NCBI GenBank assembly: GCA_017541025.1
Contig: JAFXZY010000069.1
Span: 1 to 44,211, forward strand
Length of the DNA stretch: 44,211 nt
Direction of reading: 5' to 3'
Origin: Bacteroidaceae bacterium
GTDB lineage: Bacteria; Bacteroidota; Bacteroidia; Bacteroidales; Bacteroidaceae
The translations under genes and the position numbers were made by a program. The notes below the pieces were generated by a model, which made no database searches, was not told the DNA's origin, and saw nothing but the letters and a program-made list of their open reading frames with translations. Shown in pieces: positions 1 to 44,211 of this stretch; within the stretch, counting starts at the first letter, position 1, and each line of letters opens with the position of its first letter.

Positions 1-105
1 AATTTCTGTCTATGGAATCATGTCAAAGAACTTGATGCTCAGAAGGGATTCACAAAGGCACTTACAGCCTCACCTCCCTCATTTGCGGGTGCAAAGGTAC
101 AACAA
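1..105 (-). promoter_or_regulatory. Probable rRNA operon leader with boxA-like antitermination element
   Basis: Read on the minus strand, this stretch starts just after a TACCTTTG promoter element and contains GTTCTTTGACA (21-31), which resembles the boxA-like element that precedes 16S rRNA genes in Bacteroidetes. There is no open reading frame. The 16S gene itself would lie to the left of position 1 and is not seen, so the assignment is inferred from the leader alone. A promoter for an ordinary gene is the alternative. Confidence 0.5.
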
Positions 106-123
106 TTCCGCAAACCACCAAAA
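92..123 (-). promoter_or_regulatory. Bacteroidetes-type promoter facing left
   Basis: On the minus strand a TTTTG at 119-123 is followed after 19 bases by TACCTTTG (92-99), which matches the TTTG-N19/20-TAnnTTTG consensus of the Bacteroidetes primary sigma factor. A long A/T-rich stretch (121-230) lies directly upstream and could act as an UP-like element, as expected for a strong stable-RNA promoter. It drives the putative rRNA leader at 1-105. Confidence 0.6.
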
Positions 124-299
124 TAATACGCAACTTTTTTTGAAAAATAACCCGTAAAAAAACAATATACCTTATTATTATATTATATAAAGGGAAAATA
201 AGTTATGGATTAATGATATTTTTTTTGTTCAAGGGGGCAATAGCCAATGATTAAAAGAGTCACTTAAACCTCTACAACTCCTTGAACCTCTCAAACCAG

Positions 300-1100
300 T
301 TAAAATACAGGCAGCATTAGCAATTGCTGTTTGATAACTAACGCCATACGGCGGTGCCCCTCATCGTTGGGATGAAGACGGTCATCCTCAGCATCTTTAA
401 AGAACTGAGCATGCTCATCCATCAGAGGATAAAGGCCACAGAGCGCATTCAGATCGATTACGGGAACAGCCCAGAGATTGCCTGCTTCCTTTACAGACTC
501 CACATAGGCATCTATATATTCGCCGCACTTGTTGGTATAGTCCTCGCGTGGCTGCCAGTTGCGGTCACCGGCATGGAAATCTGATCGGTGTATGGGTGTC
601 AGCAACACAATCTGCTTGGTAGGATACATACGCTTCACATAATCCAGGGCTTTGTTGATACGTCCGCGATAAGTGGAGTCGTTCATCACAGGGAACCGGT
701 GCCGGCGGTCCACCATGTGCTTAGGTTCGCCTATACCGGCCATTACCCTTTCCGGGCGTTCCGTAAACCATTCGCCAATCGGCACTCCGGCATTGTAATC
801 GTTGGTACCGATAAAGATCAGTATGGCATCCACCTCATCGCCATGCTCAGCCTTTAGTTTGTCTGCCTGTCGCTGTATGCTGTTCCATTGCCAGCCACTC
901 ACACCATATACGTATGGTGTTATGGAGAGCCAGTCTTGCAGAAAGCTCCAATACTTTTGCTTCGAAGCATTATTATTAGGGTCGGTGATAGAGTCACCGA
1001 AGTAAGCCACACGTTTACTTTGCCAAGGATGTATAATTGCTTGTGCATTAGCTGAAATTGCCATAATGGCAGTGAAAAGACAGATAAAAAAACGTTTCAT
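300..1100 (-). CDS. Secreted SGNH/GDSL-family hydrolase (esterase/lipase-like)
   Basis: The 266-residue product begins MKRFFICLFTAIMAISANAQ, a clear signal peptide; this ATG was preferred over one 20 codons upstream because it places the signal sequence at the N-terminus. Family motifs are block I GDSI with the nucleophilic Ser near residue 37, a GTNDY block near residue 103 (block III-like, oxyanion Asn) and the DRLHPND block with Asp and His near residues 240 and 243. These form the Ser-Asp-His triad of SGNH hydrolases, which remove acyl groups from lipids, polysaccharides or xylan. Substrate cannot be told from sequence. It is exported, probably to the periplasm or cell surface. It stands alone, and the terminator downstream of the DUF3127 gene separates the two. 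Confidence 0.85.
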   Translation of the reverse strand: MKRFFICLFTAIMAISANAQAIIHPWQSKRVAYFGDSITDPNNNASKQKYWSFLQDWLSITPYVYGVSGWQWNSIQRQADKLKAEHGDEVDAILIFIGTNDYNAGVPIGEWFTERPERVMAGIGEPKHMVDRRHRFPVMNDSTYRGRINKALDYVKRMYPTKQIVLLTPIHRSDFHAGDRNWQPREDYTNKCGEYIDAYVESVKEAGNLWAVPVIDLNALCGLYPLMDEHAQFFKDAEDDRLHPNDEGHRRMALVIKQQLLMLPVF

Positions 1101-1194
1101 AATATGAATGTGTAGTTGAGATTTATTGTTTGGAGGACAAAAATACGAAATAGTAAACAAATATCAAAATATTGGGGCAGCAAAGGCAAGAAGA

Positions 1195-1235
1195 AAATTA
1201 GAGTGCCTTCCACAAGCAGGAAGGCACTCTAATTT
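1195..1235 (-). terminator. Rho-independent terminator behind the DUF3127 gene
   Basis: Two arms of 17 bases (1195-1211 and 1219-1235) are perfectly complementary around a 7-base loop. On the minus strand the stem is followed by a T-rich run. It lies 45 bases after the stop of the DUF3127 gene and before the SGNH hydrolase gene, so it should end the former transcript. Confidence 0.85.
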
Positions 1236-1279
1236 ATCTTACTGCTATCGATTATTAAATAGCGTATAAAGCCTAACGA

Positions 1280-1711
1280 TTAGAACGGAAGGTCCTCGCC
1301 CTCTGCCTGAGGAGCAAAGGGAGTGGTCTCCACTGCAGGAGCAGCGGGAGCTGCAGGAGCCTGAGTGGGAACGGGAGCGCCACCGAAGGGAGTGGTGTCG
1401 GGACCTACGGGAGCTGCAGCGACCATAGGAGCACCCTGAACGTTGCGGTCAACTCGGAATGCACGAACGCCATTGTACCAGCGTCCCTGATACTCGCGAG
1501 CATCTATATCGAAAGATACGGTCATTATCTCACCCAACTGGATGTTGAACTGCTGCATGCGGTCGGCACCAAAAACCTCAAAGAAAAGTTTACGAGGGTA
1601 CTGGTCCATCGTCTCCAGTACATACTGACCACAAATCCATTCACTTCCTGTTCTGCTTGATGTACCCTTGCGAGGCTCAAGTACTGCAATAATTTTGCCT
1701 GTTATTTCCAT
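1280..1711 (-). CDS. DUF3127 family OB-fold-like protein with SSB-like acidic tail
   Basis: This 143-residue protein opens with MEITGKIIAVLEP and matches the DUF3127 family, small OB-fold-like proteins seen almost only in Bacteroidetes. Residues 1-90 form the conserved domain (WICGQYVLET, KLFFEVFGADR, WYNGVRAFRVD). Residues 95-135 are a low-complexity Pro/Ala/Thr linker, and the protein ends EGEDLPF. That architecture, OB-like core plus disordered linker plus acidic tip ending in Pro-Phe, is the one found in single-stranded DNA-binding protein SSB, whose tip docks partner enzymes. A single-stranded nucleic-acid role is therefore plausible but unproven. It is divergently transcribed from dnaN, which also suits a replication context. 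A TACCTTTG element (1744-1751, minus strand) sits 33 bases before the start. Confidence 0.85.
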   Translation of the reverse strand: MEITGKIIAVLEPRKGTSSRTGSEWICGQYVLETMDQYPRKLFFEVFGADRMQQFNIQLGEIMTVSFDIDAREYQGRWYNGVRAFRVDRNVQGAPMVAAAPVGPDTTPFGGAPVPTQAPAAPAAPAVETTPFAPQAEGEDLPF

Positions 1712-1743
1712 TGTTTTATTGTTGTTATGTTAAAATAGTGGCA

Positions 1744-1751
1744 CAAAGGTA
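1744..1751 (-). promoter_or_regulatory. -7 element upstream of the DUF3127 gene
   Basis: TACCTTTG on the minus strand matches TAnnTTTG and lies 33 bases before the ATG at 1711. No good -33 TTTG was found at the usual distance, so only the -7 half is supported. Confidence 0.5.
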
Positions 1752-1792
1752 TGAAAAAATAACTTACTATACGTTTTTTTCGGAGTGTTTTT

Positions 1793-1822
1793 TTTGGTGT
1801 ACAGGAAAAAACCGTATCTTTG
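1793..1822 (+). promoter_or_regulatory. dnaN promoter
   Basis: TTTG at 1793-1796, an 18-base spacer and TATCTTTG at 1815-1822 give a near-consensus Bacteroidetes promoter 28 bases before the dnaN ATG. It probably serves the whole dnaN-to-tilS run, since no comparable element was seen between those genes. Confidence 0.7.
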
Positions 1823-1850
1823 TACAAAAATAAACTATACTTATATTAAA

Positions 1851-2972
1851 ATGGAATTCAAAGTTTCTAGTTCAGCTCTTTACAGCCGACTGACTGCGGC
1901 CAGTAAAGTTATGGGGTCAAAGAACTCTATGCCCATACTTGATTGCATACTGTTTGATATTAAGGAGGGCATAATCACTATCACCGCTTCAGACAGCGAA
2001 AAGTATTATATCACATCAGCCCCCGTTATCGAGCAAAATGGCAATGCGCGATTCTGTATCCCCGCCAAGACCATTATAGATTCTATTAAGGAACTGGCAG
2101 AACAGCCTTTAGTTATCAACTTTAATGAGGAGACCATGAAGGTGGAGGGCCAGCACAGCAGTGGAAGCTTCAGCGTGATGGCTCAGGATGCCGCTCCCTA
2201 CCCTCTGCCTAAGAAGGTAAGTGACAATGCAACCTACCTGTCCATGCCTACTGAGGTGCTGTTGAATGGTATCAACCGCTGCCTCTTTGCTACGGCTAAC
2301 GATGAGATCCGCCTGGTTATGAACGGCATCTACGTGGATATCACCCCCGAATACCTTATCTTTGCCGGTACAGACGGTCGCAAACTGGTGCGCAACACAG
2401 TACACAGCATCAAGACTGGCCTAACTGCAGGCTTTATCCTTCCCAAGAAGGTGTGCGCCATTCTGAAGACCGTTCTTAATAAGGGAGATCAGGTAGAGAT
2501 TCTCTTTGACATGGATAAGGCTACCATCAAGTCGGAAGATATGACTATGCACTTCCGCCTCATAGAGGGCCGATATCCCAACTATAATGCTGTTATCCCT
2601 CAAAGCAACCCCTTCAAGGCTACCGTTGACCGCGTAGCTCTTGCCAGTGCTTTGAAGCGTGTGGCCGTATTCTGCAACCAAAGCAGTGGTTTGGTAAAAG
2701 TGGAGTTGAGTAACAACAGCATGAGACTGACGGGACAGGACAACGAGTACGCTACCAGCGCAGAGGAGTTCCTGACATGTGACTACACTTCCAGCCCCAT
2801 CAGCATAGGGTTTAGTTGTCAGTTCCTACTAGAGATTGCCAATATCATAGAAAGCGACACCATAACACTGGAAGTAGCTGACCCCAGCCGTCCTGGTGTA
2901 ATCCGTCCTGCTGATGACAACACCGAGGATGAGGTTTTGATGTTGCTGATGCCCATGCGAGTAGAGGATTAA
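1851..2972 (+). CDS. dnaN: DNA polymerase III sliding clamp, beta subunit
   Basis: The 373-residue protein starting MEFKVSSSALYSRLTAASKV is the ring-forming beta clamp that tethers DNA polymerase III to DNA. Length and the three-domain layout fit the family. Recognisable blocks are NSMPILDCILFDI near residue 30, the middle-domain FAGTDGRKLVRN, and the C-terminal MLLMPMRVED, which corresponds to the conserved C-terminus with its M-P-M-R signature. The ATG at 1851 was chosen because 22 extra in-frame codons upstream overlap the promoter and have no family counterpart. It heads a co-directional run with a DnaQ-type exonuclease 13 bases downstream, so clamp and a proofreading-like nuclease are probably co-expressed. 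Confidence 0.97.
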   Translation: MEFKVSSSALYSRLTAASKVMGSKNSMPILDCILFDIKEGIITITASDSEKYYITSAPVIEQNGNARFCIPAKTIIDSIKELAEQPLVINFNEETMKVEGQHSSGSFSVMAQDAAPYPLPKKVSDNATYLSMPTEVLLNGINRCLFATANDEIRLVMNGIYVDITPEYLIFAGTDGRKLVRNTVHSIKTGLTAGFILPKKVCAILKTVLNKGDQVEILFDMDKATIKSEDMTMHFRLIEGRYPNYNAVIPQSNPFKATVDRVALASALKRVAVFCNQSSGLVKVELSNNSMRLTGQDNEYATSAEEFLTCDYTSSPISIGFSCQFLLEIANIIESDTITLEVADPSRPGVIRPADDNTEDEVLMLLMPMRVED

Positions 2973-2985
2973 AATTCCGGAAGGC

Positions 2986-3756
2986 ATGAAGCTTAATCTG
3001 AAGAACCCTATTATCTTCTTCGACCTGGAAACCACAGGCCTGGACATTGCCAAAGACCGCATTGTGGAACTCTGCTATATCCGCATAGAGCCTAACGGCA
3101 ACGAGGAAGCAAAGAGTATGCGCATCAACCCCGAGATACACATCCCCGAGGAAGCAAGTCGTGTTCATGGTATCTACGATGCAGACGTAAAGGACTGCCC
3201 CACTTTCAAACAGATAGCCAAGACGTTGTGGCAAACTTTTGAGGGTTGCGACTTAGCAGGCTACAACAGCAACAAGTTTGATATTCCCCTGCTGGTGGAA
3301 GAGTTCATGCGATCCGGAGTGGAGGTGGACCTGAGCAAGCGCAAGTTAGTGGATGTGCAGAACATCTATCACAAACTGGAACGCCGCACGCTCATCGCTG
3401 CCTACAAATACTACTGCGGCAAGGACCTCGAAAACGCCCACAGCGCGTTGGCCGACACACGGGCTACTTACGAGGTGCTGCAAGCTCAGTTGGACAAGTA
3501 CCCTAATGATTTGCAGAACGACATGCAGTTTCTGGCAGACTTCTCAAAGATGGGAAACAACATTGACTTTGCAGGACGTTTCGTTTATGACGAAAATGGC
3601 GTGGAGGTAGTGAACTTTGGCAAATACAAAGGCAAGCCCGTAAAGGAAGTGTTGCACAAAGACCCCGGTTACTACGGATGGATTATGCAGGGTGACTTCA
3701 CCATGAACACCAAGCAGGTTCTGACAAAACTCCGTTTCAAATATGCTACTGGGTAA
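2986..3756 (+). CDS. DnaQ-family 3'-5' exonuclease with C-terminal DUF3820 domain
   Basis: This 256-residue protein has the DEDDh exonuclease fold of the DNA polymerase III epsilon family. Exo I is FFDLETTGLD with Asp13 and Glu15, Exo II is the AGYNSNKFDIPLL block near residue 90, and Exo III is HSALADTRAT with His152 and Asp157. The last ~60 residues (VNFGKYKGKPVKEVL, then DPGYYGWI) are a DUF3820-type module found behind many Bacteroidetes DnaQ-like exonucleases. It acts on DNA 3' ends, either as proofreading subunit or as a repair exonuclease; the sequence does not decide. It lies 13 bases after dnaN and overlaps coaBC by 14 bases, so it is translated in the same operon. Confidence 0.92.
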   Translation: MKLNLKNPIIFFDLETTGLDIAKDRIVELCYIRIEPNGNEEAKSMRINPEIHIPEEASRVHGIYDADVKDCPTFKQIAKTLWQTFEGCDLAGYNSNKFDIPLLVEEFMRSGVEVDLSKRKLVDVQNIYHKLERRTLIAAYKYYCGKDLENAHSALADTRATYEVLQAQLDKYPNDLQNDMQFLADFSKMGNNIDFAGRFVYDENGVEVVNFGKYKGKPVKEVLHKDPGYYGWIMQGDFTMNTKQVLTKLRFKYATG

Positions 3757-4939
3757 GAAAATAGTTATAGGTATAACAGGCAGCATTGCCGCCTACAAAA
3801 CATGCTACCTGATTCGCGGCCTCATAAAGCAAGGTGCCGAGGTGCAAGTTGTAATCACTCCTGCAGGCAAGGAATTCATTACCCCGCTTACGCTGAGCAC
3901 ATTAACCGGCAAGCCTGTGGTGAGCGAGTTTTTCGACCGCAGAGACGGTTCCTGGCATTCCCACGTGCAGTTAGGTCTTTGGGCTGATGCTATGGTTATA
4001 GCTCCTGCCAGCGCCAGCACTATAGGTAAGATGGCAAATGGAGTAGCCGACAATATACTTATTACAACTTATCTAAGCATGAAGGCTCCCGTGTTCGTTG
4101 CCCCAGCTATGGATTTGGATATGTATGCCCACCCCAGCACACAGAAAAATCTGGAGACTCTTCGCTCCTACGGCAACCACATCATAGAACCATGCACAGG
4201 TTTTCTGGCAAGCAAGCTGGAAGGAAAAGGTCGCATGGAGGAACCAGAAAAAATAATAGAAATCCTTGCCAGTTTCTTTGCAGAAAAAGCCGACATGAAA
4301 GGCAAAAAAGTGCTGATTACCGCTGGCCCTACATACGAGAAACTTGACCCCGTCCGTTTCATCGGCAACTATAGCAGTGGCAAGATGGGCATAGCCCTGG
4401 CTGAAGAATGTGCTGAACGTGGAGCACAAGTAGAACTTATCTGTGGTCCCACCAGCATCAAGACCTGTCACCCTAATATAAAAAGGACAGACTTGGAGAG
4501 TGCAGCCCAAATGTATCAGGCTGCCACAGAAATCTTTCCCATCGCTGACGTAGCTATCCTATGTGCAGCCGTGGCAGACTTTACCCCAGCATCCGTTGCA
4601 GATAACAAAATAAAGCGCGAAGGCAACCGTATGACCCTGGAGCTGGAACCCACGAAGGACATTGCCCAGGCCTTGGGGCAAATGAAACGTAAAAACCAAG
4701 TAATGGTGGGATTCGCCTTAGAGACAAACGATGAGGAGAACCACGCCAAGGAGAAACTGCAGAAGAAGAATCTGGACTTTATAGTGCTGAACAGCCTTCA
4801 GGACGAAGGTGCTGGATTCCAACATAACACTAACAAGGTTACATTCATTGATAAAGACGGTGTGACCCGTTTCCCGCTGAAATCAAAAAGAGATGTAGCT
4901 AAGGATATTGTAAACAAACTGGTAACTATCATAAAATGA
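3743..4939 (+). CDS. coaBC: Bifunctional phosphopantothenoylcysteine decarboxylase / phosphopantothenate-cysteine ligase
   Basis: The 398-residue protein performs two consecutive steps of coenzyme A synthesis: ligation of cysteine to 4'-phosphopantothenate (CoaB) and decarboxylation to 4'-phosphopantetheine (CoaC). The N-terminal half is the flavoprotein CoaC domain (GITGSIAAYK near residue 10, the SxxT/GKMANG region, and PAMDLDMY, the local form of the PAMN motif). The C-terminal half from about residue 185 is CoaB, with KVLITAGPTYEKLDPVR and NYSSGKMG, and the substrate-binding AAVADF block. Length is normal for the fused enzyme. It begins inside the end of the exonuclease gene (14-base overlap) and its TGA overlaps the next ATG, indicating translational coupling on both sides. 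Confidence 0.97.
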   Translation: MLLGKKIVIGITGSIAAYKTCYLIRGLIKQGAEVQVVITPAGKEFITPLTLSTLTGKPVVSEFFDRRDGSWHSHVQLGLWADAMVIAPASASTIGKMANGVADNILITTYLSMKAPVFVAPAMDLDMYAHPSTQKNLETLRSYGNHIIEPCTGFLASKLEGKGRMEEPEKIIEILASFFAEKADMKGKKVLITAGPTYEKLDPVRFIGNYSSGKMGIALAEECAERGAQVELICGPTSIKTCHPNIKRTDLESAAQMYQAATEIFPIADVAILCAAVADFTPASVADNKIKREGNRMTLELEPTKDIAQALGQMKRKNQVMVGFALETNDEENHAKEKLQKKNLDFIVLNSLQDEGAGFQHNTNKVTFIDKDGVTRFPLKSKRDVAKDIVNKLVTIIK

Positions 4940-5871
4940 GGAAAAACGCCATCTTTTCAGTTATCGCAAAAGTTCCCGTTATCGTCATTGTATTCGTTAA
5001 CGTTTTCATTAGCCTTCCGCTCCGCGCTCAAGAGCTGAATGCAAGGGTGAACATCAACTACACTCAGATAGAGACCACGAAGACGGATGTTTTCCCGAAA
5101 CTTCAGACTACCATAGAGGAATTCCTGAACAACCACAAATGGACAGAGATTGCTTTTCGCGAAAACGAGAAGATTCAGTGCAATTTCAATATCACGGTCA
5201 ATGAGTATGATGTAAACGAAAATACATTTAAGTGCACCTTGCTGATGTCAAGCAACCGACCCGTCTTTAATAGCAGCTACAATACGGTATGTTATTCGGT
5301 GAACGACAGAGAGTTTGTTTTCAAGTTCACGGAATTCGACCAAATAGAATACCAAGAGAATCAGATTAACAACAACTTGGTGGCACTGCTTGCCTATTAC
5401 GCCTATATGATAATAGGTATGGATCTGGACACCATGTCGCCTAAAGGTGGCACAGCCTGCTTCCAGACAGCGGAAAACATTGTGTCAGCTGGACAGAACC
5501 TCGACTTTCCTGGTTGGAAGGCCTTTAGTGATTCAGGCAACCGCTTTGGACTGCTGAACGACTATATCGACGGAGCACTGGAATGTATGCGTGATTTCCA
5601 GTACATCTATCACAGGAAAGGCCTGGACCAGATGGCAGAGAATCCAGATACTGCCAGAGCTGCCATTACAGAAGGGTTGGATTTACTGCTTCAGGCACAC
5701 AAAGCCAAGAACATGACCAAGGTTGCTCAGCTTTTCTCGGAATACAAAAGACAGGAACTGGTGAATATCTATTCAGGGAAAGGAACCACCGAAGAGAAAA
5801 ACAAGGCCTACGATGTTCTCTTTGCCATTGATGCCTCTCAGGATCAAGAATGGCAGAAAATAAAGAAGTAA
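4936..5871 (+). CDS. DUF4835 family secreted protein (possible type IX secretion factor)
   Basis: The product has 311 residues. An N-terminal hydrophobic stretch, with IVIVFVNVFISLPLRAQ ending near residue 32, looks like a signal peptide, so the protein is exported. The rest (NARVNINYTQIETT, then the KWTEIAFRENEKIQCNFNI block and a C-terminal helical region) matches DUF4835, a Bacteroidetes-only family normally encoded between coaBC and recN, exactly as here. Some annotation schemes link this family to the type IX secretion system (PorD); I treat that as unconfirmed. The ATG overlaps the coaBC stop by 4 bases and recN begins 6 bases after its stop. Confidence 0.85.
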   Translation: MRKNAIFSVIAKVPVIVIVFVNVFISLPLRAQELNARVNINYTQIETTKTDVFPKLQTTIEEFLNNHKWTEIAFRENEKIQCNFNITVNEYDVNENTFKCTLLMSSNRPVFNSSYNTVCYSVNDREFVFKFTEFDQIEYQENQINNNLVALLAYYAYMIIGMDLDTMSPKGGTACFQTAENIVSAGQNLDFPGWKAFSDSGNRFGLLNDYIDGALECMRDFQYIYHRKGLDQMAENPDTARAAITEGLDLLLQAHKAKNMTKVAQLFSEYKRQELVNIYSGKGTTEEKNKAYDVLFAIDASQDQEWQKIKK

Positions 5872-5877
5872 AACCTT

Positions 5878-7548
5878 ATGCTTAAGCATCTTTATATCAG
5901 AAACTTTGCTCTCATCCAGGAGTTGGATATTGATTTCCATTCGGGCTTCTCCGTTATTACAGGTGAAACAGGTGCAGGAAAGTCCATCATGTTGGGAGCC
6001 ATCAATTATCTCTTAGGGCAAAGAGCAGATATAAAGAGTATACTGCCTGGTGCCGACAAATGCACCATAGAGGCCACCTTCGGTATTGAGGGCTATAACC
6101 TTAAAGCCCTGTTCGAGGAGAATGACACAGACCTTGATGAAAACGAATGCATCATCCGACGCGAGTTTACCTCCAACGGCAAGAGCCGTGCCTTTGTGAA
6201 CGACACGCCTGCCAATCTGAATTTCCTAAAAGAATTGGGCTACCACCTAATAGATATCCATTCCCAACACCAGAATCTGCTTATTGCTAAAGAGGATTTC
6301 CAACTGCATATCCTTGACGTGATAGCTCAGGACAACACGCAACTTCAGGAATACCGCAGCAGTTTTAGCGACTACAAGCAAGCCGAACAGGAACTGAAGA
6401 ATGCTAAAGACATTCTGGCTCAGTCAAAGGCAGAAGAAGATTATCTGCGTTTTCAGTTGGAACAACTGGAGGAGCTGAATCCCAAGGCCGGAGAAGACGA
6501 AGAACTGGAGGAAGAGCAAAATGAGTTAAGTCATGCAGAGGAGATAAAAACCATCCTTTATAAAGTCGATTCACAATTCAGCAACGACAACGAACAAGGC
6601 GGTGTTATCGAGTTACTAAAACATATCAGTCAGGACATAGAGTCCCTTACCCACGTATATCCTGTGATCGAGGAATACGGCAAACGTATTGAAAGCGCCC
6701 TCATAGAGCTAAAAGATATTAGTTCAGAACTCGGTGATTTGGCAGAGAGAATTGAATACAATCCTGCAAGACTGAACGAAGTAAACAACCGGCTTGACCA
6801 ATTATATACGTTAGAGAAGAAACATGATGTAAAGTCGGCAGCCGAGTTGGAGACCTTCATGAAGGATTTAAGGCAGAAACTGGACGTTATCAGCAACGGT
6901 GAAGAAAAAATTGAAGAACTGAAACAGGCTGTTCATGAGAAATTAGCCAAAGCAACAGCCTTAGCAGAGCGATTGAGCGAAAAAAGAGCCGAAGCCGCAA
7001 AAGAGGTGGAAGTCTCTATTTGCCAAATGCTGACTCAGTTGGATATTCCCAATAACAGATTTGAGGTGAAGATAGAAAAGAACCTTCAACTCACAGAAAA
7101 AGGAGCCGATCAGGTAACCTTCTTCTTCTCTGCCAATAAAAATACGGCCCCAAGAGCCATTTCAGAAGTAGCCAGCGGTGGTGAGATAGCCCGACTGATG
7201 CTCGCCTTAAAAGCCATCACCAGCAAAAGGGAGAATCTTCCCACCATCATATTCGATGAGATAGATACGGGTGTCAGCGGAAAAGTAGCTTCGTCTATGG
7301 CCAACCTGATGAAGGAAATGACAGCCGCCAATAAGCATCAAGTTATAACTATTACGCACTTACCCCAAATAGCTTCATGCGGAGCAACACATTACCGAGT
7401 TTACAAGGAAGATACAGACGAACAGACATTCAGTCATATACGAGAACTGACACATGAAGAACGGGTTACAGAAATTGCTCACATGCTCAGTGGAAATGAG
7501 ATTTCAGAAGCCGCCGTCCTGAATGCTAAACAATTGTTGAAACAATGA
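5878..7548 (+). CDS. recN: DNA repair protein RecN (SMC-like ATPase)
   Basis: This 556-residue protein is the SMC-like ATPase RecN, which acts at double-strand breaks together with RecA. The head domain is split between the two ends: the Walker A motif GETGAGKS is at residues 29-36 and the signature/Walker B region (ASGGEIARLMLALKAI, then TIIFDEIDTGVSGK) is in the last quarter. Between them lie two long Glu/Lys/Leu-rich coiled-coil stretches (about residues 150-230 and 300-370). Length is typical. It sits in the coaBC-DUF4835-recN order usual for Bacteroidetes and its TGA overlaps the next ATG by 4 bases. Confidence 0.97.
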   Translation: MLKHLYIRNFALIQELDIDFHSGFSVITGETGAGKSIMLGAINYLLGQRADIKSILPGADKCTIEATFGIEGYNLKALFEENDTDLDENECIIRREFTSNGKSRAFVNDTPANLNFLKELGYHLIDIHSQHQNLLIAKEDFQLHILDVIAQDNTQLQEYRSSFSDYKQAEQELKNAKDILAQSKAEEDYLRFQLEQLEELNPKAGEDEELEEEQNELSHAEEIKTILYKVDSQFSNDNEQGGVIELLKHISQDIESLTHVYPVIEEYGKRIESALIELKDISSELGDLAERIEYNPARLNEVNNRLDQLYTLEKKHDVKSAAELETFMKDLRQKLDVISNGEEKIEELKQAVHEKLAKATALAERLSEKRAEAAKEVEVSICQMLTQLDIPNNRFEVKIEKNLQLTEKGADQVTFFFSANKNTAPRAISEVASGGEIARLMLALKAITSKRENLPTIIFDEIDTGVSGKVASSMANLMKEMTAANKHQVITITHLPQIASCGATHYRVYKEDTDEQTFSHIRELTHEERVTEIAHMLSGNEISEAAVLNAKQLLKQ

Positions 7549-9224
7549 AAAAATATCTTATTATACTCCTTTATACATTATTATATATTGTTCCATCTCA
7601 GGCACAATCTCCCAAATGGTTGAAAAAAGTGAGAGGTGCGCAGGTAGCCGTAATGGTTTACAATAAAAGTGGCGAGATGAAGGAAATACAAGGCGTTTTT
7701 TGTGATGAGCAAGGAACACTACTCACAGAATATGATGCCCTGAAACTCGCTACGCGAGCCGTAGTAGTAGATACAAACGGAAAAGAATATCCGGTAAAAG
7801 AAATCTTGGGTGCTAACGCTATGTATAATGTCGCTAAATTGCAGGTTGAACCTCAGAAAGATAAAATTACATATCTGAATCCCACATCAGTAGCGACTCA
7901 GGAAAAGAGCACAGTATACATTCTACCGAACATTAAAGCAGGCAAGAATGCACAATGTACAGCGGATGCCATTACTAAAGCAGAAACGTTTAAGGAAACC
8001 TATTATTACTATACCCTCGGCAGCCCTGCAAATGAACGGCTGCAAAACAGTGCCGTACTGAACGAGAATGGTGAAATGATAGGTTTGCTTCAGTTGGCAG
8101 CAAAGGAAGGAAACAATGCATACGTTATTGACGGCAAATTTATTGCCGACCTGAAGATAAAGGCCATGGATGCAGGTAACAACGATCTGAAAGCCATCTA
8201 CATAAAAAAAGCCCTTCCTGAAACAGAAGATGATGCATTGACCTACCTGTATCTATTGGATAGAAAAGACAGCAGCACATTCATGGCAAACGTTGAGGAA
8301 TTTATCCTGAAATACCCCACAAACACTTCAGGCAGGATATTGAAAGCAGAAAGCTTAATTGAATCAGGCAAATGTGCTGAAGCCGACAAGATTTATGCAG
8401 AAGCCCTAAACACAGACGGCATCAACAAAGATGAAGTGCTTTATTCAAAAGCCAAGGCAATTTATTCACTGAATCTGAACAAGGCATATAATAAATATAA
8501 CGATTGGGATATGGAAAAGGCATTGGAAGAGACAAAGAATGCCTACAATTGCAATCCATTGCCCATATATACACAACAAGAAGCCAACTGTCTTTTTGTA
8601 CTGAAACGCTACGAAGAGGCATACGAAAAATTTCTCTCTTTGACAAAAACCAACCTGCGTTCTTCTGATGTGTTTCTAAATGCTGCCCAATGTCTGATTA
8701 TCCAGAATAAGGAAGAAGGTGTGCTTGAATTACTCGACAGCGCCCTTGCCTGTTATAGCAAACCTTACCCTTTAGCCGCTGCCAATACTATTCTGATACG
8801 AGCAGACTATTTAGCAAAAGCAGACAAAAACAAAGAAGCTGTGTTGGGGCTGAATGAATATGAGCGCTTGGCTGGAGGCAACCTGAATGCTAACTTCTAC
8901 TATGGAAGAGAACAGTTGGAGATAAAAGCTCGCATGTATCCTCAAGCACTCTCCGACATAGAAAAAGCTATGTCGCTTGAGCCAAAAGAACCCCTGTACT
9001 ATGTAGAGGCAGCAGCCCTTAACTACAGGATAGGACAATTGGATGATACCATTGAATATGCGAAGAAGGCCATTGCCATAGATGACAAGTTCCCTGATGC
9101 CTACCGCATTATAGGTGTCTGCTACAATCAGAAAGGCAATAAGGCCGAGGCCAAGAAATTCTTACAAAAGGCCGTCGACTTGGGTGACACCTTAGCTTCG
9201 GGCATTATTGACAAAATGAAGTGA
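7545..9224 (+). CDS. Exported pseudoprotease-TPR protein
   Basis: The 559-residue protein starts with a signal peptide (MKKYLIILLYTLLYIVPSQAQ). Residues 25-210 look like a trypsin/HtrA-like double beta-barrel (GVFCDEQGTLLTEYDAL, KEILGANAMYNVAKLQV, VLNENGEMIGLLQLA), but the catalytic His and the GNSGG-type Ser loop are not present in recognisable form (the position reads LQNSAVLNENG), so the fold is probably inactive. From about residue 220 to the end there are multiple tetratricopeptide repeats, the clearest being PQALSDIEKAMSLEPKEPLY and DAYRIIGVCYNQKGNKAEA. A scaffolding role in the cell envelope is likely. It overlaps recN by 4 bases and the GTG start of tilS overlaps its stop. Confidence 0.75.
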   Translation: MKKYLIILLYTLLYIVPSQAQSPKWLKKVRGAQVAVMVYNKSGEMKEIQGVFCDEQGTLLTEYDALKLATRAVVVDTNGKEYPVKEILGANAMYNVAKLQVEPQKDKITYLNPTSVATQEKSTVYILPNIKAGKNAQCTADAITKAETFKETYYYYTLGSPANERLQNSAVLNENGEMIGLLQLAAKEGNNAYVIDGKFIADLKIKAMDAGNNDLKAIYIKKALPETEDDALTYLYLLDRKDSSTFMANVEEFILKYPTNTSGRILKAESLIESGKCAEADKIYAEALNTDGINKDEVLYSKAKAIYSLNLNKAYNKYNDWDMEKALEETKNAYNCNPLPIYTQQEANCLFVLKRYEEAYEKFLSLTKTNLRSSDVFLNAAQCLIIQNKEEGVLELLDSALACYSKPYPLAAANTILIRADYLAKADKNKEAVLGLNEYERLAGGNLNANFYYGREQLEIKARMYPQALSDIEKAMSLEPKEPLYYVEAAALNYRIGQLDDTIEYAKKAIAIDDKFPDAYRIIGVCYNQKGNKAEAKKFLQKAVDLGDTLASGIIDKMK

Positions 9225-10513
9225 TAGAGAAGATAAGAGAATACATAGAGGCAAATCAGATATTCAGCCAGGAAGGGTTGGTTCTTGTGGGAGTAAGCGG
9301 AGGGGCAGATTCTGTCGCTCTTCTGTTAATCCTGAAAGACTTAGGTTACCATATTCAGGCTCTTCATTGCAATTTCCACCTCAGGCAGGAAGAATCAGAC
9401 AGGGACGAGCAATTTGTCTCAGAACTTTGCAAGAAAAATAGCATTCCCTTACTGATAAAGAATTTTGATGCCAAAGAATATGCTGTAAGGAACAGCATTA
9501 GCATTGAGATGGCTGCCAGAGACCTCAGATATAAATGGTTCTACGAAGTACAGTCACAAACCAACGCTCAATGTATTGCTGTTGCCCATCACAAAAACGA
9601 CCAGGCAGAAACACTGCTGCTGAACTTAATCAGAGGAACAGGAATACGTGGTCTGGCAGGTATGTACCCCATACGGAACAAAATAGCACGCCCCCTTCTC
9701 TGCGTTACTCGTCAGGAGGTGATTGACTATCTGGCTCAAATAAAACAAGCCCATGTTACCGACAGCACCAATATGAAGAAAGATGCCACAAGGAACAGAA
9801 TCCGCATGGACATCTTACCGCTTTTAGCTGCAATAAATCCTAACATTATCAATACGCTTTCTGAAACTTGCAGTATTATGATGTCAAGCATTCCCTTTTA
9901 TGATCAGGCTGTTCAAGAGGAACTGAAACAAGTGAAAGCAAATGATGCAGAACTTAACATCAGGGCATTACTGGAAAGCAAGAATTCTGCCGTTATAATA
10001 TATGAATGGCTGAAAGACAAAGGATTTACCAATTCACAACAAACGGAGATTGCAAAATCACTAGGTAGTACATCGGGTAAAATATGGGAAAGCAAGACGC
10101 ACCGTCTTTTAAAGGATAGGAACAAGCTAATTCTTCAAGAGAATAATAAGGAAGCCTTAGTGCCACAAATTATACAAGAAGAGGTTGACCATATTTCTGA
10201 AACCGGTCCCGGCATAGCCTACTTTGATAAAGAAAAAATCACTTCACCCATCACCTATCGGAGAGCAAGGGAAGGTGATTGGTTTATTCCCTTTGGCATG
10301 AAAGGGAAGAAATTGATAAGTGACTATCTTACAGATGTTAAAGCTACCAGATTCGAAAAAGAAAGACAAATTCTTGCCCTATGCGGCGAAGACGTTATCT
10401 GGGTAGTCGGGCACAGGTCCGACAACAGGTACCGGGTGGATGAGAATACCCGTCGGATACTACGTTTAAGAGCCCCTCTCCCCGATCCTCCCCCAAATGG
10501 GAGGGAGTCTTAG
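9221..10513 (+). CDS. tilS: tRNA(Ile)-lysidine synthetase
   Basis: TilS attaches lysine to C34 of the CAU-anticodon tRNA-Ile so that it reads AUA. The 430-residue product carries the PP-loop ATP pyrophosphatase motif SGGADS at residues 26-31, HCNFHLRQEESDRDEQFV, AVAHHKNDQAETLLLNLIRGTGIRGL, and a C-terminal TilS domain (ITYRRAREGDWF, KKLISDYL). The start is GTG at 9221, whose GTGA overlaps the stop of the TPR gene; no better ATG precedes the PP-loop. The last dozen codons (APLPDPPPNGRES) do not look like TilS and are encoded by a GC-rich interspersed repeat (10472-10509), so the natural C-terminus has been replaced or extended by the repeat. Confidence 0.96.
   Translation: MIEKIREYIEANQIFSQEGLVLVGVSGGADSVALLLILKDLGYHIQALHCNFHLRQEESDRDEQFVSELCKKNSIPLLIKNFDAKEYAVRNSISIEMAARDLRYKWFYEVQSQTNAQCIAVAHHKNDQAETLLLNLIRGTGIRGLAGMYPIRNKIARPLLCVTRQEVIDYLAQIKQAHVTDSTNMKKDATRNRIRMDILPLLAAINPNIINTLSETCSIMMSSIPFYDQAVQEELKQVKANDAELNIRALLESKNSAVIIYEWLKDKGFTNSQQTEIAKSLGSTSGKIWESKTHRLLKDRNKLILQENNKEALVPQIIQEEVDHISETGPGIAYFDKEKITSPITYRRAREGDWFIPFGMKGKKLISDYLTDVKATRFEKERQILALCGEDVIWVVGHRSDNRYRVDENTRRILRLRAPLPDPPPNGRES
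10472..10509. repeat. GC-rich short interspersed repeat, copy 1 (end of tilS)
   Basis: This C-rich element of about 38 bases (GCCCCTCTCCCCGATCCTCC followed by the complement of its own beginning) contains a short imperfect hairpin. Its reverse complement aligns with the elements at 16610-16641 and 23262-23290. It supplies the final codons of tilS. Confidence 0.7.
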
Positions 10514-10614
10514 GAAGATTAAATGTTAAAGAAATTCCCGTTAATCCGAAAGGCTTCAATTTTAATTATGATTTTAAACTTTGAATTTGATTTATATTTT
10601 TGAATTTATAGACT

Positions 10615-11721
10615 ATGAGTATGATAAAATGCCCCGAATGTGGCGAGAGAGTGTCTACGATGGCTGGCACATGTCCACATTGTGGAATTAAGATTGCAGG
10701 AAACCTGAAACAATGTCCCAACTGTAATGAATACTGCCTGAATTCTCAGGACAGGTGTCCCTACTGCGAAACTACCCTGTCCGTAGTTACAGAAGAAGTT
10801 GTTGACCATCAAGTGGAGGACACGACTTCTCCCACAGAAACACAGGAAAGGCCCGCCAAGAAAAGCAACAAAACCCTTATATTCTCTATAACTTTCGCGG
10901 TACTTCTAATCATAATCTTTGGCGGACTGTTTTATCTTGACTATAAAAACAGCGCCGAAAGGGAGGAAGCAGAATTTTCTAGACTTGAGAACACCTCCAA
11001 CCCCGAATACTATAACGACTTCCTTGCAAAATATCCCAAAAGCAAACATTATCAGGAGGTTAAAGAGCGTCTGAATGTTCTGTTGGACGAAACAGAAGAA
11101 TGGGAAAAGATGCTTAAGAATATTGACCGTTCCGAAATTGAGAAGTTTATGAATGCCCACCCATACTCCAGACGACTGCAAATATGTAAGGATATGATAG
11201 ACTCCATTGATTGGAATGAAGCTACTAAATTGAACACCGAAGAGGCTTTTGTCAACTATCTGAATACACACCCTGATGGTAAATATGCAGAAGATGCCTC
11301 TCAGAAAAAGAACGAGTTAGGACTGATGAGGATTACCGTTCAGGATAAAGCCATCATAAGAAGTACTCTTGAAAATTTCTTTACCGTTGCCATGAGCCGA
11401 CAGGACGTTGCCCTTATCTCAGAGGCAATATCTGAGAAGATGGAAAACTTCTGTGGTACCCAAGACGCAACACCTGAACAGATTATTGCTTTCGCCAAGA
11501 GCAAGATGGCAGTCGATGTTATGGGATTCCATTATACAATCGGAGATAATTTCTCCGTTCGTAAGCAGACAATCTCTGACGGCACAACCGGATACGCCGT
11601 AGAGTTTACCCTGCAGGAAATTATTTCCCGATCAGATACCAATCAGCCAAACACTAAATCATACCAAGTATCCGCCCTTCTGAATGCAGACCATAAGATA
11701 GTTAGGATGAATATCAAATAG
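10615..11721 (+). CDS. Zinc-ribbon single-pass membrane protein
   Basis: The 368-residue protein has two N-terminal zinc ribbons: CPECG...CPHCG (residues 6-24) and CPNCN...CPYCE (about 34-53). An acidic linker precedes one transmembrane helix (TLIFSITFAVLLIIIFGGLFYL, near residues 85-106). The remainder is predicted to lie outside the membrane: a helical, TPR-like region containing YYNDFLAKYPKSKHYQEV and FVNYLNTHPDGKYAEDA, then a C-terminal alpha+beta domain of about 120 residues. Zinc-ribbon plus one membrane span plus a sensor-like outer domain is common in Bacteroidetes, but the function is unknown to me. It starts about 100 bases after tilS, so may have its own promoter; an A/T-rich leader is present but no clear TAnnTTTG. 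Confidence 0.75.
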   Translation: MSMIKCPECGERVSTMAGTCPHCGIKIAGNLKQCPNCNEYCLNSQDRCPYCETTLSVVTEEVVDHQVEDTTSPTETQERPAKKSNKTLIFSITFAVLLIIIFGGLFYLDYKNSAEREEAEFSRLENTSNPEYYNDFLAKYPKSKHYQEVKERLNVLLDETEEWEKMLKNIDRSEIEKFMNAHPYSRRLQICKDMIDSIDWNEATKLNTEEAFVNYLNTHPDGKYAEDASQKKNELGLMRITVQDKAIIRSTLENFFTVAMSRQDVALISEAISEKMENFCGTQDATPEQIIAFAKSKMAVDVMGFHYTIGDNFSVRKQTISDGTTGYAVEFTLQEIISRSDTNQPNTKSYQVSALLNADHKIVRMNIK

Positions 11722-11796
11722 TGCACTCTTTCATCGTTTAGATTACTTTTTCTGCACAAATAAATGAATTTTCTTCATAAAGCAGTTATTTTTAGC

Positions 11797-11804
11797 TAAT
11801 TTTG
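11797..11804 (+). promoter_or_regulatory. -7 element upstream of the glucosaminidase gene
   Basis: TAATTTTG matches TAnnTTTG and lies 20-25 bases before the ATGs at 11825 and 11828. It overlaps an upstream in-frame GTG at 11804, which argues against that GTG as the start. The -33 half is weak. Confidence 0.45.
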
Positions 11805-11824
11805 TGCCCGAAATTGAAAAACTG

Positions 11825-12748
11825 ATGATGAAGTCAAGGCTATTTAGTATCTTTTCGCTACTCTTGTTCTTGCATTTAACCATTTATGCTCAGAGGACAA
11901 ACCAAGCCTATTGGTCATACATAGACCAATATAAAGGTTTAGCCATAGAGCAGATGAAGAAACATCGCATCCCTGCCAGCATAACCTTAGCGCAAGGGCT
12001 GTTGGAAAGCGGAGCCGGACGGAGTACGCTGGCGACAAAGGCAAATAACCACTTCGGCATTAAGGTTAGCGGATACTGGACAGGACCATACGTTCTGAAG
12101 AACGATGATGCACCGAACGAGAAGTTCCGCAAATACAGGAATGCAAGAGAAAGCTACGAAGACCATTCCAAGTTCCTTCAGGGAAGACGCTATCAGGGAC
12201 TTTTTCAGTTAAAGATTACTGATTACAGAGGATGGGCAAGAGGTCTTAAAGCCGCTGGATATGCCACATCACCCACCTATGCCGAGTCTTTGATTAGAAT
12301 CATCGAAATGTATAACCTGTATCAGTTTGACACAGGAAAATACAATCAGGAGAAGAAAGTGGTGACCTCTGTCAGCAAGGCGCAGGACTCTTTCTTCCAG
12401 AAGCATACCGTTTACGCGCACAACAAGAATTATTTTATCATTGTGGAGATTGGTGACAACATGGCAACCATAAGCAAAGAAACAGGTGTTAGCCTGAAGA
12501 AGCTTTACCAATACAACGACCTTCCGCTTGATTATGCTCCTACGCAAGGAGATCTTATCTACCTGAAGAAGAAGCAGAAATGTGCCAGCAAGCAGTTTAA
12601 GAAGAACCCCATCCATATAGTGGAACAAAACCAAAGTCTGTTTGACATCTCTCAGCTTTACGGCATTCGCCTGAAGTACCTTTATAAAATGAATGATTTC
12701 ACCCCGTCGCACGAGATTAAGCCAGGCGACATTATTAGGATAAGATAA
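11825..12748 (+). CDS. Secreted N-acetylglucosaminidase (GH73-type) with LysM repeats
   Basis: This protein of about 307 residues hydrolyses the peptidoglycan glycan chain. It starts with a signal peptide (MMKSRLFSIFSLLLFLHLTIYAQ), followed by a glucosaminidase domain with the motif ASITLAQGLLESGAGRSTLA, where the Glu of LLESGAG is the likely catalytic acid, then NNHFGIK and YEDHSKFL. The C-terminal third holds two LysM modules (around KNYFIIVEIGDNMATISKETG and HIVEQNQSLFDISQLYG) that bind peptidoglycan. The double ATG at 11825/11828 was chosen because upstream codons overlap a promoter element. The next gene, an ABC-F ATPase, starts 12 bases after the stop. Confidence 0.9.
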   Translation: MMKSRLFSIFSLLLFLHLTIYAQRTNQAYWSYIDQYKGLAIEQMKKHRIPASITLAQGLLESGAGRSTLATKANNHFGIKVSGYWTGPYVLKNDDAPNEKFRKYRNARESYEDHSKFLQGRRYQGLFQLKITDYRGWARGLKAAGYATSPTYAESLIRIIEMYNLYQFDTGKYNQEKKVVTSVSKAQDSFFQKHTVYAHNKNYFIIVEIGDNMATISKETGVSLKKLYQYNDLPLDYAPTQGDLIYLKKKQKCASKQFKKNPIHIVEQNQSLFDISQLYGIRLKYLYKMNDFTPSHEIKPGDIIRIR

Positions 12749-14377
<1,629 letters not shown>

Positions 14378-14422
14378 CTGACAAAGTAGCAATTGGCACA
14401 CTTTTTGTAAAACATTTGTCAG
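14378..14422 (+). promoter_or_regulatory. Inverted repeat in the grpE upstream region
   Basis: CTGACAAA (14378-14385) and TTTGTCAG (14415-14422) are perfect 8-base complements, 29 bases apart, between the ABC-F stop and the grpE start. It is not a CIRCE element. It could be an operator for the grpE-dnaJ unit or chance; no other evidence is visible. Confidence 0.3.
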
Positions 14423-14441
14423 AACAAATATATACAAGAAA

Positions 14442-15023
14442 ATGAGCGAAGAATTGAAGAACAAAGAACAAAAAGAGCAGCAAGAGCCTCAGGAGACTAC
14501 TGCCAATGCTCAGACTGAAACAGATACAGAAAAAGAGGTTGGTCAGGAAACAGAGAAAGAACTTTCTGTGGAGGAGCAGTTAGAGGCTTCCAAAAAGGAG
14601 ATTGAAGAACTGAATGATAAACTTCTTCGTAAGATTGCCGAGTTTGACAATTACCGCAAGCGTACCCTCAAGGAAAAGACTGAGCTTATCCTGAATGGCG
14701 GAGAGAAAACCATTGTGGCTATCCTTCCCGTAATAGATGATATGGAACGCGCACTCAAGAACATGCAGAATGCTGATAATGTGACTGCCGTACTTGAGGG
14801 CGTAGAACTTATCTACAAGAAGTTTATGGATATACTTGGCAAGCAGGGTGTCAGTGTTATAGAAACCAAAGATGCCGACTTTGACGTAGATATCCATGAA
14901 GCCATTGCCCAATTGCCTGCTCCCACAGAAGAACTGAAGGGAAAAGTGATGGATTGCACTCTTACCGGTTACAAGTTGAATGATAAGGTAATCCGCCACT
15001 CTCAGGTGGTAGTAGGAGTGTAA
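14442..15023 (+). CDS. grpE: Nucleotide exchange factor GrpE
   Basis: GrpE releases ADP from the Hsp70 chaperone DnaK. This 193-residue protein has a Glu/Gln/Thr-rich disordered N-terminus (about residues 1-40), a long coiled-coil (EEQLEASKKEIEELNDKLLRKIAEFDNYRKRTLKEK), then the family block AILPVIDDMERAL and the C-terminal beta domain (DIHEAIAQLPAP, GKVMDCTLTGYKLNDKVIRHSQVVVG). Length is normal. dnaJ follows after 90 bases, giving the usual grpE-dnaJ pair; dnaK is not in the window. Confidence 0.97.
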   Translation: MSEELKNKEQKEQQEPQETTANAQTETDTEKEVGQETEKELSVEEQLEASKKEIEELNDKLLRKIAEFDNYRKRTLKEKTELILNGGEKTIVAILPVIDDMERALKNMQNADNVTAVLEGVELIYKKFMDILGKQGVSVIETKDADFDVDIHEAIAQLPAPTEELKGKVMDCTLTGYKLNDKVIRHSQVVVGV

Positions 15024-15032
15024 TAAGTAATG

Positions 15033-15106
15033 CATAATTCACAATTCACAATTAAGCTATGCCATATAACTGAACACATGAATTATGAATTATAATTATG
15101 AATTGA
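15033..15106. repeat. AATTATGAATT-type inverted repeat between grpE and dnaJ
   Basis: The left arm (15033-15053) carries tandem AATTCACAATTCACAATT and the right arm (15079-15105) tandem GAATTATGAATT/AATTATGAATTG units in the opposite sense, so the transcript could form an A/U-rich hairpin. The same kind of A/T-rich 9-10 bp repeat is frequent between genes in Prevotella-like genomes. Confidence 0.6.
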
Positions 15107-15113
15107 TATAACT

Positions 15114-16283
15114 ATGGCAGAGAAAAGAGATTACTATGAGGTCCTTGGCGTAGCAAAGAACGCCTCTGACGCAGAAATAAAAGCAGCCTACAAGAAGATG
15201 GCCATCAAATATCACCCAGATCGCAATCCGGGTAATAAAGAGGCCGAAGAAAAGTTCAAGGAGGCTGCCGAAGCATACGATGTGCTGCGCGACCCACAGA
15301 AACGCCAGCAGTACGACCAGTTCGGATTTGCCGGAATGGGCGGACAAGGTGGTTTCGGTGGAGCCAGCATGAATATGGATGATATATTCTCTATGTTCGG
15401 AGACATCTTTGGAGGCCATGGCGGATTCGGAGGCTTTGAGGGCTTTAGCGGATTCGGAGGCTTTGGCGGAGGTAGTGCCGGTCATAAGACCTACAAAGGA
15501 GCCGACCTTCGTCTGAAAGTTCGTCTTACACTCGAAGAAGTGGCCACCGGCGTTACCAAGAAGTTTAAAGTTCGTAAGCATGTTACCTGTACGGCATGTA
15601 ATGGTACTGGAAGTGCTGACGGTAAGAAAGAAACCTGTTCTCAGTGCAAGGGTTCCGGAAGCATTTACAAAACCATCAATTCTATGTTTGGTCGCATGCA
15701 GACGCAAACAGTTTGCCCTTCATGTAACGGAACTGGGAGTGTAATAAAGAACAAATGCCCCAAATGTAACGGCGAAGGTGTTGTAAATGGCGAAGAAATT
15801 ATCGAGGTTGCTATTCCTGCAGGTGTTGAAGACGGGATGGTTGTAACGGCAAGTGGAAAAGGGCATGCAGGAAAGCAAAACGGAGTACCAGGGGATATTC
15901 AGGTCTTCATCGAGGTAGAACCGCACAAGGAACTTCTGCGAAACGGACAAAATCTTGAATATAACCTCCTGTTGGATGTCCCAACAGCTGTTCTTGGTGG
16001 CTCTGCAGAAGTACCTACTATCGACGGTAAAGTTAAGATAAAGATTGAGCCGGGAACACAACCAGGAAAAGTGATGCGCTTGCGTGGCAAAGGTCTTCCT
16101 GCCGTTTCAGGTTACGGCTATGGTACCGGAGATTTGATTGTTAATATCGGTGTTTATGTTCCTCGCAATTTAAGCAAGGAGGAGCGTGAGATGTTCGAAA
16201 AGATGTCCGGAAGCGAAAACATGAAACCCCAAGCCGACGAAAAGGAAAGTTTCTTTAGGAAATTTAAAAAAATGTTTGAATGA
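15114..16283 (+). CDS. dnaJ: Chaperone DnaJ (Hsp40)
   Basis: DnaJ delivers unfolded substrates to DnaK and stimulates its ATPase. The 389-residue product is a complete class I Hsp40: J domain at residues 1-70 with the HPD motif (YHPDRNPG), a Gly/Phe-rich linker (about 75-125), a zinc-binding domain with four CxxCxGxG repeats ([32 protein letters not shown]) and the C-terminal substrate-binding domains ([22 protein letters not shown]). It follows grpE and its TGA overlaps the folC ATG by 4 bases. Confidence 0.98.
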
Positions 16284-17581
16284 CATATCAGGAAGCAACA
16301 ACATACCTGTTTAATGCCGCCCCGCTATTTCAGGATATCGGGGCGGGTGCATATAAGGAAGGATTAAGTAACACTCACCTTCTTGACGAGTACTTTAACC
16401 ACCCCCACAGAAACTATCGCACCATACACGTAGGTGGCACCAACGGTAAAGGAAGTACCAGCCATACGTTGGCAGCAATCCTTCAGTCGGAAGGCTACCG
16501 TGTTGGCTTATATACGAGCCCTCATCTTGTGGATTTCCGCGAGAGGATTCGTGTCAATGGGAAGATGATAAGCAAGAAGCGGGTTGTGGAATTTGTCAAT
16601 GAATTAAAAGCCTCCCTCCTCGGGGGGAGGATAGAGGGGGGCTACTCCTTCTTTGAACTTGCAACAGCATTAGCATTCCAATATTTTGCTGAAGAAAAGG
16701 TTGACGTGGCTGTGATTGAAGTGGGTTTAGGCGGTCGGCTTGACTGTACCAACATCATACACCCCGACCTCTCCATTATTACAAACATCAGTTTCGACCA
16801 TATTCAGTTTCTTGGTGATACACTTCCGAAAATAGCCCATGAAAAAGCGGGCATAATTAAGCACAACGTCCCTGCCATTGTTGGTGAGGCTGGAGATAAG
16901 GACGTCAGAGAGGTTTTTGAGAAAGAAGCACAGGAAGTTGATACAGAACTTATCTTTGCTGAAGAAGACGAGGAATTAATGGATTATAATCTGTCACCTG
17001 TAAGCGGATACACCTACCAGACAAAAACATTTGGTGAACTGCACGGACATCTGGGCGGCTATTGCCAGGTGAAAAACATCAAGACCATCCTGGCGGCTGT
17101 TAAGGTCCTGAACAGATGTGGTTACACCATAGGAACAGACGCTGTTAAGAAAGGTGTTGCACATGTTTGTGAACTTACAGGTCTGATGGGAAGATGGCAA
17201 ACCATAAGCAACCAACCACTTACCATTTGCGATACAGGCCACAACGTAGGAGGAATGCAGTACATCGCAAAACAGCTTCAGGAAACACCCCACAACAAGC
17301 TTCATATAATAATAGGTATGGTGAATGACAAGGACGTAAACACCGTCTTGTCCATGCTGCCCAAAGATGCCATTTATTATTTTACACAAGCAAGTGTAAA
17401 AAGGGCAATGCCAGTGGAAGATTTCTCTATAATTGCACAAAAACATGGTCTTCACGGAACTTGTTATGCAAATGTTGAGAATGCATATAATGCGGCTAAA
17501 CAAAATGCAGAGAAAAACGACCTTATTTTCATTGGAGGCAGCACATTTATCGTTGCCGATATGTTATATAACATGTTTTGA
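16280..17581 (+). CDS. folC: Bifunctional folylpolyglutamate synthase / dihydrofolate synthase
   Basis: FolC adds glutamate to dihydropteroate and then to folates. The 433-residue protein has the Mur-ligase P-loop [12 protein letters not shown] near residue 53, the second conserved region [31 protein letters not shown] and HEKAGIIK, and the C-terminal ligase domain ([17 protein letters not shown]). A short stretch around residues 110-123 ([17 protein letters not shown]) is encoded by a GC-rich interspersed repeat (16610-16641) that has been inserted in frame just before the conserved [11 protein letters not shown] block. The frame stays open and all motifs are intact, so the enzyme is probably active with a longer surface loop. 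Its ATG overlaps the dnaJ stop. Confidence 0.95.
16610..16641. repeat. GC-rich short interspersed repeat, copy 2 (inside folC)
   Basis: The element reads GCCTCCCTCCTCGGGGGGAG and continues with GATAGAGGGGGGC. It aligns with the reverse complement of the element at the end of tilS and with the one at 23262-23290. It lies in frame within folC. Confidence 0.7.
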
Positions 17582-17623
17582 TGTTTTTTCGCTGTTAATG
17601 TGAATTAATTTTTGTCCATAGGT

Positions 17624-17654
17624 TTTGGTTTTTGATAAATTATTTGTAAGTTTG
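17624..17654 (+). promoter_or_regulatory. Promoter of the galactose cluster
   Basis: TTTG at 17624-17627, a 19-base spacer and TAAGTTTG at 17647-17654 match the Bacteroidetes consensus, 35 bases before the galM ATG. No similar element was noted ahead of the sugar porter or galK, so one transcript probably covers galM to galK. Confidence 0.6.
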
Positions 17655-17689
17655 CAGATATATTTTTCAATAATAACTTTTCATAACCA

Positions 17690-18769
17690 ATGGACAAAGA
17701 ACTAATTTCCGGATTAAAAAGAGACAATTTCCAGGCTGTTGTTCAGGGCAAGCAAACAGATTTGTTCACACTGACCAACAGCAACGGAATAGAAGTTAGC
17801 ATAACCAATTACGGTGGTGCTATTGTGGCCATCATGGTTCCTGATAAGGAAGGCAAGATGGCCAATATTATTCAAGGACATGACAGCATCAAAAGTGTAA
17901 TTGAAAGCCCAGAACCTTTCCTTAGTACACTTATTGGCCGTTATGGCAACCGTATCTGCAAAGGTAAGTTTGTAATGAATGGCAAGGAATATAACCTTGC
18001 AGTTAACAATGGCCCCAACCACTTGCACGGAGGTCCTACAGGATTCCATGCACGCGTTTGGGATGCAGAACAGATAAACGATAGCGAACTGGTTCTCCGC
18101 TATATTTCAGCCTATTACGAGGAAGGATTTCCCGGCGAGTTAAAAATGGCTGTGAAGTATAGTCTTAGCGAAGACGATGAACTTATCATTGACTACAGAG
18201 GTACAACAAACAAGAAGACCGTTGTGAATATGACAAGTCACGGATTCTTCTCTCTGGCAGGTATTGCCAACCCCACCCCGGAAGCATTAAACAATGTCTT
18301 ACAGATTAATGCCGACTTCTATCTGCCCATCGACGACACCAGCATCCCCACAGGCGAAATTCTGAAGGTTGAAGGAACTCCTTTCGATTTCCGCGAACCG
18401 CACACTGTTGGCGAACGAATTGCAGCAGATGACGAGCAGATAAAGAATGGTACTGGTTACGATCACTGCTACGTACTGAACAAGCGCGAGCCAGGCGAAC
18501 TTTCATACGCAGTTAAATGCGTTGAGCCTAATAGCGGGCGTTGCCTTGAGATGTGGACAACAGAGCCAGGTGTACAGTTCTATAGCAGTAACTGGCATAG
18601 TGGTTTTGCTGGCAATGGAGGAGCCACCTTTGGCAAGTACAGTGCTCTCTGCTTTGAGGCACAGCACTTCCCCGACAGCCCTAACCGTGCTTACTTCCCC
18701 AGTTGCATTCTGCGCCCAGGAGAAGTTTACAAGCAGAAGACTGTTTACAAATTCAGCGTAGAGGAGTAA
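17690..18769 (+). CDS. galM: Aldose 1-epimerase (mutarotase)
   Basis: GalM interconverts the alpha and beta anomers of galactose so that galactokinase receives its alpha substrate. The 359-residue protein has the beta-sandwich family motifs: LIGRYGNRICKGKF, NNGPNHLHGGPTGFHARVWD (catalytic His region), VNMTSHGFFSLAG and YDHCYVLN, and a C-terminal region with PGVQFYSSNW and ALCFEAQHFPDSPN, which contains the conserved catalytic Glu. No signal peptide is seen, so it acts in the cytoplasm. It is the first gene of a galM-porter-galK cluster. Confidence 0.95.
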   Translation: MDKELISGLKRDNFQAVVQGKQTDLFTLTNSNGIEVSITNYGGAIVAIMVPDKEGKMANIIQGHDSIKSVIESPEPFLSTLIGRYGNRICKGKFVMNGKEYNLAVNNGPNHLHGGPTGFHARVWDAEQINDSELVLRYISAYYEEGFPGELKMAVKYSLSEDDELIIDYRGTTNKKTVVNMTSHGFFSLAGIANPTPEALNNVLQINADFYLPIDDTSIPTGEILKVEGTPFDFREPHTVGERIAADDEQIKNGTGYDHCYVLNKREPGELSYAVKCVEPNSGRCLEMWTTEPGVQFYSSNWHSGFAGNGGATFGKYSALCFEAQHFPDSPNRAYFPSCILRPGEVYKQKTVYKFSVEE

Positions 18770-18825
18770 TCCGCTCCCGCTCAAAATAAAGAAATATATT
18801 TATTCATTTATAATTCTAAACTATT

Positions 18826-20109
18826 ATGACTCAAACAAAATCGAATAGCAACATTGTTGCTATTATCACGATGTGTTTCATCTTCGCGATGATCAGTTTC
18901 GTAACCAACATGGGAGCACCCTTTGGCAACATTTGGGGCTTTAAGTACGACTTTGCCGCTTCTTGGGGTAACCTGATGAACTTCACGGCATACCTGTTCA
19001 TGGGTATCCCCTCAGGTCTTCTTTTAAAGAAGATTGGTTACAAGAAGACCGCCCTTGCAGCTCTCGTAGTCGGCATCATTGGTCTCGCGTTGCAGTACTT
19101 CTCCAGCATCTATGGTAATGACATTTATGTCAACACAATCGGTGAAACACAGGTTGCTCTGAACCTCTACATTTACTTACTCGGTGCCCTCGTTTGCGGT
19201 TTCTGCGTATGTATGCTGAACACAGTAGTAAACCCCATGCTGAACATGCTGGGCGGCGGTGGCAACAAGGGTAACCAGCTTATCCAGGTTGGCGGTACAC
19301 TGAACTCACTGACCGCTACGCTGACTCCGTTACTCGCCGGCGTACTCGTAGGTACCGTAACAGAAAACACCAGTATGAGCGATGTATCTCCTCTGCTGTT
19401 CATCGGTATGGCAGTATTTGCTGTCTCCTTCTGTATTATCTACTTCGTTACCATTCCCGAGCCCAACTTCGGCGACAGCGGTTCTTTGATGGATTCTATA
19501 AAGGGAGCCCTGCGCTTCCGTCATCTTGTTCTTGGTGTTATCGCTATCTTCTTCTACGTAGGTATCGAAATAGGTATTCCCATGCACCTGAACTTCTATG
19601 TCACAAATATGGGCTTCGAAGGCTCCGCTGCCATCGGTGGCACATTGGCTGCCAGCTATTGGTTCATGATGCTCATCGGTCGTTTCAGTTCCACATTCAT
19701 CAGCGGTAAGGTAAGCACCAGGGCACAGATGACCTTCGTTTCTACTGTTGCTCTCTGCCTGCTATTGGCAGCCATCTTCCTCCCCGAGAGTACTACTATG
19801 GCCTTTAAGGGTCACGAAGTACCCGTTAAGGTATTCTTCCTGGCTGCCTGTGGTCTTTGCACATCAGTTATGTGGGGTGGAATCTTCAACCTGGCAGTCG
19901 AAGGATTGGGTAAGTACACTGAGGCAGCTTCCGGCGTCTTCATGATGATGGTTGTGGGCGGTGGTCTGATGCCTTGGTTGCAGGACGTCATTGCAAAGGC
20001 CAGCGACACTATCACCAGCTACTGGCTCGTAGTTGCCATGGTAGCTTATATCCTTTTCTTCAGCCTTATCGGCTCAAAGAACGTAAACAAGGATATCCCC
20101 GTAGATTAA
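18826..20109 (+). CDS. Glucose/galactose MFS porter (FucP/GluP type)
   Basis: A 427-residue hydrophobic protein with about 12 transmembrane segments belonging to the sugar:H+ symporter branch of the major facilitator superfamily that includes FucP and GluP. Typical blocks are MGIPSGLLLKKIGYKKTAL after helix 2 (the loop 2-3 signature), LLGALVCGFCVCMLNTVVNPMLN, and YVGIEIGIPMHLNFYV in the second half. It sits between galM and galK, so galactose (or glucose/galactose) is the likely substrate. It acts in the inner membrane. Codon use has many C-ending codons, as in galK, typical of a highly expressed gene. Confidence 0.9.
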   Translation: MTQTKSNSNIVAIITMCFIFAMISFVTNMGAPFGNIWGFKYDFAASWGNLMNFTAYLFMGIPSGLLLKKIGYKKTALAALVVGIIGLALQYFSSIYGNDIYVNTIGETQVALNLYIYLLGALVCGFCVCMLNTVVNPMLNMLGGGGNKGNQLIQVGGTLNSLTATLTPLLAGVLVGTVTENTSMSDVSPLLFIGMAVFAVSFCIIYFVTIPEPNFGDSGSLMDSIKGALRFRHLVLGVIAIFFYVGIEIGIPMHLNFYVTNMGFEGSAAIGGTLAASYWFMMLIGRFSSTFISGKVSTRAQMTFVSTVALCLLLAAIFLPESTTMAFKGHEVPVKVFFLAACGLCTSVMWGGIFNLAVEGLGKYTEAASGVFMMMVVGGGLMPWLQDVIAKASDTITSYWLVVAMVAYILFFSLIGSKNVNKDIPVD

Positions 20110-20151
20110 TACTTAAACTGTTAAACACTTAACCTATTAAACGAATTAATT

Positions 20152-21312
20152 ATGAAACTAACAATTGACGATGTTCGCAGTCGCTTTATCAAGCACTTCG
20201 ACGGTACAACAGGTTCAGTATATGCTGCTCCCGGCCGTATAAACCTCATCGGCGAGCACACCGACTATAACAACGGCTATGTATTCCCAGGAGCTGTTGA
20301 GCAGGGAATGATTGCCGAGATTAAGCCCAACGGCACCCGTGTAGTGGATGCTTACAGTATCGACCTCAAGGACCGCGTACAATTCTCTATCGACGATGAG
20401 AAGGGTCCCAGTGCAACATGGGCACGATATATCTACGGCGTTTGCCGCGAGATGATGGCTTTAGGCGTTCCTGTAGAAGGTTTCAACACAGCCTTTGCCG
20501 GCGATGTACCCCTTGGTGCAGGTATGAGTTCAAGTGCTGCACTCGAGAGCACATACGCTTTCGCTCTGAACGACCTCTTCGGTGACAACAAGATCGATCG
20601 CATGGAACTCGCACGTGTCGGTCAGCGTACAGAGCACAAGTATATCGGTGTAAACTGTGGTATTATGGACCAGGCTATCAGCTGTCTCGGTAAAGCAGGC
20701 AACCTCATGCGTATGGACTGCCGCAGTGGCGAGATTGAATACTTCCCCTGGCACCCGAAGGGCTACCAGCTTGTACTCGTCAACAGCTGCGTAAAGCACG
20801 AACTGAAGGGTTCTCCCTACAACGAGCGCCGTCTGCAGTGCGAGCATGTTGCCGAAATCATCAGCAAGAGACATCCCGAGGTTAAGAGTCTGCGCGATGC
20901 CACCATGGAGATGCTCGACGAGGTAAAGGACGAAATCACAGGTGCTGAGTACAAGCGCGCACGCTACGTCATCGGAGAAGTTGTTCGAGTACTTGCCGTA
21001 TGTGAGGCACTCGAAGCTGACGACTACGAGAAAGTTGGCCAGATGATGTACGACACCCACTATGGTCTGTCTCAGGAGTACGAAGTTAGCTGCGAAGAGC
21101 TCGACTATCTGAACGAGATTGCCAAGGAAGAAGGCGTTACCGGTTCACGTATCATGGGTGGCGGCTTCGGCGGTTGCACCATCAACCTGGTTGCCAACGA
21201 GCTGGCTCCCAACTTCAAGAAGGTTGTTGTAGAGAAGTTCCAGGCTAAGTATGGCAAAAAGCCTGTCGTCATCGACGTTGTCATTGGCGATGGTGCTCGT
21301 AAACTGTGCTAA
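20152..21312 (+). CDS. galK: Galactokinase
   Basis: GalK phosphorylates alpha-D-galactose to galactose 1-phosphate with ATP, the first committed step of the Leloir pathway. The 386-residue protein shows all three GHMP-kinase motifs: PGRINLIGEHTDY (residues 27-39), the ATP loop PLGAGMSSSAALE near residue 125, and GGGFGGCTINL near 340, plus the VNCGIMDQAISCLGK catalytic Asp region. Length is normal. galT and galE are not in the window, so the rest of the pathway must be encoded elsewhere. Confidence 0.98.
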   Translation: MKLTIDDVRSRFIKHFDGTTGSVYAAPGRINLIGEHTDYNNGYVFPGAVEQGMIAEIKPNGTRVVDAYSIDLKDRVQFSIDDEKGPSATWARYIYGVCREMMALGVPVEGFNTAFAGDVPLGAGMSSSAALESTYAFALNDLFGDNKIDRMELARVGQRTEHKYIGVNCGIMDQAISCLGKAGNLMRMDCRSGEIEYFPWHPKGYQLVLVNSCVKHELKGSPYNERRLQCEHVAEIISKRHPEVKSLRDATMEMLDEVKDEITGAEYKRARYVIGEVVRVLAVCEALEADDYEKVGQMMYDTHYGLSQEYEVSCEELDYLNEIAKEEGVTGSRIMGGGFGGCTINLVANELAPNFKKVVVEKFQAKYGKKPVVIDVVIGDGARKLC

Positions 21313-21320
21313 TAAACAGG

Positions 21321-21450
21321 TTTAGGGAATAGGGATTAGAGAATAGGGGTTAGTTGTCTTACATTTCTGGACATTAGAATCAGGCCCTTATCTCTAATCC
21401 CTAATCCTCGTTTTTAATCCCTAATTCCTAATCTCTAATCCATATTCCTA
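21321..21450. repeat. TAGGGATTAGAG-type inverted repeat between galK and the symporter
   Basis: The left arm (21321-21353) is a run of TAGGGAATAGGGATTAGAG-like units; the right part (21392-21450) is a run of TAATCCCTAATTCCTAATC-like units in the opposite sense. The two can pair into a long imperfect hairpin about 40 bases apart. It could attenuate transcription between galK and the downstream symporter gene. Confidence 0.6.
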
Positions 21451-21464
21451 TTTAATATAATAAC

Positions 21465-23159
21465 ATGGCATTATTAGACTGGATTGTAATTGGCGTATTC
21501 TGCTGTGCGCTGATAGGCATAGTACTTTGGGTTGTTAGTCAGAAAAACGACAACTCAGCAGATTATTTCTTAGGTGGAAAGGATGCAACGTGGATTGCCA
21601 TTGGTGCATCAATCTTTGCCTCAAATATTGGTTCTGAGCACCTCATAGGTCTTGCAGGTGCCGGCGCGTCGTCAGGTATGGCAATGGCCCATTGGGAAAT
21701 TCAGGGATGGATGATTCTTATTCTCGGTTGGGTATTCGTACCTTTCTATACAAGAAGCATGGTATATACCATGCCCGAATTTCTGGAACGTCGGTACAAT
21801 ACACAGAGCCGCACCATCCTCTCCGTCATCTCTCTGATTTCCTATGTACTGACCAAGGTGGCTGTAACGGTCTATGCCGGAGGTCTTGTATTCCAACAGG
21901 TATTTGGCATCAAGGAACTCTGGGGTATTGACTTCTTCTGGATTGCTGCTATCGGACTGGTGCTCATTACCGCCATTTACACCATCTTTGGTGGTATGAA
22001 AAGTGTGCTTTATACCTCAGTACTTCAGACACCTATCTTATTGTTAGGCTCACTTATCATCCTCATTCTGGGCATGAAGGCACTGGGCAGTTGGGATCAG
22101 ATGCTTCAGCTCTGCGATGTAAAGCCTAACTACGAAGGTGCCACTGGCACAATGATTCACCTCATGCGCTCCAACAGCGACCCACAGTATCCGTGGCTGG
22201 GGGCACTCATCGGATCGGCTGTTATCGGTTTCTGGTATTGGTGTACCGACCAGTATATCGTTCAGCGTGTACTGTCAGGAAAGAACGAAAGGGAGAGCCG
22301 TCGTGGTACCATCTTCGGAGCCTATCTGAAGTTATTACCCGTGTTCCTATTCTTAATTCCTGGCATGATCGCGTTTGCCTTGCACCAGAAATATGTAGGT
22401 GAAGGAGGCGCCTTCCTTCCCCTGCTTGCCGACGGCACACCTAATGCCGATGCAGCCTTCCCTACCCTTGTGGCAAAGATTCTGCCTGCCGGTGTAAAAG
22501 GTCTCGTAGTCTGCGGTATCCTTGCAGCTCTGATGTCTTCTCTGGCATCGCTCTTCAACAGTTCAGCCATGCTATTCACTATCGACTTCTGGAAGCGCCT
22601 GAAGCCTCAGACATCCGAGAAGAATTTGGTACGTATCGGCCAGACTGCTACCGTAGTCATCGTAATCCTTGGTATCCTTTGGATTCCCATCATGCGTTCG
22701 GTAGGTAATGTGTTGTATAACTATCTTCAGGACGTTCAGTCTGTACTGGCTCCTGGTATTGCTGCAGCATTCCTGTTGGGTATTACCTGGAAGCGTGCCT
22801 CAGCCAAAGGTGGCATGTGGGGCCTGCTTTCCGGTATCATCATTGGTCTGACCCGTCTGGGCGCCAAGGTTTATTACAGCAACGTCACCGATGCTGCCGA
22901 CAGTTGGTTCAAGGCTATTTTCTACGATTTCAACTGGCTGTTCTTCTGCGGTGTAATGCTGGCTGTATGCTGTTTGGTTGTTATTGTCGTATCATTGTGT
23001 ACCGAAGCTCCCAGCAAAGAGAAGATACAGGGCTTGGTTTTCGGTACCAGTACCCCAGAGCAGATTGCCGCCACCCGTGCCAGCTGGAACCACTGGGATG
23101 TTATCCACACCGTTATCATCCTTGGTATTACCGTAGCATTCTACATCTATTTCTGGTAA
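21465..23159 (+). CDS. Sodium/solute symporter (SSS family, SglT-like sugar transporter)
   Basis: This 564-residue membrane protein has about 14 hydrophobic segments and belongs to the sodium:solute symporter family. Matching blocks are DYFLGGKDATWIAIGASIFASNIGSEHLIGLAGAGAS (helix 1, sodium/substrate site), the MPEFLERRYNTQSR loop, FWYWCTDQYIVQRVLSGKNERESRRGTIFGAYLKL, and GVKGLVVCGILAALMSSLASLFNSSAMLFTIDFW. The close similarity in pattern to the Vibrio SglT group and the neighbouring galM-porter-galK genes suggest Na+-coupled galactose or glucose uptake; the substrate is inference. A hairpin terminator follows 25 bases after the stop. Confidence 0.93.
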   Translation: MALLDWIVIGVFCCALIGIVLWVVSQKNDNSADYFLGGKDATWIAIGASIFASNIGSEHLIGLAGAGASSGMAMAHWEIQGWMILILGWVFVPFYTRSMVYTMPEFLERRYNTQSRTILSVISLISYVLTKVAVTVYAGGLVFQQVFGIKELWGIDFFWIAAIGLVLITAIYTIFGGMKSVLYTSVLQTPILLLGSLIILILGMKALGSWDQMLQLCDVKPNYEGATGTMIHLMRSNSDPQYPWLGALIGSAVIGFWYWCTDQYIVQRVLSGKNERESRRGTIFGAYLKLLPVFLFLIPGMIAFALHQKYVGEGGAFLPLLADGTPNADAAFPTLVAKILPAGVKGLVVCGILAALMSSLASLFNSSAMLFTIDFWKRLKPQTSEKNLVRIGQTATVVIVILGILWIPIMRSVGNVLYNYLQDVQSVLAPGIAAAFLLGITWKRASAKGGMWGLLSGIIIGLTRLGAKVYYSNVTDAADSWFKAIFYDFNWLFFCGVMLAVCCLVVIVVSLCTEAPSKEKIQGLVFGTSTPEQIAATRASWNHWDVIHTVIILGITVAFYIYFW

Positions 23160-23183
23160 ACAGATTATAGACAACACATTACA

Positions 23184-23218
23184 TAGCCTTTCAGCCCCAT
23201 CGCTGAAAGGCTATTTTA
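23184..23218 (+). terminator. Terminator after the SSS symporter gene
   Basis: An 11-base perfect stem TAGCCTTTCAG / CTGAAAGGCTA (23184-23194 and 23203-23213) around an 8-base loop is followed by ATTTTAT. It lies 25 bases after the stop codon. Confidence 0.8.
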
Positions 23219-23261
23219 TGACCGGCTTCGGAATGTAAAGATTATTCTCACCCTATTGGTT

Positions 23262-23290
23262 CACTCCCCTTTGGGGAGTCGGAGAGGGGC
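23262..23290. repeat. GC-rich short interspersed repeat, copy 3 (intergenic)
   Basis: The element reads CACTCCCCTTTGGGGAGTCG then GAGAGGGGC and contains the palindrome ACTCCCCTTTGGGGAGT. It is the intergenic counterpart of the copies in tilS and folC. Confidence 0.65.
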
Positions 23291-23293
23291 CAT

Positions 23294-23337
23294 TTGCTCC
23301 CACGTGTGGTAGCAAAAATTTCCCAGTGAGGGAGCAA
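23294..23337. repeat. Short inverted repeat downstream of the GC-rich element
   Basis: TTGCTCCC (23294-23301) and GGGAGCAA (23330-23337) are perfect complements about 28 bases apart. No role is evident. Confidence 0.4.
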
Positions 23338-23470
23338 GTTTTTCTTGGTTAAGGAAAAAAACAGGGAACATTATCGCCTTTTCGAAATGTCAAATATTTT
23401 CCATGCACATGAAGCATTTGCTCCAGTTCCTTGTGACAATTGGGACAAAGGACAGTGCATTTTTTTCACG

Positions 23471-23839
23471 TTTCTTCAGTTGACAGTTGACAGTTTCTGT
23501 TTCAGGAAATGTATACAGTATACAGTTTGTTTTTCACAAAAACGACTCAGATATCAGTTATATCAGATATCAGTTTCTTTTTTTGAGTTTTAGACGTGGA
23601 TTGGCCAAAGCATCCATATTACTTACTATTTAATATATACTATTATATATAATAATATTATATAATAATATAGTATAGTATATAATTAATAATAATAATA
23701 ATATAATGTATAAGAACAAATGCTGCGGCCTCATTTTTCATTTTTGGAAACTGATATCTGATATCTGATTCCAAAAACCTGTTTTCAAAAACAAAACTGT
23801 CAACTGTCAACTGAAGAAACTGTATACTGTATACTGTAT
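23471..23839. repeat. Composite array of inverted 7-bp tandem repeats
   Basis: Three kinds of 7-bp tandem repeats occur on the left side as CAGTTGA x2 (23477-23493), CAGTATA-type (23511-23526) and CAGATAT-type (23548-23573), and return in inverted sense on the right as CTGATAT x2 (23751-23768), CTGTCAA x2 (23797-23813) and CTGTATA x2-3 (23820-23838). The CAGTTGA pair extends to about 26 bases of exact complementarity with its flanks (TTTCTTCAG... to ...CAGTTT). The middle (23617-23711) is almost pure A/T. No intact gene lies here. Confidence 0.75.
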
Positions 23840-23849
23840 CTGAAAGCCT

Positions 23850-23997
23850 CGAAGTTACTTCCGATCGGAAAAATAATAAAGCGATTTATTTGGTTCTTCT
23901 CTCACTTAATCGTATCTTTGAGACTCGTCTCGAAGATACTCTCGTTCGGAAAAACTCAAATAAAATTTGGTTCTTCTCTCACTTAATCGTATCTTTG
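23850..23997 (+). repeat. Imperfect tandem duplication carrying two promoters
   Basis: A perfect 33-base repeat occurs at 23888-23920 and 23965-23997 (offset 77), preceded in both cases by a related GAAG(T/A)TACT...CGGAAAAA sequence. Each copy holds TTTG, a 20-base spacer and TATCTTTG (23913-23920 and 23990-23997), that is, a full Bacteroidetes promoter. Between them lies a hairpin-forming sequence 23913-23938 (TATCTTTGAGAC then its near-complement). Confidence 0.75.
23989..23997 (+). promoter_or_regulatory. Promoter (second copy) upstream of the decayed Rpn-like gene and the TldD-like gene
   Basis: TATCTTTG at 23990-23997, with TTTG at 23966-23969, is the nearest promoter to the TldD-like gene at 24160. 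It lies 3 bases before an ATG (24001) that opens the remnant reading frame. Confidence 0.55.
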
Positions 23998-24000
23998 CAA

Positions 24001-24153
24001 ATGAAAACATACAATAACGCTATTACTCTGAAATAGACAATGCGGTTTATAAGAACAATTGAAACGGCAACAAACCAGAAAGAGATGGGGCTAACCAACG
24101 AACAAATAGTAGAAGCTACAGGTCTCACAATAAGAGAAATTGAGGAATTATAA
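24001..24153 (+). pseudogene. Remnant of an Rpn/PD-(D/E)XK nuclease-transposase-like gene
   Basis: One reading frame encodes MKTYNNAITLK, a TAG (24034-24036), then a 37-residue stretch from the ATG at 24040 ending KEMGLTNEQIVEATGL followed by TIREIEEL and a stop. That last stretch matches the typical C-terminal tail of Bacteroidetes Rpn-family recombination-promoting nucleases (MGL-x-x-EQI-x-x-ATGL-x-x-EEI-x-x-L). The nuclease core is missing, so this is most likely an internally deleted relic. The alternative is a free-standing short peptide of 37 residues with a helix-turn-helix-like sequence. It ends 6 bases before the TldD-like gene. Confidence 0.5.
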
Positions 24154-24159
24154 TATTAT

Positions 24160-27100
24160 ATGAAAAAAGTCATTAGCATTTTTGTCTTGTGGATTTGTTG
24201 TCAAGCGATAAGTTCACAGTCATATAAAGAGGATGTATTGTTCAACATACTCAAGCAAGAAGTCAATTATTACTATTCCCACCTCTCGCAGGACTCCATT
24301 CCTGTCAGTTTCCTCTCGCTGAATGTTATGGACGAAAAGGACGTTGTTGTCAGCAGCGATATGGGCTATGCCTCTTTATCAGAGAAATCGTCTCGCAAAC
24401 TTTCTCCTATTATAATTATAGGGAACAGTCAACCGGAAAAGCCATTAAGTATGCGTGATTTTACGGAGGAAGAGTGGAGGAGCTATCACACATCGGTGGT
24501 GGATTTACCCCTGACCAATAATGAAGATGCCATTAAGGATGTTATCTGGAGTACCCTGAATAAGAAATACATGGGAACAATGGCTGTGTACAGGAAACTA
24601 TTAAAGCAAGGCGGAAAGAACACGGTCACTGCACCCACTCAGACGAAGGGGGAGAAATATTATGAGGGGCCCATCCTCCCTCAGGAAATCGACAGGGAAA
24701 AGTGGAAAGGCATACTGAACAGGGTAACCCTGAATCAGGTAGGCAATGCCTCTGTTGTATGCAGGGCTATCTTTGACTGTAAAACAGAAAGGGAATATAT
24801 TGTTAGTTCAGAAGGGACAGCCATTGCCCAGAACAGAAAGACTTTATGGGTAGGCTTGAATGCATCTGCCACCGACGAGAATGGTAGCGAATGTTCACTG
24901 ACAAAGGATTTTGTCGCATTTGACGATTCCGGGCTTCCAAGTGAAGATGTCCTTCACGAAGCCATGCACGACCTTATTATACGAGTAACGTCATTGAGCA
25001 AGGCACCTATGGCCGAGGCATACAGTGGTCCCGTTCTCTTTTCGGGGGAGGCCAGCGGTGTTTTCTTCCACGAAGTTCTGGGACATCGTTTGGAGAAGGA
25101 CGACTCGGAATTCAAGCCTATGATAGGGAAAAATGTATTGCCCTCAGATATGAATGTTACTTGTGACCCCACCATTAATAATATAAACGGTATTCCAGTT
25201 TGGGGAAATTACCTATATGATGATGATGGCTGCAAGGGCAAAAGAGTGGAATGTATAAAGGATGGCATCATGAAGAACCTTCTGCACGCAGCACCTCAAA
25301 AGGAGGGAGATGCCCCCAGCAACGGACACGGACGCGCTGCATTCGGCGAAAAGCCAATACCCCGCCAGTCTAACCTGATTGTGGAGACCAATCATCCTTA
25401 TACAGAGCAGCAACTACGCGAGATCTTCGTTCAAGACCTGAAACAGAACAACAAGGAATACGGCTACTACATCCGTACCGTCAGCAATGGATGGACCACC
25501 ACCAGCAACAATACTAACAGAGTATCGTCCTTTAACGTGGTACCTATCGAGACATATAGGGTTTATGCCGACGGCCGGCCAGATTCCTTAGTACGCGGCG
25601 TTTCCTTTATAGGTACTCCGCTATCGGCTTTCAGTAACATAAAGGCCGCAGGTGGCAAGATGAAAATATTTAATGGCAGATGCGGGGCGCAGTCCGGATG
25701 GATACCCGTTTCCAGCACTTCGCCCATGCTATATGTTTCGCAGATGGAGACCCAGTGTATCAAGGAGAACAAAGGCAAACAGCCTCCCTTTCTTCCTTAT
25801 CCGGAATTTGTCCGAAAGGAAGAACTGAATGGAATAGAGACGGACTCTCTTATCTTCCGTGCTATGGCCGATGAGATGAAACGCAGCCAGGATAGCCTGC
25901 AAAATTCAGACGGCATAAAGCCATATTTCATTGACTACGTCCTTCGTCGTCGTGCCTCTGCCAGAATAGAATCTGCATTGGGTGCCTGCAAGAAATTCAA
26001 CTCAGGAGAAATCAAAAACACTGGTATTGTAAACGTTATTGCCGGTAATAAGATGGGAACAACACATAGCAACAAGTATGGAGGAGTACTATTCGAATTG
26101 CCGGACGAAATCAGCTACAATCATATACGCAGGGAATTGTGGAATCAAACGGACGTACAATTTAAGGAATCTGTCGAGGCTGTCTCAAAAATCAAGCAGA
26201 GAGCACAGGAATTCATAGACGACAGCATTCCCGAATGGCAGGAACAACCGGCTAATGTGATTATTGAGAGTTCAGCATTGGACAACTGGCAGGAAGACAC
26301 ACAGAAGTTGAAAGTCCTTGCCGATACCTTGTCTGCCGTGTTCAAGAGATACCCTTCGCTGATTAACCCCCACGTTATAATAAAACTGAACTACACAGAC
26401 TATTACAGGGTTACCTCTGACGGGTTGCACAGACGTATCCCCCGAAAGAAGATTACAATAAATGCAGAAGTTGATATCCCTACTCCGGAGGGAAAGACCT
26501 TCGATTATAATTATTATATCTTGGCATACGATATGAAGGAGATTCCGCCAACAGATTCTCTGTTAGCTAGCATGGAAAGATTTGCCAAACTTTCAATAGC
26601 TCAGGAGAACTTGTTACACCCGGAGGAAAGAGAATACATAGGACCCGTATTATTCGAGAATTATGGAGCCATGGAAGCGTTGATACACGAAAATAAATTG
26701 TATTCCCCAAACATAAGCCAATACATTAGCAGTAGGTTTGATCTCTCCTCACGTGAGTACAATGACTCTTATAAGAAAATAGGAAAGAAAGTTATCAGCA
26801 ATAGCCTGTCTGTATGGCAGTTGGGTAACGACTCTGTGTATAATGGCCGTCGTTTGTTCAGATACCAGAAATATGATGCCGACGGCATACGTCCTGCCAC
26901 GATAGAACTGATACGAAATGGCGTGCTGGTAAATCAGCTCTCAGGCCGAATTCCCTCGCCAAAGTCATTGAAATCGACAGGTAACGAATGGCTTGGGTTG
27001 GATGATGAATTTTGGGATGAGTTTCGCAAAAACATTCATATCACCAAATTCCACAACGGCGTAATCCGTATCACATCTAACAATACAATGAGCCATACAA

Positions 27101-27411
27101 GGCTTGTGAAGAACTTGTTGAAACTAGCCAGAAAACAAGATTTGGAATATGTCTATATCATAAAAGGGAGTAATGTGATTCGCATTAACACCAAGACGGG
27201 GAAGCAGGAAGAACTCCGTCTGAATTGCTGGGCTTCGCTTTCAAGAATGGAGTTGATGGGTGAGATTATAGCATCTAAGGAGAATGACGTGGATTACGAA
27301 AGATCCATTATCCATCCTCAAGCTATCCTTTTGCCGATGGCTGAGATTACTTTCAAGGATAAGTATTATGATTCCTCCATCAGTGACAGATTCAGGGAGT
27401 TGAAGCATTGA
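24160..27411 (+). CDS. Secreted double TldD/PmbA-like metalloprotease protein
   Basis: A very long member of the TldD/PmbA family: 1083 residues against about 450-550 for single proteins. A signal peptide (MKKVISIFVLWICCQAISSQS) directs export. The first half is a TldD-like unit with the zinc motif HEVLGH at residues 304-309 (VLFSGEASGVFFHEVLGH), KNLLHAAPQ, GHGRAAFGEKPIPRQSNLIV and RGVSFIGTPLSAF. From about residue 590 a second unit starts (YFIDYVLRRRASARIESALG); its equivalent position reads GPVLFENYGAMEALIHENKLY, without HExxxH, so it resembles the zinc-less PmbA-type partner. The two halves probably form the TldD-PmbA heterodimer in one chain. Cytoplasmic TldD/PmbA process microcin or CcdA; the substrate of this exported form is unknown. 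A promoter lies upstream at 23990. Confidence 0.85.
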   Translation: MKKVISIFVLWICCQAISSQSYKEDVLFNILKQEVNYYYSHLSQDSIPVSFLSLNVMDEKDVVVSSDMGYASLSEKSSRKLSPIIIIGNSQPEKPLSMRDFTEEEWRSYHTSVVDLPLTNNEDAIKDVIWSTLNKKYMGTMAVYRKLLKQGGKNTVTAPTQTKGEKYYEGPILPQEIDREKWKGILNRVTLNQVGNASVVCRAIFDCKTEREYIVSSEGTAIAQNRKTLWVGLNASATDENGSECSLTKDFVAFDDSGLPSEDVLHEAMHDLIIRVTSLSKAPMAEAYSGPVLFSGEASGVFFHEVLGHRLEKDDSEFKPMIGKNVLPSDMNVTCDPTINNINGIPVWGNYLYDDDGCKGKRVECIKDGIMKNLLHAAPQKEGDAPSNGHGRAAFGEKPIPRQSNLIVETNHPYTEQQLREIFVQDLKQNNKEYGYYIRTVSNGWTTTSNNTNRVSSFNVVPIETYRVYADGRPDSLVRGVSFIGTPLSAFSNIKAAGGKMKIFNGRCGAQSGWIPVSSTSPMLYVSQMETQCIKENKGKQPPFLPYPEFVRKEELNGIETDSLIFRAMADEMKRSQDSLQNSDGIKPYFIDYVLRRRASARIESALGACKKFNSGEIKNTGIVNVIAGNKMGTTHSNKYGGVLFELPDEISYNHIRRELWNQTDVQFKESVEAVSKIKQRAQEFIDDSIPEWQEQPANVIIESSALDNWQEDTQKLKVLADTLSAVFKRYPSLINPHVIIKLNYTDYYRVTSDGLHRRIPRKKITINAEVDIPTPEGKTFDYNYYILAYDMKEIPPTDSLLASMERFAKLSIAQENLLHPEEREYIGPVLFENYGAMEALIHENKLYSPNISQYISSRFDLSSREYNDSYKKIGKKVISNSLSVWQLGNDSVYNGRRLFRYQKYDADGIRPATIELIRNGVLVNQLSGRIPSPKSLKSTGNEWLGLDDEFWDEFRKNIHITKFHNGVIRITSNNTMSHTRLVKNLLKLARKQDLEYVYIIKGSNVIRINTKTGKQEELRLNCWASLSRMELMGEIIASKENDVDYERSIIHPQAILLPMAEITFKDKYYDSSISDRFRELKH

Positions 27412-27455
27412 ATAAAAACTTTCCGGAATAATGCTTTCGTGTCACAAAAAAAGCG

Positions 27456-27463
27456 TATCTTTG
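27456..27463 (+). promoter_or_regulatory. -7 element of the tkt-rpiB unit
   Basis: TATCTTTG lies 34 bases before the tkt ATG, in the position typical for this promoter class. The upstream half (TTTCG at 27434) is a poor match. Confidence 0.6.
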
Positions 27464-27497
27464 CAAAGAGAAAAACAAAAAACAAACGATTTTAGAT

Positions 27498-29531
27498 ATG
27501 AACAGCATTCAAACAATGAACCGCGCAGCCGATAACATACGTATCCTGGCTGCCTCTATGGTAGAGAAAGCAAAAAGCGGTCATCCTGGCGGTGCCATGG
27601 GTGGAGCCGACTTTATCAACGTGCTTTACAGCGAATATCTGCAGTACGACCCCAAGAATCCAACCTGGATTGGGCGAGACCGTTTCTTCCTTGATCCCGG
27701 ACACATGGCTCCCATGCTATATGCCCAACTGACACTCATCGGGAAATATTCTTTGGAAGAAATACAACAACTGAGACAATGGGGCTCTCCTACCCCAGGA
27801 CATCCCGAGGTATGCTATCAGCGTGGAATAGAAAACAGTTCCGGTCCCCTGGGACAGGGACATGCGTACGCTGTTGGTGCAGCCATTGCCGCTAAATTCC
27901 TGGCTGCCAAGACTGGTAACCCCACATTCGAGAAAGAAACCATCTATGCCTACATCAGCGACGGTGGCATCCAGGAGGAGATCAGTCAGGGTGCAGCACG
28001 TATTGCAGGAAATCTGGCGTTGGACAACCTGATTATGTTCTACGATTCTAACGACATTCAGTTGTCAACAGAAACTGAGGTTGTAATGAACGAGGACACC
28101 GCAGCTAAGTATCGTGCCCTGCAGTGGGAGGTTATCGAAATTAACGGAAACGACGTTGCTCAGATTCGTCAAGCTATAGAGAAAGCTAAAGCCGTTAAAG
28201 ACAAGCCTACCCTTATCATCGGAAAGACCATTATGGGCAAGGGAGCCATAAAGGGTGACGGTACCAGCTACGAACGTAACTGCAGCACCCACGGAGCGCC
28301 CTTGGGCGGTGACGCTTTCCGTAACACCATTAAGAACCTTGGAGGGGATCCAGAAAACCCATTCGTAATCATGCCCGAAGTACAGGCCATGTACGAAGCT
28401 CGTAAGAAGGAACTCGAGAATATTGTCGCCAAGCGTTATGAGGAGGAAAAGAACTGGGCTGAGAAGAATATAGACATGGCTACCCAACTGAACGATTGGT
28501 TTGCCAAGAAGGTTCCTGCTGTCAACTGGGACGAGATTCAACAGAAGGACAACGATGCTACACGTAACGCTTCCGCTGCCTGTCTGAACTTCTTGGCTAA
28601 ACAGGTTCCTAATATGATTGTAGCTTCTGCCGACCTGAGCAACTCCGATAAGACAGACGGGTTTCTGAAGGGTGGAGCAACTTCCATAACAAAAGACAAC
28701 TACGCAGGAGGTTTCTTCCAAGCTGGTGTAGCCGAACTTACCATGGCGTGCTGCTGTATAGGTATGGCCCTGCATGGTGGTGTTATCCCCGCTTGCGGAA
28801 CATTCTTTGTATTCAGCGACTACATGAAGCCTGCCGTTCGCATGGCTGCACTTATGGAACTGCCGGTGAAGTTCATTTGGACTCACGATGCCTTCCGTGT
28901 AGGTGAGGACGGTCCTACTCATGAGCCTGTTGAGCAAGAAGCACAAATCCGCCTGATGGAGAAACTGAAGAACCATAGCGGACAAAACTCCGTGCTTGTT
29001 CTCCGCCCCGAAGACAGCAAGGCAACAACCGTTTGCTGGCAGTTGGCAATGGAGAACACCAAAACACCTACTGCACTTATTTTCAGTCGTCAGAATATCC
29101 AGGATTTGCCAGAAGGCAACAATTATGACAACATAAAACTTGGTGCTTACGTTACTGCAGGAAGCGATGACGCCTTCGATGTGATTCTGGTTGGTAACGG
29201 TTCTGAAGTCAGCACACTGGTTGCCGGTGCACGTTTGCTTCAGCAGGAAGGGATTAAGGTTCGCATCGTAAGTGTCCCCAGCGAAGGCCTCTTCCGCGAG
29301 CAGTCTACTGAATACCAGCAGGAAATCATCCCCGCAGGAAGCAAGGTGTTTGGTCTTACCGCAGGTCTGCCTGTCAACTTGCAAGGCTTTTTAGTGGGTG
29401 CTAACCCATGCAGCCGCATCTGGGGCTTGGAGAGTTTCGGTTTCTCGGCTCCCTACAAGGTGTTAGACGAGAAATTGGGCTTTACGGCAGAGAATGTTTA
29501 CAATCAGGTTAAGGAAATGCTTCAGGCTTAA
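27498..29531 (+). CDS. tkt: Transketolase
   Basis: Transketolase moves two-carbon units between sugar phosphates in the non-oxidative pentose phosphate pathway, using thiamine diphosphate and Mg2+. The 677-residue protein has GHPGGAMGGADF near residue 28, GPLGQGHAYAVGAAIA, the thiamine-diphosphate site SDGGIQEEISQGA...NLIMFYDSND, and the second-domain blocks DGPTHEPVEQEAQIRLM and SVPSEGLF. Length is normal. rpiB follows 6 bases after its stop, so the two pentose phosphate enzymes are co-transcribed. Confidence 0.97.
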   Translation: MNSIQTMNRAADNIRILAASMVEKAKSGHPGGAMGGADFINVLYSEYLQYDPKNPTWIGRDRFFLDPGHMAPMLYAQLTLIGKYSLEEIQQLRQWGSPTPGHPEVCYQRGIENSSGPLGQGHAYAVGAAIAAKFLAAKTGNPTFEKETIYAYISDGGIQEEISQGAARIAGNLALDNLIMFYDSNDIQLSTETEVVMNEDTAAKYRALQWEVIEINGNDVAQIRQAIEKAKAVKDKPTLIIGKTIMGKGAIKGDGTSYERNCSTHGAPLGGDAFRNTIKNLGGDPENPFVIMPEVQAMYEARKKELENIVAKRYEEEKNWAEKNIDMATQLNDWFAKKVPAVNWDEIQQKDNDATRNASAACLNFLAKQVPNMIVASADLSNSDKTDGFLKGGATSITKDNYAGGFFQAGVAELTMACCCIGMALHGGVIPACGTFFVFSDYMKPAVRMAALMELPVKFIWTHDAFRVGEDGPTHEPVEQEAQIRLMEKLKNHSGQNSVLVLRPEDSKATTVCWQLAMENTKTPTALIFSRQNIQDLPEGNNYDNIKLGAYVTAGSDDAFDVILVGNGSEVSTLVAGARLLQQEGIKVRIVSVPSEGLFREQSTEYQQEIIPAGSKVFGLTAGLPVNLQGFLVGANPCSRIWGLESFGFSAPYKVLDEKLGFTAENVYNQVKEMLQA

Positions 29532-29537
29532 CGCGCG

Positions 29538-29972
29538 ATGAAGAAGATAGGATTAGCCAGCGATCATGCTGGATTTCCGCTGAAGGAACATGTGAAAGAG
29601 TACCTGACTGCCAAGGGACTGGAGTTTGAGGATTTCGGAACCTACAGCGAGGAAAGCTGCGACTATCCCGATTTCGGACATGCTTTGGGTTCTGCCATTG
29701 AAGCAGGTTCCGTTTACCCGGGGATTGCTGTCTGTGGCAGCGGTGAAGGTATCAGCATAACGCTCAATAAACATCAGGGTGTAAGGGCCGGACTTTGCTG
29801 GATTCCGGAAATAGCACATCTGATCCGTCAGCATAACGATGCCAACGTGCTGGTAATGCCAGGCAGGTTTATTACCAATGCTGAAGCAGATGCTATTATG
29901 GATGAGTTTCTGACAACCTCTTTCGAGGGAGGACGCCACAAAAGGCGTGTTGACAAGATTCCCTGTAAATAA
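29538..29972 (+). CDS. rpiB: Ribose 5-phosphate isomerase B
   Basis: RpiB interconverts ribose 5-phosphate and ribulose 5-phosphate. The 144-residue protein opens IGLASDHAGFPLKEHV, with the Asp and His (residues 9-10) that bind the sugar, and has the phosphate loop and catalytic Cys66 in CGSGEGISI, followed by NKHQGVRAGLCW and NDANVLVMPGRF. It is translationally close to tkt and is followed by a hairpin terminator facing guaA. Confidence 0.97.
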   Translation: MKKIGLASDHAGFPLKEHVKEYLTAKGLEFEDFGTYSEESCDYPDFGHALGSAIEAGSVYPGIAVCGSGEGISITLNKHQGVRAGLCWIPEIAHLIRQHNDANVLVMPGRFITNAEADAIMDEFLTTSFEGGRHKRRVDKIPCK

Positions 29973-29980
29973 CTATACAC

Positions 29981-30013
29981 GAAAGGGCTTGAGGTTTATT
30001 CTCAGGCCCTTTC
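29981..30013. terminator. Bidirectional terminator between rpiB and guaA
   Basis: GAAAGGGCTTGAG (29981-29993) pairs with CTCAGGCCCTTTC (30001-30013), 13 bases with one G-T pair, around a 7-base loop. It lies between two convergent genes and can end transcription from both sides. Confidence 0.8.
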
Positions 30014-30022
30014 TGTATTCTG

Positions 30023-31678
30023 TTATTCCCACTCGATTGTCGAAGGCGGTTTAGATGATATGTCATAGCATACTCTATTTACACCTTTTACCTTATTTAT
30101 AATCTCGTTGCTTATCTTAGCCATAAAGTCATAAGGAAGATGTGCCCAGTCGGCAGTCATTGCATCGGTACTGGTTACTGCACGCAGAGCAACAGGGTTC
30201 TCGTAAGTACGTTCATCACCCATAACACCTACACTGCAAACTTCGGAAAGCAAGACGGTTCCTGCCTGCCAGATCTGATCGTAAAGACTGACTTCGATTT
30301 CACCATTCTGCATATTTGCAGGAACACCGGCAGCTAACACACGACGGGCTTCTTCGCCACTAAGCTTTACCTTATATTCGCGGAGGCCTCGGATATAAAT
30401 ATCATCAGCATCCTGCAAAATACGTACTTTTTCGGGGGTTATTGCACCAAGTATGCGGACAGCCAGACCTGGACCGGGGAAAGGATGACGGGTAATTAAA
30501 TGCTCGGGCATACCTAACTCACGCCCTACCCTACGAACCTCGTCTTTGAACAGCCATTTCAAGGGTTCACAGAGAGAGAGGTGCATCTCCTCGGGTAATC
30601 CTCCCACATTATGATGACTCTTAATAACCTTTCCTGTAATATTCAGACTCTCGATACGGTCCGGATAAATTGTACCCTGCGCCAACCAACGGACAGCACC
30701 ATCCTGATCTCCCTGGCGTGAGTGCTCGATAATGGCTTTTGCCTGCTCGTTAAAAACTTCTATAAAGTCACGGCCGATTATCTTACGTTTGTTCTCGGGA
30801 TCTGTTACTCCAGCAAGGTCCGACAGAAACTTTTCGCTGGCATTTACACCTATCACATTCAAGCCCAAGCATTCGTAATCGCGCATCACATCGGTAAATT
30901 CGTTTTTGCGAAGCATCCCGTGATCCACGAAGATACAGGTCAGCTGGTTACCGATAGCCCTATTCAGCAATACGGCACAAACGCTACTGTCAACGCCACC
31001 GGACAAGCCAAGTATTACGCGGTCTGTTCCTATCTGCTGACGTAACTCCCGTACTGTTGTCTCTATATAGTTGGCAGCCGACCAGTCTTGTCTGCCGCCA
31101 CAAACATCCACGACAAAGTTCTTCAGCAAGAGCGTACCCTGAACACTATGGAACACCTCAGGATGGAACTGCACACCAAACACAGGCTTGCCACCGTTAA
31201 ACGATGGCATGTAGTAAGCTGCATTCTGCACCTGCTGGGTGCTTGCTGCAACCTGCGCACCTGCAGGAATAGCAGTGATAGTATCGCCATGCGACATCCA
31301 AACCTGACTGTTGTCGTCGAATCCCTTAAACAACGGGCAATCCTTATCTATGGTTTTCAGGTTCTGCCTACCATATTCCCTACTACCTGCCGGCTCTACA
31401 TTACCGCCATTATTATAAGCAATGTACTGGGCACCATAGCAGATTCCCAAGACGGGAAGTTTGCTGATAAACTGGCTTAAATCCACCTTAAAGGCTTCCG
31501 GATCGTAAACACTATAGGGACTTCCTGCCAGGATAACACCTATTACATCAGGGTCGCCAACGGGGAATTTATTATAAGGAAGAATTTCACAAAACGTGTC
31601 CAACTCACGTAATCTTCTGGCTATGAGCTGGGTTGTCTGTGAACCAAAATCTAAAATAATAACTTTTTGTTGCTGCAT
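30023..31678 (-). CDS. guaA: Glutamine-hydrolysing GMP synthase
   Basis: GuaA aminates XMP to GMP in the last step of guanine nucleotide synthesis. The start at 31678 ([20 protein letters not shown]) was chosen because 25 upstream codons lack family similarity and overlap a -7 element. The 551-residue protein has a class I glutamine amidotransferase domain ([13 protein letters not shown] with Cys80, VQFHPEV), a PP-loop ATP pyrophosphatase domain ([18 protein letters not shown]) and the C-terminal dimerisation domain ending [14 protein letters not shown]. Between GLREYK and LYDQIWQAG there are about 28 residues ([20 protein letters not shown] and following) not present in the E. coli enzyme, which explains the extra length. 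It converges on rpiB. Confidence 0.96.
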
Positions 31679-31710
31679 AAGCGGCTGACCTACTTTAATT
31701 TTTATGGCTG

Positions 31711-31718
31711 CAAAGTTA
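31711..31718 (-). promoter_or_regulatory. -7 element of guaA
   Basis: TAACTTTG on the minus strand lies 32 bases before the chosen guaA ATG. The -33 half is not clear. Confidence 0.5.
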
Positions 31719-31815
31719 CAAAGATTATTCATATCATTGTATTGGAAATACACGTTTTTTCAACAAAAGCATAAACTTTTTAATCTAATTGTAGTCCAAT
31801 AAATACAAAAAAACG

Positions 31816-31823
31816 TATCTTTG
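31816..31823 (+). promoter_or_regulatory. -7 element of the glycosyltransferase-pyrC unit
   Basis: TATCTTTG lies 22 bases before the ATG at 31846, divergent from the guaA promoter. The -33 half is not well spaced. Confidence 0.55.
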
Positions 31824-31845
31824 CCCTATATAATATAAATAATGT

Positions 31846-32589
31846 ATGGAATCAAGACATAAGAACGATAGCATTGTTATCATTCCCACATATAACGAGA
31901 AGGAAAACATAGAAGCCATCATCAGGGCTGTTACCAGCCTTGAAAAAGGCTTTGATGTTCTCATCATCGACGACGGAAGTCCTGACGGAACAGCTCAGAT
32001 AGTAAAGAATCTGATGAGTTCTGAATTTCAGGACCGCCTTCACCTAATAGAACGTAGTGGCAAGTTAGGTCTTGGAACAGCCTATATAAGAGGTTTCCAG
32101 TGGGCCATCGAGGAAAAGTACGATTATGTGATTGAGATGGACGCAGACTTCAGTCACAATCCCGCCGACCTTCCCCGCCTTTATGCTGCCTGCCACGATG
32201 AGGGATATGATGTTTCCGTAGGTAGCCGGTACGTTACAGGTGTGAATGTTGTCAACTGGCCCATAGGTCGTGTGCTGATGAGCTATTATGCTTCAGCCTA
32301 TGTCCGCACAGTACTTGGAATCTCGCTCCGTGACACCACCGCAGGCTTTGTCTGCTACAAACGCCAAGTGCTGGAAGCCATCGACCTCGACAACATCCGC
32401 TTCAAGGGCTATGCTTTCCAAATTGAGATGAAATATACAGCCCTTCGCTTAGGATTCAAGGTTAAGGAAGTACCCGTCATCTTTGTGAACCGCGAGTTAG
32501 GAACTAGCAAGATGAGCGGGGGTATCTTTGGCGAAGCTCTCTTTGGCGTAATCAAGTTAAGATTAGGAAAAGTCAGAAGAAAAGCTTAA
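31846..32589 (+). CDS. Polyprenol monophosphomannose synthase-like glycosyltransferase (GT2)
   Basis: The 247-residue protein resembles dolichol-phosphate mannose synthase, which transfers a sugar from a nucleotide donor to a polyprenyl phosphate at the inner face of the membrane. It shows the GT-A fold motifs IVIIPTYNEKENIEAII, VLIIDDGSPDGTAQIV, the DxD-like EMDADFSHNPADLPRL, and AGFVCYKRQVLEAI...GYAFQIEMKYTALRLGFKVKEVPVIF. No C-terminal membrane helices are present, so it is of the short soluble type. The donor sugar is not known. pyrC starts immediately after the stop codon. Confidence 0.9.
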   Translation: MESRHKNDSIVIIPTYNEKENIEAIIRAVTSLEKGFDVLIIDDGSPDGTAQIVKNLMSSEFQDRLHLIERSGKLGLGTAYIRGFQWAIEEKYDYVIEMDADFSHNPADLPRLYAACHDEGYDVSVGSRYVTGVNVVNWPIGRVLMSYYASAYVRTVLGISLRDTTAGFVCYKRQVLEAIDLDNIRFKGYAFQIEMKYTALRLGFKVKEVPVIFVNRELGTSKMSGGIFGEALFGVIKLRLGKVRRKA

Positions 32590-33906
32590 ATGGATTTCGA
32601 GATAAAGGATGTTGTCGTTGTTAACGAGGGAGAGCGCTTCCTTGGCTCTGTCCGTGTTGAAGATGGTGTAATAACCAAGATAACAACATCGTCAAAAGAA
32701 TTAGAAGAGAAGGATTTCAAAGAAAAACTTTTTCTTCTTCCTGGTATCATAGATGACCATGTACACATGCGTGACCCAGGACTTACGCATAAGGCCGACA
32801 TGGATACAGAAACCTGTGCAGCAGCCGCCGGAGGCGTGACTACCGTGCTGGATATGCCTAATGTCTCTCCTCAAACCACCACATTATCCCTCCTCGAAGA
32901 ACGCTATAAGATAGCTGCCCGGAAGTGCCACGTCAACTACGGCTTCTTCCTGGGTGCCACAAATGATAATCTCCAGGAGATCCGTAACGTTGATGTCCAT
33001 CGCGTGCCTGGTGTCAAGCTTTTTATGGGAAGTAGCACAGGCAACATGCTGGTAGATAAGGAGGAAGCACTCCGCAATATCTTCCGCCATTGCCCCACCC
33101 TTCTTATGACACATTGCGAGAACACCAATCGCATCAACCAGCGAATGGCAGAAGCAAAAGCCCTGTATGGCGATGACCCGGATATCATTCATCATCCCGA
33201 GATTCGCGATGCTGAAGCCTGCTACCAAAGTACGGAACTGGCTGTCAGACTTGCCAAAGAAACAGGTGCCCGCCTGCATGTAGCTCATTTGACGACAGCA
33301 AAGGAACTGGATTTATTCACTCCAAACGACAAGCAGATAACAGCAGAAGCCTGCGTAGCCCATCTTTTCTTCTCCGATCAGGACTACCCCACTTTAGGCA
33401 CACGCATCAAATGTAATCCTGCTATCAAGAGCATAGCAGACAGACAGGCACTCCGTCAGGCACTCTCAGATGGAAGAATCACAATTGTTGGAACAGATCA
33501 TGCGCCCCATCTGCTCAGCGAAAAGGAAGGCGGATGCTGCAAGGCCATGAGCGGAATGCCTATGGTTCAGTTCAGTTTGCCCGCTATGTTAAGCCTTGTG
33601 GACGAAGGCGTTCTTACCATCCAACGTATGGTAGAACTCATGAGCCATAATCCAGCCCGTCTCTTTGGAATAGAAAAACGTGGATTCATACGTGAAGGCT
33701 ATCATGCCGACTTAGTTCTGCTTCGTCCCGACACACCTTGGCAGGTTACCAAGGATATTATACTAAGTCGCTGTGTCTGGAGCCCGTTAGAAGGAAGAAC
33801 CTTCCGTTGGCACGTTGAACGTACTTACGTTAACGGTCAACAGGTATGGGACGGAAAGCAAATCAATCCCTCCGTTTTGGGACAAGCTGCAAGGTTCAAC
33901 GCATAA
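32590..33906 (+). CDS. pyrC: Dihydroorotase
   Basis: Dihydroorotase cyclises carbamoyl aspartate in pyrimidine synthesis. The 438-residue amidohydrolase has the metal site DDHVHMRDPG (His57 and His59 with Arg61), AAAAGGVTTVLDMPN, the probable carbamylated Lys in GVKLFMGSSTGN, further His residues in LMTHCEN and RLHVAHLTT, and the catalytic Asp in TDHAPHLLSEK. This is the class I type typical for Bacteroidetes. Its ATG directly follows the TAA of the glycosyltransferase gene, an arrangement I recall as usual in this phylum. It is the last housekeeping gene before the accessory island. Confidence 0.93.
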   Translation: MDFEIKDVVVVNEGERFLGSVRVEDGVITKITTSSKELEEKDFKEKLFLLPGIIDDHVHMRDPGLTHKADMDTETCAAAAGGVTTVLDMPNVSPQTTTLSLLEERYKIAARKCHVNYGFFLGATNDNLQEIRNVDVHRVPGVKLFMGSSTGNMLVDKEEALRNIFRHCPTLLMTHCENTNRINQRMAEAKALYGDDPDIIHHPEIRDAEACYQSTELAVRLAKETGARLHVAHLTTAKELDLFTPNDKQITAEACVAHLFFSDQDYPTLGTRIKCNPAIKSIADRQALRQALSDGRITIVGTDHAPHLLSEKEGGCCKAMSGMPMVQFSLPAMLSLVDEGVLTIQRMVELMSHNPARLFGIEKRGFIREGYHADLVLLRPDTPWQVTKDIILSRCVWSPLEGRTFRWHVERTYVNGQQVWDGKQINPSVLGQAARFNA

Positions 33907-33953
33907 CAGTTTATAAGAACCTTTCCCAAACCAGAAAAATCTTTTTTTCCAAT

Positions 33954-34100
33954 CACAAAACATTCTTTTTCGGCAGAAAAAATTATTTTCATGGCGTGAA
34001 AATTTATTTTCAAAGCTTGATAATATATTTTCAAGGCATGAAAATAAATTTTCAAAGCCTGAAAATAGTTTTTCCACGAGGGATAAAATATTTTCTCGGC
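33954..34100. repeat. Seven exact-period 21-bp repeats with phased A/T tracts
   Basis: Seven units start at 33954, 33975, 33996, 34017, 34038, 34059 and 34080, each exactly 21 bases. Most have the form TGAAAAT(N)2-4ATTTTCAARGC, so each holds an A-tract and a T-tract about half a unit apart. Because 21 is divisible by 3, all six frames read as 7-residue repeats, and long open frames across this region on both strands are a by-product rather than genes. It lies in the 364-base gap between pyrC and dinD, which otherwise holds only a -7 element near 34208. Confidence 0.85.
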
Positions 34101-34207
34101 TACGAGTACCAGGACACAAATACTGGCAAATCCCAGGTTTTCTGTACAAGTGGGGCATAGAAATAATAATAGTTTTAGTAAGTACATTATAAATCGAAGA
34201 ACTTTTG

Positions 34208-34215
34208 TATATTTG
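34208..34215 (+). promoter_or_regulatory. -7 element upstream of the dinD-like gene
   Basis: TATATTTG matches TAnnTTTG and lies 56 bases before the ATG. An AAGGAG is present at about 34240 but is too far from the start to act as its ribosome site. No LexA-like palindrome was recognised. Confidence 0.45.
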
Positions 34216-34270
34216 TAGCTGAAAAAGAAGAATTGGCAACAAGGAGTTAACTTACAGAAAATGATTAATT

Positions 34271-35101
34271 ATGGATATACAGAAAATACAACAATACAAA
34301 TCTGCCTTCGACTTGATAGCAAAGGACATCAAGGATGATGAAGGGAACTCTATCGATGTATGGTATGCACGTGAGTTGCAACAAGTGTTAGGCTATGCGC
34401 GATGGGAAAATTTCGTGGTAGCCATTGGTCGCGCTATGGAATCGTGTAAAACACTGGGAATCAGTATTGACGACCATTTTCGTGAGGTCACGAAAATGGT
34501 CCAACTTGGTAGTGGCTCACAGCGCGAAGTTCAAGACTTTATGCTTACCCGTTATGCCTGTTACTTGATAGCTCAGAATGGCGACCCAAAGAAAGAAGAA
34601 GTAGCTTTTGCACAAAGTTACTTTGCTGTCCAGACTCGCAAGGCTGAACTTATCGAAGAACGATTAAATGAAGTGGCGCGTCTGAATACCCGTGAACGCT
34701 TACGAGCCTCTGAAAAGCAGTTAAGTCGCAACATTTACCAACGTGGAGTAGATGACCGTGGCTTTGGGCGTATCCGTTCCAAAGGAGATTATGCCCTGTT
34801 TGGTGGGCTTTCAACAGACCAAATGAAAAAACGGTTGGGAATCAAAAGCGGTGCTTTGGCAGACTTTCTACCCACATTAACGATTGCCGCCAAGAACCTT
34901 GCCACGGAAATGACCAATTACAACGTGGAACAAAAAGACCTCTATGGTGAAGCAAGCATCACAGCTGAGCACGTACAGAACAATCGTAGTGTTCGTGGTA
35001 TGTTGGGCCAACGCGGAATCAAGCCAGAGGAACTTCCACCTGCAGAGGATATTAAAAAAGGTAGAGCGACGTGTAGCCAAAGACGAAAAAAGCATGCTTA
35101 A
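34271..35101 (+). CDS. dinD: DinD-like DNA-damage-inducible protein, C-terminus frameshifted
   Basis: The 276-residue reading frame matches the DinD family, whose E. coli member is induced by the SOS response and inhibits RecA filaments. Shared blocks are VWYARELQQVLGYARWENF (a BRO-N-like start), DDHFREVTKMVQLGSGSQREVQDFMLTRYACYLIAQNGDPKKEEVAFAQSYFAVQTRKAEL, GLYGGL-like ALFGGLSTDQMKKRLGI, and EELPPAEDIKK. After EDIKK the frame continues with an unrelated, Arg/Cys-rich 11-residue end. Removing one A from the A6 run at 35054-35059 gives KVERRVAKDEKSMLKESQKL and a stop at 35133-35135 that overlaps the next ATG, which looks like the ancestral end. The protein may still work, as most of the domain is intact. 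Confidence 0.85.
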   Translation: MDIQKIQQYKSAFDLIAKDIKDDEGNSIDVWYARELQQVLGYARWENFVVAIGRAMESCKTLGISIDDHFREVTKMVQLGSGSQREVQDFMLTRYACYLIAQNGDPKKEEVAFAQSYFAVQTRKAELIEERLNEVARLNTRERLRASEKQLSRNIYQRGVDDRGFGRIRSKGDYALFGGLSTDQMKKRLGIKSGALADFLPTLTIAAKNLATEMTNYNVEQKDLYGEASITAEHVQNNRSVRGMLGQRGIKPEELPPAEDIKKGRATCSQRRKKHA

Positions 35102-35131
35102 AGAATCTCAAAAACTACCAAAAGATAGCGA

Positions 35132-35779
35132 ATGATGAGCAACAAAGAACCTGGATACGTTTACATACTGACAAATCCAAGCTTTAGGGAGGATTGGGTG
35201 AAAATTGGCAAGAGTTCCCGTCCTGTGGATGTGAGAAGCAAGGAACTGGATAATACTGCCGTTCCTTTGCCCTTCGAGATATTTGCCACGATGAAGACTA
35301 CGAAATACAACGAAGTGGAGAAGTTGGTGCACAAAACTATTGATCGCCTTACTGACTTGCGCATTCGCCAAAACCGTGAGTTCTTCAATGTTGCTCCGCA
35401 AATGGCTCTCGACATTTTCCGCGATATAGCAATGACGATAGATGATGCAGAAGTAACCCTTTACGAAGACAACAAGCCAATAGTGGAAAGCGGATGCAAG
35501 GAACCACAGAAACGAGAGGTGAAGCGCCCTCGTTTCAAGTTCTCTATGTGTGGCATTAAGATTGGCGAGCAAGTCACATTCGACCCAACAGGTATTGTTG
35601 TAAAGGTCGCATCCGATGACAGCATCGAATACGAAGGCCGCATCTATAAACTCTCCCCCTTCGTTGGCACGTTTATGCCAGAAGAACATCGCAATACCTC
35701 TGGTGCCTATCAAGGTGCCAAGTATTTCTCATATAATGGGAAAGTGTTGGATGAGATTAGGAAAGAAAAAGAAATTTAG
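35132..35779 (+). CDS. GIY-YIG (T5orf172-type) nuclease-like protein
   Basis: A 215-residue protein with an N-terminal GIY-YIG-like domain of the T5orf172/MUG113 type: GYVYILTNPS (residues 8-17), WVKIGKSSRPVDVRSKEL (from 22), NEVEKLVHKTIDRL and QNREFFNV. These small domains are related to homing and phage nucleases. The C-terminal part (about 125-215), with RPRFKFSMCGIKIGEQVTFDPTGIVVKV and YQGAKYFSYNGKVLDEI, is a small basic beta-rich module often attached to such nucleases. It overlaps the restored dinD end by ATGA, so the two genes appear translationally linked. Function may be phage defence or repair; unproven. Confidence 0.8.
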   Translation: MMSNKEPGYVYILTNPSFREDWVKIGKSSRPVDVRSKELDNTAVPLPFEIFATMKTTKYNEVEKLVHKTIDRLTDLRIRQNREFFNVAPQMALDIFRDIAMTIDDAEVTLYEDNKPIVESGCKEPQKREVKRPRFKFSMCGIKIGEQVTFDPTGIVVKVASDDSIEYEGRIYKLSPFVGTFMPEEHRNTSGAYQGAKYFSYNGKVLDEIRKEKEI

Positions 35780-35936
35780 ATGTAAGCAAGGATTCTTTCG
35801 ATAACATTATTGAAAAAGAAAAAGTTGAAGAGCAAAACAGAAACTCAATCCATCAATCAGTGATAATACATACGGAAACAAGATGATGAAAGTTGATGTA
35901 GTAATTGTATTCGATTATAAATAATATAGAAAGAAA

Positions 35937-37928
35937 ATGACACGAGATTTTTTTGATAATATTCGATTTAAAATAGAGACAAATCTTCCTCGCGAGCTTG
36001 TTGCTTCAGCAAAGTTTATGTTTGATACTATGATGTTCCAAAAAGAGCTTCTGAAACATCTGGGGTATGAAAACATTGCTCCATTTCATGAAAATGGGAG
36101 ATGGTTCTTCCAAAAAGATGGGAAATTTAATGTGTTAGATAATTTTGCCCAAAAATCTTATATATCGTATTCCCATTTACAAGGTGACATATTATTATGT
36201 TTGGATAATGATGGTTATCACTATTGCGAGCCATCTAATAAAGGTGAAGTAAAGTCCTATAAGCCCAAAGATGGGAAATATTTCTTTTTATGGGGGAATG
36301 ATAGTGATGACCAATATACTGAGTTGAAATACCTGGATTTTTACGATAAAGAATTTAGTGAAGATGTTTTTGATTTTGTACAAGAAGAAAACTATGTGGC
36401 CATTAATTATCACAAGAAAAAGCAATATGCAAAAGCTCATATGAGTGAGGTTGAAAGATGGGTGGAAAAGCCGCTGATGGACACAATAATTTCAAGGGAA
36501 AAAGATATTTGTCATATAGGAGTTTTTACTTATTACTTCGGCAATAAGATTGTCGTATATGATGGAGATGAATTGATTGTTTATGACAAGGATTTTAACA
36601 TATTGTATGAAAGTTATTGTGATTTTGAAATTTGGGAGGTGAATTCAATTTCCTATCTTTTATTTCCATATGATGGATTAGCGTATGAACTCTCGGAAGG
36701 TAAAGAAATAGAGATTCCTGAAGGTGACGAATGTCAATGGGGTTTTGCGAAAACATATAAAGATATTGTGGTTTTATATGAAAAAAATCATTTTCCTATA
36801 CAAGATTATTATGATGACGAAGATGATTGGAGCTTTGAATCCCAAGAAACACCTGTTAGGAACACTATTGGACATGTATTTGATGCATCTTTTAAATTAC
36901 TTAGAAAATTCAATGTTGTTGGAGAAATCTCTACAATAAAAGAAATTGGGGGCACCATTGTAATGAAAGTAAACTCTTCTCTTATTGAAGACAATGATAC
37001 AGATGCCTATTATAATGTTAAAGGGACAGATATTACTCGTCATAATGATAAAACCGATGAGGATTTCTCCATTCCCGATATCTCTTTCAGACATATGCTA
37101 GGATATGAGGATTTGTTTGTTGTTAAAACAAAAGTGCCCTCTTCTGACGTCATAGATTTTACGAAAGGTACAAAGGAACATTATATGATAGAAAAGTGTG
37201 GCGTGTATCACATGGAAAATTGGCATGAGGAGAAATACAAAAAGATAATAGATTGTAAATATGATTACATCAAGTCATTGCCTATCGAAGACGATGAGAA
37301 TGTATATTATGTAGGTGTTATTGGCAAAGATGAGGATAACACATGTGATTTGTTTATTAATCATAAAATAAAACTTCAAGGCATCCCTTTTAATAAGGGC
37401 TATTCAATAAGAGTCTTAGAAAACAAGAAGTTCATAAAATTCACAAATTTCGCTGGTAATGTTGGGATTATCAGAGAAGGAAAGTTTGTTTTAGAGCCAT
37501 TGTACCAAGACGTTAAAGTTTATATCGAGCGAACTTTAGATTATTCGCAAGAATCAAAATTGAAGTTTTTGTTTGTCGTCTCTGATGGCGAATCATATGG
37601 TATTTGTTCTCCGTCTGGGAAGTTAATTCTTCCAATAGAATATTCAACGATTGACATGGATGATAATTTATGTATTATCTTAGATAAATATGATGAAGAT
37701 AACATTGAAATTGGTTGGTATGATGAAGAACATGATTCGATCGTTCATGAAACAGCTGAAATGGAAGATGGGATGGTTCTTTTAGATGATGAGGGGGATT
37801 ACATATGGGATGGACAATTTAGATATACAAAAGAAGACCGAGGAACAGGTTGGGAAAACTATTCTCGCGAGGATTCCATATACGATGCTCTTGGCGGGGA
37901 AATGGATGCTATTTGGAATATCGATTAA
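35937..37928 (+). CDS. Large AT-rich WG-repeat protein of unknown function
   Basis: The 663-residue product has no signal peptide or membrane helix. The N-terminal part (about 1-130) is not recognised. From about residue 130 the sequence is beta-rich, and the last third holds repeats of WG type: KIIDCKYDYIKSL, VGIIREGKFVLEPLYQDV and YGICSPSGKLILPIEYSTI, the pattern of WG/KWG repeat proteins. Asp, Glu and Tyr are very abundant and the gene is clearly richer in A/T than its neighbours, suggesting horizontal transfer. It begins 157 bases after the GIY-YIG gene; that gap has no strong promoter or repeat. I do not know its function. Confidence 0.75.
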   Translation: MTRDFFDNIRFKIETNLPRELVASAKFMFDTMMFQKELLKHLGYENIAPFHENGRWFFQKDGKFNVLDNFAQKSYISYSHLQGDILLCLDNDGYHYCEPSNKGEVKSYKPKDGKYFFLWGNDSDDQYTELKYLDFYDKEFSEDVFDFVQEENYVAINYHKKKQYAKAHMSEVERWVEKPLMDTIISREKDICHIGVFTYYFGNKIVVYDGDELIVYDKDFNILYESYCDFEIWEVNSISYLLFPYDGLAYELSEGKEIEIPEGDECQWGFAKTYKDIVVLYEKNHFPIQDYYDDEDDWSFESQETPVRNTIGHVFDASFKLLRKFNVVGEISTIKEIGGTIVMKVNSSLIEDNDTDAYYNVKGTDITRHNDKTDEDFSIPDISFRHMLGYEDLFVVKTKVPSSDVIDFTKGTKEHYMIEKCGVYHMENWHEEKYKKIIDCKYDYIKSLPIEDDENVYYVGVIGKDEDNTCDLFINHKIKLQGIPFNKGYSIRVLENKKFIKFTNFAGNVGIIREGKFVLEPLYQDVKVYIERTLDYSQESKLKFLFVVSDGESYGICSPSGKLILPIEYSTIDMDDNLCIILDKYDEDNIEIGWYDEEHDSIVHETAEMEDGMVLLDDEGDYIWDGQFRYTKEDRGTGWENYSREDSIYDALGGEMDAIWNID

Positions 37929-38026
37929 TATACATGGATGCGTATTTAGAAATGAAGAATCATGGGAAGGTTCTACTGATCATTCCGAAATAATTGATTA
38001 ACCTTGCAAGAAATAGGAGAATGAAC

Positions 38027-38977
38027 ATGAACGAATATAACTATATAGAAGAGGAACAAGGTGACATGTTGGCATGTGAGTCTTCATCATGGGGAGGACT
38101 GTGGACAGAAGAGAAGCTGGATGCGTTTGAGAAATATGTTAATGCATATCTCACAATCATGAATTCCTATAAAGAGAAGTATGATTGGAAGCTTATCTAT
38201 TTTGACGGGTTTGCAGGGAGTGGTTCCTGAAATGAAGCTAAACAAGATGTAAACTCTGAGCTTATGCTTGAATTATTCAAAGACAGTTGTATTGACAACG
38301 AACAGTTGAATACGTATAAGGGTGCAGCGGAGAGAGTTCTTAGCATATCTCAGAAAGGTTTTGATTATTATTATTTTGTTGACAAGGACAAAGAGTCGAG
38401 CCTGAAACTACATGAATTGTTGGCGCCATTTGAGAATGACAAAGTATTAGTGTACAGAAATTCTGATGCAAATAAGCAAATAGAGATGCTTGCAGAAGCA
38501 ATGAAGAAAGACAACAATCTGGCGGCTTTAGTTCTGTTGGACCCATTCGGGATGCAAGTTGATTGGAAATCAATAGAGCTTTTGAAAGGAACTCGGACAG
38601 ACTTATGGATACTGATTCCTACAGGTGTCATTGTTAATAGATTACTTGACAGGAAGGGAGAGCTTACTCATATAGAGAAACTGACATCGTTCTTTGGCAA
38701 AGATGAGAACTTCTTACGAGACTATTTCTACAAGAAAAGAACCGTAGAAACATTATTTGGAGAAACAGAAATTGTAGAGAAAGTAAAACAACCAATAGAA
38801 AAAATTGCAAAGTTGTATATCGAACAACTTGGAAAGATTTACAAACACTTCACAGATAAGCCATTGGTATTATGTAATTCCAGACATACACCGATATTTC
38901 ATTTTGCGTGTGCTTCAAATAATCCTACTGCAATAAAAATAGCGAAACAAATAATCAACAAAAAGCAAGGGGTATGA
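38027..38977 (+). pseudogene. tcmP: Three-Cys-motif partner protein TcmP, interrupted by in-frame TGA
   Basis: A single reading frame of about 316 codons matches TcmP, the partner always found beside Gp37/Gp68-type three-Cys-motif proteins. A ribosome site AGGAGA (38015-38020) favours the ATG at 38027. The frame has a Rossmann-like motif IYFDGFAGSGS, then a TGA at 38228-38230, and continues in the same frame with NEAKQDVNSELMLEL, LVLLDPFGMQVDWKSIELL, TDLWILIPTGVIVNRLL and NSRHTPIFHFACAS. FDGFAGSG and DPFG resemble methyltransferase motifs I and IV. The stop falls next to motif I, so two fragments (38027-38230 and 38264-38977) would result. The end overlaps the next ATG by 4 bases. No frameshift is present; a point mutation is the simplest cause. 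Confidence 0.75.
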
Positions 38978-39711
38978 AAACAACAAAGATAGAATGGACG
39001 GATAAAACTTGGAATCCTATAACAGGATGTACTAAGAAATCTACTGGCTGTGCTCATTGCTATGCAGAGGTAATGGCAAGGAGGCTGAAAGCTATGGGAT
39101 TAGAGAAGTATCGGAACGGCTTTGGACTGACATTACATGAGGAAGATTTGGAGGAGCCTATGCAATGGAAGAAATCTCATAATATCTTCGTTTGCTCTAT
39201 GAGTGACCTTTTCCATGAAGATGTGCCTTTTGAGTTTGTTGACAAAATAATGAATACCATAGCAAAAACTCCACAACATAGATATCAGATTCTTACGAAA
39301 AGAGCTGAACGGATGGCAGAATATTTCAAGAGGCATCTTATTCCAAACAATGTTTGGTTAGGCGTAACAATCGAATGTAAGAATACTAAATCTCGCATTG
39401 ATTTTCTTCGTCATCTTGGTGCAACAGTCAAATTTCTTTCGTGTGAACCTTTGGTGGAGGACTTGGGGGAGATGGACTTAAATGGAATAGACTGGGTTAT
39501 TGTTGGTGGCGAAAGCGGGCCAAAAGCAAGACCTATGCAACCTGAGTGGGTTATCAATATCAAACAACAGGTGGAGCATCAAGGTGCAGCTTTCTTTTTT
39601 AAACAATGGGGAACATGGGGAAGTGATGGCATCAAGCGTAACAAACATGCCAATGGAAAGTTATTACTTGGTGAGGTTGTTCAACAAATGCCTGATAAGA
39701 AAGTCTGTTAG
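38974..39711 (+). CDS. Phage Gp37/Gp68 family three-Cys-motif protein (radical-SAM-like)
   Basis: A 245-residue protein of the DUF5131/Gp37-Gp68 family. The N-terminus KIEWTDKTWNPITGCTKKSTGCAHCYAEVMARRL contains the three cysteines (19, 26 and 29) in the spacing of this family, thought to bind an iron-sulfur cluster as in radical-SAM enzymes. Other blocks are ICV-like FVCSMSDLFHEDVP, YQILTKRAERM, NVWLGVTIE, FLSCEPLVEDLG and DWVIVGGESGPKARPMQPEWV. The gene overlaps the tcmP stop (ATGA), the usual paired order, though tcmP is broken here. The pair is widely spread on mobile DNA; its reaction is unknown. It ends the accessory island. Confidence 0.9.
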   Translation: MKTTKIEWTDKTWNPITGCTKKSTGCAHCYAEVMARRLKAMGLEKYRNGFGLTLHEEDLEEPMQWKKSHNIFVCSMSDLFHEDVPFEFVDKIMNTIAKTPQHRYQILTKRAERMAEYFKRHLIPNNVWLGVTIECKNTKSRIDFLRHLGATVKFLSCEPLVEDLGEMDLNGIDWVIVGGESGPKARPMQPEWVINIKQQVEHQGAAFFFKQWGTWGSDGIKRNKHANGKLLLGEVVQQMPDKKVC

Positions 39712-39857
39712 CATAAGACAAACAATTCTTTCTTTTTTGGGGGGGCTATCCTTTTATAGGGAACACATGTATATAATGTTTCAGGAAAGGAAAACTGTAG
39801 TTTCAAATAATGTAGTTAAAATATCATTTTTTTAAGGTCTGATAAGGAATAATGCTG

Positions 39858-39865
39858 TATTTTTG
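39858..39865 (+). promoter_or_regulatory. -7 element upstream of the serine hydrolase gene
   Basis: TATTTTTG matches TAnnTTTG and lies 34 bases before the ATG at 39900. Confidence 0.5.
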
Positions 39866-39899
39866 CATCGTAACACAAAAAAACAAAAACAAAATTACT

Positions 39900-41201
39900 A
39901 TGAACCGTATAGTTTTCTTCGCCCTCGTTATTTGCCTTCATCTGTCAATACTGGCACAACCTCTTAAACGGACCAGCCCAGAATCGGTAGGGATGAGTTC
40001 TGCCCTACTGCATAATGCTGATGTGCCTATCCAAGCATCCATTGATGCCGGAGAGATTCCTGGTGCCGTGCTGGCTGTAGTCCGTCACGGCAAGATGGCT
40101 TATATCCAAGCCTATGGTAACAGACAGATATATCCTACGAAGGAACCCATGACCATAGAGACTATTTTTGATATGGCTTCTTGCAGCAAATGCATGGGAA
40201 CCACCATGTGTGTAATGAAACTCTTGGAGACTGGTCGCCTACGTCTTCTGGACCCTGTAAGCCGTTACATTCCAGGATTTCAGGATTGGCAGTCTAAAGA
40301 TGGTGGAGAGAAAACAACCATACGCATTGAGGATCTACTGACTCACACTTCCGGCTTGCTTCCTTATGCAAATGCAACGGAATTGGCACGCAAATACGGT
40401 TCACCCAATCCGGAAGGAATGAAGGAATACATCTGTACTTGCCGTAAGGACTTTAAGCCCAAAACAGGACTCCAGTACAGTTGTATCAATTTTATCACTC
40501 TGCAATACATTGTGGAAAAAATAACAGGACAATCCCTTCGTGATTATGCAAGGGAAAATGTTTTCGGCCCACTAAAGATGAACCATACAGACTATCTGCC
40601 TTGCGCTCCGGATACCAATGGTGTATGGAATAATACCACAGAACCTGTATGGGCTTCCCTTATGCCAGGTCAGGACTGGCGCTCCATAGTAGCTCCTACA
40701 ACTAAGCAAGCGGATGGCTCTGTACTGAGGGGTATGGTTCACGACCCATTGGCTCGTATCATGAACGGAGGAATCAGTGGAAATGCCGGGGTCTTCAGCA
40801 ATGCAGATGATATAGGCATACTGTGTGCTGCCTTGCTGAACGGCGGTGAATGGAATGGTGCCCGAGTGCTATCTCCCCTCACCGTTAAGACCATGCGTAC
40901 GGTTCCTCAGTCTGTCAGTAAGTTCGGGCGTGCCTTGGGTTGGGATTGTTTCAGCCCCTATGCCAGCAATAATGGCGATTTTTTCTCACGCCAGACATTT
41001 TCTCACACAGGCTTTACGGGCACCAGCATTGTGATAGACCCTGAGAACGATTGTGCAGTTATCCTTCTTGTGAATGCTGTACATCCTGAAGAAGGACGTT
41101 CAAGCATGATTCGCTTGCGTTCTGTAGTGAGCAATGCCGTTGCAGGAGCAATCCTGAAAAAAATAGGGAAAAAGATTAGCTTAAACCACTACATCTTATA
41201 A
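39900..41201 (+). CDS. Exported beta-lactamase-fold serine hydrolase
   Basis: The 433-residue protein starts with a signal peptide (MNRIVFFALVICLHLSILAQ); an ATG 16 codons upstream was rejected because it overlaps the promoter element. The fold is that of class C beta-lactamases and DD-peptidase-like esterases. The active-site motif SxxK is SCSK (Ser94, Lys97) in FDMASCSKCMGTT; LLTHTSGLLPY follows, the YxN-type block reads YSCINF, and the HTG motif is in FSHTGFTGTSIV. Such proteins in Bacteroidetes act on cell-wall peptides or esters; beta-lactam resistance is not implied. Its last 13 bases overlap the convergent M18 aminopeptidase gene. Confidence 0.88.
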   Translation: MNRIVFFALVICLHLSILAQPLKRTSPESVGMSSALLHNADVPIQASIDAGEIPGAVLAVVRHGKMAYIQAYGNRQIYPTKEPMTIETIFDMASCSKCMGTTMCVMKLLETGRLRLLDPVSRYIPGFQDWQSKDGGEKTTIRIEDLLTHTSGLLPYANATELARKYGSPNPEGMKEYICTCRKDFKPKTGLQYSCINFITLQYIVEKITGQSLRDYARENVFGPLKMNHTDYLPCAPDTNGVWNNTTEPVWASLMPGQDWRSIVAPTTKQADGSVLRGMVHDPLARIMNGGISGNAGVFSNADDIGILCAALLNGGEWNGARVLSPLTVKTMRTVPQSVSKFGRALGWDCFSPYASNNGDFFSRQTFSHTGFTGTSIVIDPENDCAVILLVNAVHPEEGRSSMIRLRSVVSNAVAGAILKKIGKKISLNHYIL

Positions 41202-42481
41202 AAGGCAGCAAACGCCTTTATACAATAATTGTGGTCGGCACAAGAGGCAGTTTCACGAGCACTATGCATGGCCAGAACAGGATTGCCCATATCTACACCT
41301 CGCAGAGGTAACGATGATGCGAGGATATTACCTAATGTACTTCCTCCGGCCACATCACTATGATTTACAAAACGTTGGCAAGGTACACCTGCAACTTTAC
41401 ATAAACTGGCAAAGACAGCTGCAGATGCGGCATCGCTGGCATATTTCTGAGCTGCATTGAACTTGATGACTGGACCACCACCAAGAACAGGATGATTGGT
41501 CGGGTCGTACTTATCTGAATAATTGGGATGCCAAGCGTGCGCATTGTCGGCAGAAATCATGAAGGCTTTCTCAACAGCCTGGTAGAAGCCTTCTAACGTA
41601 TCGCCCTGTGCCAATACAATCCTTTGAAGAATGCTGGCCAAGAAAGGACTCCCTGCACCTTGTTTGGTCTGACTTCCAGTTTCTTCATTATCGAAAACAG
41701 CCAGTACTTGTGTGGTTTCAGGAATACTTTCACCCGTCTGCAGCAAAGCCTGAAGACCGGCATGAACCATACTCAAGTCGTCCAAACGTCCGCTGGAAAG
41801 AAACTCGTTATGCACGCCAAATGTACAGGCTGGTGTGGCATCATAAAGATAAAGGTCGAAATCAAGAACATCTTCCTGCTTACAATTAACCTCTTTGCAG
41901 ATAATGTTCATAAGCATATTGCCCTTCTCCAGTTCATCCTGTACAATACCAAGAATAGGAAGCATATCTTTTTGCTTGGAAAGCTTAACACCATCGTTTA
42001 CCTGACGATTGAAATGGATAGCCAGATTGCTGATTTGCATTAAAGGACGTTTGCAGAAAAGAAGGCGTGTCTGAGGGTTCATGGCATCCTGCCCCTTTAC
42101 GATAACGCGTCCAGCAAGGGACAGGGGACGGTCGAACCATGTGCTCATGATAGGGCCACCGTAAACCTCGGTGTTCAGTTTGGTGATGCCGCCCTCGCAA
42201 GTCATCTCGGCATTGGGCTTGATGCGAAAGGTTGGCGAATCACAATGGGCACAGATTATATGAAAACCATTATCTGAAAGCTTTTTGCTTCCCATTCGGA
42301 AAACATAGATGGAAGAATCGTTCTTAGTAATAAAGAACTGACTACCCGGCTTAACATCAGTAATGGGATTCTTAGCATCAAACTCCTGAAAGCCAGCTTC
42401 CAGGAGTCGTTTGCGTAATGTATCTACAGCCAGAAAATTAACTGGCGAGCTATCTAAAAAGGACAGAAGATCTTGTATCAT
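41189..42481 (-). CDS. M18 family aminopeptidase
   Basis: The 430-residue metallopeptidase removes N-terminal (often acidic or neutral) residues from peptides in the cytoplasm. Zinc-binding and catalytic blocks are HIICAHCDSPTFRIKP (His79, Asp81), SSGRLDDLSMVHAGL, VLAVFDNEETGSQTKQGAGSPFL (DNEETGS), SADNAHAWHPNY, and NHSDVAGGSTLGNI. No signal peptide is present. Length is normal for PepB/ApeB-type M18 enzymes. It lies 8 bases after the FadL-like gene on the same strand, so may be co-transcribed with it. Confidence 0.93.
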   Translation of the reverse strand: MIQDLLSFLDSSPVNFLAVDTLRKRLLEAGFQEFDAKNPITDVKPGSQFFITKNDSSIYVFRMGSKKLSDNGFHIICAHCDSPTFRIKPNAEMTCEGGITKLNTEVYGGPIMSTWFDRPLSLAGRVIVKGQDAMNPQTRLLFCKRPLMQISNLAIHFNRQVNDGVKLSKQKDMLPILGIVQDELEKGNMLMNIICKEVNCKQEDVLDFDLYLYDATPACTFGVHNEFLSSGRLDDLSMVHAGLQALLQTGESIPETTQVLAVFDNEETGSQTKQGAGSPFLASILQRIVLAQGDTLEGFYQAVEKAFMISADNAHAWHPNYSDKYDPTNHPVLGGGPVIKFNAAQKYASDAASAAVFASLCKVAGVPCQRFVNHSDVAGGSTLGNILASSLPLRGVDMGNPVLAMHSARETASCADHNYCIKAFAAFYKM

Positions 42482-42489
42482 AATATTTA

Positions 42490-44055
42490 TCAGAACTTAA
42501 AACCAAGCGTACAAGTAATGCTGTGACGAGTCAGGTCAACAGGAACAGGAGCCAAATAGGTATTAGCCAAATCAGGATTGGCCTGACTGAAATATGAAGT
42601 CGGACTTGTAAAAGAATCATCGAAAGCATAGAAATCTGCCTTTTGGTGACGAACCTTGTAGGCCAGATCAACGTAGAAACTCCTCCACTTGTATCCCATA
42701 CCAATACCAAGAATATGTGTAGGCTTTGTAATCATATAATTGGTACGGGTTACATAATCCATCGCAGCACTATTGAGAAGAATCTGATCATAGTGAGCAT
42801 TCTCGTCATAAACAGATGATGTAAAGTTATATCCCAAACGGAATGCTAAGGGCGAAATAGGACGGAACTCCATTCCAGCACGGATGGTATGAACAGCCCT
42901 GAGACTTTCACGAGTATGTTCGCTCATGTCAACATCTACTGCTCCGCCAAATGTATCATAATACTTGGGATAGCGCTGATTCATATCCTTGTAATTGGCA
43001 AATTCGTAATCCACATCCCAGGCAAACTTGCTACCAATAGTACTTCCCATGCTGGCACGGAATTTCCATGGGGTACGAGGATTATAATCCAAGTAACTTT
43101 CAACCTGACGGGAACGTTCTCCTGTATATTCATCTGTGTAATCCATCAATACACTACTCTTAAGCTTATACCATGTGGGAGATTCAATAGCAACTCCTAT
43201 ACGGAATGAATTATCCTCGAAAGGACGGACAATACCACCAAGTTTGAAATTGAATCCATATCCATGAATACGGAAATCGTTCCAAATGCTATAATCACCG
43301 AAATGTGCATCACCTTTTTCATCAACATATTCGCTGGCTTCGAAATACTTAGTCCACGAATCGTATGCAAGATTGTCAACACCAAATGTTAAACCTAAAA
43401 ATGCCCGGTCTTTAATATTTGTACTAAAATTGAACTCAAAAGCACGAAGCGAACCTTCGCTGTGATGCGTGTATTGATTATAATCGCCATAAAACTTATT
43501 ATAATAATACTTCTGGCCAGTTTGTGACACATCTGAAGATAAAGCATCGTTATTAACAACCAAGCCTGCCAGGTTCCAGTCTGTGCCATATCCTTCTGTT
43601 GCTAATTCAGCTAACTGATCCATCTGGCTAATAAGAATGGGATTGTCAGGATCACTATCAGCATAGAAGTTACTAAAGAAATTCTTTTTCTTCTGATAAT
43701 TGAAAGCAAAGTTTACATAAGGACAAACTTCAGAATCAGTTTTGAAATTGTAAACAAAACCTATCTGGTCAAATGTTCCAGTACCCCTACTCTCTTCAGT
43801 AATCTTATTTTTGTTCCAAAGTCCACCAAAAGTAAGGGCTACATCACTCTTACGAAACAGTCCTATACCAGCTGGGTTCCAACCAATTACGCTCATGTCT
43901 GCTCCAAGAGCACCCATAGCACCACCCATTCCTACGAAACGTGCTGTACCTACAACATCATCAGAACTGTTGAGTGTTTGCTCATTCAAATATGTATCTT
44001 GTGCAACTGCCGACAAAGAGCAGAATAAAATGAATAATGATAATAACTTCTTCAT
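42490..44055 (-). CDS. OmpP1/FadL-like outer-membrane beta-barrel protein
   Basis: The 521-residue protein has a signal peptide (MKKLLSLFILFCSLSAVAQ) and then resembles the OmpP1/FadL/TodX family. Typical features are the N-terminal hatch block GTARFVGMGGAMGALGADMSVIGWNPAGIGLFRKSD, and a series of alternating amphipathic strands with many aromatic ends (VDYEFANYKDM, RLGYNFTSSVYD, FYVDLAYKVRHQ) closing with a terminal Phe (ITCTLGFKF), the outer-membrane insertion signal. Family members carry hydrophobic compounds across the outer membrane; the substrate here is unknown. It precedes the M18 gene on the same strand. Confidence 0.9.
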   Translation of the reverse strand: MKKLLSLFILFCSLSAVAQDTYLNEQTLNSSDDVVGTARFVGMGGAMGALGADMSVIGWNPAGIGLFRKSDVALTFGGLWNKNKITEESRGTGTFDQIGFVYNFKTDSEVCPYVNFAFNYQKKKNFFSNFYADSDPDNPILISQMDQLAELATEGYGTDWNLAGLVVNNDALSSDVSQTGQKYYYNKFYGDYNQYTHHSEGSLRAFEFNFSTNIKDRAFLGLTFGVDNLAYDSWTKYFEASEYVDEKGDAHFGDYSIWNDFRIHGYGFNFKLGGIVRPFEDNSFRIGVAIESPTWYKLKSSVLMDYTDEYTGERSRQVESYLDYNPRTPWKFRASMGSTIGSKFAWDVDYEFANYKDMNQRYPKYYDTFGGAVDVDMSEHTRESLRAVHTIRAGMEFRPISPLAFRLGYNFTSSVYDENAHYDQILLNSAAMDYVTRTNYMITKPTHILGIGMGYKWRSFYVDLAYKVRHQKADFYAFDDSFTSPTSYFSQANPDLANTYLAPVPVDLTRHSITCTLGFKF

Positions 44056-44103
44056 AACTATATCTATTTAACGCTAACGATAAAGGGAACGTTAACTATC
44101 TCA

Positions 44104-44131
44104 AAACTTTAAACTTTAAACTTTAAACTTT
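44104..44131. repeat. Four tandem AAACTTT heptamers
   Basis: AAACTTT is repeated four times without interruption between the end of the glycine-rich gene and the FadL-like gene. TTTAAA dyads inside the array make it partly self-complementary. Confidence 0.7.
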
Positions 44132-44141
44132 ACTAGGACAC

Positions 44142-44211
44142 TTATCTTCCGCCACGGCCACCACCGCCGCCACCACGTGAACCACCGCCGCCAAAGCCGC
44201 CTCCGCCGCCG
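44142..44211 (-). CDS. C-terminal end of a glycine-rich protein (partial)
   Basis: The gene runs out of the window on the right. The visible 22 codons on the minus strand, ending with TAA at 44142-44144, read as Gly-rich sequence with Arg near the end (SRGGGGGGRGGR). Arg-Gly-Gly tails occur on RNA-binding proteins and DEAD-box helicases, but also on envelope proteins, so no function is assigned. It is upstream of the FadL-like gene on the same strand. Confidence 0.55.
   Translation of the reverse strand, partial: GGGGGFGGGGSRGGGGGGRGGR

Follow-up and report, generated by a model that had tools for sequence, protein, structure and literature searches.

Among systems described so far, the closest counterparts to the genes studied here are the PADLOC candidates PDC-S13, PDC-S57 and PDC-M41/M30, each of which is matched by dinD, the nuclease, tcmP or duf5131. 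In the 44,211-nt stretch of Bacteroidaceae DNA that we analysed (hereafter the window), these genes lie side by side together with an unmatched WG-repeat gene, and two of them are damaged. A second point of reference is provided by type IIG and type I restriction-modification (R-M) loci that also carry PrrC, DinD, RhuM or Fic as accessory genes; in some relatives, the nuclease and dinD lie within or ahead of genes of such loci. In contrast, the window island carries no methyltransferase or restriction enzyme of such loci.

Several published systems resemble parts of the island. In the Hna-TcmP region of Sinorhizobium meliloti pSymA, tcmP and duf5131 adjoin what is probably the anti-phage helicase Hna; the island, however, has no helicase, and duf5131 of S. 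meliloti is convergent (PMC12445080). CMoRE is a GIY-YIG type IV enzyme with a GIYxY-YIG motif. The window nuclease similarly has an N-terminal GIY-YIG domain and a second, C-terminal domain, but it reads GYVYI...KIG, without GIYxY, and we do not claim CMoRE membership (PMC12923530). Phage T5orf172 homing-nuclease islands carry the nuclease at the borders of exchanged DNA (PMC10448857), which is also where the window nuclease is found, and ICP1 gp88 is a T5orf172 nuclease with an adjoining Bro-N gene (PMC8263062), an adjacency shared by the window. Unlike these phage examples, the window lies on a bacterial chromosome, DinD replaces the KilAC protein and restriction loci form the company. The island consists of known families in a new arrangement.

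The genes are ordered pyrC, dinD, T5orf172 (GIY-YIG) nuclease, WG-repeat protein, tcmP, duf5131 and serine hydrolase, all on the + strand, which confirms the single direction described in the initial annotation of this DNA. The island lies between pyrC, which ends at 33906, and the serine hydrolase gene, which starts at 39852 (Table 1). The family names proposed initially (DinD, GIY-YIG, WG-repeat, TcmP and Gp37-Gp68) are backed by profile matches, borderline for WG, and the WG gene is indeed A/T-rich (GC content 0.331 vs 0.487 for pyrC). Of the two 4-base overlaps that had been reported, the one between the tcmP 3' piece and duf5131 (38974-38977) exists, whereas the one between dinD and the nuclease gene is present only in the frame of relatives. 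A 21-bp palindromic repeat array occupies 33979-34074 and is present at seven places in the same genome. Because this array is dispersed, we place it outside the island, and the scattering of its copies rules out the repeats as an island border. The host is a gut-type bacterium.

Table 1. Features of the island downstream of pyrC, in window coordinates.
Feature	Coordinates	Strand	Remarks
dinD leader, common to other dinD loci	34093..34270	+	95% to L167, 83% (34093-34247) to L127
dinD (Bro-N; PDC-S13)	34271..35101	+	off family reading frame after about residue 263
T5orf172 / GIY-YIG nuclease (PDC-S57), intact	35132..35779	+	restriction-associated C-terminal domain
WG-repeat protein, 663 aa	35937..37928	+	DNA 99.75% identical in G249
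tcmP 5' piece, ending at in-frame TGA	37994..38230	+	TIGR04474 40.6 bits (cut-off 53), PDC-M41A
tcmP 3' piece	38264..38977	+	TIGR04474 86.8 bits (cut-off 53), PDC-M41A
duf5131 (Gp37/Gp68 family), intact	38974..39711	+	C-x6-C-x2-C motif

With a probability of about 0.6, we propose that modules with separate histories have come together at a variable site downstream of pyrC to form a mosaic accessory island of anti-phage, restriction-type character. These modules would be dinD, the GIY-YIG nuclease with the WG protein, and the tcmP-duf5131 pair; most likely, they amount to a restriction-type nuclease module and a probably dead SAM-enzyme pair. The idea of a defence or DNA-modification locus, advanced in the initial annotation, is supported by matches to PADLOC candidate models (PDC-S13 for dinD, PDC-S57 for the nuclease, PDC-M41/M30 for tcmP and duf5131) and by the restriction neighbours of nuclease relatives. 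The phage-defence role itself is a prediction from sequence.

We searched 101 genomes of the genus, many of them incomplete, and 301 genomes of the family. Within the genus, the nuclease was found in 22 genomes, duf5131 in 9, DinD in 26 and WG in 2 (own included), while pyrC was found in 93. On these patchy counts we rejected vertical inheritance: the universal, vertically inherited gene order that had been named as evidence against an island did not occur. Empty sites, which the same annotation suggested looking for, exist in three relatives (G045, G054 and G056), but pyrC is followed there by metH_act and not by the serine hydrolase gene. The latter has other neighbours in the relatives shown, and we discarded the view that pyrC next to the hydrolase gene is the original state of the site. 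We also rejected a join between the end of the window contig and the metH_act contig C77, since metH_act there adjoins an rpsP-like gene, as in G081. In G084, the site holds KAP/PDC-S20 and HsdM-PrrC-HsdS-HsdR, a PrrC-type I restriction locus; in RUG13701 (same site, judging by the flank), it holds dinD, a nuclease scar, a type IIG gene, tcmP and duf5131 in this order. G051 carries leucine-rich-repeat genes, which indicates that the site is not solely used for defence. Overall, defence genes cluster at this variable site; at 1.5 kb, the clustering is weak around dinD and duf5131.

The nuclease scored 53 bits against PF10544 (cut-off 20) and matched PDC-S57 of PADLOC at 2e-73. Residues Y11, K24-I25-G26, R35, E63, H67 and E83, which we take to be catalytic, are kept in 31/31 aligned sequences. 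The C-terminal domain also occurs on the L016 protein, with HSDR_N_2 and Mrr_cat above cut-off, and on the L024, L026 and L017 proteins, whose matches to HSDR_N_2 or to GIY-YIG and EVE are sub-threshold; the N-terminal domain is elsewhere fused to DUF4268 and Mrr_N. Relatives of the nuclease adjoin type IIG or type I genes at some loci: restriction genes lie within 1.5 kb at 11/36 nuclease loci vs 2/29 pyrC loci and 0/24 serine-hydrolase loci. These results connect PDC-S57, a candidate nuclease, with restriction loci and give it an unnamed restriction-associated domain. The enzyme would cut foreign DNA, with its target set or sensed by the C-terminal domain. Because this domain is elsewhere joined to restriction-nuclease domains and, with weak scores, to EVE, the nuclease may be modification-dependent and type IV-like.

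The dinD product scored 336 bits against NF008573 (cut-off 242) and matched PDC-S13 of PADLOC at 2e-111. As sequenced, its C-terminus is incomplete compared with relatives, and the last ~13 residues before the end at 35101 are unlike those of nine relatives in the alignment. DNA matching the leader lies upstream of dinD in L167 and L127; judged by eye against the consensus, this leader is presumably a Bacteroidales-type promoter. The recurrence of dinD next to a GIY-YIG gene, proposed earlier as a check, was observed in 3/301 family genomes including the window's own, and the two genes overlap by 4 bases in G235. dinD is also found in or before R-M genes in some relatives, and restriction genes lie within 1.5 kb of just 2/36 dinD loci. 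The DinD family protein of E. coli modulates RecA. In the island, DinD might act on the breaks made by the nuclease or regulate the module.

The duf5131 product scored 356 bits against PF07505 (cut-off 28.9), and its predicted structure alternates strands and helices (pLDDT 91). All 46 of 46 sequences share a three-Cys motif, spaced CX6CX2C and not as in the canonical radical SAM motif, CX3CX2C; as a radical SAM test, TIGR04471 yielded 107 bits against a cut-off of 355. TcmP resembles a class I methyltransferase. With this unusual Cys spacing and this resemblance of TcmP, the initial description of the pair as radical-SAM-like was not upheld. We infer that the methyltransferase-like TcmP and the three-Cys, possibly radical-SAM-like DUF5131 might jointly modify nucleic acid. 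The tcmP gene is interrupted by a TGA at 38228-38230, 3' of the methyltransferase motif, and intact relatives exist; since tcmP is cut, the pair is probably inactive here. This in-frame stop was absent from the initial annotation. The damage to dinD and tcmP could be an assembly error. Overall, tcmP and duf5131 are paired in 66/80 loci, and in viral contigs 57/80 have no tcmP-like gene within 300 bp of duf5131. Restriction genes were found near duf5131 at 0/8 loci at 1.5 kb and at 12/80 loci at up to 8 kb, the latter count having no matched control. In S. meliloti, the pair adjoins a probable Hna helicase, so that its neighbour there is probably a gene of proven anti-phage activity. The literature searched by family name yielded no functional study of the TcmP/DUF5131 pair, and a solved-structure search with DUF5131, the nuclease and DinD returned nothing informative.

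The WG protein scored 25.6 bits against PF14903 (cut-off 25.6), with a single borderline repeat and no stretch passing alone, and no PADLOC match was found for it. It is full length in 3/301 family genomes, and its relative in G278 is located away from the nuclease. The gene differs from the copy in G249, a member of another genus, at 5/1992 nt, and this comparison indicates that it was recently gained or lost. A viral or plasmid source is not supported, as no relatives were found in the plasmids or in the viral contigs searched, the latter search picking up close relatives only. WG would be the newest cargo, sitting in a slot held by restriction enzymes in relatives and most likely serving as a binding protein or an effector.

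Block identities point to exchange within the island. The duf5131 and dinD genes are close to their RUG13701 versions, and the nuclease and tcmP have diverged from them; unbroken RUG13701-like DNA stops 23 nt into the nuclease gene, and near-identity to G249 starts at ~35683, in the 3' part of the same gene. Nuclease scars retain both ends in L167, the 5' end in L168, L083, L023, L015 and L017, and the 3' end in L022, L030 and L263. In 4/9 other close loci, a nuclease or scar is followed by variable cargo and then by tcmP-duf5131. Cargo elsewhere includes type IIG with SpbK, type IIG with a 563-aa protein, and pAgo-like and weakly REase III-like genes; PADLOC gave nothing informative for the L167 gene that encodes the 563-aa protein or for three cargo genes of L071. 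These patterns show probable defence cargo being exchanged one gene at a time at the same place on the chromosome; the blocks end sharply and scars of the nuclease gene remain, which makes the turnover of defence islands testable. As a tentative and rather unlikely extension, a 5' nuclease and a 3' tcmP-duf5131 pair could bracket swappable defence cargo, here WG, with the nuclease's own cuts, repaired via conserved gene ends, driving the swaps and leaving the 5' and 3' scars.

It is conceivable, if doubtful, that the T5orf172 nuclease is of the homing type and drives recombination, its breaks permitting cargo swaps of which the island is the product. Block edges do fall at the nuclease gene (RUG13701-like end, G249-like start), related loci keep scars with only 5' or 3' nuclease ends, and phage T5orf172 genes border exchanged blocks (PMC10448857). 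However, the same picture would arise if conserved gene ends simply underwent homologous recombination, and the nuclease also lies inside type I operons (L272-L274). We regard it as still less probable that the locus is a decaying, non-functional remnant retained by chance: the dinD frame change, the tcmP stop and the nuclease scars at related loci fit such decay, but the nuclease, WG and duf5131 frames are open and WG was apparently gained or lost recently (5/1992 nt). That all five genes form a single defence system, as initially proposed, is very improbable despite their shared strand, tight spacing, 4-base tcmP/duf5131 overlap and the nuclease-to-pair order of the 4/9 loci above, since the five occur together in no other genome of the 101 and 301 searched, WG is rarely full length, block identities differ and tcmP is broken. 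The blocks have different histories, and pairs within the island, including dinD-nuclease, recur.

The stretch between pyrC and the serine hydrolase gene is a mosaic defence-type island, in which known candidate families occupy a variable site downstream of pyrC. Its WG protein matched no PADLOC model, unlike every other island gene. GC content is 0.487 in pyrC, 0.45 in dinD and in the nuclease gene, 0.33 in the WG gene, 0.36 in the 3' piece of tcmP and 0.40 in duf5131, and it is back to 0.46 thereafter. The genome comprises 3.28 Mb in 95 contigs and is 84% complete. The closest named relatives of duf5131 (best 80 of 572 confirmed matches) lie in Bacteroidales/Prevotellaceae genomes, several of which carry RUG labels, presumably denoting rumen. 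Between pyrC and dinD, a 21-bp palindromic unit forms 4.6 tandem copies (33979-34074), and arrays resembling it occur at six further places in the same genome and in other genomes (loci L128 and L154). AT-rich and 7-bp tandem repeats were also seen at 23627-23707 and 44104-44132.

Genes of the island and their PADLOC matches
Feature	Coordinates	Strand	Match or product
dinD	34271-35101	+	PADLOC PDC-S13
T5orf172/GIY-YIG nuclease	35132-35779	+	PADLOC PDC-S57
WG gene	35937-37928	+	663-aa product, single borderline WG repeat
tcmP, two pieces	37994-38230 and 38264-38977	+	PADLOC PDC-M41A
duf5131	38974-39711	+	PADLOC PDC-M30B/M41B

The site itself varies among relatives. In genomes G045, G054 and G056, the gene after pyrC begins within 75 bases of it, is convergent with it and encodes a methionine-synthase activation domain (metH_act). 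In G084 this pair shares a contig but is separated by 10.6 kb, which holds a KAP ATPase (PDC-S20), HsdM, PrrC, HsdS, HsdR and two small genes; in G051 the separation is 12.6 kb and holds leucine-rich-repeat proteins and a rhamnosidase-like gene called by eye. An IetA-like ATPase (G081) or pieces of HsdS and HsdM (G047) lie close to pyrC in two genomes with metH_act on a different contig; in the window's own genome metH_act adjoins an rpsP-like gene, likewise on another contig. Among the six genomes of our sample closest by pyrC (its own, G051, G081, G084, G045 and G047), one retains the old pyrC neighbour, and four, the window counted, present defence-model matches at the site. RUG13701 (L167) carries dinD, a type IIG gene, a gene for 563 aa, tcmP and duf5131, followed on the right by the metH_act flank as in G045; because its contig starts just before dinD, we infer that this island sits at the same pyrC site.

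New in this island are cargo exchange with sharp edges, nuclease scars and a bracket formed by the nuclease and tcmP-duf5131. Relative to L167, dinD is identical at 816/861 positions and duf5131 at 721/738, but tcmP at only 686/944. Relative to G249, a genome of another genus, the alignment spans 35143 to 38025, ending on the right near the tcmP start; the nuclease body (35143-35682) is identical at 454 of 540 positions and 35683-37929 at 2239 of 2247, the WG gene differing by 5 of 1992 nt and one residue. Downstream of WG, G249 has a Bro-N fragment and then a RhuM gene. DinD is 276 residues long here vs 284-313 in nine relatives, with which it stays in line to approximately residue 263 before diverging. 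An in-frame TGA (38228-38230) immediately follows the FAGSGS motif of tcmP, a gene that is intact in L070, L075, L167, L173 and others. The apparent damage to dinD and tcmP may be either biological or an assembly artefact.

The nuclease scars take several forms. In L167, dinD is directly followed by what is left of the nuclease gene, 23 nt of its start and ~80 nt of its end. Remnants of the 5' end only were found in L015, L017, L023, L083 (49 nt, 84%, between pyrC and the restriction-modification operon of G084) and L168, and of the 3' end only in L022, L030 and L263, the last adjoining a second nuclease variant. We considered loci with at least 4 kb of sequence upstream of duf5131 (5-14 kb available). 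Where duf5131 was at least 78% identical, a same-strand nuclease end lay upstream in 4 of 10 rows besides the window (L167, L168, L070 and L071), these rows being nine distinct loci since L076 and L169 are apparently one contig. The corresponding counts were 0/29 at 60-78% identity and 0/23 below 60%, a weak control because these loci come from distant taxa where a DNA query may fail. Between the nuclease end and tcmP-duf5131 the cargo varies: type IIG plus 563 aa in L167, unassigned genes in L071, and elsewhere among these loci pAgo-like and weakly REase III-like genes or type IIG plus SpbK.

The initial annotation had proposed that the five genes act as a unit; pairs within the island are real and recur elsewhere, but the five-gene unit is not supported. 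Across 301 family genomes (E up to 1e-20), the nuclease was found in 40, DinD in 40 and both in 11, and they are adjacent in three (G000, G113 and G235, the last with a 4-base overlap). WG is present at full length in three of the 301, namely the window's own genome, G249 and, at 55%, G278; three more matches are short. Around the G278 copy lie unassigned and housekeeping genes, and the 19 kb examined there contain no nuclease match. A tcmP-cluster neighbour accompanies duf5131 in 66/80 genome loci from several phyla (best 80 of 572 confirmed matches) and lies within 300 bp in 23/80 viral contigs (best 80 of 569), the cluster being single-linkage with direct TcmP-profile matches in 45/70 members. 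Relatives also turn up in plasmid and phage records: 406 and 161, respectively, for duf5131, and 33 and 80 for the nuclease.

The nuclease lies upstream of type IIG genes (L070, L264, L266) or HsdM-like genes (L072, L088), and between HsdR- and HsdM-like genes in L272-L274 (labelled by BLAST at 25-31% identity); on a Prevotella plasmid it is followed by WYL, AAA, HsdM, HsdS and helicase genes. Using home-made profiles and 1.5-kb flanks, restriction genes were detected in 11/36 nuclease loci, some being fragments or overlapping, 2/36 DinD, 0/8 duf5131, 2/29 pyrC (those of G084 and G047, where the site is filled) and 0/24 serine-hydrolase loci, which indicates a clear restriction link for the nuclease and a weak one at this distance for the other families. 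Besides the nuclease, the type I operon of L274 encodes a protein with Bro-N (below cut-off) and RhuM (4974-6380), whose gene is flanked by HsdM- and HsdS-like genes.

Active-site residues of the nuclease are conserved in 31/31 relatives picked from loci. Its C-terminal domain of ~90 residues, without a Pfam match even at E 10, also terminates proteins with HSDR_N_2 and Mrr_cat (L016, both above cut-off), with HSDR_N_2 below cut-off (L024, L026) and with GIY-YIG and EVE below cut-off (L017). Fusion partners of the N-terminal part, all scoring above cut-off, are DUF4268 (L262, L089) and Mrr_N (L089). Distinct matches comprised 19 with both domains, 4 with the C-terminal part only and 20 with the nuclease part only, these 20 including L040 (the window's own copy) and L007, cut by locus or contig end, a shortened L071 copy and remote T5orf172 proteins. 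This modularity is consistent with an enzyme of restriction or homing type. After dinD-nuclease, L262 encodes an 864-aa protein (7157-9751) with an NPPY-like motif and no match in Pfam or PADLOC.

TcmP presents the motifs Y-x-D-x-F-x-G-x-G and LDPFGM-like, a weak profile match to the putative methylase 2fhp (E 0.0015) among solved structures, and a predicted model with pLDDT 85. DUF5131 has a C-x6-C-x2-C motif in 46/46 aligned and 80/80 viral proteins (best 80 of 569); sequence search found no relative of solved structure, and its predicted model (pLDDT 91) alternates strands and helices. On S. meliloti pSymA, an 845-aa helicase-like ORF, which we infer to be SMa2245, precedes TcmP, and a TcmP-like gene and DUF5131 are convergent; a table in PMC12445080 groups SMa2245 (Hna) with SMa2243 (TcmP). 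Downstream of tcmP-duf5131, L170 has a 1566-aa ORF (11365-16065). The WG C-terminus (37790-37925) ends in a tail like YDALGGxMDAxWNxD, which also ends otherwise unlike proteins in L121 (724-1641), L288 (7844-8455) and L289 (7696-8334), L288 resembling L289.
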